Source: Angiostrongylus vasorum
Lineage: Eukaryota; Nematoda; Chromadorea; Rhabditida; Metastrongylidae
Reading direction: 5' to 3'
DNA length: 64,000 bases
Assembly (NCBI GenBank): GCA_018806985.1
Contig: JADANN010000461.1
Span: 1,178,001-1,242,000, forward strand
Shown: piece after piece, positions 1-64,000 of the stretch
How positions within the stretch are numbered: position 1 is the stretch's first letter
Layout: every line of letters starts with the position of its first letter
The notes under the pieces: model-generated
The model's database searches: none
What the model saw: only the letters and a program-made list of their open reading frames with translations
What the model was told of the DNA's origin: nothing
Translations under genes and position numbers: made by a program

Positions 1-3000
1 ATTATTCTTTCATTTGTGCTAAATTCGCGGACCGTTGGTATAAATCAAGGTTTTTTGCGTCGTATTTGTTAGAGGTGGTCTGCTACGCAAATGTGCTCAT
101 TGGTTCGATCCCGCGCGGCCGTTAACTAAGCAAAGAGTTCTACTGGGGGCTCACAAACTAGTACCGGGTTTATATTGGCTTAAACGCATTGATTCCTTAC
201 CACAATAATTGTAAAAGCCAGGTATGCACTCCATCACCTTTGTGGTGCTAAGATTGCAGACGAAAGATTGGCGCAACTCGGAGGATTGATCAACTTCGAA
301 CGCTTTATCGTATAAGCATGGCTTGTAATAGGAATTAATACGTGGTTTACCACAAAAGTTGAAGTGCTTCGTACACGGTAGTATGTTGAAGTTGGGACGA
401 GAACTAATCGCAATCTCAAATTGTTCATTACTTTCTGTTGCAGAACTCTAAGCATCTTAGAACTTTTTAGTACTTACTAGAAAGTGCATTGATAATGGAA
501 TATGTAATAAGGAATGAAATGGTAAAGACATGCGATAATTTCACAAACATCATTGCACCTATAGGGTTTCGTTGGTTTTAATTTTTCACAGGAACTTGAT
601 CAAAAATTCCAGTCTTTCTTATTGCCTGATATATGACTCACAGTTTTCCAGCTAACCAGTTGATTGGAACTTAGTGGTTCAGGTGGATTTTTTTCCTGGA
701 GTTCTGGGACATTGTAGCAACACTTTCAGAGTTCCCGTTCACTACACCCAAATGAAGAGGTTTGTAGTGGAGTAGGCAAGGCTAGCAGTCACATGAAAAA
801 AATCGTTTGTCACCACTGCGATGCGTAGTTTTTTTAGTAGTATAGGTTTACTGTTATGCATGACCTGCTTTTTAGAATCAACTTTTTTTAACGAGCCTAC
901 TTTGTTAAAAGAGCTGACCCCTAACCGTGTATTTCCATGTCCACAAACACTCAACTGCCAGAGCGAGGACCGAGCCAATCAATATGTCTAGAAGTTGTTG
1001 TTGAAATCCCTTTATTGAATCTGCTAATTCTTTTTCGTAGTTTTCTTTACTTTCTTTTTGCAATAACATAATTACCCCACAAAGGATGTAAACATATAGG
1101 AAAAGGGCTCCAGAAAAGTTCAAATTCAGAAAAGAACAAGTTCAGTAGCGAAACCATTTCTTTCGTTCCACAGCCACGTATTGAGGGGAAAAGTGTAGTG
1201 GTTACAGAAGCCGCTCAAAATAATAAGCGAAGAGCTATGGGTTCGATCACGAAACTAGCTAACCAGGTCTCCAATACCCCGATATCGGTAAGCTGGCACC
1301 AGACTTGTATGAAAAAGAACTCTGTTTGATCCAGAAGAGCTGGTAACTGGTTCCGATACAGACCTGAAAAAAGCCCTAAATCGGCTATCACATGACTCCA
1401 TGAGAATCCACATGACATGTGGATGCAATTCCATGGAACAGGCTACAAATCCTCAAACAACAGCCGAACAAAGGCCCAAAATTTAAAAAACTTTCGCTGA
1501 TGATGGATGAGAAGAAACGAGTAGAATAAAAGTGCTGGGACCAGCATAATTTGTGATTTCGGTCTAGGTAAATATATAAATCAAGTGTACTTGGCACATC
1601 AACGATAACGGAAAATCAGCTGGTACTTCTAGTCTTATAACTATGCCATGCTGACTCTTCTAATAATTCTCTTATTACTGATCTTCGAAACTTTTAAACA
1701 TTTTTTCTACAAAGGCAATCCGTTTTCTTCAATACATATGCTTTCTAAGTAGCTACAATTCGCCATTCATACTAATAAATAAGTTTCTGATTTCAGTTGC
1801 CAGGCGATTTGTTGTTTGAATGCAATTTCTGATGAAGTTGCTGCTATTCTGTGCAGGATACACATTCCTAGAAATGGAGCTATTTCTCCTCTGGATCAAA
1901 AATCTTCCATGATTAGTGAACTTTAGCCTATTAATCGATGATGATCTTATCATAGACAGATGGATGTTAAGCTGTTTAACGAAAGTGATTAATGATGAAC
2001 ACCACTGGTTGATGATATTACGCATGGTTCTAAACAGGCAATAATAATGATAGTAGTAGTAATAGTAGTAATACGGATTGTAATAATAGGTGTTAACTTG
2101 CTCCACCTTCTTAAAACACTTGTACAGTGTTCTTTGCTCGAACCAAGCCCCCAATTTTACATACTGATAAGTCCATGGAAGTCATTGTGTGAGTCAGATA
2201 TGCACTCAATGAGCTTTACGATGCCACGAATGGACTCATATGTATGGCGGCGCATCCCTGAGGGAACAGCGAACACATTATCCCTTTTCTCTTTACCACT
2301 TGAAAGCCTTCTTCGTTTGCTACAAAGTGTTCTTCTGAGTCTCAGTTTACAATGGTTTCAGGATAGTTGAATTATTGGTCGATAAAGAGCAATTTCTAAC
2401 ATTTTGTTAATGAATTCAAACGTGGAGAGTCAACCACGAAAGCGTTTTTGAAATGTTACATAAAAAGATGGGCCCACAAGGGCTTTAAACCAGCACCAAG
2501 AAGGTCTCAAAAGCTTAATAGTGGAGTTATGAGTCTTGATTTAGAAAAAATGCTCTAAGATGGTTTTTACCAGTAGTTGAATCGATAAGTTGATATCGAT
2601 CATCTGAAGGCAATAGTCTAAGCTGATAGTCAAGAGGACAGACTGGTTGAAAATGACCAAAAATCAGCACTCGTTTGTCATCTGAAAAACAATGGAAAGG
2701 CGAGAAAGCTCGATAAATAGATAACTCATGGATTAAATAACTGGCACGTAAATCGTCGTCAGACTACAAAAATTTTGATGTGTTAGGCTACGAAACTCTG
2801 CCCCACCCACCATACACATCAGATCTCGTGCTAACTAAATATAGCTAGCTACCATGGTAATGGAATCATCTTATCATGTTGTGTTGTCGATTTACCTGGA
2901 AAAAGCTCTACGGCATTTTAAAATTTTTGCTCCTTTATTTAGAATCCCTAGCCTAAATCTGCACGGCGTTCTGTTTCGTCGCTATCTCAGTGTACGTCAA

Positions 3001-3562
3001 TTAGCGAACATTGAAGAAAAAGAGATAGAACACGTCTTCTTGAAAGCAGAAAGAAACTAGGGACCCTTGAAGAATGCGGATGATACTATGAAAGTATCGC
3101 TACTTCTGTTAATGTTACCTGATCAGTTTAAAATTGAGAGAACTGAGCCGTAACAAAGCCCTAGTGGTAATAAATTACAAAATTGTCCATACAGTTACCT
3201 AAAGATTTGAAAGATTTACAAAGAAAAGAGGCAAATGCGAGTAATTTGATGACTATTCCCAGTTAAAGTGCTGGTCATGACTTTATATGGGAGCGACTAA
3301 AAGAAGAAGACGGTCTTATGGTTTTCAATAAAATAGATGAAGGTAAGAAGAAGACGTATTTCGGGAATTGACTAAGACGTATTTCAGGAATTGACTATCT
3401 TTACAAGGAATCGTTTTATGCTCCAGATTACGCTATTTGTCTGACCAATGTTTTGCTGAATACAGAGGTCTTTTTCCTAAGGTCCTGACATTACCTTATC
3501 ACTGCATTCCCTACACATCACCAAAAACAGTTACTGAGCACTTTCAATCGAAAACAATTTAA
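1..3562. other. Intergenic stretch with no supported gene
   Basis: No open frame here shows a recognisable domain, a run of splice-compatible exons or a polyadenylation context. It holds a degenerate TAG/TAA trinucleotide tract at about 2046-2092. A 22-base unit is duplicated in tandem near 3352-3400 (AAGACGTATTTC...GGAATTGACT, with one difference between the copies). A stretch at about 1480-1560 weakly resembles part of the dispersed repeat at 6180-6330. Confidence 0.6.
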
Positions 3563-3892
3563 ACCTCCCAACAGTTTATCGCCTCATCGTGGCTGGAAGG
3601 TGCTCCTGGTTGTCGGACTGCGATGTACACCGGCGGGTATTCATTCCCTCAGCGGGGTCTTCCAAGCTGAAAAGGAGTACGGCGTTTCCATCAGGAAACC
3701 TAGCTAAGAGTAAACCAATACAGGATCCACCACTGTCTTGGTAACAAACTACTCGCATGGTGGGAAAATCTCCGTCTGATTTACAAAGGCCGCGACCACC
3801 TGTGGTGGTGACGACCTGGGGAGACTTTGGCCAGGATGACCTCAGGACTTCTGGGAACCGGAACGATAGTGAGGACGGGCCATCCATGTAAA
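3563..3892 (+). repeat. Rep-B dispersed repeat, copy 1
   Basis: GC-rich repeat of about 330 bp. It opens with a CTCCCAACAG...CGCCTCATCG block and ends with GTGAGGACGGGCCAT. Related copies lie at 10668-10955 (minus), 13955-14347 (plus), 14605-14990 (plus), 51838-51956 (minus, partial) and 59044-59414 (minus). Open frames on either strand arise only from its GC richness and are not conserved between copies, so no protein is proposed. Confidence 0.8.
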
Positions 3893-3954
3893 CAATCTGA
3901 AATGAATTTTAACCTTTTTACTTTACTGCCTACTCTTTTTGATGGCATCGATAG

Positions 3955-4095
3955 AACTAGCTGAGAGACAGGCGAAACGAAGGCCCTGCATGGTGTGGTG
4001 GTGAACGCGTCACTCCCCCGAAAGGACAATTGCACGTTCGTTCCCCACCATAGGCACCTGCGGTGCAGCGTTTTGCAAATATCTCAGCTTCGTTG
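3955..4095 (+). repeat. Rep-C element with tRNA-like core, copy 1
   Basis: An element of about 140 bp running from CTAGCTGAGAGACAGG to GCAAATATCTCAGC. The centre, GCATGGTGTGGTGGTGAACGC followed by CGTTCGTTCCCC, resembles tRNA A and B boxes. It is related to 7570-7711, 17147-17288, 18387-18530 and 37862-37992. Confidence 0.7.
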
Positions 4096-4569
4096 GAATC
4101 TGAAATGAATTGCAGAAAAGCGACAGTCATTGAAGAAATTAATTGGTAAAGCCTCATCACTAGAGAAGTACATTGCGTTTTTTAAAAATTTCTGGAACTC
4201 TTCCTCCGCAATATTTCTATTATTGTGCTTTTGCTAACCAAGGAAGCACTTTTCTTTCCACATTCGGATCGTTTCTTCGCTATGATACTCGTTATGGTCT
4301 TCGTGGTCACCAAAGGTTTTCTAAAACGTACCTTGGCCTGAAATGTATTTTCAAGAAGAGAGAACGTCGGCAATGATGTAAATAGTATTTATCCATAGAG
4401 GATGAAGCATTCGGCATGATCGATTCCTTAGAGATACAGAATTCATTCGACTACAGTTGTAGCGCACTAGTAGTGATTAAATGCAAATCTGGCTTTTAAA
4501 ATGACTTATGGTGTCCACCGAAATGTCAGATCAGCATTTTATATCGTCGCGTAAAAGCATTTAAAACAA

Positions 4570-4857
4570 AGTATTAAAAGCGAAAGCTCTCAGCGTTGAT
4601 CAATCCCTGAGGGATGCGCCATGCATTCGACTTCATTAAGTATCGTTGAAGGTGATTGAATGCATATCTGGCCTTCACAATGATGCGCGGTGGCCTACCG
4701 ATGTATCGAGCCAATGGTGCTCTATCCTACTAGAGAAGTCTGCTACCAATTTACCGACTCTAGAGAAATGGAAGACTTGGTGGGATATTGGCGCGTGGAT
4801 CGATTCCACGTGTGTGTTGCAGGGCACCTCCGCCCACTACGCTACACGCGCTCCAAA
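4570..4857 (-). repeat. tRNA-derived SINE, nearly full length
   Basis: On the minus strand the head reads GCGCGTGTAGCGTAGTGG (A-box-like) and then a GATCGATCC B-box-like block. These are followed by the shared body (ACTTCTCTAGTAGGATAGAGC region, TATGCATTCAATCACC) and the CTGAGAGCTTT tail. About nineteen copies of this family occur in the window. The reading frames inside are by-products of the repeat. Confidence 0.85.
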
Positions 4858-5043
4858 ACAAAATATTATTGCGGAAAATCTCCTTACGCTCTGTGCCAGC
4901 TAATAATGGCCCATAATTCCCTCAGGATTCATTGTCACCGGAAAAAATCTGATCTTATCAGATCAAAAGAGATCCACAACCGTTCTTTATGAAAGGGCTC
5001 CGCCGAGTGAGGAAACCTCATCTGTGAGCTATTCAGCTCATTG

Positions 5044-5152
5044 GATTTTATTCGATACGGCTACGAAGATCCTTGTGAAGAGGTACAGTCGTGAACAGTC
5101 GATGTTGATCAATTCCGCTCTGAAGAAGACGGTGACGTCGAAACGTTATTAG
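5044..5152 (+). repeat. Penelope-like terminal motif, possible hammerhead core
   Basis: Contains GCTCTGAAGAAGACGG followed closely by GACGTCGAAACGTTA. The CTGANGA...GAAAC arrangement is that of a hammerhead ribozyme core. Known Penelope-like elements carry such motifs in their terminal repeats. Diverged relatives lie at 45.25, 47.2, 48.6, 49.85 and 54.5 kb. Assignment to Penelope-like elements is inferred from this motif only. Confidence 0.4.
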
Positions 5153-5565
5153 AATGAAAAAATTTGTTATAACCTTGTGTTGGTATAAGCATAGGAATCT
5201 AGAGAAATGAACAACCTGCGAGACCCCAGATGGACTTCGAAACAGCGACTGCTTTCCTGGGGCTCACGTGTTATCCACTACACCAACTGCGGTCCTTGCT
5301 TTCTCGTTCTCGCCATGTTTCGACTCTTCCGGTGTTGTCAACAACCATCCATCAGTGGGAATGATCTGGGCAGAACGAGTCGACATTGGACGCAGCTAAC
5401 CTACTGAATCCATTAAACCAGCGGTTCCGAGTTTTGATCACATCTCACCACTTTTGTGGTCGCACTTCATGCTTTGTCATGAAAACGAATACGCAATAAA
5501 TAAAAGTTAGAATCTTGCGTTAGCTTGATCATTTAAGAAAAAATCAACTCACTCTTTTTGACCTC

Positions 5566-5692
5566 TCAAACAGATCTGGTATCAATTCAAACCCTGGAGG
5601 GACGAAAGACTTGCTCAGCTGGAGTGCGTGGTCGGACGAAGATTTCAAGTGTACTGCACGGTACCTCTATCCACTACGGTATGTGCGCCTAC
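5566..5692 (-). repeat. SINE fragment (head part)
   Basis: Partial, diverged minus-strand copy of the tRNA-derived SINE. The head region (GGCGCACATACCGTAGTGG on the minus strand) and the part up to the GGTACCAGAC-like block can be seen; the body and tail are missing. Confidence 0.6.
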
Positions 5693-5984
5693 ACACCTAA
5701 GAGAATATAATACAAACAAGTTCGATATACAACAATAACAATAACGGTAAAGACCATCTGCGAAGATTATTTTCCACTAAATTACAGAAGCCCCATTTAT
5801 GAACTTGTAACCGGCAAGAGATCGTTCTTTGAGCGAGATCCGTCCGTAAATTGTAAAAGTAGCAAGATCTCAGTGGTTGCAAGTATATATGAACTGTATG
5901 TGAGAAGGATACATTAAAGAGATCGCGAGTTCTGATGACTATAGAACCTGTAAAAGTACGAAAAAAGAGGTAAAAAACGGCGGT

Positions 5985-6335
5985 AGTGGTGTCGATCACC
6001 ACGAGCACTGCGCTTGTTCGGTCTCGTCCCATGCATACTGAAGCCTCTTATTTTTTCGTGGTGGAGGTACTGATACCATACTTTTTTGAAAAAAACCACT
6101 TTCTACAGTCCAAGTGAAAACGCTCCAGTCTGGCTATCTCAGTAGTACAGAGAGAATCAACTCGACCAACATTCTACGACATTTATAAAGGAGACGGAAT
6201 ACTTAAGCAGCAGCCGAAGCCATACGTAAATGTTGGAGGGTCTTCGTGGATAATGGATGAGAGGAAACGAATCGAGTGTGAGAAGTGGTGGGATCCGCAC
6301 AGTAGGTGTGAAGACGAGTCGTATAAAATAAAACA
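5985..6335 (+). repeat. Rep-E dispersed repeat, copy 1
   Basis: Shares blocks in the same order with 55385-55720: ATCACCACGAGCAC, AAAAACCACT-CT-CAGTCCA, CTGGCTATCTCA, ATTCTACGACATT, AGCCATACGTAAATGTTGGA and GTGGGATCCGCACAGTAGG. Noncoding; no terminal structure was recognised. Confidence 0.6.
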
Positions 6336-7569
6336 AAACATAGAATTTTTCCTAGGAAGAAACGCGAAGGACACTGTACGCTGAAAAACCGACCTGTCAA
6401 CGGAAGAGTATAAAAGGATCACCATTGCTTTTACTGTCGATCACCTACGGTCCTATTGATTTGGTACCGTAGGAATGGTCCATACTAGTGTCGATGTTTA
6501 AAAAACACTTTAATGAAAACAATTGGCGTTTTATTGCATTGAATTCTTTTCTCGGTTTCCACTAACGAGGTTACGGTAGCTTTTCAAGAAGAAGACTTTT
6601 AATGTCCTTAATGAGTAAACACATTTAGTTTCTTTTCTTGCGCCACAGTGTAAAAACTTCTTCCAATCGAGATGAAAATCGACGCTCGCACGGTTTCGTA
6701 GACATAATTTTTTTCACAGAGTTAGTATTGAAATTTGGCGCGAAAGTTGGTGAAAGCTGCGGCAGAGCAAAACGCTCCAGGTCCGAACTACGTTGGCGAA
6801 GATGTACTAACCATTGCTTGGAAAAAAAAGAGTTCAATCGCCATCGTACAGTAGAAATTAGTCTGGCAAAGCTCAATGAAAATTTGACCTACTCTCTTGA
6901 AGATCTTTCATTACTTTTTGGCTTTAAGCTTTGGCAAGCTAACCCGAGCTGCCAGAAATGTTTTAATTGTTAGATGACCTTCAAGCGATACTGCCTTCTT
7001 CTTCAAAGACCCACATCAATTAGAGTTTAGTGATCGTCAGCTAAGGTGAAGTTTTCACGACATCGTCGTTCTCGAAATGCTTTTGAGCCTCATCGACTGG
7101 AACGTCGAAAAGCACTGTTTAAGAAATTTGATTTTTTAGACTGGGCTTACAGGGCTTCTTCATTCGGGCGGTGCTCTCGTTCACTGAATCGAAGCAAACT
7201 GTGCTCCAGTGAAACAAACAGCCGAGAAGAAAAATGAATCATATATGGTTCACCTTGTCGCAATATGCCAATAGGTTTCAGAAGTTTAATCTTTTATGCT
7301 AAATATCGTGGAAGTGCACTAAAATTGTCTGCACTCATCTTTGATTGACTTTTACTGCTTTGTATGAAATAAGCATTTCTCTCGTAAATTGTGGTGCAAT
7401 GGTGCAGAAACCCGAATGTTCTGTTTTACAAACAGCACCAGCGATTCCTACACTTCTGGTCTTATTTCATGTTTATTTTCTTTGGTTAAATAACTGATAA
7501 CATTTTTTTTAACTTATTGTTTACTACCTGCTATTTTTAACGGCAGGGCATACATTGCGAAATATAACT
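6336..7569. other. Unannotated stretch, nothing recognised
   Basis: A pair of overlapping open frames on opposite strands at 6625-6973 is arginine/lysine-rich and matches no family I know. No splice or polyadenylation context supports either. No repeat family found elsewhere in the window was seen here. Confidence 0.5.
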
Positions 7570-7711
7570 TTAATGATGCTGAGATATTTGCAAAACTCAA
7601 GGATCCGCATGGTGTGGTGGTGAGCGCGCTACTCCCCCGGAAAGGACAATAGCGCGTTCGTTCCCCACCGTAGACACCTGCGGAGTTCTGCAAATATCTC
7701 AGCATCATTAA
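7570..7711. mobile_element. Rep-C element with ~29 bp terminal inverted repeats, copy 2
   Basis: Both ends read TTAATGATGCTGAGATATTT on opposite strands. The inverted match runs about 29 bases with one mismatch (GCAAAACTC against GCAGAACTC). Inside is a GC-rich tRNA-like core: GCATGGTGTGGTGGTGAGCG and then CGCGTTCGTTCCCC. This is the cleanest copy of the family. The inverted ends suggest a MITE, while the core suggests a Pol III-derived (SINE-like) origin. Confidence 0.75.
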
Positions 7712-8529
7712 CTGATAACAGTTTTTTTAAAATAGTAAAACTACAGTGGTTCACCTGTTATGTGGGCAGTGCTGTTGCTTCTACACTGGCAACAAGTACT
7801 GAGTGGCCAACAAAAAACCCACATACGTTTTCCCTTGAGAACTGCCCAGTATACAGCGCTCCTCTACGAGTTCCTAGAGCGCCATTTAATTAGCAAATTC
7901 TCTATTTTTTTGCTGAGAAGACGGTGTTCCCGACTAAACCTACGTATACCATGAGCCGCTGCGTATCCTAACTGGAAACATTTCGGGATCTCTTTCAGGG
8001 AAGTGTTGCAAGCTTCCCCCAAACTGCCTTCTTTGGAAATTCTATACACTCGATTATAGGTTTTTTGGTAGATTCGGCATAAGGGATACACACACCATAT
8101 CCGTATCGACGCCGATATATGCTACTCATCAGCGACTGAATCCGTCGTTCAGTCCACCTAGTGTTTAGTAAGAGTTCTCTGGACCGCGTTTAAACTCCTC
8201 TCTCCCACCGTGGAGCACATAATTCACCTTCGCGATTAATCTCTTGCAAGAGGGAGGATAAATCTCTTACAACAGAATCCATAGATTTCAAAGAATAAGT
8301 GAATCAAAAAATAAGAAACTTTGCTGAGAACAAGAAGAAATTAAACGAAAATGAACCACTATTAGCATGAACGTTTATATCTACATTTTGTCGATCAACA
8401 ATCTGTTATCTTCTACCGCTTACATTTGTGTTCAAATCATTTTAGGCGTGATATGAGGAATTGCTGATGATATGCGGTTATGCGATAAATATTACCAGCT
8501 AGTTATCTGAAACCCATACCTTCCGTTAA
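7712..8529. other. Unannotated stretch, nothing recognised
   Basis: Short open frames of 64-75 codons on both strands show no domain, signal peptide or splice context that I can support. No repeat shared with the rest of the window was recognised. Confidence 0.5.
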
Positions 8530-8822
8530 AAGGATAAGGGATGAATGATGAAGCTTTTCGACGTTCCTCATTCGCTAGGGGATACAGCATGTATTAGGCT
8601 TCATCAAGCATCGCTAGAGTGATTGAATGCATGTCTGGCTTATGCAGTGACTTGCGGTGGCCTACTGATATGTCGATTAAGTGCTACTATCCACCCAAAC
8701 AGGTTTAGTAGACACTAATTTGCCGACTCCGACGGGAATGAAGACTTGGTGAGCCTTGGTCTCAGGGTCAAACGCCGGTGTATTGCAGAACACCTGTGAC
8801 CAATGTGTTGAACGCGCGCTCC
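8530..8822 (-). repeat. tRNA-derived SINE, diverged
   Basis: Minus-strand copy with tail, body and head all recognisable. The plus strand carries ATTGAATGCATGTCTGGC, GGTGGCCTACTGATATGTCG and a diverged head ending GAACGCGCGCTCC. Many substitutions point to an old insertion. Confidence 0.75.
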
Positions 8823-9344
8823 GGTGGAGCACAAAAAAAATAAAAAAAATAGTAAAGAAAAAAATAATACGTTTGGTTTTTTGAAAAGTTGGGAAAGCCG
8901 GTACCAAAAATATATCTTCGGATGGTATCCACAGATTCCATATGGGTATTGGGGATCCTCTACAGAATACAGTTTTAAATATTATGTTGCCACTGCTGTA
9001 GGGAACTAGAACAAGACATATCATATCTATGGTCAAATGTCCAATTAAAGCGAATATCAATAATTGGCTGGGGAATGTCGTGTATCCATTTCATTTTACG
9101 CTTATTGTTAGTTGGCTTCATCATCGGACCGATACTGTTTCCAAAGGGACACCTATCTTCTTCACTCCGTGACTCAATAATATTGCAAAAAGAACCCTCT
9201 GGTTACATCCTCTTATAATTCAGTAGCTATTTCGTTTGTGGAGATTTCTGTTCTCTCCTATTCTATTTCTATTCTATTCAGGTGCAGATTGGTTTATTGA
9301 TGTACGAATTGTGTTCATTTAAGTATGGTTATGCATCATTTGCT

Positions 9345-10400
9345 ACGTCCGACACTTTAGAACGTGAAGCGCCGTTTGATCGTCGTTGTTAGTAACCAGT
9401 AAGCAGCTAGTGAGTTTGAATCTTGTAACTTGAAATAATTTTTGAATGAATGGAACGAGAACTGCCGAAACCAGCTCGTCAAACACTTCATCACGCTTGC
9501 CCACCTGAAAAAGCCAAGTACAGACTGGAGAAATCCAAGGCGACTTGTGTTTCGGTCGAATTCACGAGTAATGATCTGTGCTAGGCGATTGTTTGTTTTT
9601 GAAGGAGTCGAAGTCGTCGTCGACATGCGCTGCCACAACAGATGACTCCAGTGAAGCTGTAAGAGCAAATAGCAGCAAGGTCTGTTTTTAGTATATCAAT
9701 TGTCATCATTCTTACTAAAACATAACATTTTACTAAGGCTTGTTAGGCTTGTTTCCAAGGAAATAACCTGGTTTGGTTACAGATCCAAGCCCACTGCGAG
9801 TTGTGGAGCTACGTATCATCATTTCTGTAAATAAAGAGCTTTAACATTGTTTCCGAATCATCATTACAGCGAAATTCATGTGGATTCTGCAGGAATCTTG
9901 CGCAAATCGTAAATATCTTAGGAAAACCCCGGTTCTTAGGGAGAAACGGAAACATTCTAAAAAGAGCAAAGAGAAGCCTGAAGAAATAAGCGAAGCAAGA
10001 AGCCGTATTTTTTTCCAAGATTTCATTTAAATCATTGTTACAATGGGGTTTAACACATTTCCAGAATATTCGGAACAGATTGGTGTAATCATTCCAGTCT
10101 GGTTCTACCATAACTGGTTCGGCGCTACTTGACGACTTGCAAAAAAGGTGAGAATTGCTGAGCTATCTTTTTATCTTTTCAACATGTTTCTTAGCAAGTT
10201 AACTTCTTTTGCTAAATCCCATCCCGATTAACAGTGTGGAGTTTCTCACAGGTGAAGTAGTGGTCAATGGGGTGGTGGTTGCAGGATACTGTCAAACATC
10301 AAGTCTGGCAAAATCTCAGTCAAATACTTCTGTATGTTAGACGATTTCTCATTGACTTATTGAAAACAATGTCGATCCTAAGGCAATATTTACCGCCGCT
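9345..10400 (+). repeat. Rep-D long dispersed repeat, copy 1
   Basis: Aligns by eye with 13590-13954 plus 14357-14525, and over a longer span with 59730-60668. Shared blocks include CGTCAAACACTTCATCACGC, AGACTGGAGAAATCCAAGG, TCAATTGTCATCATTCTTA, TGGTTTGGTTACAGA, AGTCTGG-TCT and AAAATCTCAGTCAAA. Open frames inside are not conserved among copies. Class unknown; no transposase or reverse transcriptase motif was seen. Confidence 0.65.
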
Positions 10401-10667
10401 TGGTGTCAAAATGCCGCACGTCCCAGGATTTCCATCGGTTGGTGCGTTCTTAGATTTTTTACAAGGCAGATGCAGTTATATATTTAGACCCTTAGATAAA
10501 GAGCGGAATGAATTATTTTTGTGCGCTAGAATAATGTTCCTAATTATTCCAAGAGTTTCCTAGCTAATTTTCTAGATAAGTTCAGCGTCCTGCTCACTTA
10601 AGTTTCACATTAATTTGGTTCATTTGACATCACTGAACGGTGCAATGATTTTCAAAACGTATTTGCT

Positions 10668-10955
10668 ATTGTGGTTCCCTGGAATCCCGAGGTCAGCCTG
10701 GCCAAAGTCTGCCCCAGGTCTCCACCACCACGGGCAGTCGCAGCCCTTGTGGATCAGAGCAAGATTTGCCATCATTCGACTTTTGATACCAGGACGATGG
10801 CGGATCCTGGTATTGGTTTGCTCTTAGCTAGGCTTCCTGATGAAAACGCCGGACTCCTTCTCAGCTTGGGAAACCCTGCCGTGGAGACGAATACCCCGCT
10901 GTACACAGCAGTCATGCAGTTCGACACCTAAGAACACCTTCCACCCACCATGAGT
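10668..10955 (-). repeat. Rep-B dispersed repeat, copy 2
   Basis: Minus-strand copy. The plus strand carries GGTTCCCTGGAATCCCGAGG, CCACCACGGGCAGTCGCAGC and CTTAGCTAGGCTTCCTGATG. It lies just downstream of Rep-D copy 1. Confidence 0.8.
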
Positions 10956-12117
10956 AACTACACTAACTAAAGTTGAGACCATGTGCACATTTATTCCAGT
11001 GTGAGCATCTGTAATCACAGAAGACTCTTCTTTGGGTCTTAGAATTCTGCTGATTATGCTTAGCGTTGGTTTATGTGTTTGTATGATATTTCGAACACTT
11101 AGGATCTAAGCAGCAGTTGCATGACTGAGACTAGTTGGGATATGCAGCTCATCGTCCTGATGCAAGAGCGAATTCGATGATGCTTTGTCCAGATTTGTTC
11201 AAAACGACCATAGAATCGTACTCACTGGCTTGAGCGCACTGAGGAATGGATATATTTCGTGCATTAGGTAGGTCTGCCTTCCTCTGATTCAACTAAACAT
11301 TGACTCCACAGTAGTACTAGGAGGTTTTTTACACTTTTTTCGTATATGTTTTTCTTTCTTGTTTGAGTCGATAGTTGACTAGCGTTCCATGGGTAGTTCT
11401 ATGGCCTATCCAGAAATCCTTCATTTCCCAGTTTTTGAGATCGTACTGTGCAGTAGTTAGTGCTGCTCTATTATGCACATGATCGCTGACCATTTCTCGC
11501 GATATGGTCTAGCGAGGCACACCATGAAGTACCAAACCATCCGTAGACGATGGAAAATACCGACTTGGCATTGCTAGGTGCAGTCGATTATGGATTTCAT
11601 TCTACAGTCCTAAAGGAAGTGGAATACACAGTATATCACCGAGAGATAATTCAACGTTGAGAACGTTATTCTTCTGGTCCTTATCGTTTTTTATTCAAGC
11701 TTCTGGAAGCAAATATCCCACATGGATGCACTGTGTTGTTTCGGAAAGCAAGACTTCCGAGTTTCCTTGTTTTCTAGGCCGTGTATCGTTGGATTTGGTA
11801 CACTACCAAGATGAAGAAGCTTGAAGAACCTTATAGAAGCTAAATTCTCAATACTTGCATTATTATGACTGTAATGCACCCATACGCAGTAAACACCACT
11901 TTTAAAGACAGGCGCAAATTGAGACATGCGTATTCTCTTTCTTGAGTATTTAATGTTGCGTCTAGAAGTTGTAATATTTGATAAATTTCGTCACTTTCGT
12001 TTGTTTAAGCTGGTAGAATCAGTTGTCCGAATCCTAGCACTTTTTTCATTCAATTCGTGTCTTCTATCCACGTTAATATCGGTTTCGTATTTCTTGACAA
12101 GCGAATTTCTAAGCGGT
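10956..12117. other. Unannotated stretch, nothing recognised
   Basis: Only short open frames without recognisable domains (for example 11691-11927 minus and 11926-12129 plus). No repeat shared with the rest of the window was seen before 12118. Confidence 0.5.
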
Positions 12118-12330
12118 GGCTTCCATTAGGGCGATAGTCGTCGATGTGGTCGATGAGCACCGTTGTCACCGGACTATCTGTCTTCAAAAGAGGAACTTAT
12201 CGCCTATGTTGCCTTAACATCGCACCATTTCAACATCATTGCATCATCATCATGAACGGCGGCGGCACCACCACCACCACCATATGAGCATCGCTCCGTT
12301 TTTTCCCAAACAATATTGTATGTTTTATAA
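12118..12330 (+). repeat. Second Rep-D associated block with CAC repeat
   Basis: Matches 60670-60860 in order: GAACTTATCGCC, ATCGCACC-TTTC, CATCATTGCAT and AACAATAT-TGT. It contains a short (CAC)n tract at about 12267-12282 and CATCATCATCAT at 12240-12252. This suggests that Rep-D continues beyond the part recognised at 9.3-10.4 kb. Confidence 0.5.
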
Positions 12331-12722
12331 CCTTATCAATGATCAAATAAGTAAAAAAATCGATAAACAAGTAAATAAAAAGGCAAATGAATAAGTAAAT
12401 AAATGAGGATAAATGAAAAGTAAGGGAGGTTAATTGACGAAATAAATAACAAAATAGATAAGAAAATGCAGGAATAAATGAGAAACAAAAAATTGATGAA
12501 AAACAAAGGAATAAGGAGCAGAAAAAAGAAAGAAGCAACAAATAAAAAAAGCAAAAAAAAGAGAAAGAATAAGTAAAAAAAATTAAAAAAAAATAAAAGC
12601 AAATAAATAAACGTAAAAAATGGAAACAAAAAAAATAAATAAAAAATAGTCAGGAAAATAAAGGAACGAAAATAAAAGACGAGGCAGAAATTAAAAAAAT
12701 AAAAACGAGTAAAAAATATGAA
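12331..12722. repeat. Strand-asymmetric A/G-rich low-complexity tract
   Basis: About 390 bases whose plus strand is almost entirely A with scattered G and T (AAATAAATAAG-type units) and nearly no C. The phenylalanine/leucine-rich open frames on the minus strand result from this composition and are not genes. Confidence 0.85.
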
Positions 12723-13589
12723 AAAGGAAGGAGTACTCCACATACCTGTGAATGCGCTTTGGTTCTGTGCTTATTACTGCTATATGACGAATCGTAGGTA
12801 CTGGGACATGAAATGGGGGAACCAAACCTGCAAATACCAGCCATATATGTCAACGACTAATTGCATTGTGCCTCGAATGGGTTTGTATACGTCTGTCTAT
12901 CATGTTTAATTGGTATCACACCGAAATCAGGACCGATCGTGGTTTGATAGCACGCCACTTTACAAGAGTAACTTGGAACGGGAAATTTTCATGCTAGCCG
13001 GATATGGGTGTTTTTTAGAAAAATAAAGAAAAGAACAAATAAATTGCCACATCCACCACTAATGTGATATTTTTTAGCGCCCATTCTGCAAGATCTGCTG
13101 CGGCTATGGCCCAAATTTATGTGAAATACATAGACAGTTCTCTATTAAAATTAGATGGGCCTTGACAAAAGATTACACACACTGTGCTTCCATTAATGAT
13201 GGGGATTTCGCAGGCATTCCAACTAACTCTTCAAAAATCAATAACCATTACTAGGAACAACGATTTTTAAATATTACTAGTATACTACACCTCTGATTGC
13301 TTGAGTTGCACGGTACGTCAATCTTCGTATAGGAACGTTCCCGAACATCCTACGACTTTCCCAGAAGATTTCGTTCTTCTTTTTGGTGACACATAAGATA
13401 TCCATTTACTTATTTTTGTGCTGACATAGGAATTGTATGTTGGATTTCTAATAGAAGCGAAAACTGTCAGGTGAAAATTGTACGTTCCAGTGCCATTCCT
13501 CTTAATGTTGATCTTTGACGCATATGTATGTGTTCTTCCCGCTTTTTCTATTTTTTCCATACTTTGTATTCTGTTTTGAAATGAATAAA
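12723..13589. other. Unannotated stretch, nothing recognised
   Basis: No supported gene or repeat. Short open frames on both strands lack domains or a consistent exon context. Confidence 0.5.
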
Positions 13590-14525
13590 TGTATCGTATC
13601 TCGGTGTATCGTAGTACAAATTATATTCATGTTGGTGTGGTTCTGTGTGGTTTGCGATGTCTGACATTTCAAAAAAATGAAGTGACGCTTGGTCGCTGTG
13701 GTTAGTGACCAGTTGCCGAGTTTGAATCTTGTAAATTGAGATATTTTTGAATGGATGGAACGAGAACGGCCGAAACCAGCTCGTCAAACACTTCATCACG
13801 CTTGCCCACCTGAAAAAGCCAAGTCCAGACTGGAGAAATCCAAGGTGGCTTGTGTTTCTGTAAAATTAACGAATAATGATTTGCACTAGGAGACTGTCTG
13901 TTTTTAACGGAGTCGAAATCGTCATCGACATGTGCTGCCATAACAGATGACTCCCTGCTAACGGTTTACCGCTTCGTCGTAGTTGGGAGGTGTTCCTGGC
14001 TGTCGGGCTGATATATACAGCGAGAGGATTCGTCGACCTGCCTGGGTCTCCCAAGCTAAGAAGGAGTCCATCGTTTCCATCAGGAAGCCTAGCTAGGGGT
14101 AAACCAATACCAGGATCCACCACCGTGCTGGTATCAAAGTCGCATGGTGGCAAATCTCCCTCTGATCCACAAGGGCTGCAACTGCCTGTGGTGGTGTTGA
14201 CCTGGTGCAGATTTTTGGCCAGGCTGAGCTCGGGATTCCAGGGAACCACAATGGCTTAACCAGCAGGTCTCCGAAAAAATGGAGATTGTGCTGGGGTCCG
14301 CAGAAACAGTGAGGACGGGCCATTCAAGTATCAATTATCAGGTAACGGATGATTCCAATGAGGCTCTAACCACAAGTATCAATATGAACTGTTGATATCA
14401 ATTGTCATCATTCTTAGTGAAATACAACATTGTTTTAGTGGTTGTTAGCTTTTTTTTGCAAAGAAATAATGTGGTTTGGTTACAGACCTAAAATTAGCGC
14501 GAGTTGTAGTATACTCCTGGAAAGA
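13590..14525 (+). repeat. Rep-D long dispersed repeat, copy 2, split by a Rep-B insertion
   Basis: The parts 13590-13954 and 14357-14525 match Rep-D copy 1 (9345-9830) in order. The continuity is interrupted exactly where Rep-B copy 3 sits. The 9.6 kb copy lacks this insert and serves as an empty site. Confidence 0.7.
13955..14347 (+). mobile_element. Rep-B copy 3, inserted in Rep-D with probable target-site duplication
   Basis: The insert is flanked by GATGACTCC (13946-13954) and GATGATTCC (14348-14356), a 9-base direct repeat with one mismatch. The paralogous copy near 9.64 kb has a single GATGACTCC. This defines the element as about 393 bp and indicates that Rep-B moves as a unit. The mechanism is unknown. 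Confidence 0.65.
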
Positions 14526-14604
14526 CTAACAGACTACCCGTGAGTTATACGCAGTCCCCACGTTCAGAACTCAGCAAGCTATATATGGGTATCAAAAGAC
14601 TGAA

Positions 14605-14990
14605 CACAGTAAACCTCCCAACAGTTTTTCCCGCTTCGTCGTGGCTAGGGAGGTGTTCTTAGGTGTCGGGCAGCGATGTGCAGCGGAGAGGTTCATCCCC
14701 CTGCAGGATCTCTCCAGCTGAGAAGGAGTACGGCGTTTACACCAGGAAGCACAGCTAAGAGTAAACCAAAACGAGGATTCACCACCGTTTTGCTATCAAA
14801 CTAGTCGCACAGTGGCAGATCTCCTTCTAATGCACAAGGGCGGCGGCTGTCTGTGCTGGTGGCGAACTGCAGCACACTTTGGCTAGGATGGCGTCGGGAC
14901 TTCAGGGAAAAATAATGGCTAGGCCAGCAAAACTCCGAAAAAATAGAGATTATTTTGGTGCCAGAACAACCAGTGAGGATGGGAGGTCAA
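14605..14990 (+). repeat. Rep-B dispersed repeat, copy 4, just upstream of an RTE copy
   Basis: Full-length plus-strand copy from CTCCCAACAG to CAGTGAGGATGGG. It ends about 30 bases before the start of the RTE element. Its position could mean that Rep-B derives from or hitch-hikes with RTE, but the other copies are not next to RTE. Confidence 0.75.
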
Positions 14991-15014
14991 AATATCCAAA
15001 TAAGTGACCAAACA

Positions 15015-16560
15015 TCATTAAAATAAACGGGCCTCAGTCCCTTGACCCCAAAAGAGCCCCGGTTAGGGCAGGGGTTGGTAGGACGAGTACGGAGAGGCTG
15101 CTAAAATCTCAAGGCCATTCTGAGCTGAATAAATCGCAAAGGAGTAAGGTGACGAACTGTACGTACAATGCACGCGCAGGTGCATCTGAGCCCTCGATAG
15201 AAGACTTGATCATGCAAGCAAAAAGGATAAGATACGACATCATTGGACTGGTCGAGACGAGGCGAACCCACCCATTCAACGCCGTCTATGACACCAGAGA
15301 AGAATTCCTCGGAACATGCGACAGTAGAGGAGTCGGCCTTGTCGGTGTTCTCGTCAACACGTGTTTGTCCGTGAACATCGATTCATTCGAACAGCTAACA
15401 ACCCGAATCGGATGTTTACGATTGAACAGATGTGAATCAATACCGGCTTAATATCGCGAGAGTACAAAAGATTGTTTTGCCTCACTTTCATCGATTTAAA
15501 GGCTTCTGACTCGGTGTAGGTAGATGCAGTCATGGATGCCCTTGATAGTCAAGGAGTCCCTACTCAGTATATAAAGAATCTTCGTGAGCTGTTCAAAAAT
15601 TTTACAACCAAGATATCACTATTCTACAACGATATAAGCATTAACGTCAAAAAGAGGAGCTAGGCAAGCCGATACCATCTCGCCAAAATTATTTACCGCC
15701 GCCCTCCAGAACGTCATGCGAACATTGGAATGAGATAATATGGGAGTGAAAATCGACGGTCGGCAGTTACACCATCTTCGCTTTGCTGATGACATCGTCC
15801 TTATAACATCAAACATTAGCCAAGCGGAACGTATGCTTGCCGACTTTGATAAAGCCTGTGGAAAGATTGGTCTTCGACTAAATCTCACAAAAACAATGTA
15901 CACGACAGTTATGTCTATCCAGGTCGGGAAATCAATATGATGAACGACTTAGCTCCGGAGCTGAGCAAATGGAAACGAGCGGCTTCGAGAGCTTTCGAAA
16001 GCATCGAGAATGTAGTGAAGAGGACAAAGAACACCCGATTCCGTGCCAACCTTTCAGACTCAGCGGTACCTCCTGCCCCTAATTTATGCTTCAGAAACCT
16101 GGTCGCTGCGTAAGCAGGATGAAAGTTAACTCAGCGTTATCAAATGCGCTGTCGAATGGACGATGCTAGGAGTATCCCGTTTCACACAAGTAAGGTATGG
16201 GATCCAAAGCTCCGAGCTGCGTCAACAATCAAAAATCAAAGATGCCGTTCTGTACGCCAAATAGTCGAGGATAAGGAGGGCCAGACACGTAATGCGTATG
16301 AACGACAACCGATGGAAATGAGCCGTTAGTGACTGGGTGCCTCGGGGTGTCAGACATACTGCAGGAAGACCACCGACCCGATGGTTAGAGTTCTTCAGGA
16401 AAAGCTTAGAAGAAAGGTATGATGCTCAAGGAGTCCCCAGAGCGAGCAAAACCCATTAGCTACCCTTGCACGCGACATGGAAATATGGAAGGCTTACTTG
16501 CGTCTGCTCAAATCATTCGACGATCAACATATCGACAGATGGTAAAGGTGAACCTACGTA
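15015..16560 (+). pseudogene. RTE-type non-LTR retrotransposon, internally deleted
   Basis: The 5' end encodes the start of an AP-type endonuclease at 15149-15451, with the TYNAR and GLVETRR motifs carrying the usual Asn and Glu. The frame then jumps into the reverse transcriptase (LTFIDLKA..., then the RQGDTISPKLFTAAL block, then HHLRFADDIVLIT at about 15766-15805). The 3' part (SLRKQ, RWK, AGRPPTRW) follows to about 16.54 kb. The endonuclease C-terminus and RT N-terminus are missing, and there are several stops and frame breaks, so the copy is dead. It is closest to the copy at 39.99-42.21 kb and shares its 3' end. Confidence 0.85.
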
Positions 16561-17146
16561 ATTTAAACTACACCATCTTTAAGTTCCACCGGATTTTTTT
16601 GTTAATTAACTTTGACAATTTGATCCGTAACAATTTATATATGGTATGTGTCATATGGTAAGACTTGTCCCCACTTCAAATGGTCCATGCGCAATCGTCT
16701 TAATCATGATCCATTGAATTATGCACCATTCCGCTATGGGCTACGTAGTTGTATCGGAATGCATGTTGCGCAAATGTAGTTGAAAACGGCATTGGCGCTT
16801 GTTCTCAAGAGATATGAAATGCAACCACAAAAAATATTGGTAGCACTTTTAAATAATTTGTGTTAAGCAACAAAATAATCGTCGCTGTCGTTATCATGGT
16901 CGTAGCAGACTTCTCGATATACGGGTCTTTGAAGACTTACTGTTGAAACTCGACTCCGTTGAAAGTATGAGAACCGTAGAACAGCAGAACATAATGTTCA
17001 CAAGAAACTAGCGCAACGGAGAATTTTAATGGACATCAATCGTCTTTGCTTGTAATCCAGTAAATACTGATGTTTACTAACTCTTCAATTTTATGATAAT
17101 GTTGTTGCTTTTTTTTCCATTGATCTTTTGAGAACTGTCCTTTGAG
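16561..17146. other. Unannotated stretch, nothing recognised
   Basis: AT-rich sequence without a supported gene or recognised repeat. Confidence 0.5.
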
Positions 17147-17288
17147 AACTAGCTGAGAGACAGGCGAAACGAAGGACCCGCATGGTGTGGTGGTGGGCGC
17201 GGTACTCTCCGGAAAGGACAATAGCGCGTTCGTTCCCCACCGCAGACACCTGCGGTCCGGAGTTTTGCAAATATCTCAGCATCATTAA
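17147..17288 (+). repeat. Rep-C element with tRNA-like core, copy 3
   Basis: CTAGCTGAGAGACAGGCG at the left, GCATGGTGTGGTGGTGGGCG and CGCGTTCGTTCCCC in the core, and GCAAATATCTCAGCATCATT at the right. It has the same ends as copy 1 on the left and copy 2 on the right. Confidence 0.7.
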
Positions 17289-18386
17289 AGTTGTTGCCTT
17301 TGCTATTTCTTTGCCACTATACCATGATAATTTTGATCTTTTCACGACAACTCTTTATTTTGTTCGTGACCGCGTGGGACTACAACATGCTATGCATTGA
17401 ATTCACCGCATACAAAGAGGCGACATGGAAGACAGAGGATACCAATGGCTTCACCAACGGCAGCGGGTCTGTTGAAACGTTCAAAGTGAGCACTAATCCT
17501 TTGGCAACTACGACTTAGCTCCTGTAGAAGCTGTATGAGACTACGCCAAATTTTTTCGATCTTAGCGTTTAATGAGCTCGATAAATGCAACAGTGTGACT
17601 ATCATAGTGAGTGAATGTTAAATCTCTTGTGTAAGACGAGAAAAATCACCCAGCCACTGTTCTCTTAGGAGCTCCTCTGTTCAAATGGTTCAGTCCTTTT
17701 ATTGAACCGATGGTTAGCATTTTAATACAAATTCCGAGAGAAGTGGGAAAACGACAAATATTTCTTTATCTCGTCCACAATTCAATTCCTAAATTCGTAG
17801 CGAATGTCAACCTCTCGGCAAATCTTGCCTTCTTCAGAACTCGAGAAGGTCTCAGCATTGATAGGCAACTTTATGTACCAACAATTTTCGTAGCTATCAC
17901 AGTGGTTCACTAAATTTTAGTTCTCAAAAAAGGGATCCCGTGCTATTTGGCTGAATGAGGACACAAAACCCAAAGCCTCTGAGTCGTCTGCGTCTAGATG
18001 ATTTGTACAAGATCGTCTTTGGTTCCAGTCTCAAATTCTCTCCTTCAGCGCGACTACTTTCATTTCTTTTTAAGAATTTATATAAAGTTTGAACAGAAGA
18101 AATTTTCTAACATCACATCTGCATCAATGACAAATCTAATTAGCAAACATTTCGCTGAGCGCCATCTCAACAATATGACTGGATAGTCCAGCGCCACTCT
18201 GGTCTTCTGTTGACATCATCGTTTTGTACAAGTTTAGTTACTTCAAATAATCACACCACCAATATTCACGTTATTCCATAGCGATTTTTTCCACCAGTAT
18301 ATCACTTAAGGTCATATACTAAGCAATTATTGTTCGGTCATAAGTCACTGTTATAACATCAAAAAGTTGGGACAATAAAATTGACC
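17289..18386. other. Unannotated stretch, nothing recognised
   Basis: Short open frames (for example 17710-17913) have no domain or supported splice structure. No repeat was recognised. Confidence 0.5.
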
Positions 18387-18530
18387 ATAATGCTGCTAAG
18401 ATATTTGCAAAACTCCGGATCATTGGTGTCTGCGGTGAGGACCGATCAGCTAATTACCCTTTCCGGGGGTTAACGCGTTCACCACCACACCTTGAGAATC
18501 CTTCGTTTCGTCTGCCTCTTAGTCTCTAAT
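18387..18530 (-). repeat. Rep-C element, copy 4, diverged
   Basis: Minus-strand copy. The plus strand reads GCTAAGATATTTGCAAAACT at the left, ACGCGTTCACCACCACACC in the core and CGTTTCGTCTGCCTCTTAG at the right. Confidence 0.65.
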
Positions 18531-20347
18531 AAAATTAACAATCTAAGAAAAAAGCGTGCAGTTAACAAGTATTTAGCAGAATTTGTGAAACAATTTTGTT
18601 TTGTTTCACAAATAATACTCTGCTCTGAAAATGACTAAAGGCACTATGTAAGAAGGTCAACATTTAGCAGAATATTTTGACATGTCCTATTTCCTTATTT
18701 AGCAACACATTTCTATCAGGGTAATAGGAGCGTAGATTTTAGGCTTCAATATATTTTGAATAGCAAAGCTTGCATGAGAAAATTCTACTGTAGCTTCGAG
18801 TCGGTTTCCCACAGCGATTCCAGTTAGAAAGTCGAGAGAATTTGTGGTTTTCTCCTTATTTCATTTGACCTCACCCGAAATCATGGGCAATGCGGATATC
18901 AGCACTTTTTTTCGTTTGATCACTTTTCCTCGCACCCATCATACACGAAGGTCTATGCATTTATGAGAGGATTCAGCTCTTTGTTGAGGATTTCTGATTT
19001 CATGAATTTCGTTGTACCCGATCGATTCCATTTTCAGGAAGTACTAAGATAGCATGCAGAGTGTCTCCAACGTTTCCCAGGCCCCCTTGCTGTTTCTCGG
19101 CCAAGACTGATGGCACCAATTCGCCTACTTTAGATGGCCATAATTTTTAGTCAGGATCATCTGTACAAGTATTAACCATGCTGTTCTTCGAATTTTTCGA
19201 GCAGATATCACTAACGCCTCCATTCCTCTCTGTGACTCTCTCATTCTCTGCATTGAAGGGCTCGGTTCGCTCGAAGGGCACGGAGAACATCACACTTCCC
19301 TATAAGGACATTTTTTTTGCTATCCATAACGAAAAAGTAGAACCTCGTAGCTCTTTTCGTTCTATCATAAGTGAAAAAGTCGAATATACTCATGGGCAGC
19401 TTGCTGAACTCTACAACAGCAGATGTTGAACCTACTTTTACAACTCCTTATTCTGATTTTCTGATGTGTTGTGGCATGCTTCTGATCGGTCCGGGTTTTC
19501 GCGAATGCCCATTGGTTTTTTTTTAACATTTGAACTTCCTAAATCGAAAGTGCCATCCATAAACAATTCTCATCTGTTGCCATTGTTTATAAAAAAGTCA
19601 TTCGTATCCTGCCTAGGAATAATTTCCCTCTTTCTAACAGAACTCTCCACTGAGTTCCGCTCGTTTAATTAATGGCTTGAAAGTACACAAAACTTTTGCG
19701 AGACGGACATCATTACAGTTGTTGGATAGAGATTTCTGTTGCAAACTAGTTTTATTCTTAACTGGGCCTTTGGATGGAAACGTCGAACTCGTTTTCATTA
19801 AACTCCCTACTTCTCTTCATTGCAGTTGGCGATACCCAATGAAACACCCCGAACCCTTACAATTGTTATTGTGATAGACAATTTGCAAAATTGGAACAGG
19901 AAGGCGCTGCTCACCTTGGAAAGCAGCTGCTCACATCTACTTTGTGTGTGCATCTCAGCATTTCTTGCATACGATTCTTTTCCTCTCATCCGTCATCTAA
20001 GAAGATCTTCCTAATTTTATGTGTAGGTTTGCTTACTGTTTGAGGAATTTCTTTTCGTCACGAGTCGATTCTCGCTGGAATCCAGAGGTAACCAATCTAG
20101 GAAGTTTCTGCATGGATTTGAGGAGTGAGTTTGACTGGTACAAGTCCAGTATCGATTTCCGAATCCGTAGGAATGAGAAGCTGAATGTGCCGGGGTGGGA
20201 TCAAACCAGCGTTGTGGTCGTATTGAGTCGCATCACTTTGGGCCACCCGCTCCGTCTTTACTCCCACAACTTTTGCCAATACCCAGTGTAATTGACATTG
20301 TAATACCATTGTAATACCATTGTAATACTACTTTACATACGTTACAG
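18531..20347. other. Unannotated stretch upstream of the NRPS gene
   Basis: No supported exon. Contains a tRNA-like sequence on the minus strand at about 20195-20270 (A-box-like GGGTGGCCCAAAGTGATGCG, B-box-like GGTTTGATCCC). A three-fold 11-base direct repeat (GTAATACCATT) lies at 20299-20331. An AG after a pyrimidine run at 19826 could be an acceptor, but nothing recognisable follows. Confidence 0.5.
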
Positions 20348-20529
20348 AAACAAATCACATGCATCCACGCAATAGGGCCTTCTTCCTTCACGTTCTACAA
20401 GAATTCCTAGGGGACTACTCGAGATCTATTCCTGAAATTTTCTTTGTTCATCGAGCTGCAAAACGTTGAGATCGTCGATGGAACGATTCAAATTCCAATT
20501 TCAACAAAAGAATCGGACGAACTCAATAG
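20348..20529 (+). other. Possible upstream exon of the NRPS gene (PKS-like linker?)
   Basis: Lies between an acceptor-like TTACAG and a donor-like GTGTGT. One frame gives VEIVDGTIQIPISTKESDEL near its end, which resembles the proline/serine/lysine linker that often follows a ketosynthase in polyketide synthases. The next supported exon starts at 21503, and the interval between is filled by two SINEs, as in other introns of this gene. The phase does not join without an indel, so the assignment is weak. Confidence 0.25.
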
Positions 20530-20763
20530 GTGTGTGGAAAGTTTATTTGTATTTTTTATTATGAGGTAGGGAAATTAGTGTTGGGATAACATAATATTTG
20601 CCTCTGTGCCACAATTATTGTAGGCGATTTTACCGCCTTCTATTTTTATATATGAAATTCTATTCGGTGTCTTGTCTGTCCGGCACCTGGTTTCGATCCA
20701 CTGTCCGATACAAATAACATAGGAATTCGTAACGTTCCATGCAGCGATTCTTGGTAATTCTCT

Positions 20764-21045
20764 TCACGCATGTAGCGCAGTGGTTAGAGGTACTCTGGAA
20801 TACATTCGTGGCCGTGGTTCAAGCTCGTATCCCGGGCCCACGAAGCACTCCATTCATCCGGCGTCGGCAAATTGGTACCATACTTGTCTAAGAGGATAGT
20901 GACACCGACTTGATAGGTAGGCCACCGCGAGTCATCGTATAGGTCAGATGTGCATTCAATCACTTAGAACGATGTTTGATGAAGTCGAACGCATAGCACA
21001 TCTCTCAGTGATAGATCCACGCCAAGAGTCTTATCCTTCATCGTG
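20764..21045 (+). repeat. tRNA-derived SINE, plus strand
   Basis: Head GTAGCGCAGTGGTTAGAGG, then GTCGGCAAATTGGTACCATA, GGTAGGCCACCGCGAGTCAT, TGTGCATTCAATCACTTA and a tail ending CTTATCCTTCATC. Near full length. It lies in the presumed intron before the first supported NRPS exon. Confidence 0.85.
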
Positions 21046-21205
21046 AAATAAACATTTTCATTTGTCCTTCCACATCCGACCTTATTCCTATTTTCACCCC
21101 TTTGTAGCCGAATACTCTTTGATCACTGCTCTTTAGAGAGAAGTTTTACCGAATATAACATTTTGGAAGTGTTTTGTAATATCGGAAGAGCTCGATTAAT
21201 AATGA

Positions 21206-21423
21206 TAAAGAAGGATAAAAAGGATAAAGCTCTTGGCGTCGATCATTGTCTGAGCCGTGGTGGTTTACCGATTTATCGAGCCAGTGCTGCTATCCTCCCA
21301 GGCAAGTCTGATACCAATTTACCGATCCCGGAAGGATGGAAAGGTTGGTGGGCCATGGGAGCAGGGGATCGATTCCACGTATGTGTTGGAGTGCGCCTCC
21401 CACCACTGCGCCACGCGCTGCCT
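21206..21423 (-). repeat. tRNA-derived SINE, short form lacking ~70 bp of the body
   Basis: The minus-strand head and GATCGATTCC box are intact, as is the CCAGTGCTGCTATCCTCCC block. The segment that normally holds the TGCATTCAATCACC motif is gone, and the tail joins almost directly after the GGTTTACCGAT block. A similar deletion occurs in the copy at 62203-62421. Confidence 0.8.
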
Positions 21424-21424
21424 T

Positions 21425-21471
21425 ATTAATAATGATAACAGTAATAATAATGACAATAATAATAATAATTG
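21425..21471. repeat. (TAA/AAT)n microsatellite
   Basis: Imperfect AAT/TAA repeat directly next to the head of the preceding SINE and about 30 bases before the acceptor of the first supported NRPS exon. Confidence 0.8.
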
Positions 21472-21502
21472 GAAAAACTGCTGGTGATTTAAAGTGTTTT
21501 AG

Positions 21503-21984
21503 AGTCAAACACTCGTGAAGCACATGGACAACGCCACCTTTTCGGCAACTGCTGTGCAATGCTATCGGGCAACAACTAAACGACTTAACGTTAATTTTTG
21601 CGACAATGACAGAATCAGCCATCCCGTCGTCGCAAAGATTTCTGGAATTCTGAAAACGTCAGAGGACAGCGTCGCCATGTTCGCGATTGACGAAACAACA
21701 CACTTGGTGAAGATCACCGCCAACGAAGACACCATCACATCTGAATTGAACCTTACAATGGCTATTGTTGAACTACTACAAGTATTCATGGATCTAAGCA
21801 TGCCAATAAGCTCGATAGAGCAGATCGACTATCCCGTGATATGTTGCGGGTCGATAAAACTACTTGTTCAGCAGAACGTTAACGATGTCACAATCGAGAT
21901 CTACAGTCATTTCGATGTTCTTTCTGGAAAAACTCACTAATATTCGTTTACAAGGTGAATTATCGAAGAACACTGAAGAAAAAA
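21503..21984 (+). other. NRPS N-terminal region, short DH-like segment
   Basis: Begins right after a TTTTAG acceptor and runs open to about 21927, where one extra T in a TTT run shifts the frame. The HPVVAKISG stretch and the IEIYSHFDVLF...L-N-I-R-L stretch resemble the first and last strands of a polyketide synthase dehydratase hot-dog fold. The usual histidine signature is absent, and at about 140 residues the region is half the normal DH length. It is probably a non-catalytic relic or structural linker ahead of the ACP. The DH assignment is tentative. Confidence 0.35.
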
Positions 21985-24900
21985 CTGAGAAAGCAATCGC
22001 AGTCGAATCTAAGAGTCCAACTTTGAAGTGCATGTTGAAAATAGGTATTGATTGTTCTGAAGAAAATCGCCATGAAACGTTCACCCTCTATGGGATTGGA
22101 CTCGTTGAAAACGGCTGAACTCGAGATGGCACTACAAGCCGACTATCCGAATTATCGTATTCCGACTGGAATCGTCTATCGTTGTCCTACCGTAGCTGAA
22201 ATGGACGCTTATCTTTTGTCACGTGCTGATATATTCGACGTAAATAAAGATACTACCGTTTATTCTCATCATATACCACTTTCTTCACAACAAAAACGCC
22301 TACTTTTTATGAATGAACTTGAACCAGCAGGAAAAGCTCAATTCAATGAGAGTTTGGCTTTTTCGATGAGTTATAAGAATTTCGATGAGAGAAGATTGTT
22401 AATCGCAATGAACTCGGTGATTATGAGGCATACTATTCTCCGGACGAGTTACACTGTTGAGAGTCAACGCATTCATTCTGGTACCGAATCGTTTCTGGCT
22501 ATTCTGAAATGCGACTTAGCTCTAGAAGAGTTCGTATCGTTTCAAGTTGATATAAGTAAATGCTGCCTACAGTTTTGTGTTAGTAAATCAGCCGATAGAA
22601 TAGCGATCTGTCTTGTCGTACACCACATTGCTGTTGACGGCCATTCAATTAGTATCATTACGCAAGAAATAGAGGCATTTTACACAGGAACAGAGCCACA
22701 AACCATAAATCCTAGGCAATATATGGATTACTGCATAGTTACGGCCGATCTTCGTTACAGTAATGAACTAGCGGAATGGAGTAGAAAATTGCAGGGACGA
22801 GAATTTCAACTTCTTCCTACCGATAAACCACGAACTAGAGCTAAATCATGTAATGGTGCTGTTCTTCAAAGACGTCTCACTAACAAACTACAAGAATCGA
22901 TGAAAAGAATTCGAAAACTCGCTAACTGTACTAATTTTTGTGTTTTCGTAGCGATTTACAAGTTTCTCGTCTATAAAACCACTGGTATCGCCGATTTTCC
23001 AATAGGGTTTCCGTCGACTTCACGTAGGAAGGAGTTTTGGTCAACAGTTGGATGTTTTGTGAACACCACACCACTCATAGAAGTAGTAAATCCTTCGATA
23101 ACCGTGAGTGAATATATACTCAACATATCAGCAGCTATTTCTGAGGCCAGAAGGATTGACATTCCACTAGATGTACTCGTAAGTCATCTGAAAATCGATA
23201 GGAGTGTCGATATCTTACCGATTTTTCAAGTTCTACTCGTCATGGACAACATTAAAGCGCCGTCTCCAAATCAGGGACATCGTCCTACTCGATCTACCGA
23301 ATCGCCTGGTTAAGTACGAGCAGACATGGTACTTTCAGGATAACGGTACTTCTCTCAATATTCGAGTAGAGTACAACTGCGATCTGTTCCGAGCGGAAAC
23401 GATTTCGGACCTTCTCGATCGATTTCTGCATATTCTTGATGGTTTCGGCAAGAATTCGTGCGTTCGACTTCTGAAAGATATCACAATTACTACTAAAAGT
23501 GAACAAAAAATCAATTATTGAAAGAAGTGCTTTAAATCGTAGTGACTTTCCTGAGAAAACATTATTCCAGATTTTCCAGAAGAGTCTCTATTCTAACAGC
23601 TCAGTCATTTTCAAGAGGCAACGAATTAACTACAGGGAACTGGACGAAAAAAAGCTCCCACATGGCAGCAGACATTTGTAGAGTATACTGTAATCACTAC
23701 GGTGAATTGCCGTCAAGAGACAGATGTGCTGCCGTATTTATGAAACGAAGTCTAGAACTTCTGGTGACAATCGTCGCTATATGGAAAATCGGTCTCACGG
23801 CGGTTCCTATAAGTTTAGATTGGCCACCGGAACGAACAATAGAAACGTTAAAGATGTATGAAAATCCTATACTAATCGAAAATGATTCTGAAGGACTGAA
23901 AAAACACCGCAGGATATCGGATCATCCCCGTGATCATTCCGAGGAGGGTCCGGTCGTCGATGTCAAAGTGGTGGAATATGGCAGATTTGTCCGACTTGGC
24001 ATACATCACCTGTACCTCTGGTACTACAGGCAGACCGAAAGCAGTGTGTACAGAGTTTTATGGTCACAGTAATCTGGCTGCGGCCTATACGCGAATGTTT
24101 TTAATTCGTGAACAATCGCACATTTATCAGGTGGTGAACTACAGCTTCGATATCTTCTTTGCGGATCTCTCAAAAACTCTAGTGAACGGTGCCTCTATGA
24201 CGCTGGCTGATGGGACTAATACCAAACCTTAAAGAAATGAATGGTGTCACTAACGCCTATATAATGCCTGTCTACCTTTCTTCGTTATCGATTACAGATA
24301 TTAAGTCTTTGGACTTTCTTGAATCAATTCAGTTTGGTGGGGAAACTATTCAAGCCCTCGCCCTCAGACGACTCTTAGAGACCGATATCAGTATTTATCA
24401 AGAATATGGAGTTACAGAACAAACAGTTTACACAAACTGCAATCGGATGAACGTACGCAGTGCAATTTCGAAATTGGAAAGGCCCACTGTAACTTGTACA
24501 CAGTGGTGAGAGATCCGAACGAACAACTGTTGCCCCTTAAATACCAAGGCATTCATTATCTTGGAGGATATGGACTATTTAGAGGATACTACAGTGATCC
24601 TATGTTAACAGCTTCCGTCATACACCAAGGTTTACTTGGCAAAGAATTTCGGACTGGTGATATGGTAAAGTCGGAAAAATGTACGTCTTCAGTTTGTTGG
24701 ACGCGACGATTTGCAAGTGAAAATAAGGGGGGAGAAGGATTGAACTGCTTGAGGCGAGTTTCTTCGACAATCACATCGCCTTCAGGCACTCATACTGCTC
24801 CATTTTAGATTCAATATCATATTGCTCAACACGACGATGTCGAAGCGAACATTGTCGGAGTAGATGACAATGATGGTGTGAAGGAGCTCGTTGCGTACGT

Positions 24901-27900
24901 GATACTTAAGGAGTCGAAAGAGTCGACTGACGCTATTCGGTCATTTCTGAGCAGTCGCCTCCCCAGGCTATTGCATTCCGAAATACTTCATTAGTCTGAA
25001 GGAGTTCCCAGTGAATCAAAATGGCAAAGTCGACATAAGCCAATTTCCAAAACCTCGACGACGTTCATCGCCATCAAATTTGAGACATCCGAAAAATAAA
25101 CTGGAAACGACAGTGATCACTTCATTCCGAAAATATACTGGAAGAGATCACATAACGAACGAGAGCTTTTTTGAGAGGGGTGGAGATTCCATTAAGGTGG
25201 TTTGATCACAACGATATTTCAGCTATCATTGCATAAGACTGTTCTTTCAAAATCCATTCTTTAGGCGATGCTGGTCTTACAGGATCTTGCTGCGCATGGC
25301 CTACACATCGATCTGAAGTCCTTTTTCTCTTTACAAACTGCGGAGAAAATCGCAGCGTTCCTAAACGAAAACTCGATGCCATTAAGGAAATCACGAAACG
25401 ATAAGACTCTTTCATTCAATATTTCGCTTTCAACTCAACAAAGACGACTGTGGTTTCTTGTTAAAATGCATCCGAATCGGGATTCCTATGTGATTCGTCT
25501 TCACATCGACTTCCATCGGTGTGTTGATCAAGAAAAGGCTACTGGAGTCATTCAACCTGGTTGTCATGAATAATTCGCTGTTAAGATCAATAATCTCTCC
25601 TGTCAACGATGAACCAACCTTCCTTACATTGTCAGGTACGGAATGTTTTCATGCGCTTGAACCAAATGAATTGGAAGACGTTCAAATTACTGACTCTTCT
25701 TTGGTGATCGGACAATTGTTTGAAGGAGATTGTTCCAGACTAGATCTCAGAATCCATCATATTATCAGCGATGGCAGAAGTCTGGCGATTATTGGTGAAC
25801 AGCTAGCAGGTGCTTACTAATAGTCTTGAAATCATTTCCGATGACAACTTGCCTGAAAATGATGAACTCGATGACTCATTGGCGTTTTGGAAGGAATATT
25901 TAGAGGATTACGAACCCATTTCGGTTCAAGGAAAAGGTGAGAACGATGGTACTGATGGGAAAAGCGGGCTATCTTATTGAAGAACTCGACTTTATCGATA
26001 GTCTTAAGTTAGACGAGTTTTGCGTTAACTACTGTTGTACCCTTTATCATATAGTAATGTTATCGTTTGTCAACGCACTAAGAATGACATATGACTTGAA
26101 TGATCTGGTAGTTGGAACTACTATCGCCAATCGATCTCCGGTGAATCTGAATCGGGTAGGCCTTTTCGCAAACACTATTCCGTTGAGATTTAGGAAAGAA
26201 TTTCCTGATCTTGAGAGACAGTTACGATACACAATTGATCAGATCCTATCCGCCATGGAACACCAATCTACTTCCCTAGCCAGGATCGTCGAAGGCGTTG
26301 TCAATAATCGAGATTCGACAAGAATCAATCCTCTTTTCGAGCATGTCGTCACTTTTGAAAGTGCATCCCTCTCGAATTTTCCGTCGATGAATGGTTTACG
26401 AACTAAGGTCACCGAGGTGCAATCCGAATTTGTTCAGTTCGACCAGAGCTGGATTTTCCATCCTGGACAAAAAATTATCTTTGTTGATACAATACAACAC
26501 AGGTCGATACTCATTAGACTCTGTGAAAGAACTACTAACTGGTTTTAAAAAGACTTTATGGAACACCTTGAGGAACTCCACGCTAGGATTTATACGACAA
26601 CCGGCAAAAAAACCCTTTATTTTATGACATACCACGAAACAAATGCCTGGGAAAGATTTTTTAGAGAGCAGGCAGGAATGTTGCCCTATGGAGTTTGCCT
26701 TGAATCGAATTACCAAATGACCACCTATTCAGACACCTTGAAAATGTCAGAAAAGTTTGCGTATAGAATGCAAAACGCTATTCTTAGACATCACGGTGTC
26801 ACACTTGCAGTAGACGATGTTATTTGTTTGATTCTTAAGGAATCAATAGAAAACCATATTGCTATTGAAGCAGTGCATCTCCTAGGTTGTGCATATCTAA
26901 GTATGTCACCAGATACACCAATCGAACGATTACGTTACGTAATGACGGACTGCCAACCTAAGCTTATCGTCACCAACTTACATTTCCAAACTCTCCCATC
27001 ACCTACTTTGTTGATAGAGCTGTTTGAAGCTGATAGCGGTCCACGGCTTCTGTTTCGATCGTGTTCAAATTCTCTGGCATACGTAATCTACACGTCTGGT
27101 ACTACAGGGACTCCCAAGGGAGTATGTGTAAGTCATCAGAGTACTCTGAATATGCTAGCACATTGCACAAGACACTACAATTTTCGCCCGATGGCCAAAG
27201 TCTTACAATTGACAAAAAGTTCTTTTGATGCCAGTATAAGTAATACGTTCGGGTGTTTGTTAAATGGTGGAGTTTTAAGTATAACAAGTGGAAAGCAGGA
27301 AATCATCAGCGATTTGTGCGCTCGACAACCGATTACCACATTGCATATGACTCCTATTATTCTGGATATGTTTGACAATGACGACTTTGACCAACTTCAC
27401 GATGTGGAACGTTGGAGTTTTGGAGGTGAAACCATGTCGGAGTCGACGATGAACTCCATGATCGAACGAGGTTATCGCATTGTTCAACTGTATGGACCAA
27501 CAGAGACCACATGTTATGTGACATTGCTAGAAATGAAAAAATCCATAACACCTACTTGTTTAGGTCCCGTCATCTCGGGCTTATTCTATGGGCTATGCTC
27601 TTTTCAAAATCATATGGTACAACGAAAATCACTTGGACAGTTTTGTTGCACTGGTGAGAATTTAGCGCGAGGATATATTGGTTCAGTACAAAAAGGATTT
27701 GTTGACAATCCGTATAGGGACCACTGAAGACAAAATATTGCAAAGGAACACGAAAATCTACTTATCAGGGGACAGAATATGGTGTGATAAAAATCAATAT
27801 CTCCACTTTCTTGGACGTGAAGACGATCAGGTTAAAATCAAAGGTCAACGAATCCAACTTTCTGAAATAGAGAATGTTTCTCGAAAAATGGACGGTGTGC

Positions 27901-30900
27901 AGAATGTTGCCGTTGTTCTTCAGAAGGACAAAGCGAACATGAACCATATGGTTCTGTTCCACACAGGAACGGCGAATAGTCTTCTGACATTTCTTCGGGA
28001 AAGACTTCCAAATTACATGGTACCATCTAAGATTATTCATCTCGTCAAATTCCCGCTGACCACAAACGGAAAAAATTGACAAAAAAAACTTGTCAAGCAG
28101 AAATGATATCAATGATAATTCAACGATAGTTCGAGAACCAAAGGACCACTTTGAGGAGGGTTTGCTAAACAGCTACCAGGAGGTTCTAAAACAACCTGAC
28201 GTCAATGTCCACTCAAATTTTTTTCCAAGCTGGAGGACATTCGCTTCTTGTAGTTCGTCTAGTGGATGCAATTCAAAAATACTTTCGGTGTTTCCGTTCC
28301 AATACTGAAAGTGTTCGAGTTTCCAGTGGTGGCAGATTTAGCTCGATGGATAAAAAAGCTGTCAAAATGCGCAAATCATTCCAGCTATCAGCAAGGAATT
28401 ATGTTCTAAAGAGAACGACAAGCCTACCCCCTTTGCAGCTGACGTTGCTTCGCAGCTTTAGAAACCCGCAGGTGCAAGCGCTTTACGAAATTTCGTTCAA
28501 CATAGTGTTAAAAAAAGTTGATCAACACGAAGAAACTAGGGGGAAATTGTCAATAATCTAACGATGATCCATCCATCATTGAGGACTCGATTTGTCAGGA
28601 TTCACAAAAAATTCTTCAAGGAGATACTATCGGGGACTGAATGCTATCAAAAGCCGGGCAGCAAGGCAACCTCGGGACTTGATCTGCTACGAAAACCTCC
28701 TTTTGTTATCTGCGCTGACGGCAAGAACCTTCAGTTAGTGGTAAATCATATAATCACGGACGGTCACTCAATGCAATTAGTTGTGAGAAATCTCCTAAAG
28801 TTACTGAGTGATGAGCAAATCGCGATGGATGACAGTCACCTATTTCATTCATGGATCCATAATCAATTTCAAAAGCATGGAGCTGATCATCGCCAATACT
28901 GGAGCTCCCGGCTTAAAAACTTTGTCTACAATCAACTTCCAACTAGCCATCCTCGCCTGGTCATTAGAGGCAACCAAGCGGCCTTGTTAAATTTCCAGAT
29001 GTCTCAGCTGCGTAAAAGGCTTGGTTCGTGGGTACACACTTATGGTTGTACACCATTTGCTGCTGTCCTGGCACTTTTGTCACGCACTCTTCAATCGATC
29101 AGTTATGATCCATCAATGCCCGTTGCCATAGGATTCCCTGTTAACCTTCGAACCCATAAGTTACAGAATTCAGTTGCATGCGGCATAAGCACCGTAATGA
29201 TAGCTCACGACACAACAGAGAGTCCGGAGAAGGTAGTTGGAGGTATATCGATGGAGGTCGCACAAGCAATGTCCCACGCTTTTCTGTCTTATGACCAGTT
29301 AATGGAATTGTCTCCATCAAAGAAGCTCTTCAGTGTGATGGTAACATTTGACGACTACTCAGTGGAGGAGAATGACATATTTCGGGTCGATCATGTTGCA
29401 GCTGTGACTACAAAAATTTGAGCTTTCAATCTTTGTAGATCCCAACAGTGACTGCATACAGGTAGAATATAACAAAGAACTTTATAAGGAAAGTTTCATT
29501 GAAAGACTCATGGATATCTTTAACAGTGTCGTTTGCGATTGGTTTGCTGTTCCGAAACAGATCTTTCATTCAGAAGCCAGACAGCTACTTCGTGTAGATG
29601 GCATCATCTACGATACATTGGACATTAAACATCACCTTGAATCCCTAGCACTGTCTGATCTACGCGTCAAAGTATCCAATTCCAAGAGTGTGGAGTTGTT
29701 CTACAGTTGCGACACCAATAAGAACGAAGTTATTCGTGAAAAGCTGAAGCAACTTCCGGAACCACTTCGACCGAAGCGAATATTTTGCCAGCCTAAAAAC
29801 ACCTTCGAGTTTCCATTGAGTACTCAACAATTACAAATGTATTATCTCTCACATGAAAAGCCATCATTCTATGTTCTTCCATTCCTAAAGAAATTTTCAA
29901 AGACCATTCCAGCATCACATATTCAGAAAGCATTGCTGTACGAAATCCAACGGCATGAATCACTGAGAACCATATTTTTCGAAATTCAAGGTGAACCAAG
30001 ACAACTGGTGCTTTCAATGACCGAGGGCTATATTGGTCTTAATGTTGAGAAAACAGCTGATCTTAAGAGGTCACTGACGATATTTACAGGCTCTCCAGTT
30101 CACCTATCAGCAGGGGGTTCCACTTAGAGCCGTTTTATTCGAAACTCCAGATTATTTTGTTGCGATGTTACGATTGCACCACATTATCTCTGATGCTTGG
30201 TCGACTAGTATGCTTGAACAAGAGCTGGGAGAAATTCTTGAAAAACTGAACGCTTTTGAAAATCCTGAATTGCTTAGACAAACGCTTTCCTACAAGAAAT
30301 ACTGCTTGGAAGCGCAACCAACACCTGTGATCAACAGTCTCTACATTGACGCGTTAACGAAAGCAGACTACATTCCCTGAAATGTCGTCGTATCGCGGAG
30401 GTGTCGAAGTGCTGAGTTTTGACTTCTCGGAGTCGGTGGCACATCAGTGTATGAAGCACTGCGGAGTCTCTTTCTTTGTCGTAATGTTAACAATTCTTTC
30501 CAAAAGCATCATGAAGGAGTACGGAATGAAAAGTATCAACATTGGATCGGCGAGTTCTGGTCGCTCGCCAGGGTCAAAGAATGTTTTTTGGCTACTTCCT
30601 TAATAACCTGGTATTTCACATAAGGCAAGAAGTAGAATTGAAATCGCCTGAGACGCTACAACAACACGTTGCCGAAGTAATCTCTAGGAATGTACCCTAC
30701 CCTCAGCTAGTCGACATTGTCCGCCAACGAGGACGACATCTTCGGCCGCTATTTCAGGTCTACTTTAATTGTCGATACGATATGGAAACTCATAAAGACG
30801 ACGACATAGCTGTAAAATCTCTTCTGCAGGTCAAATCGGAATTTCCTTTCGAAGTCGACTTAGATAAAGACTCTACGGACTATTATGTTACGCTTAGGGT

Positions 30901-33900
30901 ACAGGATTGTTTGCCCAAAGGCGCTGGAGAATCTCTTATGAAGGCGATTCAATCGGCACTTCTAACAGGGGCTTCTCACCAGTCCGTGTCCGTAAAAAAG
31001 CCAAATCAGTACCAATTATCCACTAGAGCTAGTATTAGAAATAGCAAAGAAGGTTCTTCTTCTGGAAGCGATCGACTATAATGAGAATTTCTTCTCAGTC
31101 GGTGGAAATTCTTTGCAAGTTATCGCTTTCATTGAACAGATTGAAGAAACCGTAGGAGTAGAAGTCGACATTTCTACCGTCTATCAAATGAAATCGTTTT
31201 TTGAAATTTTCTGACTATTTGCGATCAGTCATTCCTACACAGCCACCCGAAACACCAAATGAAAACGTACAGGTTTCTGGTAGTCCTCATAAAATTGGAG
31301 TCGTTAGTGGATATCCTTTTGTTCCGTTAAGGAAAGAAAGATCGACCTTTAGAAATTCCGGCGTTACCGATGTTCCATGCCGAGGTTTAAATACAATGTT
31401 TCATGAGATGATGGCGTATGGAACAAAGCAGGCAATATTTGAACCCGACGTCTACCAAGTAACCTACGAGGAATTGGCTGATATGATAGCTAGGCAAGCC
31501 GCCACGGTAAGAGACCACTACTGTCAAATCACTGGTGAAACTCTTCGAGTTGATACCATTATACCAGTACTGGGCCAACGATCGGCGTCCACAGTCATCA
31601 CATGCTTATCTGTCATGGCGGCCGGCTCAGCTTATCTTCCTATGGACTCCACTTGGCCTTTAGAACGGCTCTGTACGCTTCTAGACGATTCACATGCTAA
31701 CTGTTACGTTGGTCCGAAAATTGCTGAAATCGATGTACCCAACATTGTGATTAAACCTATGTGCAAAAAAAAACTGTCCACTAATCAAATCCGATTCAGT
31801 TGAAGATCTCGCTTATGTTATTTACACCTCTGGAAGTACTGGTATTCCTAAAGCAGTTTGCATCAATCGTAGATCATTGATCAATACGATGGCTTCGTCC
31901 ACAGTTGGTTTCTGGATACGTACAGAAGACGTAATTTACCAGTTCACGATGTTCGTCTACGACAATAGTGTGCTGGAGATCTTCATGACCCTGGCGAACG
32001 GTGCACGATTGGTCGTTGCTCAGGGTGAATTTCTTCCAAGAACGTTCACAAATCTTCTTACTAATCATGGTATTACTCATTGCCTTCTTTTTCCCGGTGT
32101 TGTTTCGACATTTAGAGATGCTAATTTCAAAAAAATTATCCGCTCTTCGATATTGGATTGTTGGAGCCGAGAAATTGCCACAGAATTTACTTAACCGAGC
32201 CATCGATGAAGGGATAAACGTCATTCAAAACTACGGACCCACGGAGACTACTGCTTATGCCTTAACAAAGCATATGAAGAACAGGGATCGAGGTGAAAAT
32301 ATCGGTCGTCCGATTCAAAACACAACGATTTCAGTGAATGAAGAAGGACAACTATTAATCAAGGGTAGAGGAGTCATGCGCGGATATTTAAAGAAACACT
32401 CGCATTACTTGCTTGGTAAGGATGAGTGGTACTCTACTGGTGACCGTGCCCAACTTCTTCCTAATGGAGACGTGCTTTTCGTCGGTCGGGCAGATAGCCA
32501 AGTGAAAATCCACGGTCATCGCGTTGAACTCTCCGAGATCGAGACCGCCATCACCAGCCCTAGCTGGCGTTGATCAGTGTAAAGTGGTTTGGAGAGCTAG
32601 TGACGAAAAGCTGCTAGCATTCTGTACTAGAGAGCCAGAAGACAATTTAGATGAAGAGTTAGTTCACGAACGATGTCGTAAAAGCCTTCCCAAACATATG
32701 TGCCCTACCCATGTTATTTTTTTAGACAGCTTTCCGTTAACGAAAAACTCAAAAAATCGACTTGGCATTTCTTTCTGAAAACTGGAAAGATTTCTTCGGG
32801 ATGAAGCCACTTTTTTCAACTTGTAGAGCACGTTCTCGGAAGAAAACCTTCCCCGAGTTCAACTCTTTTTGGAAGTTGGTGGCTCAACGAGAGATGCAGC
32901 CGCTTTTAAAAAGACTTTATTTCTCCAAGTCCGCACGATACCTGGATGTTTCGCAACTAATGAAGATTCCTCTCAAAGATATTAAAAAAAGCTGAGCTTA
33001 ACATTGGCGACAATCAAAATGGTGTCAACGGGAATGAACCACTCATTCATCGGCTTCGTAGGATTTGGTCGAAGGTTCTTAAACACGAGAATTTTGGTAA
33101 TAATGATCATTTCTACTTTTGTGGTGGTAATTCAGCGTCGCTTACGAAACTACGCTATGAAGTAAACAAAGAATTTCGCACGAATTTTGAAGTCAGAGAT
33201 TTGTTAGATGTTCTAGTGTTCAACGATATGATAGCATTGCTTCTATCAACGAACGTCCTAACACGAATTGTGACAGTTGTCCATCAGTCTACTGCCAAGC
33301 CTCAGTACCTGCTGATATTCGTCCATACTCTCTATGGAGGTTAGTACTGCGTATGCCAACTTAATCCATCACTTCAGACAATTGGGAAGCGTCGATATTC
33401 TCATGGTGGAACATCCGAACACATTTCGCTTCGAAACCGATGAACCGCGATTTCATGAAAACATACAATTGCTCGCCGACAGTTACTATTCCGAGGTGAT
33501 TACTTGTACTTTCTAATCAATCGATTAGTTACTTCTTTGTATAACGAATGTTGTTATGATGTGAAGAACCACTCAGTGTTATCAAGCAGAAAATCAGTAG
33601 TAAGACAGAAAAAAAGATGTATTTGGTTGGTGAGCTCGAAATTCGGCGTGCTCGATGGCGGATTGGTGGCATTATTAACACCAGTAGTGTCGACCTTTTC
33701 TCGCAATGAATGGAACCGTAGCTGGTTCCGTTCACCCACCCATAGGGATAAGGTTTATGGAATCTGGGGTAAGGAGTGAATACCGCGACAAGTTCCAAAT
33801 CGATAAAATCAGTAGTAATGCGATCACAGAAAAAGTCGGCAAAAAGGTTCTACAAAATATACTGATTTTCGTACTTACCAACTTAATCCTTCACAGTAAG

Positions 33901-36900
33901 TTGATTGCAGCAATTGTGGTACCACAAGCAGTAGTTTCCAGTTATAGTCCACCTAAAAGATAAGAGACAAATGAAAGCTCAATAAGGAAGAGAAGGAGAA
34001 GAAAAGCAAGATAAAAAAATGGTTCCACTTCAACACGAGTTCAGGCACATATACTTTGGACAGGGGGCGCGTGTGGAGCAGTGGTTGGAGGCGCTCTGCA
34101 ACACACATGTGGAATCGATCCCGGCGCGCGTGGCTCACAAAGCTTTCCATCTCTCAGGGTTTGGCAAACTGGTACCAGACTTTTCTGGGAGGATAGCAGC
34201 ACTGGCTCGATACATCGGTAGGCCACCGCGAGTAAGGCCGATTTGCATTTAATCACCTTCAACGATGCTTAATGAGGTCGAATGTGCATGGCGCATCCCC
34301 TCAGGGATTGATCAACATGGAGAACTTTATCTTTTACACTTTGGATAATCGTCTCTGAATAAATGTTTTTGTTTCTTATAATGTTTTAATAATTTCTAAG
34401 TCCGTTTTTTTTGTTTCACCCTATTTCTTTCAATGCTTTTTTTCACTCAACATTTATCTCAGTTTGGCATAATACCGAATTCGAAATCTCGTGGACGATC
34501 AAGTGATGAACGGAGCTCCTCTTTCATTCTTTTTAACGACTACATAAACCAAATGTGGGAAAAAACACCGCTTATGGACGAGGACGAGGGAGGTAAATGA
34601 ACTCGTTGTAGATTCAAAAGTGGCTGGACAGCAGCAACGACGGCGGCGGTGCTGGCGACGACGACGTCGGTTCGGCACGCGTTGCGCTGATCGGAGCTTC
34701 GATTGGCGGTACGATAGCCTTTGAGATGTCAAAGTATTCACGCGGCGAATGTGATGTCATCATTATCGACAGCGGAACTGATTACGAAAAACTACACGAG
34801 CTCCAGTTTGGCGAACATTTCAAGGTATGTTCTTTCATTTTGTCTCTTCCATAGCCCTCAGTTTCTTAGCCACCCACTCTACGGAGCAGACCGTCGGCTA
34901 TTTCTTGTTATTCATCTGCAACAAGCAACCTACAACATACAAACGTACCAAGTATGACTTATATACCTACACACTTGCTTGAAATACTCTTCTTCATGAA
35001 GGTCACGAAGGACCCGGTCGGTTTTCTACTTAGTTCCCGTGTTGCTAATTATGTAGAGTTTTTTTCCGTTAATTCTTCAGCACGATATGTCACATTGTTA
35101 TGGTCATCATGGTTATCGCTACCCGTTGCTATTAACATCTGTGGATTTGAAGCAAGGCGTTTGCGACTTAGTGAACAGATTTCCTCCAAGAAGAGAACAG
35201 TGCCTCGTTTCTAGCTTCTGGCGTAGTTGCGTTCTTAGAACAATATTCTCAACTTCACATTATCGCTAATGCTTTGAAGAATCAGTACTTCCTCCCGCTT
35301 CTAGTTCTTTTTATTTCTTTTTTTAACCTCTGTGCAAGGTGCACACGTAAAGTGGCATATAAATGTAAGGATGCCATAGACAATAAAACGAAACAATCTA
35401 CCCATCAGGATGCGCAAAGAAAAGATCAGTATTGGCCTGGGCAAACCTGTCTTTTGTACTGCAGCTGGCACCGTCGCGAGGACCATTTAACTATCCATGA
35501 AGTAACTCTGCTTAGGATTAGGGAAAGGCCTCCGGGGTTGGCAAATTGGTGCCAGACTTGTCTGGGAGGATAGCAGCACTGGCTCGATACATCGGTAGGC
35601 CACCGTGAGTCATTGTAAAGGCCAGATACGCATTCAATCACTTCCAAACAATGCTTAATGAAGTTGAATGCATGACACATCCTCAGGGATTGATCAACGC
35701 CGAGAGCTTTTTTTACGGAATAACTTTGTTTAGTAGGCGAGGAAAACGTAAGTAGTGGTCACTAAATAAACACGTGATCTTTGGATATAACGGACACTTC
35801 TTCACAGTTTTTTGGAAGAATTTTATTAGATAGCACAAATTGAAATAAACCATGGTTGAAATCATTGACCATTTCCAGATGATCTTATCTTTTCGGATAA
35901 ACGATCTTTAGAGCATCAATGAGGCGCTTTTTGAATTACAAGCTTGACGATGAAACGAGATTCTGGATGGTTGTGAATTCCTGGGATCTACTACAAATGC
36001 TCAAGGACTACAAACTGTCTCCATCACCTAATCTGCGGACACTCACAGTGTTCTCCGTCGATGGTACTGATCTCGGATGGAGCAGGTCTCTCTTTACAAA
36101 TGTTCTTTCTTGGTTATTAATTACTCAATTTACGATCTAAACGCTAAAAATACGGTGGTTTTGGCTGATAATGTGTCATACTTGACGTAAGAATGTCAAT
36201 AATCTGCGATTAAAACAAGTGAAATGTAGGAACACGTAATATCTGATCGACAGATAGTGTCTGTTTATTGGAAAACAACCACATTAGCAGCAACCGCCTG
36301 AACAGAGGACAACTTGGAAACTGTGTAGGTTCGCAACATCGTGTACGGCAGAGCTGAGGAAAACCTCCAAGAGTGGGTTGCGTGTGCAACCTATAACAAT
36401 AAATGCTGGCAGGAGAGAAATAAGAAGCTGTGCGATTTAAAAGCGATCAGCTAGACCTAAAGCATAATAAGCTGGATATCGGACAGCTGAACCTATGAGC
36501 GTCCAGCCAGCGTGACCCATATATGGGCCATACGAAGAAAAATTAATTTGCCCTTGCAACTTTAAACAAACATACGTCAGCTCGCTACAATCTTTACTTA
36601 ATGGGATGGTTGGACGGCCGACTACGGATTGTGCGGACCCCAGCACATTTCTATTCGTTTTGCTTCGCCTTCGTCGCCATGTTCGTCGTTTGATTCGAGC
36701 GAGGTGGCAGACAAGACTCTCACACCGTGATTTTAAAATATCGGGGGCTCCGAACATAGCTGATTAATTCTAGTTAATAACACTTTCACCCAACTTGTAG
36801 GTAGCCGTCCTAGAGGAAGCCTGCATCCTCGTAAAGTTCACTCTATCGTTTTTTTTCGTCTGTTTTCATTGCACGACCGAAACACCTTTGCTTCGCCATC

Positions 36901-38173
36901 GATGTGTGTTGTTCTACATCTCAAAGATGGGACAGACTTCGAAGATCAGAACTTTGCATTCCGGCTAGATGTTGCGTGAGCCCATTGGTATTCTGTCTCT
37001 GTGTTTTTTTAGTAGTTCTAGAAAAGATGTTATCTGGGGAAACGAAGATTTGATGGGAATTTTCCATCAGTACGTATACTCTTTTCGTCATAATGGAGTG
37101 AGATCATTACCTACTTCAATGCGGTAGTAAACAACTTTGGAGATATAGTGTCGCCTTGTCGAACATCTTTTCCCATGGGTGTGGTGAGGGTGGAGGAAAA
37201 AGCTGTGTATTTGTGCTCCAAAACAGTCAGATAGAGTTCTCATGTAAGACGGATCCACTTCTTAGCCGACGAGAGCTGACAGGGATTGCATTCTTTCAAC
37301 GCTGTCGAACGATTTTTTCGTAATCGATAATTGTTAGGAGAGAGGCAGCTGGTATTTCCGACAAAATTTATGACCCTGGACGCGGTTTGGACGTCATCCA
37401 CGTAGCAAAATCCCTTTCTTGGTCAACTGGTTGGACCTCATCAAATCTTGATAAGCGCAGCAGGATAATCTTTCTGAAGGACTTGTATAACCTTGAAACA
37501 TAAGAATTTACTAAGATCAAGGCTTCTGAACCTCATAAATCCTTCTCTTTTCATTTGTTGTAATCAATACGTTAGCGATTAAATGCGACTTCTTGGAGAA
37601 CCATAACAAAATGGTGTCTCCGATGTAGTCTCTGATATCGGTGCTGCGTTCTCACGTAGGTCAGGTCTGAACCATTATCAATAGCTGGTGCATTTCCTTG
37701 ACTGCGTTTCACTCATTAACATAGCTTCCTAGGTTACCTAGTAGAATGTCACCTTGCTTACCATCAAATTCCACGGCGTCCTGGTTAGCTCTCATTTCTC
37801 TACCAACTTTCTTTCATGTCGCACCATTGCTAATATTGTGATTATTAGATAAAATTAGATAGAAAACTAGCCGAGAGAAACGCAGAGCAAGGGACTCCGT
37901 GGCGCAGTATGTAGTGCGCCAGCCCCCGGAAGGGGAAATCCTGGTTCGATCTGGCCTGGGTCAGAACTTTGCGAATATCTCAGCATCGTTTTTGTTGATT
38001 GTGGTAATTGTTAATATGATTATCTGGTTATTAGATTTAAAAAATGGTAACTCAATTTTATAGCGTGCACCCCACCTCCACAAAGAAAAATCGCTGGAAC
38101 TCACTTCAACATGCTTTCGCCGGAGAACAGTGATGTAATGGCCGCTGAAATCGTTCGCGCTTTGTCTCTGTAA
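21503..38173 (+). CDS. nrps-1: Multimodular nonribosomal peptide synthetase, NRPS-1-like, frame-disrupted
   Basis: Encodes an assembly line that activates amino acids as adenylates, carries them on phosphopantetheine and condenses them. Read across frame changes, the order is DH-like, ACP, C1, A1, T2, C2, A2, T3, C3, A-remnant, C4, T4, A3, T5, T6, TE. Carrier GLDSL/GGDS/GGHS/GGNS sites, condensation HHxxxDG-type sites, three adenylation P-loops and the thioesterase GASIGG are all visible. In C. elegans, NRPS-1 receives a PKS-1 intermediate on an N-terminal ACP and finishes nemamides; the same role is inferred here. About 35 single-base frame breaks, many in mononucleotide runs, interrupt the frame, yet motifs survive. 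I favour assembly indels over pseudogenisation. The first supported exon follows TTTTAG at 21502; the true start may be upstream. The stop is at 38171-38173. Gene symbol by inferred orthology. Confidence 0.9.
21985..22235 (+). other. Carrier 1, ACP-type (NRPS N-terminal)
   Basis: Motif SMGLDSLKTAELE; the phosphopantetheine serine codon is 22102-22104. GLDSL rather than GGDSL is typical of polyketide ACPs and suits loading of a polyketide intermediate, as reported for the N-terminal ACP of C. elegans NRPS-1. One surplus base in the CCC run near 22084 separates the preceding HETF helix from SMGLDSL. Confidence 0.8.
22260..23490 (+). other. Condensation domain C1
   Basis: Open without a break from about 22087 to 23270. 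Starts with PLSSQQKRLLF (C1 motif), then LRTSY, and the active site VVHHIAVDGHS (His pair 22621-22626, Asp 22636-22638). PIGFPSTSR and TVGCFVNTTPL follow. After one frame step near 23270 the end reads VEYNCDLFRAETISDLL. All catalytic residues are present. It should join the ACP-bound upstream chain to the amino acid activated by A1. Confidence 0.9.
23530..25050 (+). other. Adenylation domain A1
   Basis: Motifs in order: FMKRSLELLVTIVAIWK (A1/A2 region), YITCTSGTTGRPKAV (A3, about 24000-24040), VNYSFDIFFADL (A4, with the conserved Asp), FGGETI, QEYGVTEQT (A5), GYGLFRGYYSD (A6), FRTGDMV (A7), GRDDLQVKIRGERIELLEA (A8, 24699-24760, rebuilt over two frames), and the A10 lysine in NQNGKVD (about 25020-25030). 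Roughly eight frame steps occur, the densest at 24.67-24.75 kb. A short intron may end at the TTTTAG at about 24809. Tentative pocket residues are D, I, A, I, F, E, V, Y, K; the substrate is not assigned. Confidence 0.9.
25060..25370 (+). other. Carrier T2, split by a short intron
   Basis: FFERGGDSIK with the serine codon at 25188-25190. The frame then runs into a stop, but an intron from GT at 25197 to AG at 25264 restores the domain as GGDSIK-AMLVLQDLAAHG... followed by FFSLQTAEKIAAFL. This is the clearest small intron in the central block. It shows that the locus is not a retrocopied mRNA. Confidence 0.85.
25197..25264 (+). other. 68-bp intron inside carrier T2
   Basis: Starts GTGGTT after codon AAG and ends TTCTTTAG. 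Its removal leaves the reading phase intact and rejoins the two halves of the carrier fold. The length and the T-rich acceptor are typical of nematodes. Confidence 0.75.
25395..26560 (+). other. Condensation domain C2
   Basis: ISLSTQQRRLWFL opens the domain. The active site RIHHIISDGRS lies at 25752-25784 (His codons 25755-25760, Asp 25770-25772). Then come TIANRSPVNL, VGLFANTIPLRF, and the end SLLIQYNTGRYSLDSVKELL. Frame steps lie near 25530, 25820, 25945 and 26480 (an A6 run). The segment between 25820 and 25937 (DDSLAFWKEYLEDYEPIS) is read in a third frame. The catalytic site is complete. Confidence 0.9.
26590..28085 (+). other. Adenylation domain A2
   Basis: Contains the longest uninterrupted adenylation frame (26558-27727). 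Motifs: HLLGCAYLSMSPDTP (A2), SLAYVIYTSGTTGTPKGV (A3, 27075-27124), KSSFDASISNTFG (A4), FGGETM, QLYGPTETT (A5), GENLARGYIG (A6), YLSGDRI (A7), GREDDQVKIKGQRIQLSEIE (A8) and TTNGK (A10 lysine). One frame step lies at about 27700-27720 and one in an A5 run at about 28075. Tentative pocket residues: D, A, S, W, F, L, C, Y, K; the substrate is not assigned. Confidence 0.93.
28115..28350 (+). other. Carrier T3
   Basis: NVHSNFFQAGGHSLLVVRL after removal of one T from the T7 run at about 28218-28224. The serine codon is 28241-28243. GGHS is a common variant of the carrier signature. Confidence 0.88.
28415..29535 (+). other. Condensation domain C3, NHxxxDG active site
   Basis: Active site VVNHIITDGHS: the first His is Asn (28744-28746), while the second, catalytic His (28747-28749) and the Asp are kept. 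IGFPVNLR, NSVACGISTVMI and, after a step in an A5 run near 29412, KFELSIFVDP and VEYNKELYKESFIERL complete the fold. Asn at the first position occurs in some active condensation domains, so activity is plausible. Confidence 0.85.
29560..29795 (+). other. Remnant of an adenylation C-terminal subdomain
   Basis: Between C3 and C4 there is room for only about 80 residues. The stretch VDGIIYDTLDIKHHLESLAL...VELFYSCDT...REKLKQLPEPLRPKRI has the strand-helix pattern of the adenylation C-terminal subdomain (around A8-A9). It lacks the P-loop, A4, A5, A7 and a clear A10 lysine. No carrier follows. It looks like the relic of a deleted A-T pair. Confidence 0.5.
29800..31000 (+). other. Condensation domain C4, HHxxxDA variant
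   Basis: FEFPLSTQQLQMYYLSHE begins the domain. The active site LRLHHIISDAWS has both His (30177-30182) and the Asp, with Ala instead of Gly after it. GYFLNNLVFHI (about 30590) and FEVDLDKD with YVTLRVQ follow. Frame steps lie near 30090, 30115, 30375 and 30580 (a T6 run). It directly follows the adenylation remnant, giving two condensation domains with no working A-T pair between them. Confidence 0.85.
31020..31225 (+). other. Carrier T4, placed before A3
   Basis: NFFSVGGNSLQVIAFIEQIE with the serine codon at 31110-31112, then VDISTVYQMKSFFEIF. A frame step near 31040 separates it from the C4 end, and another near 31200 from the next segment. Its place, after C4 and before A3, departs from the standard C-A-T order. 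Confidence 0.88.
31310..32775 (+). other. Adenylation domain A3
   Basis: Motifs: AAGSAYLPMDSTWPLERL (A2), DLAYVIYTSGSTGIPKAV (A3, 31807-31860), FVYDNSVLEIF (A4), IVGAEKLPQ, NYGPTETTAY (A5), GQLLIKGRGVMRGYL (A6), WYSTGDRAQL (A7), VGRADSQVKIHGHRVELSEI (A8) and LTKNSK (A10 lysine). Frame steps: an A9 run near 31768, about 32180, about 32555 and an A6 run near 32755. Tentative pocket residues: D, N, L, W, V, N, A, Y, K; the substrate is not assigned. Confidence 0.92.
32815..32995 (+). other. Carrier T5, degenerate (GGST)
   Basis: LVEHVLGRKPSPSSTLF, then LEVGGSTRDAAA (32866-32904) and LLKRLYFSKSARYLDVSQLM give the full helical pattern of a carrier. At the attachment site the order is G-G-S-T. Aligned to G-G-x-S, Thr replaces the phosphopantetheine serine, unless a codon is missing in this indel-rich stretch. 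Probably non-functional or assembly-damaged. Confidence 0.6.
33035..33275 (+). other. Carrier T6
   Basis: IHRLRRIWSKVLKHENF, then FYFCGGNSASLTKL with the serine codon at 33132-33134, and VRDLLDVLVFNDMIALL. An intact carrier immediately before the thioesterase, so it should hold the finished chain. Confidence 0.85.
33496..34611 (+). other. Thioesterase intron 1 (1,116 bp) with a SINE
   Basis: GTGATT donor after GAG and TTGTAG acceptor before ATT; both exons are in phase 0. It contains a plus-strand SINE at 34064-34335. Open frames inside are not coding. Confidence 0.65.
34064..34335 (+). repeat. tRNA-derived SINE in NRPS intron
   Basis: Full-length copy: GCGCGTGTGGAGCAGTGG head, GAATCGATCCC box, CACTGGCTCGATACATCGG, ATTGATCAACATGG and the tail CTTTATCTTTT. 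Confidence 0.9.
35527..35720 (+). repeat. 5'-truncated SINE in NRPS intron
   Basis: Starts at CCTCCGGGGTTGGCAAATTG, so the tRNA-like head is missing. The body and tail (GATTGATCAACGCCGAGAGC) are well preserved. It lies in the presumed third thioesterase intron (about 35285-35878). Confidence 0.88.
36990..37760 (-). pseudogene. RTE-type reverse transcriptase relic, antisense
   Basis: Minus-strand translation gives GKDVRQGDTISPKLFTTAL around 37125-37182, the RT block shared with the two plus-strand RTE copies. VDDVQTASRVINFVGNTSCL lies upstream of it (about 37340-37410). Stops in all frames show that it is dead. Confidence 0.65.
37862..37992 (+). repeat. Rep-C copy 5 with the most tRNA-like core
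   Basis: Left end CTAGCCGAGAGA, right end GCGAATATCTCAGCATCG. The core contains TGGCGCAGTATGTAGTGCG (A box) and GGTTCGATC (B box) at a tRNA-like distance. The acceptor-stem halves do not pair well, so it is not called as a tRNA gene. Confidence 0.65.
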
Positions 38174-38344
38174 AGTCTTTCAAGATGGAGATGAACTTAT
38201 TAGAAAAGTGATTTTAGATACTTCTGTTTCTTTCTGTGAATTTGAGGCGAAGAAAGAGATTAGTTTGCTGTGTTGCAGTTCTAACAAGAAAGGTACAATT
38301 AACAAGATATTGGAAACTTGCCAGGCAAAATTGTCGTGACAATT

Positions 38345-38440
38345 AAAATCCATATTCGGCAGGGTTAGTCTACCAGAGCGCGAGATCGAATAACAGGCCA
38401 CGTTTGGATTACAGTCTAACCGCTGCTCTACACAAGGCTT
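38345..38440 (-). other. tRNA-like relic
   Basis: Minus strand GTAGAGCAGCGGTTAGACTG looks like a D-arm with A box, followed by a T-arm-like region. Pairing is poor, so it is probably a tRNA-derived relic. Confidence 0.3.
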
Positions 38441-38577
38441 TATACATGCGCAGAGTGGAATCAATACAATGATAGCATTTTCTTCAATCATTTGTCTTGG
38501 TGACATATTTACTTTATACAGCAGTTATTGAGCACAACAAAAGTATATGGAATATTATCATGCATGATATGATGTGA

Positions 38578-38862
38578 AGGGCGCGTGTGGAGCAGTGGTT
38601 AGAGGCGCCCTGCAATACACACGAGATCGGTCCCGCGTTTCAGGCTCATCAAGCCATCCATCCCACCAGGGTGGGCAAATTGGTACTAGACTTGTTTGGG
38701 AGGATAGCAGCACTGGCTCAATAGATCGGTAGGCGAGCGCGAGTCATTGTAAAGGCCAGATATATATTCAGTCACTTCCAAACGATGCTTAATGAAGTCG
38801 AATGCGTGGCGCATCTCTCAGGGATTGGTCAACGCCGAGAGAGTTATCCTTTTTATTATGAT
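38578..38862 (+). repeat. tRNA-derived SINE
   Basis: Full-length plus-strand copy about 400 bp downstream of the NRPS stop: GGGCGCGTGTGGAGCAGTGG, GATCGGTCCC, GGTGGGCAAATTGGTACTAG, GTCAACGCCGAGAG and the tail TTATCCTTTTTAT. Confidence 0.9.
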
Positions 38863-38997
38863 ATGATGTGATATGGATTTTCACAGGTGGGATATACTTT
38901 AGAAAGGAAACTGTTAGCCGGCTGCTGACAATATTTATCGACAACCACTTGCTAAATTTTCACTTTTTAACCACAAATACAATTGATTAATCGATTC

Positions 38998-39172
38998 ATC
39001 GGTAAGCCGATTGAAGACTCTCACGTGGCAGGGTCGCAACTTATCGAATCTGAAATTCTGGTACCAATCTGCCGATCCCGGAGGGATGGAAGACTTGGAG
39101 CAGCCTGGTGCGTGGAATCGATACTATGCTTGTATTACAGAGCGCATCTAATCACTGCGCTATACGCGACGC
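38998..39172 (-). repeat. SINE fragment (head half)
   Basis: The plus strand shows ATCGGTAAGCCG, GGTACCAATCTGCCGATCCC and GCGCTATACGCG. The body/tail half is absent and the sequence is diverged. Confidence 0.7.
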
Positions 39173-39215
39173 ATTTTAAAGGAGAGAGAAACCAGTATGT
39201 TTGCAACCTAGTTCG

Positions 39216-39292
39216 AGTCACGCTTAGCGCAGTAGCGAGATGGTGCTCAATACGCGCAAGGCCCTGGTTCGATCCCCACGACTACGCAGCCA
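39216..39292 (+). other. tRNA-like sequence, probable relic
   Basis: CGCTTAGCGCAGTAGCGAG (A-box-like), then GGCCCTGGTTCGATCCCCAC (T-arm-like), spaced as in a tRNA. The acceptor and anticodon stems do not form convincingly. Confidence 0.35.
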
Positions 39293-39984
39293 AATCCCTC
39301 ATCTCCAAAGGGTTGGATTTTAGCACCGCACTTATTTAGGACCACATAGTTTTCTTTAATCTGCATAAGCTGGCGACGATCCGTGAGGAGCAGTGCTGAC
39401 GCAGCAAAGCCAGGATTCGAAACAGAATCGACGCGATCAGCATGCCATGACAGGATTTAAAAAAAACGGGGAGAAGCAGACAAACCCACGCGCAAAAAGT
39501 TAGAAAGCGTCCGTTGATGATGAAATCGAGAAAACGTGTTAAATACATGAAGCTCTGGAGTAAATGCGATGTGAGATGTCGGGCGTTGTTAAAAGAACAC
39601 CTTAGTTCTTGGATTTTCAACTCAGTTTAATACTCGCAGAGGACTCCAGCAACCACAAAATTATGAGAACCTTTCGCAGAATTATCTCAGAACTGACGAA
39701 AATCTCTGAAGATCAAGAAAGCTACCGAAAAAAATTGAAACTAAGATCTCTACCGTTTGTCTTTCGTCGCCTGTACCACGAATTGTAAGGTTCTTACTTG
39801 TTTTTTGAACTTATTCGTTTTTTTTTTTCATAACGACGAATCATCAAACGTCTAACACCTAAGAGCACGCAACAGTGACCCCTCTTTATAATAAAGTGAG
39901 TTCAACCAACCTGCTAGCACGATAGAATGGCCGAGTGAGGTGAGCGACTTTCTCAGTTTATCAGGACGACCAAGACCATTCAGG
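39293..39984. other. Unannotated stretch, nothing recognised
   Basis: The minus-strand frame at 39336-39620 shows no domain or splice context. No other feature recognised. Confidence 0.5.
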
Positions 39985-42212
39985 GTAACTCATAATTCCA
40001 GAAGTCCCACCCTCAACGCTGGACGTGGGAGTCTCACAATGTAGGGCACCTTGGCGAAATACACCACATCATAGTAAATCGAAGGTTTCGCCTAACCGAT
40101 GTCGCTGTTCTACCAAAATTCTACACGGGATCAGCACACCGTCTCCTTTGTGCTAGATTTTATTTCGCGCGGAGAGGAAAGAAAGCCGCTACATTCAAAA
40201 GTCGAAGTCCCAACGCCATCATAAACTGGGACTTATTCAGTTCACTAGTCGGCTACTGGGAAGATGCCCTTCTCAAAAACATCGACGAAGAATGCGATCG
40301 GCTCATTCAACATTTTCACGATAGCGCTGTGAAAGTTGAGAGTTTGAAAGTCACCAAAAGACGTCTGTCTCTATAGACACCCTAGCCAACACGCCAGCGC
40401 GGAATCGCACGAGCTGCGTGCAACCGTCAGCTCAGGTCCGAATTTGCAAAACAGGTAAGCGACAAAAGAAGATCTCAAAAAGAGAAGAGCGGCAGTTATG
40501 GTCGAAGCTGCAGAGGCCTGGGAAAAAGCATTCGAAAAAGCTCACCGAAGCTTCGCCAATTAGAAGATCAAGATGATTGCACTCCGACGGCAGAACAGTT
40601 ACAGCGTCCAGAAAGGCAGTGGAGAAGATCGTTCACATATACTACTCAGGTCTCTTCGATAGCCACGTCCACCTTCCGTCATATGAAATAAAGGAGGATG
40701 GATATGTTGTACCATCGGTTCTCGCTTCCGAAATCCGACAAGCCATTTCGTCGGTGAAAAATCGAACAGCAACAAATTCGGACAGGATAAGACCAGAACA
40801 CCTGAAGAACCTTCCGCCAGTCCTCGTAAACACACTGGCTCGGTTCTTCACACATTACCTGTCTGAATGCAAGGTCACTACTCAGTGGAAGACCAGCAAC
40901 ACGGTGTTATTGTTCAAGAAGATGACCTACAAGATATCGGCAACTATGGCTCAATCTGCTTCCTGTCTGTCGTCTACAAACTTTTCACTCGACTCATCCT
41001 AAACAGTATTAACAAAACACTGGACGAAGGACGGCCATGTGATCAACCACGGTTTCGAAAAGGATTTTGTACGATGGACCACATTCACACGATAACAACG
41101 CACATTGAAGTACAGCGTGAGGACAAAAGACCGCTCTGTCTCACTTTCATCGATTTACGGAAGGCCTTTGATTCAAATGAGATAGAGGCAGTCATGGAAG
41201 CCCTTCACACATCACCATTCTACGCGTTATTAACATTGACGTCAAAACAGGAGTTAGGCAAAGCGATACCATCTCGCCAAAATTATTTACGCGCCACCCT
41301 CCAGAACGTCATGCGAACACTGGAATGGGATAATATGGGAGTGAAAATCGATGGCCGGTAGTTACATCATCTTCGCTTTGCTGATGACATCGTCCTTGTA
41401 ATACCAAATACTAGCCAAGCTGGACGTATGCTTGCCGACTTTGATGAAGCCTGTGGAAAGATTGGTCTTCGACTAAATCTGACAAAAACGATGTTCATGA
41501 GGAACGGATTGGCTTCATATGCTCCATTCACGCTCAACGGAACGAATATCTCCGAATGCTCCAGCTACGTCTATATAGGGCGGAAAATCAACATGTTGAA
41601 CGACTAAAGCAGAGTTGAGCAGAAAGAAACGAGTGGCTTGGGGAGCATTTAAGAGTATTGAGGATGTAGTGAAGAGAACAAAAAACACTCGACTCCGTGC
41701 CCACCATTTCGACTCCACGATGCTTCCTGCCATTACGTTTGCATTAGGAACCTGGTCTCTACGTAAGCAGGAAGAAAGATCACTCAGCATTATTGAACGC
41801 GCAGTCGAAAGGACGACACTACGAGTATTCCGTGTCACACAAGTGAGTGAAGTGATCGGAAGCTCCGATCTACACAAACGACCAAAAAATCAAAGTTGTT
41901 GCTCTATACGCCAAGCAGTAGAAGATAAGATGGGCCTTACACGTAATACGGATAAATGACAACCGATGGACAAGAGTGGTTAGTGACTGGATTCCTTGGG
42001 ATTTTAAACGTACTGCAAGAAGACCACCGGCCCGATGGTCAGAGTTCTACGCGAGAAGACCGGAAGAAAGCCATGAAGCTCAACAGGTCCCTAGAGCGAG
42101 CAGAACCCACTGAGCCACTTTTGAACGTGACAGGGAAAAATGGAAGACTTACTGGCTCGCTCAAGTCACACGACGATCAATGGGACGACAGTGATACAGA
42201 TGACAAAGGTTA
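39985..42212 (+). pseudogene. RTE-type non-LTR retrotransposon, 5'-truncated
   Basis: Retains the endonuclease C-terminus (FYTGSAHRLLCARFYFARRG at about 40117-40176) and RT blocks: EIRQAISSVKNRTATNSDRI, LTFIDLRKAFDSN, the QGDTISPK-like block (frame-shifted, about 41250-41285) and HHLRFADDIVLV (about 41365-41405). The 3' domain has KRVAWGAFKSIEDVVKRTKN and the AR-RPPARWSEFY block, ending near 42.2 kb like the copy at 15-16.5 kb. Several frame breaks and a TAG before HHLRFADD make it non-functional. Confidence 0.88.
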
Positions 42213-42989
42213 ACATGAAAAAGCCCTTAACACGCCCGTTCGATCACGGAAGAGAGCCTTCACACTTTATCTGTTTGCTAAGTAGGTAACGATTTTTCAT
42301 GTGAAGTTCTGCTAACGAAGCGTTCTACACGAGTTCATTAATGTTGACGTATGCTTGATTCTCACCTCGCTCTTCTCACTCGCATGTTTACCGGTCTTTC
42401 GGTTATGAAGATAGTGCTGCTGCATTTCTGTTCTGATTAGAAGTTATTTCAAACCCTTAATTCACCACACTCTCAACTTCATGCACTGATGAATTTTTAA
42501 CGAGATTCATTCCGAAGTTAATAAAACAAGGAAACACATACGTATGTCCACTTCATTAAATGACATTGGGAATTGATTTCTTCTTGGTAGGTGAAGTGGC
42601 AAGGCAGATACTTGACAGTGCAAAAATTTCATCAACAAGCCAATCTTATTGGCGCAAATTCACAACACGTGAAATATGCAAGAAAATCTGTCACGAACGA
42701 ATTAAAACTTCGGGCTAACTCGTCGGTCAGTCCAACGATCTTGTGCAATTTGAACAAGAATCATATCTATTTGTCACCTAACCACAGCTACAAAAATGGA
42801 GTTAGAGTAATTCGCACAGTAAAAATAGGTATCCTATGTTGTCTTAACTACTATCCTGATAAATTTCTAACCGAAAGATAACTGAAAGCGCTTTAATGAA
42901 AAAAAGAGTTGCCGTGAAGTAATGGTGAACATCTGGCAGTTCATCCAGAAGTAAGCGTATGACGATTTCCCCAATAGCAGAAAATAGAT
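42213..42989. other. Unannotated stretch, nothing recognised
   Basis: A frame at 42591-42881 is lysine/asparagine-rich without a recognisable domain. No repeat found. Confidence 0.5.
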
Positions 42990-43302
42990 ATAAAAGGATA
43001 AAAGGATGAAGCTCTCGGCATTGATCAATCCCTGAGGAGTGCGCCATGCATTCCACTTCATTAAGCATCGTTTGGAGGTGATTGAATGCACATGTGGCTT
43101 TTACAATAATCCGCGGTGGCCTACCGATGTATCGAGCCAGGTGCTGCTACCCTCCCAGACAAATCTGGTACAATTTGCCGACACCGGAGGGATGTCGAAG
43201 GCTGGGTGGGTTATAGGCGCGGGGATCGATTCGACATGCGTGTTGCATGGTACTTCTGACGAATGAATGCACCACACGCGCCCATTGCGCCACTCGTGCC
43301 CT
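42990..43302 (-). repeat. tRNA-derived SINE with extended head
   Basis: The tail (AAAAGGATAAAAGGATGAAG) and body are intact. Near the head there are about 25 extra bases (CACCACACGCGCCCATTGCG), as if two heads were joined. Confidence 0.82.
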
Positions 43303-43423
43303 TGAAATGTGTAAGTACTGCGCATAAAATAAGGAAAACAATAAGACTCACATAGATCTTTTTTCACTGTTTGCGTATTTGTTATCGGCTATAAATATAT
43401 GTGCTTTCTTTTCCATGTAGCGC

Positions 43424-43815
43424 GTGTAGCGCAGTGGTTAGAGGTGCACCCGCATAATACAAGTTCGATGTTAATTTGACTCTACAGCACTCAGAAGAAG
43501 GCAAAACCGCCTCGTCAGAGCGTCAGCCAGTATTTTGCTGAATGAATCTTGTTGTTAACAACTCCGTGTATACTCAAATAACTTCTTTGATTCCTTTCGT
43601 GGTCTGGGTCTACAAGTCTTTCGTACCTCCAGGGTCCGCAAGTTGGTACCAGACTTGTCTGTGTTGATTGCACTACTAGCATCCTACATCGGTAGGCCAC
43701 CTTAACTAGTGCATAGGCTAGATAGGCGTTCAGAGTCACGCCTAACGATGCCTACTGAAGACAAATGCAGGGCGCGTTCCTCAGAGACTGATCAACGCGG
43801 AACATTTTATCCTTT
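43424..43815 (+). repeat. tRNA-derived SINE interrupted by ~140 bp
   Basis: Head GCGTGTAGCGCAGTGGTTAG at 43426, then unrelated sequence. The body resumes at about 43625 (GGGTCCGCAAGTTGGTACCA, CATCGGTAGGCCACC) and continues to the tail CATTTTATCC. Confidence 0.7.
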
Positions 43816-44493
43816 GTCCTTCGCAGTGTTTTACAAGGATAAGAATTATAAGGAGCACAGAGGTGTAGAAGTATTTGTATGTGCAGAAGAGCACAAATGG
43901 ATTTATAGGATGGACTTCCTGTGTTCGATGAGCAGGCCTGAGTTCTGCGCTACGTATAACATGTGGTCATGGTTCATTGTTAAAGACATTTGTTGGTTTG
44001 TTGGCTTAGTTGCAATCATCTGGATGGGAGGTAAATAGAAAACGGTTGGGCGTCAATCCTAGCTCATAAATCCACATCTACTCTACGAAATCTGACAAAG
44101 CTACTTGCTAGGCTACCCTTAGCTCACACGAAGATTTCAACGAATTCCACACTCAAGATCTTGATAATATTAGTGGAGTCGATTCATAGAAAAAAATTAG
44201 ATCTATTTGATCCCATGTACGACTGCAATCCTTGACGATTTACGGCCTGCGAGATCTCTCTGTGCCCAAGAGTAAGTCAATTCTACGCAACGCTTGGCAT
44301 ACTGCTTTTGACAACATCATTTTTAACGACAAGAAAAGAAAGAGTCATATGCAAACCTTGGTGCTCTTAGTCTCAATCCAAAGTTGTTCATGAGCGGTAG
44401 GAACAAATGGAGACTTTGCTGCTGCAAGCACGTGATGTTCGCTGGTTGGGCTGGTGACAATAAATGTGATAGATGATATCGTGGATAAAAAAG

Positions 44494-44692
44494 ATGAAAG
44501 GTAAAGCTTTCGGCATTGAGCAATCTCCATGCATTCGACTTCATAAAGCATCGTGAGAGGCGAATTAATGCATGTCTATCCTAGACTATAACTCGAGGTG
44601 GCCTATCGATATGTTGAAACAGTGCTGTTATCCTTCCAAACAGGTCTGGCACCAATTTGCAGACCCCAGAGGGATGGAAGGCTTGGAGGGCT
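44494..44692 (-). repeat. SINE lacking its head
   Basis: Tail GGTAAAGCTTTCGGCATTGA, body CATTCGACTTCATAAAGCAT and CCAATTTGCAGACCCCAGAG. The sequence leaves the consensus just before the tRNA-like head. Confidence 0.78.
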
Positions 44693-45170
44693 TCATTTTC
44701 CTTCTGCTACTGTGTGATAGGTTTTGCAGAAAATTTTAAATGGTCAAGACATACATTTTAGTGTAATTAAATGAACATGTGTTGTGATTTTGCCCCCATG
44801 AGTGTAGGGGGACAACGCTACATTTTCCTTCTAGAACACCGGTTGGCTGGCCCTAACATTAGCGTTGTTTTTTTTTCGGAAGATAAAAATATGGTTATGC
44901 ACTGACATCGAAAGTGTTAAACTCTTTCCGAAAGATAGTTTTCCACTATAGTGTTCATAGCAGCGCTAGAATTTGTACTGTTGAAAGTGATACGGTTGAT
45001 GGTTGCTGTAGCTTTGGCACAATCCTAAATGCGAACTAGTGTGATACTGACCGATGTGTGGTGGATTCTTTTCGTGAATAATTATATTTATCAGCGGATA
45101 ATAGAAAACAACTGCCCTATGTAAAAGTGGCAATGCCCACTGGCCACCAAATGAGATTCTCATTCGGGTG
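44693..45170. other. Unannotated stretch, nothing recognised
   Basis: AT-rich sequence without a supported gene. A small frame at 44966-45163 minus has no recognisable domain. Confidence 0.5.
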
Positions 45171-45310
45171 GTGCTCTACTCCCAAAGATTCTACTTGATA
45201 CGGCAAAGAAGACCCACATCGAGAGGACGAACGAAGGTGAAGCATCGACTCGGATCAATCCGGCTCTGAGGAGGACGAATACAGACGTCGGAACGTTAGC
45301 CGAATAGACC
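45171..45310 (+). repeat. Penelope-like terminal motif, copy 2
   Basis: CGGCTCTGAGGAGGACG and GACGTCGGAACGTTAGCCGA, preceded by CACATCGAGAGGA and GGTGAAGC blocks also found at 47.15 kb. The GAAAC box is mutated to GGAAC. Confidence 0.4.
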
Positions 45311-45454
45311 TTCATCTCAAACTCGTTTAGCTTAATAATCAAAGAAGCTAATGTTTTTTTCGCGCTATTAACCGCTACAGTGCGAGGCCTATTTGTTGCG
45401 CAATCTCTTCGTAGTAAATATGGGAATGCACCCGCTAGAATACAACACAAATGT

Positions 45455-45533
45455 TGCGGTCCTGGCGAAAACGGAATTCCTTTGCTAAATTCAAAGCGCA
45501 TGATGTTAACCGCTGCACTACGAGAATTATTGC
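45455..45533 (-). other. tRNA-Gln-like relic 1
   Basis: Minus strand GTAGTGCAGCGGTTAACAT, then GCTTTGAATTTAGC with a TTG anticodon-like triplet, then GGAATTCCG. It has the general plan of tRNA-Gln with broken stems. First of seven such sequences up to 46882. Confidence 0.45.
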
Positions 45534-45632
45534 GGTGTTGTACGAACAAGTCGTGAGGGTTATGAAAAGGACGTTTGGATAAAACGATTTTTGGATTACT
45601 GGATATTCCATGCGCTGGAACAAAAATCACAT

Positions 45633-45706
45633 GTTGAGGTCTCGACTAGATTGGAACTTCTGTTGCTGGAATCAATATCCAAGTTGTTAACTGCTGCACT
45701 ACAACA
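45633..45706 (-). other. tRNA-Gln-like relic 2
   Basis: Minus strand GTAGTGCAGCAGTTAACAAC, TTGATTCCAGCAACAGAAG, then TTCCAATCT. Diverged; the stems are incomplete. Confidence 0.4.
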
Positions 45707-45814
45707 CAACTCTCACTTACTGAGCGATCTACCCGTGGAATTTATGAATAGGACTGCTGAACAACGTGATTTACATATTACTAGAGATTGCATCCGCTGA
45801 TATGCAAATTGTAT

Positions 45815-45891
45815 GTTGAGGTACAAATCAGATTCGAACTCGAGTTGCTGGATTCAAATCCCAGGGCATCAATAGCTAAACTGCAGGAACA
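45815..45891 (-). other. tRNA-Gln-like relic 3
   Basis: Minus strand CAGTTTAGCTATTGATGCCC, GGGATTTGAATCCAGC (anticodon TTG in a good stem) and CTCGAGTTCGAATCTG. The anticodon arm is well formed; the D arm is weak. Confidence 0.45.
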
Positions 45892-45985
45892 ATCTGCTTG
45901 TTACACGATTTCTTCTTGATGGCTTTCTCATCTAATCGCCCCTTTCGTAAACCCCATGAGGAGATCTTGCAACAATTGCTATCAG

Positions 45986-46052
45986 TCTTGTAGTGTAGTA
46001 ACACTTTGGGGTTTGATTTTGGCAACAGGAGTTCCAAGCTCGCTGGGACCTC
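45986..46052 (+). other. tRNA-Gln-like relic 4
   Basis: CTTGTAGTGTAGTAACACTT, then GGGTTTGATTTTGGC and GGAGTTCCAAGCTCGC. The D arm is shortened. Confidence 0.4.
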
Positions 46053-46162
46053 AAATTTTGAATTGTCTTTTAGCTGATGCACTCTCAAGTAATCTAAAAA
46101 GTCCTCTCATCCATTTGTCTTTCCCGTGACCTCCACAGCAAGATCGTGGAATGCCCATGAGT

Positions 46163-46234
46163 GGTCCCGTGGTGTAGCGGTTAACACCTTGGACTTTGAA
46201 TCCAGTAACGCGAGTTCAAATTCCGCACGGACTT
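46163..46234 (+). tRNA. tRNA-Gln (anticodon TTG), possibly degraded
   Basis: 72 nt. The D arm GTGT-AGCGGTTA-ACAC pairs, the anticodon arm TTGGA-CTTTGAA-TCCAG pairs and gives TTG, and the T loop TTCAAAT is canonical. The acceptor stem pairs at about five of seven positions and the T stem has one mismatch. It is the best preserved of seven related sequences; it may be a live gene of low score or a recent relic. Confidence 0.5.
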
Positions 46235-46308
46235 AACGCTTTGCTTTGTATACTTTTTCATGGCATCTCTCTAAATCTCACAATTGTCCTTTATTATCCA
46301 CCTGTCAT

Positions 46309-46595
46309 GGGCGCGTGTGGCACAGTTGTTAGAGGCGCCACTGAGACACGCACGTGGAATCGATTCGCGCGCCCATGGCCCACCAAGCCTTCCATCCCTC
46401 CGGGGTCGGCAAATTGGTACCAGACTTGTCTGGGAGGATAGTAGCACTGGCTTGATACATCCGTAGGCTACCGCGAGTCATTGTAAAGGCCACATATGCA
46501 TTCAATCAACTCCAACGATAGCTAGTGAAGTGGAATGCATGGCGCTTCCCTCACGGGATTCATCAGCACCTAAAGGTATTTTACCTTTTTATCCA
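46309..46595 (+). repeat. tRNA-derived SINE, full length
   Basis: GGGCGCGTGTGGCACAGTTG, GTGGAATCGATTC, GGGGTCGGCAAATTGGTACC, CATTCAATCAACTCC and the tail TTTTACCTTTTTATCC. Close to consensus. Confidence 0.9.
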
Positions 46596-46636
46596 CGTGC
46601 AATAACGACACTGCCAGTTCATCGTTAAATCTACAG

Positions 46637-46708
46637 TCGCTCAGTAGTGTGGTTTTAGCACTCTAAAATTTGAATCTGGTAAGGCCAGCTCCAGTCTCGC
46701 CAGGTGCT
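46637..46708 (+). other. tRNA-Gln-like relic 5
   Basis: CAGTAGTGTGGTTTTAGCAC, AAAATTTGAATCTGG and CCAGTCTCGCCAGG. The anticodon-like TTG is kept; the other arms are weak. Confidence 0.4.
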
Positions 46709-46813
46709 CCACATTTTTTCTCTTTAACAAGTGCAATCTTTACTATTCTAAGAATCTTCTTACCTAACTGTCTCTTCAATAACTCTGAGAAGAGATCGTG
46801 CAACAATCGCAAT

Positions 46814-46882
46814 TCGTCCCCTAACGTGGCGGTTAAAACGTCGTGCTTTGACCTCAGCAAAAGGAGTGCCAATCTCGCCGTT
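46814..46882 (+). other. tRNA-Gln-like relic 6
   Basis: TCCCCTAACGTGGCGGTTAA, GTGCTTTGACCTCAGC and GGAGTGCCAATCTCG. Degraded. Confidence 0.4.
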
Positions 46883-47144
46883 CTTCACTATTTCTTTTTG
46901 TTTGTCCGGTGATAACAACTTGTTTTTCTTCTGGACAACTTATCCTGCAGAAGTCAGTGTTATTATTAGCTAGCACAAAGTGTACTATTATTTCAAAACT
47001 CACTTTCCTTTAACCTCGGTGTGACTAATAAATTTGTACTCTTCCTTTGACGAGCTTACACAAGGTTGATAAATATCCACCATCAGCATCCTGCATAAAG
47101 GACATCACCGAGTGAGTATGCCTCACTCGAGCAGATGGTCGGCT

Positions 47145-47290
47145 GAGGAAGACCTGATTCGACACGAAGGTGAAGCCGTCACATCGAGAGGAATAACAAG
47201 CGTGGACCATCGACTAGGATCATCGGCTCTGATGAAGATGATGACGTCGAAACGTTAGCCGAAAATAAATATATTTGCCAACCTCGTGTA
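47145..47290 (+). repeat. Penelope-like terminal motif, copy 3, best hammerhead-like core
   Basis: GGCTCTGATGAAGATGATGA followed by CGTCGAAACGTTAGCC. CTGATGA and GAAAC match the hammerhead core exactly, and a short GAT/GTC stem II is possible. The flanks share CACATCGAGAGGA and GGTGAAGC with the 45.2 kb copy. Confidence 0.45.
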
Positions 47291-48560
47291 AGCTCATAAG
47301 AAAGAGTACACATTGATTAGTCACGCTGAGGTTAAAGGAAAGTCGGTTTCGAAATATTCACGTAAGTTTTTGTTTAACAAAAATAAGTTGGTAGTCACCC
47401 ACAGATCTTCTTTATTGGAGATCCCCTAACTGATTAATGGTGACCGGCATAAAATTAGAACAAATTCTTTGTAAATTTTTTAGTCCCTAAGACTAGCAGA
47501 GTTAATCTCTTATTCCAAAAGTGCTCATGGTAAAACGGCTAGATAATAGCAGTTGAAACGAAGCTGCTGATATCCTAGAACCACTTGGCCGTCCAAATCT
47601 AGAAGGACCGTAGTGACTATATGTGCACAGAACGCACTAAAAATAGTATTACTAGGGCAATGCGGGTAAAGAACATTGCGTGCAACGTTATCGGACCGTC
47701 CTAAACGGAACAAATCCGTCATTTTCACAGCGTTTATAATTCGGTAGAAGAACGATCCCTCAGGACATGCGATACCATAATCGACGGCCTTTGGTGATCT
47801 CACCAACATGGGCGTTAACTGAACATTGATTCATTTGAAAAAATAGATGAAGAAATAAGAGTGTTTATAATCTATGACCTAAAGTGAATCCATGATGAAG
47901 GAAACGACTGACTCCGCATGGCCTTGTGGAAATTTACGGAAAGTTCGAGCCTTCACTGTCTAAATCAAGTGTTACCAATAAGAGATGGCATCAGCAAAAC
48001 GTTGCTAGTTTTCTTCAAGACACATGCTTATATTTTCACTAGCTTCTTAAGAGGATGCAAAGTTGCAAACTAATGAAAGACATGTGTTTTATCTTGTTGC
48101 AGAAATCCACATCCGAAACTACCGTTCATTCGCTCTTCTGAGTTTCGGCTAAAAACTGTGAAACTGGGTGTCTTTTAGAAGAATTGATAGAATATTGGAA
48201 TAAATAAAACCATAGGAGCAAAGAAGGTTTCGGAAAGGATTCACATTGGTGTTCCACGTACAAACTCATTTATGTATGGCGAGAATACTAGAAAGCGCAC
48301 TGCCTTATTTCTACTAATAAAAAGATACTTGGATACAGGCAGTAGCAATAATACCAACCATTCTTTGTGAGCTATACAGTAGCTTAACACGGATCAAGTC
48401 AACAAAGGCTTTAGTAGCTCGAGCAGTAGTAAACGACGGCGGGAGTTATTATAGGTGAGAGTGTGAGCCCGCGTATAAACGCGTCGTTTCCTTGTTCAGC
48501 AATCGCGAGTTTGTTATACAGCATACATTTAGTTTCATAGAAAAAAACACATACAACCCA
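47291..48560. other. Unannotated stretch, nothing recognised
   Basis: Contains only small open frames without domains (for example 47525-47809 minus). No repeat family recognised. Confidence 0.5.
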
Positions 48561-48565
48561 ACAAA

Positions 48566-48604
48566 AACCGACGTTTCGGCAGTACCACCTTTTTCAGAGC
48601 CTGT
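48566..48604 (-). repeat. Penelope-like terminal motif, copy 4
   Basis: Minus strand GCTCTGAAAAAGGTGG, then GCCGAAACGTCGG. The CTGANGA box is mutated to CTGAAAA. Confidence 0.35.
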
Positions 48605-48893
48605 AAAGGCATATTGATAAGTTTAGAAGGAGAGTAACGCCCCAAAACGAAACCCTTGCCCAATACAAAATTCCCGCAGAATTGCTTAATTTGAACACAC
48701 GGTAGGGAGAATGACTGCATGAGTTCAGGTGCGATATACCTGACCACATAGTTCAGCTAAATATGATAATAAATTTTCAGACCAAAATTTTTAGAAGACG
48801 ACGAACAGAAGACGAATAACGACGAAAATACACAGAATGTGGATCGGATTAAAAAATTCATTCTTGGATTTTTTAGAATTCATCCAGAACATA

Positions 48894-49150
48894 GAGGCGT
48901 GAGTGGGCGCAGTGGTTGGAGGCGACACTGCGACACACACCAGGAATCGATCTCCGTGCCCATGGCTCACCAAGCCTTCCATCTCTCCGGGCTAGGCAAA
49001 TTGGTACCAGACTTGTCGGTGAGGATAGCAGCACTTGCTCGATACATCGGTAGGCCACAGCGGATCATTGTGAAGGCCAGATATGCATTTAATCACCTCC
49101 AACGATACTTAGTGAAGTCAGAGCGCATAGTGCATCCCTCATGGAGCTGG
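48894..49150 (+). repeat. tRNA-derived SINE
   Basis: AGTGGGCGCAGTGGTTGGAG, GAATCGATCTCC, GGCAAATTGGTACCAGAC and TATGCATTTAATCACCTCC. The tail is truncated after CATCCCTCATGGA. Confidence 0.85.
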
Positions 49151-49848
49151 TTTTTTCCTCCCGTTTTGTCGCTGCGGCAAAGTTAAAAAATCCATTAAGT
49201 AATAAATGATAACAATGAGACTCGTTGAAACCTCTCGAAGTCAACACTGGATGAGACATGTGCATTTCAAAATCAAGGGTTTCCAAGAGAATTGAGCGCT
49301 ATGGTCGCTCGCTACCTTCACGACAACGAAACTCATCGAAATCAGTGAGAGTACAAGAGTTCGCCATTTTTTACTTACGATTATGACTTGTAAGTTCAAA
49401 ACACGTTGGACGACTACGGCTTTCATATTTGCCATCGAAAGGTCTTTCATGCGATTTGATACAACTCCACGGGAAGACTCCGGTTTACAAGATGCGAACA
49501 TTTCTCCTCTTCACTTTTGCTGTCAAAACTTAACACATAAGTTTTTCATACGCGTAACGAACAGCTTTTTTTCGAAAAAAGGTGCACACCTTTACTTTGG
49601 TATTTTAAGGCCAAATGTCAGCCATTGTGTATTAACAAACACTTTTATGGCCGCCTCATGTTTGGTTATTAAGAAAAGCACTAAATTATGGATCAATGCT
49701 GGGGTTAAAAGAAAGTCGGTCGTGGGATAAGTAAATATTCAAAAGTTCGACTTTCTGTATATCTGTAAATATGTTCTTACGAACTGCCCTTTTAGCCAAC
49801 GCGAGGTTGGTATAGTTGTTCGTATTGCTGTTATTGTCTTTGTTCAAT
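49151..49848. other. Unannotated stretch, nothing recognised
   Basis: Overlapping frames on both strands at 49241-49730 have no recognisable domain. No supported gene. Confidence 0.5.
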
Positions 49849-49888
49849 GGCTGACGTTTCGGCGACTTCGCCTTCCCAAGAGCCTTGC
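49849..49888 (-). repeat. Penelope-like terminal motif, copy 5
   Basis: Minus strand GGCTCTTGGGAAGGCGAAG, then CGCCGAAACGTCAGCC. The GAAAC box is kept, the CTGANGA box is mutated, and stem II (GGCGA/TCGCC) is well paired. Confidence 0.4.
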
Positions 49889-51171
49889 CGCTGGACAACC
49901 CGTGTGTTGTTCACGACGAATAATCACGATAAGTAAATAGTGTAGGCTCAACTGGAAACACACTTAGCACTTTCCGCATTAGATCATTCGCAAGACAGCA
50001 ACCATTTGGAACTCAGTACTTGTACAACAGTGACATTAGCGTGGCAAACCTTTTTGCAGCTATTCGATTTCTCCAAGAGCTTTGGGAGACAACGACATTA
50101 TTATGAATAGTACGAGAAATTCTTCAAAGCCACTCTTGTGAAAATTTTGATGTCAGGAAGCCCATGGGAATCGGTCAATGAGGTGAAAATCATCTTAAAT
50201 ATTGCATGAAATCGAGGTACGTGGAAGTGACCACTTTGAAAAACTTCAATGAATGCACCAATTGTCCAGGTGCCACGGCTTAAATTGGTTTTCTGCCATT
50301 TGTGGAGGCATAAAGCCCTATTTTTTCAGCAAGGTTCAAATCCATAAACGACAACAGTATCGCAGAAATGCACTTTTAACAGAAAATCTGTCAAAGGAGA
50401 TACTGAGCGGCGTAAACGAAGCACAACTTTCGGCGCAGAAAGTTCCTGGCGGCAAACTTCTAAGCAGCGCAGTTCGCGCTCTTTAAGCTCTGATGTTCCA
50501 TTGGCCTCTCCCACTTAGTCCGCCTATGTAACCTTGTTCGATGATGGAACGGTCGACTGATAGGCAAAACAAAAAATAACTGCAAAATTTCGCTGAAGAA
50601 TTCATAAGTAAGAGTTTTCCATGCAAAACGACGGTTCAAGGGAAATACAGCTGGATCATCATTTAAAATCATTCCAACGTTTTCGCAGGCAGAACTCATT
50701 CTCCAGTTAACAAAATTGCTGTACACCATGCAGTGGCTCGATATCGGTTAATACTGAAGAGTAGAACTCATGCCAATCGACAATAGTAATGGAAAACATT
50801 ACTTTCACTGTTCAAGCTGTAGTGGTCGATGCAGTGTGAAGCTGAAGATTCCACTTATTCCCAACACGTTACCGAGAATTCCCTGATTGTCGGAAAGTAA
50901 TAAAATCTGTTTTGTTTGTTTTGCGGATAACAAATCGAATGCAATTAACGTCATCAGCTCTTTTACAGCGAGTTTTATGAAAGCTGAAAAAAAGCTGACT
51001 AAGCAGTTCCGTGTTGTGGCATTTCAGGTTCGGCTTAGTTGAACTGCTCAGAGGCGGATAGTTTCTCCACAGCATTCTCTTTGCACTTTCAATAAGACAC
51101 TGTGCGTAAGGAGAATACAAGCCCATGGAGGAAAGCACCACAGTCACCATGTTTTCGACTGAGGGTCATAG
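49889..51171. other. Unannotated stretch, nothing recognised
   Basis: Open frames at 50253-50486 plus and 50460-51150 minus have no recognisable domain or supported splice sites. Confidence 0.5.
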
Positions 51172-51460
51172 TAAAGGATAAGAGGGTAAAGCTCTCGGCG
51201 TTGATCAATCCCTGAGCGATGCTCCATGCATTCGACTTCATTAATCATCGTTTGGAGGTAATTGAATGCATATCTTACATTTACAATGACTCGCGGTTAA
51301 CTAACGATGTATCGAGCCAGTTCTGCTACCCTCACAGGCAGGTCTGGCACCAATTTCGCCGAACCTGGAGGGATGGAAGGCTTGGTGGGCCATGGACGCT
51401 GTGATGGATTCCACGTGTGTGCTGCGAGCGCCTCCGACCACTACGACACACAAGCCCTTA
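51172..51460 (-). repeat. tRNA-derived SINE
   Basis: The plus strand shows AAAGCTCTCGGCGTTGATCA, ATGCATTCGACTTCATTAAT, ACGATGTATCGAGCCAG and GGATTCCACGTGTGTGC. Full length, moderately diverged. Confidence 0.88.
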
Positions 51461-51837
51461 GGTGTTAGTTTCCAGGCATTCAAATGGCCATCTCAGCGAA
51501 GAAAAACGGAGCAGTTAACTAATTTATCTCCTTGCAGAATGGCAAGTATCCCAATAGCAGTTTTTATCGCTCTTCCTATCTATTAAAGTACTCAGTAATT
51601 TTTTTCCATATGGAGCTGCTTCAAGCAAAAGCAGCAGTAGAGAAAAAATGCTTCATGACCAAGGTTTAGTAGAAGAAAATATTAAGTAAATGTGGCTCAC
51701 ACGGATCGTTGAAGAGCGAAGTCGGTATTTACTACCACTATGGATCTGTAATACTTTCTGAAGATGTGGAGGCTAGAAGGAGTAATCGAAAGGCTCACTA
51801 GTGCTTTACCCACAGTCGAACCTTATACGAAATCTTT

Positions 51838-51956
51838 CTGATGTCCCGTAAAGCTTAGAAAACCCTGCTAGGTGCTGAATCCCCCACTGTAGATCGCAGT
51901 TCGACACCCAGGAACACCTCCCAGCTACGATGAGGAGGTAAACCATTGGGAGGTTA
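51838..51956 (-). repeat. Rep-B fragment
   Basis: Only the CTCCCAA...CTCATCG end of the repeat is present (plus strand ACACCCAGGAACACCTCCCA and GATGAGGAGGTAAACC). Confidence 0.7.
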
Positions 51957-52435
51957 CGGTGTTGTATTTCGAGTTAATATTTAAGTCGTCGTAGTTTGTG
52001 AGCATTTACACAAGTGCTATGTAAGTTCACCATATAAAAAGTCCATAGCAACAAATTTTATTTTGTCTTTATGTTGCCTTTAGAGGAATTGCGAAGAATT
52101 GACGGAATTCTGTAAACATCCGAGTTTATTAAAAAATTGGATGGTCTGGAATGGTGACTAGAAAAGTCACTGCCCAGTGACATCTCATTCGTGTTCTGCG
52201 GAACATCCTACTTCCTTCCTCATCTCGGTGAATTTGCCATTCCGACAAAAGTGAAGTATTCCTGTGCTTTCAAAGAAAACCTGAAACCTTAATGCAGTTA
52301 TTTTGTCTATAATCAATTCTGGCACGGCTTCTTTTTCCCTTATTCATATTGATGGTTTCCTTGGTTCATCTTATTCCTCTTCCGCTCCTGAATCCTTCAC
52401 TGGGATTATGCTGATGTTCCTGTTTTGCCCACCAG
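51957..52435. other. Probable intron or intergenic sequence before a 3' exon
   Basis: No exon recognised before the TTTTGCCCACCAG acceptor at 52435, although the frame is open back to 52303. Confidence 0.4.
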
Positions 52436-52533
52436 GCTACCATCCCATCAACGAAGCAGATTTTACAGCGGAACAAAGTGGAGGAAGCGAATGGGAACTC
52501 AAGAGCTCAACGAATGCAACGTCCACTGCTTAG
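52436..52533 (+). CDS. Terminal exon of a small unidentified gene
   Basis: Follows the acceptor-like TTTTGCCCACCAG. The frame reads GYHPINEADFTAEQSGGSEW, ends in STNATSTA and stops at 52531-52533. AATAAA lies at 52547-52552, only 14 bases after the stop. The frame is open upstream to 52303, so the exon could be longer (FCPPGYHPINEADF). The family is not recognised with confidence. It could belong with the secreted protein encoded just downstream, either as an alternative end or as a tandem copy. Confidence 0.4.
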
Positions 52534-53082
52534 AAAGTTACTATTAAATAAATGTTTTGCACTGATTATTGTGCATCTTTCTTGTCGCTCGATATCTTCC
52601 TGGACAGACTTTTTTCTTAATAGCGCACTCGCAACGACTTGTGTTTGTCAATCCTGAATTCCTTATTCGCCAAAAAAGCCAATAGTTTATGCCAGTGTAA
52701 CACAAATGAGATGGTGGGAACACAATTTAAGACGTGACACGTGAGGAATTGGCCCATTCGTTGAAATTCTTCATAGTGTTTGGTTTCACGTACCTCATTC
52801 ATTTTCAAGATTCGACATTCATTTCACCTCATGGATCGACATCTATGGGCTTCTCAATGGCAGGATGTCTTATAAATGTCGCTTCAAAAAAAATTTCCTG
52901 TAATCCAATGAGTATGGGCACCTAAACTCTTGGCAATTTCAAAGAGCTGTTGAAAGCACTATCATGCTATCGTCACAATTGTACAAGTGCTGAGTTCCGA
53001 ATGCTTGTTCCCTTATGAACGATATGTCGCAGATAACATAAACTTTGTCGTCTATCGAGCTTACAATATTCTTAGTTTTTAG

Positions 53083-53091
53083 GAGTCGAAA
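53083..53091 (+). promoter_or_regulatory. Probable spliced-leader trans-splice acceptor and short leader
   Basis: TTAGTTTTTAG ends at 53082, nine bases before an ATG followed by a signal-peptide frame. Such a close acceptor without an upstream exon is typical of SL trans-splicing in nematodes. Confidence 0.4.
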
Positions 53092-54261
53092 ATGAATACT
53101 CATGCCAACGTGCTGAGATTTCCGCCTTTTCTGGTTTCGCTTCTAGGCACAGTCTCGACAGTTTTCGGACGTGGAATGATGCTACCAGGCCAGTATAATG
53201 AACAGAACATTGTTACGCTACTACAAACAGTTCCAATTTGGACAGAAAATTTTGAGCTTCAGTTAGAGAGAATATATCTGGCGCTTCACTGCTACCCAAA
53301 ATTATGTTTTTCTACATCTGATTTAATCTCCTTCGTAATCCGAACCTTTCGTCGAGAACGTAATGAATTCTAAACAGCAAAAGACAAAAAAAGCGTAGAG
53401 CTTTTTGGCGTTGATCGATCACTGAGGGATGCGAAATGCATCCGATTTCACTGAGCATAGTTGAAAGTGATTAAATGCATATTTGATCATTAGAATGATT
53501 CGCGGTGCCATACCGATGTATCGAGCCAGTGCTGCTATCCTCCCAGACAAGTGTGGCAAGAATTTGCCGACCCCGGGATAGAAGGCTTGGTGAACCACGA
53601 GAGCGGGGATCGATCCCATGTGTGTGTTGCCGGACGCCTACGACCACTACGCCACTCGAGCACTTCACGAAAATATAAATATAAAATTCAAAAATATATA
53701 AAAAGACTTTAATCATTCTTGAAAAAGTGTTTTTGGTAGTAAAGGACGTTTTGCTGTTGATCAAATCAAAAAAATATTTTAAATGGAAAGTGAAATCAAA
53801 ATGAATCCATTTTACTAGGGACAGCTATCTACTACATGTTTTTTGACACCGACTTCCACTTTGTATACAAAAGATCGTCAAGTTGGAGCAGCTTTTTTTC
53901 AGGTAGGAATATGATGCGAGAGAACTGCACTATTATCGGCAACACGGGTGACGGCCATATGCGATGGTACTACAATGGATCCGAATCCAATGTTGTAGGA
54001 CAAGCAATGGAAAACAATGTCTTGACTGTTCCCGCTGCCCACTTGACCATTTCAGGAACTCTCACTGTTTGAATTCTTTCTTTCTTTCGTGGAAATTTCT
54101 TTGAAGAAGAAATTCTGTGCAGAGACACAAACGTCATCATGGCGAATTGGTCGAGACAGGTGTGGCAAGGTGTGGTGAACAAAGTGGTGCAAACCTTGGC
54201 ATCGGGTCCATTTGGAGCGAACTTCTTCTCCGCAGCTGGCACCGTCGCTGAAAACAACTGA
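53092..54261 (+). CDS. Secreted nematode-specific protein, partial gene model
   Basis: Exon 1 (53092-53192) encodes a signal peptide (PPFLVSLLGTVSTVFG) followed by RGMMLPGQ. Two later exons are clear: 53903-54066 after TTTTTTTCAG (MMRENCTIIGN...AAHLTISGTLT) and 54123-54261 after a 56-bp intron (IMANWSRQVWQGVVNKVV, SGPFGANFF, stop TGA). AATAAA follows at 54302-54307. I recall the ANWSR-WQ...GPFG-FFSA ending and the LTISGTL block from nematode-restricted secreted proteins of unknown function; this is memory, not a search. The middle exons usual in that family are not visible, and a SINE lies in the first intron. The last two exons join in phase only with one base of slippage, so the locus may be partial, frame-damaged or dead. 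Confidence 0.5.
53393..53662 (-). repeat. tRNA-derived SINE in an intron of the secreted-protein gene
   Basis: The plus strand shows AGAGCTTTTTGGCGTTGATC, CGGTGCCATACCGATGTATC, GAGCCAGTGCTGCTATCCTC and GGGATCGATCCCATGTGTG. Full length. Confidence 0.88.
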
Positions 54262-54540
54262 ACTGTGATATTTTAGAGATGGACATTTCTATTTATGCAG
54301 CAATAAATTGGCAAATGACAAGGTTGCTGACAAGTCAGATTAGCGTAAGATACACGAAAGTGCAGAATGTGACAAATTTGAATGTGTGCTTCTGGAAGGC
54401 TAAGTTAGTTTTTAAAAAAAAACGGCCTGAAGTAGCTCCTACCACCGATTTTCTATTATCCTCAGCATAGTTCGAACAAGTCTTTATATTCTTGTTTAGC
54501 AAACACGAGATGTTATTTTACTTCTTTATTTATGCACAAG

Positions 54541-54578
54541 CTGACATTTCGGTAGATTTCGCTTCCTCAGAGCCTGAA
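54541..54578 (-). repeat. Penelope-like terminal motif, copy 6
   Basis: Minus strand GGCTCTGAGGAAGCGAAATC, then TACCGAAATGTCAGC. CTGAGGA and GAAA boxes are both present. Confidence 0.4.
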
Positions 54579-55384
54579 AGGTCAAGTTGACCGCAATCTA
54601 CCCAGCCAAACACCTCCATAAAAAAATAGAGAAAACGTTAAAGCAAGTTCAATCACAATGAACACAGAACGGTTTCTACTCATTTTCTTCAGAAGCTGTC
54701 CTGTGTTCTATATGATTGAAATCTTGGTTTAACATTTTCTCTGTTCGGTTATGGAGGTGTTTGGCTGAGTAGATTGCCGTCAACTTGACGTTTCCAGGCA
54801 GTGAAGAGGCGAAATCCGCCGAAAGGTGAGATTTTCCATGAATAGAGAAATAAAATAACACCTCGAGTTCTCTTAACAAAAATACGAGGAAATTATCGGA
54901 AGCAATCCCCCCACGTTTATAATTCGAAGAAATGCTCCCATCCTTGCCACACTTTTTAGCCATGAAGAAATTAGTGGGAGAAGGATTAGAAGGTTGGGAG
55001 TAGTTGAAAGACTTAGACGTGTAGGACCCAAGACACCCAAGACCTTATACAAAAGACGTGTAGGACCCAAGTCCTTGTACAAACGTGCGAAACGTTTTTC
55101 AATTTGAATTTGTCTTCATTATAAAACGGCTGAAAAATTTGGAAATAGAGAACTACAGGAAAAACTTCTTCTCGCCTAACAATCGCGGAAATGCTACCGT
55201 CACTGGATTGTTGTTCGCCAAAAAGAAACTAGTGGGCGGAGGATAAGAAGCATTAAGACACCAAGAAAAGACTTGTCCGAAGATATTCTTGCCTTGCATG
55301 ATACTGAATCATCTGGAGCAAATCTATTTGCGCTAAAAATGCTTCACATATCGACTGAGGAAATCCGTCACCAAAAGTGTTGAT
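54579..55384. other. Unannotated stretch with a small tandem duplication
   Basis: A segment starting AGACGTGTAGGACCCAAG is repeated with changes within about 55015-55080 (also CCTTATACAAA against CCTTGTACAAA). No supported gene. Confidence 0.45.
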
Positions 55385-55720
55385 TTGTGATGCCCGTCAT
55401 CACGAGCACGGTGCTAATTTGATTCCGCTGCTAGCCAACCAACCTCTTCATCTATTAGGAGTCGGGGAATTCTCACAGGACTTTTTCGGCAAAAAACCAC
55501 TCTCTGCAGTCCAGTAGGGACAGCTCCAGGCCGGCTATCTCATTACTCGGGGGAGAATTGCTCGACTAGCATTATACGACATTGAAGGTGAAATGATAAT
55601 CCCTCAAGCCACACGTAAAGTTGGAAGATCTTCGTGTACAACGTATGCAAGGGAAACGAATTGAAGTGTAAAAGTGTTGGGATCCGCACAGTAGACGTGA
55701 AGACGGGTCAAATAAAAATA
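55385..55720 (+). repeat. Rep-E dispersed repeat, copy 2
   Basis: Matches 5985-6335 in order: ATCACGAGCAC, AAAAAACCACTCTCTGCAGT, CCGGCTATCTCA, GCATTATACGACATT, CACACGTAAAGTTGGA and TTGGGATCCGCACAGTAG. Confidence 0.6.
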
Positions 55721-56642
55721 AAATTTAGGTAAAGTGTGGATCAAAACGTTTGCACCTTTGTAAATTGGAGTGTTCCTGTGGAGATCTTTCATGTTTCGTG
55801 AAAGACCTTTAAATGATAAGTACGAAAACCCTAGTTGTCCTATGTATTTTTAAATCCACATGTCGTAATGGAACTGGGCATCCTTCCAATCGGTGAAAAT
55901 AAAAGGTAGCAGTTCTTGTATTCTCACTGTATCTCACTGGCTTTCCCAATTATGTCTAATCAAATTCTTGCTTCGAAGAGGTTTGAGCGAGTAGATTTGA
56001 ATTTGTTTGATTTTTTAAAGCATGACTAGAGCGCGAAAGAGAAAAGAAAAATAGTTGCATTAGCTTTCGCCATACATGTCATTTCGTCAGCTGCCTTTTC
56101 TACCATGCTACAGGAGGTCTTAGAAGAATTACACGACATCCGTGGACGGAAGGACATTTTGTGGCTTTCCATTTCTAATTAGTAACATAGAGTACTTTCT
56201 TAGAGGAAAGGAATGACAAATATAAAGGTTCCAGAGCTTTCTGAGGTAGTTTCACTTTTGTCAAGTGCACCGAGAATGGTTATTTGGACAGCTAATTATG
56301 GAATTTTAATATCCTTCGATGCTTCCTAGCTCCGTTTGTCAACCAGGTCAACCAATGCGGTCTACGCCACTGAACAGCTTTAAAATCCAATCTTGCTGTC
56401 ATTAAGGATTCAGTGCATGGAACACATCCAGCTCTCATTCATTTTCACACCTAATCTTTTTCTGAGATGTCACGTTCGAATTCCCCTACTCCACTGCATG
56501 ATTGATTTCTACAACATGGTGGAAAGTAAGTTCTCCTTCATATGGACTACCATTGAAAAGATGGTGTCGTTAACAATAGCTGGAAGTTTTGCAAAAAAAG
56601 AAATGCTGGGCAGTAAAGGCTTCTATGGCATACGACAGTGTG
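55721..56642. other. Unannotated stretch, nothing recognised
   Basis: An open frame at 56393-56659 lacks a recognisable domain or splice context and runs into a SINE. Confidence 0.5.
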
Positions 56643-56933
56643 CCAAGATAAAAGGGTAAATCATAAAGCTGTCAGCGTTGATAAAAACCCTGCGGGTGCA
56701 CCATGCATTCGTCTTCGTTAAGCATCGTCTAGAGGTGACTGAGTGCATATCTTATCTATACAGTGTCATCCGGAGGCTCACCAATGTACCGAATCAGTGT
56801 TGCTATCCTCCTCGACAAGTCGGGCGCCAATTTGCCCACCCAGGAGAGATGGAAGGCTTGGTGAGCCTAAAGCGCGGGATCGATCCCATGTGTAGCCCAG
56901 GGCGCCTGTAGCCACTGCGCCACACGCACCCTT
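56643..56933 (-). repeat. tRNA-derived SINE, diverged
   Basis: The plus strand shows AGATAAAAGGGTAAATCATA, CCATGCATTCGTCTTCGTTA, GGGATCGATCCCATGTGTAG and CACTGCGCCACACGCACCC. Confidence 0.85.
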
Positions 56934-57396
56934 TAAGGTGCCAGTACGCCAAGCCACTTGTGCACTATGCAGCATCCGTGACTGCGAAAGTGGGAAATGT
57001 TATGTGTTCCATCTTCTGGTGCGTCAACAGCATTGCAAGACATGGATTGGAATCAATTAGACCTTTGAACCTTAAATGTTATCAACACCTTGTAAATATT
57101 AGTAATGCTGAGAAGCCGTAATACACTCAAAACATTCTTATTGTGCGTCCTTTTGCCGTTGTTCCGTTCTTCTACACCGTCTAGAAAATAGTGAGATAGT
57201 ATTCTGTGTAAAAAAGCAGCAAGACGTTTTGTTGGTGCTTCATCTGGTAAGGAAAACAGTTTGAGAAAAAACGATCATTGAGAAATTGTATGCATTTCGC
57301 GTAATAGATTGCCGAGGAAAATAACGAGATAGATAAAAAATTGCACATTGCATATATTTCTTTACTTCTAAATAACTGCTAGGGCAATGTGGCATA

Positions 57397-57675
57397 GGGC
57401 GCGTGTGGCACAGTGGTCGGAAGAGTCCTGCAACACACACACGGGATCGATCCCCGCACCGCTGGCTCACCAAGCCTTCCATCTCTCCGGGGTCGGCAGG
57501 GGTACCATACTTGTCTGGAAGGATAACAGCACTGTCTCGATACATCGGTAAACCACCGCGAGTCGTTGTAAAACCCAGATGTGCATTCAATCACCTCCAG
57601 CGATGCTTAATGAAGTCGAATGCTTGGAGCATCCCTGATGGATTGTTCAACGCTGAGAGCTTTATTTTTTTCACT
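57397..57675 (+). repeat. tRNA-derived SINE, near consensus
   Basis: GGGCGCGTGTGGCACAGTGG, GGGATCGATCCCCGC, GCACTGTCTCGATACATCGG, GTGCATTCAATCACCTCCAG and AACGCTGAGAGCTTTATTTT. Confidence 0.92.
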
Positions 57676-59043
57676 ATAGTAGTAATGGTTAAGAAGTGGT
57701 TAAAGTTGTCCACACGTGGCTGCACTTCGATACCCTGCTCTGGACCAACGACGTTCTCGAGTGTGGCAGAGTCAGGGGAGTTGATAAAGGGGCTTTATGA
57801 AACGACAAAAATTATTGAATTGGTACATTCTTGGATCATCGTGCCAACATGAGGCCGTTAAAGAGGATTTATTCGGCTGAGAAAGTATTTATCTTTGGCT
57901 AACTGTCACATGAAAATTTCCCGTTTCCAATCCCTTTTCATAAAGTGGCGTGCGATCAAACCGCAATTGTTCCGGGTAACACCACTTGTTCTCCTCATCC
58001 GATTGGTTTTTGACATTACCAGTTCAGATGCCAGTTATCGCGAAATTTGTGGGTTTTACTGCACATAGAATTTTCAAGCAGTGAATTCTGTCCTGATGAT
58101 AGGTTCACTGAATGAACTTAGCTCTAAAATGCAGAGTATTGACATTTTTAAAAGTAGCTACAATAGTACTAATGCCACTCCTTATCTGATGGCGATAGCA
58201 GCTAGCGATTGCCGTTAGAAAATCATAAGACAAACAAAAATACTAGAAGTAAGAATGCAAAGAGACACGTTAACGGAGTAAAACCCTTTTTTGAAATAGA
58301 AATTTTCATATCTGCAATATCTAATACAAACTAAAGAGCAGGGAAATCCACAACCTTCAGATAGAAAGTACAGTAGAGTCCATAAGCAGCTGTGATTTCC
58401 TTGTTGGAAATGGGTACTCAGTAAAACTCGTCTCAAAGAGACGGCAAAGGAGGCAAAACGCAAAATAAGTGTCGACGATTTTTTTTCAGGAAGAAAATTA
58501 AACAATAATCCATCCGTGAGAGATTTTGGCAAGACGAATTTTCAAAGGGTAAGAAGAGTCACGCTGAAGGTTCACTTTGTGGTTGCGGATGATGGTGGCT
58601 CTGCAGAAGGACCATTCTTGTCGCCTTCAGAGACGATCGAAGCGATCATTCGTACAAATTCTGAAATTTATTTCCACTAGTTCAGTTGAAACATAGTTTC
58701 AATGCAGTATTTTTAGGTTACTCTCCAATGGCTAAATTTGGGGGTTGAAAAAACAATCGGGTCCTTTCAGATACCAGAACGAAAAAAAAGGCATCTAACT
58801 TATGGTAAAGTAATAATGGCTCATACCAATAGTATCACTTGCAATCCTGTTATTCATCGAGTTATTTAGATGGTTATCGGTTAGATCTCCATTTGCCTCT
58901 GTCAGCACTGCTAGAGTGAGACTCGTCTAGTCGCTAAAATGCTGATATCTTGGACGATGAAAACCCTTTTTTTCTATGTTACCGCTTTCGTCGAATTTCG
59001 TATTTCGAAGCATAAACCGATTACTCACTTACTTGATACCTGA
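57676..59043. other. Unannotated stretch, nothing recognised
   Basis: Only small frames without domains. GGTGGCTCTGCAGAAGG near 58589 weakly recalls the Penelope-like motif but lacks the GAAAC box. Confidence 0.5.
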
Positions 59044-59414
59044 ACGGTCCGTCCTCACTGGTTGTGCGGGCTCCGGCATAATCACCATTTTTTGGGAGAT
59101 TTGCTGGTTAAACCATCAAGGTTCCCTGGAATTCCGAGGTCAGCCTGGCCACAGTCTGCCCTCATGTCTTCACTAACACGGGCAGTCGAAGCCCTTGTGG
59201 ATCAGAGGGAGATTTGCCACTATGCGACTTTGATACCGGGACGGTGGCGGATCCTGGTATTCGTTTACTCTTAGCTAGGCTTCCTGATGGAAACGCTGGA
59301 CTCGTCAGCTTGGGAGACATTCCCGGAAGGACGAATCCCACCAATGTACATCACATACCGACACCCAGGAACACCTCCCAGCCTCGATGAGGCGGTAAGC
59401 CGTTGGGAGGATAA
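59044..59414 (-). repeat. Rep-B dispersed repeat, copy 6, full length
   Basis: The plus strand runs from GTCCGTCCTCACTGGTTGTG through TTCCCTGGAATTCCGAGGTC and CTTAGCTAGGCTTCCTGATG to CGATGAGGCGG and GTTGGGAGG. It lies about 300 bp before Rep-D copy 3. Confidence 0.82.
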
Positions 59415-59729
59415 AGTGATTATATAAGGAATTTCGTCAGGGGGAACAGAACGCCCTAATATGTTTTCGATGCTCAATGCTTCAGTAATTCTAAAAATTT
59501 GAACTTCTTCTTCAACTTTTATTTCTAAAGGGGGCAGTGATTCAGTAGTACTCGCAAAACAAAACTACATCTCCTTATCATTAACTATATATTTGGTTAC
59601 CACCATCATCTCTTTTAGTCACATACCACATCTCTATTACACAATTCTCTTTTACTGAATGCAATCAAGGCGGTTGATGTGTAATCTCAGGTGATATCAG
59701 GTGCAGATTCGTGTGTTGTTGTGTGAATT

Positions 59730-60668
59730 GTGATAATGTAAGTATGGTTCTGTGTAATTTACGATGTCTGACACTTCAGAAAATGAAGTACCGTCTAATC
59801 GTTGTGGTTAGCGACCAGCTACTGAGCTTCAATCTTCTGAAGAGATATTTTAGATGGCAGAAGCGAGAACGACTGATCCCCCAGATGGTCTAACGCTTCA
59901 TCACGCTCGTCCACTCGAAAAACGCGAGGTTCCAGAACACTGGAAAAATCCACAGTGAAATGTGTTTCTGAAAAATTAATGATTAATACATTGTACTAGG
60001 TGATTGTTTGTTTCTGAAGTAGGCCAATAAGACTTTTGAGACAACAAATAGCTATGGGGTCTGTTTTTAGCATAGCAGTATCATCCTTCTTACTAGAATA
60101 AAAGCGTTGCATTAAAGCTTTCTTAGGCTTACATTCAAAGAAATCATGAGGTTTTTCTAGACCCAAAATCAGTGCGAATTGTAAAGCTACTGTAGCATCG
60201 TTGTTGTGGTTAATAGGCTTTAACATTCTTCCACGTCACCACAACAATGATGTCTATGCGAAATCGGGATCTAGAAGTCTTTTTCAGGATTAGCAATTCA
60301 TTGTATAACGGAATTTAACACATTTTCAGAAAATTCGGGGCAGATTTGTGTCATCATTCCAGTTTTGATTCGACTAGAGCTGGTTCGGGGTTACTTGATA
60401 GGTTGCAAAAAAAGGGTAAGAAATGTTAAGTTACTTTTTGCCCCTCCAAATTGTTTCTTAATGATTTAGCTTTTTGCCAAATCTCATTTCGACTTTTGCT
60501 GTTGAGGCTCGCATTGGTAAAGTACCAGTAAATGAGGTGATGCGCGCGGGATGCCGGCGAACATCGAGACTGGAAAATCTCAGTCAAACACATCTGTTTG
60601 TAACTCGAATTTCTATCGACTTCTCTAAAACAATATCGATTCTGGGGCAATATTTAGCGCCGCTTTAG
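59730..60668 (+). repeat. Rep-D long dispersed repeat, copy 3
   Basis: Aligns by eye with 9345-10400 over the whole length, more diverged. Shared blocks include GGTTAG-GACCAG, CTTCATCACGC, TAGGTGATTGTTTGTTT, GGTCTGTTTTTAG, GTTTAACACATTT-like and AAAATCTCAGTCAAACAC. Confidence 0.6.
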
Positions 60669-60862
60669 TTAGTGGTCGTCGCCGTTAGTGAGGTCGAGGT
60701 GCACGTTTCTTCAGGCTTTCTATTGCCATCCACGAACTTATCGCCCATATTCCCTTTGTATCGCACCGTTTCGACGTCAGTGCATAGAATGACTCCAGCA
60801 TCGCCGCCACAACAAGGGCATCACTCTGTTAGTTACAAACAATATGCTGTGTTTTAGAACTT
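60669..60862 (+). repeat. Second Rep-D associated block, copy 2
   Basis: Counterpart of 12118-12330: GAACTTATCGCCCATATTCC, ATCGCACCGTTTCGACGTCA, GGCATCACTCTGTTAG and AACAATATGCTGTGTTTTA. Here it directly follows Rep-D, which supports both as parts of one longer element. Confidence 0.5.
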
Positions 60863-62202
60863 CTTCAATGCTTTAGTTTTTGGTAGTATGGAAATTGTTT
60901 CATATTCCCCTCTGAAAAGATCTGTTTCAAGGTGGAAATCATTAAACCAGCACCATTCCTTCACGAAGATCGGCTTCCCTTACCTCACTGACTTGTGAAC
61001 CACCAAGCAACTATTTGCCACCAAAACCAAAGCGAAGGTTGAGTTCCTTAAAAGATCAGTTTCATTTATTTAATGAAAAACTTTCAGCGCCAGTTTATTG
61101 CTGCACAAAAGTTCCCTGGAGATGCCAAGCAGAGCCTTAGCCGTTAGTGATCTCCTCATGTAGTGTGGTAACTAGATATTTGGCTTCTTATTACGGGATG
61201 TCTTATCTATGTCTATAAATAAGCTGCCGCTTTGTGCCAGCCATCGCAACAATGATGAATCGTACGTTGACATCCGATACGGTGATGATCAATTGGAGTT
61301 TTCGATTTTGAGCGTGCATGATCGTAATCGAGGGCCGCACGGTGATGTCGTTATTGTACGCCTAAAGATCGTTTGAAGTGAGGGCAGGGATGTAGTTTTT
61401 ATAATTGATTTAGTTCACTTAGTTCACTGCTACAGATGAGTGGAGAAATTCCAGATTTTTTGAGAACCTCTTCCCGAGCATGTCGAGCAGGCCACCGAAA
61501 CTTTCCTTTGAAGATAACAGCCCACCAATCACTCAACTCTTCCGCCTGTGGCTGGTCTGAAATGTGACGACCTAGTTTAGGTAACTGGATGTTGCAGCCA
61601 ATTATGAAAACAGTATAGTTAGTGTCTCTGTTGTATATCATTTATAGCATTATTTACTCCTGTTAGGTATCCTTTGCAGCTTCGACTGATTCACTCATTA
61701 GGAGGGCCATTTTGAATCGAACGGTTCCCCTAGTATAAGTAGGAAATCAAGCCAGAAAACAATGGTGATTATTGGAGCCCAAGTAGCATTTTAGTGCACT
61801 TCAAACATCTCCGCTAAGGAGGCTAATGGGTGGCTGCTTCAATTGATTTGATTTTTAGGCAAATTTTTTAAAATGATTCTTTATTTATTAATCGTAGCTG
61901 TTTCAAATACACTCCATGACTAAAATTTACGTGGTTAGACAACTAGGCTGACTGTTACCTTCAAAGTTCTCGCCCTAAGCACTAATATTATTGCAAAAAA
62001 ATGCGTAGCTTCGCTCTGTTTAGCTCGAGGTGCCTCGTCAAGAGTGAATGTCGGTTTAGGAGTCAGTTTTGCATGTGGTTTGTCTTAGCCTTCCTCCTCT
62101 AGATGAACAAGTGTGTTCTATGATTCTCATAAAATCTTTGTAGAAGATCGTCGGTTCACTGTCAGTAGGACGTGTGGCCGAACATTGACGAACACAAAAT
62201 AA
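60863..62202. other. Unannotated stretch, nothing recognised
   Basis: A minus-strand frame at 61399-61641 shows no domain I recognise. No repeat seen. Confidence 0.5.
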
Positions 62203-62421
62203 CAGGATGAAGGATGAAGCTCTCTTCGTTGATGAATTCCTGAAGGAAATGACTTGGAGTGGCTTACCGATGTATCAAACCAGTGCTGCTATCCTCCCTA
62301 GGCAAGTCTGGTAACAATTTGCCGGCCCCAGAGGGATGGAAGGCTTGAGAGCTCGGGGCGTAGGGATCGATCCGATTTTTTATCTCAGTTCGCCTCTGAC
62401 CACTGCGCCACACGCGCCCCA
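62203..62421 (-). repeat. tRNA-derived SINE, short form
   Basis: The head (CGCGTGTGGCGCAGTGG on the minus strand), middle and tail are present. About 70 bp of the body is missing, at nearly the same place as in the 21206-21423 copy. Confidence 0.83.
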
Positions 62422-63591
62422 TTCTTTTATACAATAAAAAAATCTAAGTGGAAGCCCATTTCGAGTTTTCATTACGTACGTTCCCAGATGAGATAGATCT
62501 TCCTAAATAAATGGCGCTCTTGTAACTGCTCAATGCTTAGAAGGAGTTTAAGTAACGTTACGAGCTACGTGATACCGTTATCTTTACCTTTAGCGTTAGA
62601 AGCATTCACGATTAGAGGACGCATTGTCTATCGTTGAAGTAGATAGTTCGACGGTAAAGGGGCACCTGGATTTGAAGCAGGCTTCTCTTTTTCTAACACA
62701 ATCAAGACTACTTCACCTCCAAAAGTGACAAACGAGTCAGCTCTGTGAAAATCCATTCCAAGCAATTATTTCTTCGTCACATGGGTGCTCGCTTGGTTTT
62801 GTGAACTATATTTAACAATTTTTTAGGTTCAAAACATATTTTTTGCGTCCTTTTTATGCGCTTCAGTGAGCTTTATGCATTTACGCATATTCGTGCAATC
62901 CCCTCGTCGTGCAATCGTGATGTTTCGGTATTTGTTAACCGGGTCGGCAAAGTAAGTATATTCCTACTTTTCTTCTATTACCCCAACCGTTCTATATCAT
63001 AACCATGGTTTACTGTGGAAATTGGAAAAAAATCAGTCATCGGTAGAAGACTGCTCTTACAACATTGAATTACGTAGGCGGAAAACGAAAGGGTCTTCGT
63101 TCTGTTCGAATGGGATTTGGGAACGAACCTGATGAAGCTAGATATACACAGCACAGTGACACTCTTGTGCTTTCATCAATCGGCCTGAAAGAGGTGAACC
63201 GAAGGATGAAGCCGAAGATGATGACGGGGTTGGTTAGGTCAGCAGGGATTCGTCAATCGAACAAGGGCTTTAGCCGGAAGTATAAAAATAGTGAAAAACT
63301 GTGACTAAAATCGTGGTGATGAGTCTCCTGCACTATTTCATAAATAGAGGAAGGAGTCTGTGCACCAATTGTTCATATACCGTTGACTCATCGGGTAAGA
63401 TTGCTCTAGAGGAACGCCTATCTAAGTGCACGTGTAAGCAATGCTATCGTGTTATCGCGATTATGTGGTGCTTATCTTATCTTTATTATCTTTTGTTTTT
63501 TTCTTTCTCATCTTATCATGACCACAAATAGCGGAAGGGTAAAAAGCGCGAAAGGTATTCCTGGAAATCGAGGGGCAGAAGGTGTCATTAC
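62422..63591. other. Stretch with a possible but unproven exon
   Basis: A frame at about 62827-62949 (FMHLRIFVQSPRRAIVMFRY...) lies between a TTTTTTAG and a good GTAAGTATA donor, and lysine/arginine-rich frames follow at 63065-63304. No family was recognised and the frames could be chance, so no gene is called. Confidence 0.3.
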
Positions 63592-63774
63592 CTTTTTTGA
63601 AAACCTCAGAACACTTAGGCACGGATGCTCCGGGAGAAGTGAGGAGAAGACAGGTCCTTCCTTGCATCCAATCTCATAGGCTTGCCTGAGACCTTTTGTG
63701 TTTGGAAACAGAGACGACGAAACCAACAAGAGAAATATTAGGACTCCACGATGGGTGAAGACATCTAGTTTCAT
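63592..63774 (-). CDS. Possible first exon of a secreted peptide
   Basis: The minus-strand ATG at 63774 starts a hydrophobic leader (VLIFLLLVSSSLFPNTKG) like a signal peptide. It is followed by LRQAYEIGCKEGPVFSSLLP and a cysteine, then a GTAATG donor after AAAAAAG at 63592. No family is recognised and the next exon was not found. It could be a chance frame. Confidence 0.3.
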
Positions 63775-64000
63775 ACGTACCGGAAAGGTCGGTACTACTT
63801 GCAGTTAATATGGGAAATATTTATGTTTAAATTGTTTTCGTAATAGCAAGAGTTTCGTGAATGTAGAGCTTGCGGTTTATGCATACTATGCTTTATATGG
63901 CATTCGTCTTCTTCAGAGCCACGACCATCCTTGTCGACGATCAGCAGCCGTTCGTTCTTTCGGTGTGGGTATTCGTCTTCATCACAAATCAGCACAATAG

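Follow-up and report, generated by a model that had tools for sequence, protein, structure and literature searches.

A nematode NRPS-1-like gene in Angiostrongylus vasorum with apparently about one C-A-T module more than C. elegans NRPS-1

The closest described system is NRPS-1 of C. elegans, the nemamide synthetase of Feng et al. 2021 (PMC8363725). According to excerpts of that paper NRPS-1 has two adenylation domains (A2 and A3) and three condensation domains (C2 to C4), and A1 and C1 reside in PKS-1. The same excerpts name the residues ACP7 S307, A2 G964, C3 H1486, C4 S1934, A3 G2337 and TE2 S2803, and describe the A domains of NRPS-1 as being without homology to bacterial and fungal ones. 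The results in them suggest that C3 and A3 insert both D-Asn residues, which means that three C domains suffice in C. elegans for the addition of four residues. Most nematodes, including parasites, are reported to carry an NRPS-1 homolog. Excerpts of a 2023 survey (PMC10531068) report NRPS genes in many nematodes, place the nematode NRPSs in one clade (some Plectus A domains excepted) and give varied NRPSs for other animals. Part of a further source has Brugia malayi pks-1 among the markers of canal-associated cells. That an NRPS gene exists in a parasitic nematode is already known and is not new.

The window analysed here is a stretch of 64,000 nucleotides from Angiostrongylus vasorum (assembly GCA_018806985.1, contig JADANN010000461.1, positions 1,178,001 to 1,242,000). 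Positions below are those of the window, and all features lie on its forward strand. The gene spans about 21524-38173: its open stretch has the first ATG at 21524, and the stop codon occupies 38171-38173. Its domain order is ACP-C-A-T-C-A-T-C-[likely A remnant]-C-T-A-(T?)-T-TE, which we name ACP, C1, A1, PCP1, C2, A2, PCP2, C3, a short stretch, C4, PCP3, A3, a carrier-like stretch, PCP5 and TE. The domains and their order are read directly from the DNA. Condensation, adenylation and carrier domains are thus repeated within one gene, as befits an NRPS. The first 138 codons from the first ATG (21524..21937) belong to no known family. This N-terminal stretch has no Pfam match at E 0.1, and its single-sequence model has a pLDDT of 35.7, so we make no claim about its fold. 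The true start may lie further upstream, perhaps with an additional upstream exon, since the serine of the ACP, number 307 in the C. elegans protein, is number 193 here.

The gene shares with C. elegans NRPS-1 an unannotated N-terminus, an ACP and C-A-PCP modules, and where NRPS-1 has its terminal TE this gene has a TE-like part. As in NRPS-1, an ACP-type carrier follows the unannotated N-terminus and precedes the first C domain. The counts differ, with four C and three A domains here against three and two in C. elegans, and there are more carriers here as well. A preliminary description of this DNA had called the gene NRPS-1-like. The ACP ahead of the first C domain, the TE-like end and the multimodular build speak for that name, but the number of A and C domains does not. 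We file the gene as NRPS-1-like rather than as NRPS-1, with the caveat that the three C/two A count is taken from C. elegans and may not define the family.

All four C domains of that description were recovered, with PF00668 E-values from 8.4e-41 (C1) to 7.9e-23 (C3), as were its three A domains, its gene limits and its ACP-like GLDSL carrier at the N-terminus. C1 (22264..23518, motif HHIAVDG) and A2 (26640..28090; PF00501 1.9e-48, with a C-terminal subdomain, PF13193 6.2e-8) each lie within a single open frame. The Pfam scores of the others come from frame pieces joined with X: C2 (25412..26545, HHIISDG, PF00668 1.1e-25), C3 (28420..29540, NHIITDG), C4 (29810..30960, HHIISDA, PF00668 1.6e-27), A1 (23540..25080, PF00501 1.9e-28, with pieces of a local A profile at 23716-24613) and A3 (31400..32790, PF00501 3.3e-50). 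C3 has kept the second His of its motif and replaced the first, and C4 has replaced the motif Gly. In the read path each of the four C domains has its second His, and each of the three A domains has its core motif. Between C3 and C4 lies what is likely the remnant of an adenylation C-terminal subdomain (29573..29821), which has neither an A core nor a carrier. A six-frame search of the window with local profiles located pieces of A domains in three places, pieces of C domains in four and carriers in several, with no convincing extra A, C or T domain on either strand. Identity is 16-21% among the four C domains and 22-30% among the three A domains, and none of the modules is therefore a recent copy.

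The ACP-like carrier ahead of C1 (22000..22245) scores above the cut-off for PF00550 (2e-5, pieces joined with X). By name, 53 of its 54 PDB matches are carriers (best E 0.0021); the exception is 2cka, and SDAP1 and complex I subunit AB1 are among those that we take to be carriers. PCP1 (25100..25400, GGDSI, 31.2 bits with the local carrier profile) is split by a short intron, and its two pieces taken apart have no Pfam match. By eye this is a 68-base GT-AG intron at 25197..25264, and a codon model places it at 25200-25264. PCP2 (28139..28360, GGHSL) has 22.1 bits with the local profile and a PF00550 E-value of 0.0037, below the cut-off. PCP3 (31020..31199, GGNSL, PF00550 4.4e-11) and the terminal carrier PCP5 (33003..33260, GGNSA, PF00550 2.3e-6 to 2.5e-6) are better matched. 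Six carriers had been claimed, and five of them are supported. The sixth (32827..32983) lacks the carrier serine, having GGST in place of GGxS, and its 1.1 bits with the local profile are near chance, since 28 of 1000 shuffles score as well. This stretch is probably dead or not a carrier. The other five have their Ser in the read path and seem fit to function, four of them as residue carriers and one as the starting carrier.

The thioesterase-like domain (33303..38173) was read by eye as five exons ending in a stop codon. For the single thioesterase of the preliminary description the motifs GASIGG and a terminal GTHF are present, but its PF00975 match (0.0018) has 19.0 bits against a cut-off of 26.4, and a sequence search of the PDB gave 5 matches with E up to 10, none of which is a thioesterase. 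Four GT-AG introns fall in this part, at 33496..34611, 34825..35080, 35285..35878 and 36086..38063 (the last intron). They too were placed by eye, as was the one intron in the first 11.8 kb. The first and third contain copies of a repeat family, D1, at 34074-34286 and 35451-35663.

The coding sequence is not continuous as assembled. A stop-free reading of 11,817 bases needs 34 frame switches. First-order Markov controls (50 of them) need 136 on average and 114 at the lowest, the other strand needs 139, and four other stretches of the window need 101-136. The reading is therefore more open than chance allows, going by all of these controls. A codon model, which was trained on this same gene and gives break intervals up to 203 bases wide, finds about 28 frame breaks in the first 11.8 kb (26 of them +1 and 2 of the other kind) plus 2 stops. 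Without an intron state it finds 25 breaks of one extra base, 3 of the other kind and 3 stops. Both stops of the fuller model sit where another frame, by eye, holds a protein-like reading, and by eye each of them is a double shift, which would bring the +1 breaks to 28 of 32.

The breaks also keep company with homopolymers. Two of the 28 have no valid interval and were left out of this test. Runs of 6 or more equal bases occur in 10 of the remaining 26 intervals where 3.3 are expected, and none of 2000 random sets reaches as high. For runs of 5 or more the figures are 15 of 26 against 6.7, and for runs of 7 or more 5 of 26 against 1.3, with 0.6% of random sets as high. The intervals cover 15% of the region, and 15 of its 25 runs of 6 or more fall outside them. 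The +1 bias and the homopolymer enrichment favour insertion errors over decay, and in our judgement the assembly probably acquired most of the breaks as insertion errors. The locus also suggests that, where an assembly has errors of this kind, genes like this one could be split or overlooked by automatic gene finding.

One can instead take the breaks as real mutations in the animal, in which case this is a young pseudogene and the full enzyme is not made. The density of breaks, about 2.4 per kb, is a point for this scenario, and so is a broken RTE copy nearby, whose 2.1 kb contain 2 stops and 2 breaks in either direction, too few to decide the matter. Denver in 2004 reportedly found insertion-rich small indels in C. 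elegans mutation-accumulation lines, which would lend the scenario further help. However, a decaying gene would not readily explain why nearly all breaks share one direction, why they gather at homopolymers, why there are only two in-frame stops (three if no intron is allowed) beside so many +1 breaks, or why the catalytic motifs are still present, GASIGG included. We regard a pseudogene as unlikely. The preferred reading is a chromosomal animal gene for a nematode NRPS-1-type megasynthetase, probably intact in the worm and carrying some 28 small assembly errors, and we hold this as a whole to be probable.

The next question is whether the gene is of the NRPS-1 kind at all. The spacing of the motifs can be compared with the residues named in C. 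elegans. The ACP Ser and the core Gly of A1 lie 638 codons apart here against 657 (S307 to G964) in C. elegans, where G964 as the core Gly is a guess. From A1 to the C2 His there are 556 codons and from A2 to the C3 His 548, against 522. The C3 His and C4 His are 477 apart, or 484 if one counts to the Ser after the motif, which is close to the 448 of C. elegans. From the C4 His to the A3 core there are 549 against about 410, if S1934 follows the HHxxxDG motif. Counted from the exons, about 3,790 codons separate the ACP Ser from the TE Ser, against 2,496 residues between them in C. elegans. This excess of some 1,300 codons corresponds roughly to one C-A-T module (994-1,020 codons here) plus carrier-sized stretches. 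We argue that the gene is NRPS-1-like and belongs to a known kind, but exceeds the C. elegans protein by about one C-A-T module. It must be said that four C and three A domains rather than three and two, the weak TE profile and the misfit of the C4-A3 spacing do not sit easily with our preferred reading.

The differing domain count could also mean that this is an intact animal NRPS that is not an NRPS-1 ortholog, but a different one of the animal NRPSs, making an unrelated product; the varied NRPSs of other animals (PMC10531068) are a point for it. Against it stand the NRPS-1 layout, with an ACP-type carrier ahead of C1 and a TE-like part at the end (excerpts of PMC8363725), and the single clade of nematode NRPSs, Plectus exceptions aside, in the excerpted survey (PMC10531068). 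We think this quite improbable. The four C/three A architecture may even be ordinary among the nematode NRPS homologs of that survey, as far as its excerpts go. In literature listings outside the 2016 paper and its supplements, no description of it came up.

If the gene is an intact NRPS-1-type megasynthetase, a likely working can be proposed. An activated acyl or polyketide chain would be loaded onto the N-terminal ACP. C1 would couple this chain to a residue loaded by A1 on PCP1, and C2 would append a residue loaded by A2 on PCP2. C3 and C4, sharing A3, would then append two residues, with PCP3 and the terminal PCP as their carriers. Release of the product, perhaps as a ring, would fall to the TE. 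This makes four residues in all, as in nemamide, with one C domain for each. What this scheme says of loading, order of use, ring and product is argued by analogy with C. elegans.

We can take this one step further, tentatively. The gene has four C domains where C. elegans has three for four residues, so it might be an NRPS-1 with one C domain per residue, four for four. C. elegans, with three C domains, would have to reuse C3 and A3. The A remnant between C3 and C4 would then be what an A domain left behind when it was lost. If this is true, the worm lineage shows a step-by-step change from a linear assembly line to an iterative one. We consider this doubtful as it stands. A homolog with an extra module offers testable guesses as to the residue that each domain loads and as to domain reuse in C. 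elegans.

The direction of the breaks could also be taken as programmed +1 frameshifting at many sites. No common site motif is seen by eye in the break intervals, however. At the end of C1 the shift, with the protein viewed by eye, comes about 40 bases ahead of the stop. The homopolymers point to reading errors, and the breaks of the RTE copy run in both directions. This explanation is very improbable.

Contamination by bacteria, or a recent transfer from them, has in its favour that most NRPSs are bacterial, but it has practically no chance against the evidence that follows. In a plasmid collection of 72,556 records, 1318 are matched by A2 and 441 by C1, every one of them less than 60% identical, and the best identities among the matches listed are 31.0% and 30.8% respectively. 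Local alignments with domains from bacteria, 23 of type A and 28 of type C, give best identities of 22-31%. The D1 family, which we read as a SINE from its sequence, has copies at many places in both flanks as well as in the two introns. These identities, and a repeat family that runs through the window and into the introns, identify this as chromosomal animal DNA with no sign of bacterial contamination. The trees, which are weak, show no nesting within one bacterial lineage either. Next to bacterial modular NRPSs such as LgrA (linear gramicidin synthase, 6mfy) and Txo2 (6p1j), which have no introns, the C and A domains are still recognisable, at the same 22-31% identity to the best aligned plasmid-borne ones.

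Nearly all of the frame breaks in the NRPS-1-like gene as assembled (21524-33340) are in the +1 direction, that is, they carry one extra base. The way the DNA was sequenced may have left this bias as its mark, in which case it could serve as a yardstick for other genes in the same assembly.

A diverged repeat family has many copies within the window, which resemble the reference copies at about 60-85%. We call it SINE-like, a label given by eye. Copies lie at 20835, 34074, 35451, 38585, 43606, 46319, 48906 and 57501, and others were placed by eye on the other strand at 21251, 42988, 44589, 51168, 53496, 56645 and 62250. Two copies lie in introns of the NRPS gene. Another lies about 85 bases after a tRNA-Gln (TTG) gene at 46163-46234, which was called by ARAGORN and matches the Rfam tRNA family.

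There is also a broken retrotransposon at 39996-42090 with an RVT_1 match, presumably of the RTE type. A 209-base piece of it (41292-41500) recurs at 15697-15905 in a copy that is 91% alike. Further dispersed repeats, 78-92% alike and all outside the NRPS gene, are found at 3645, 14034 and 14696 and as the pairs 9438/13743, 10712/59160 and 10782/59229. Imperfect, A-rich tandem repeats occupy 12369-12725.
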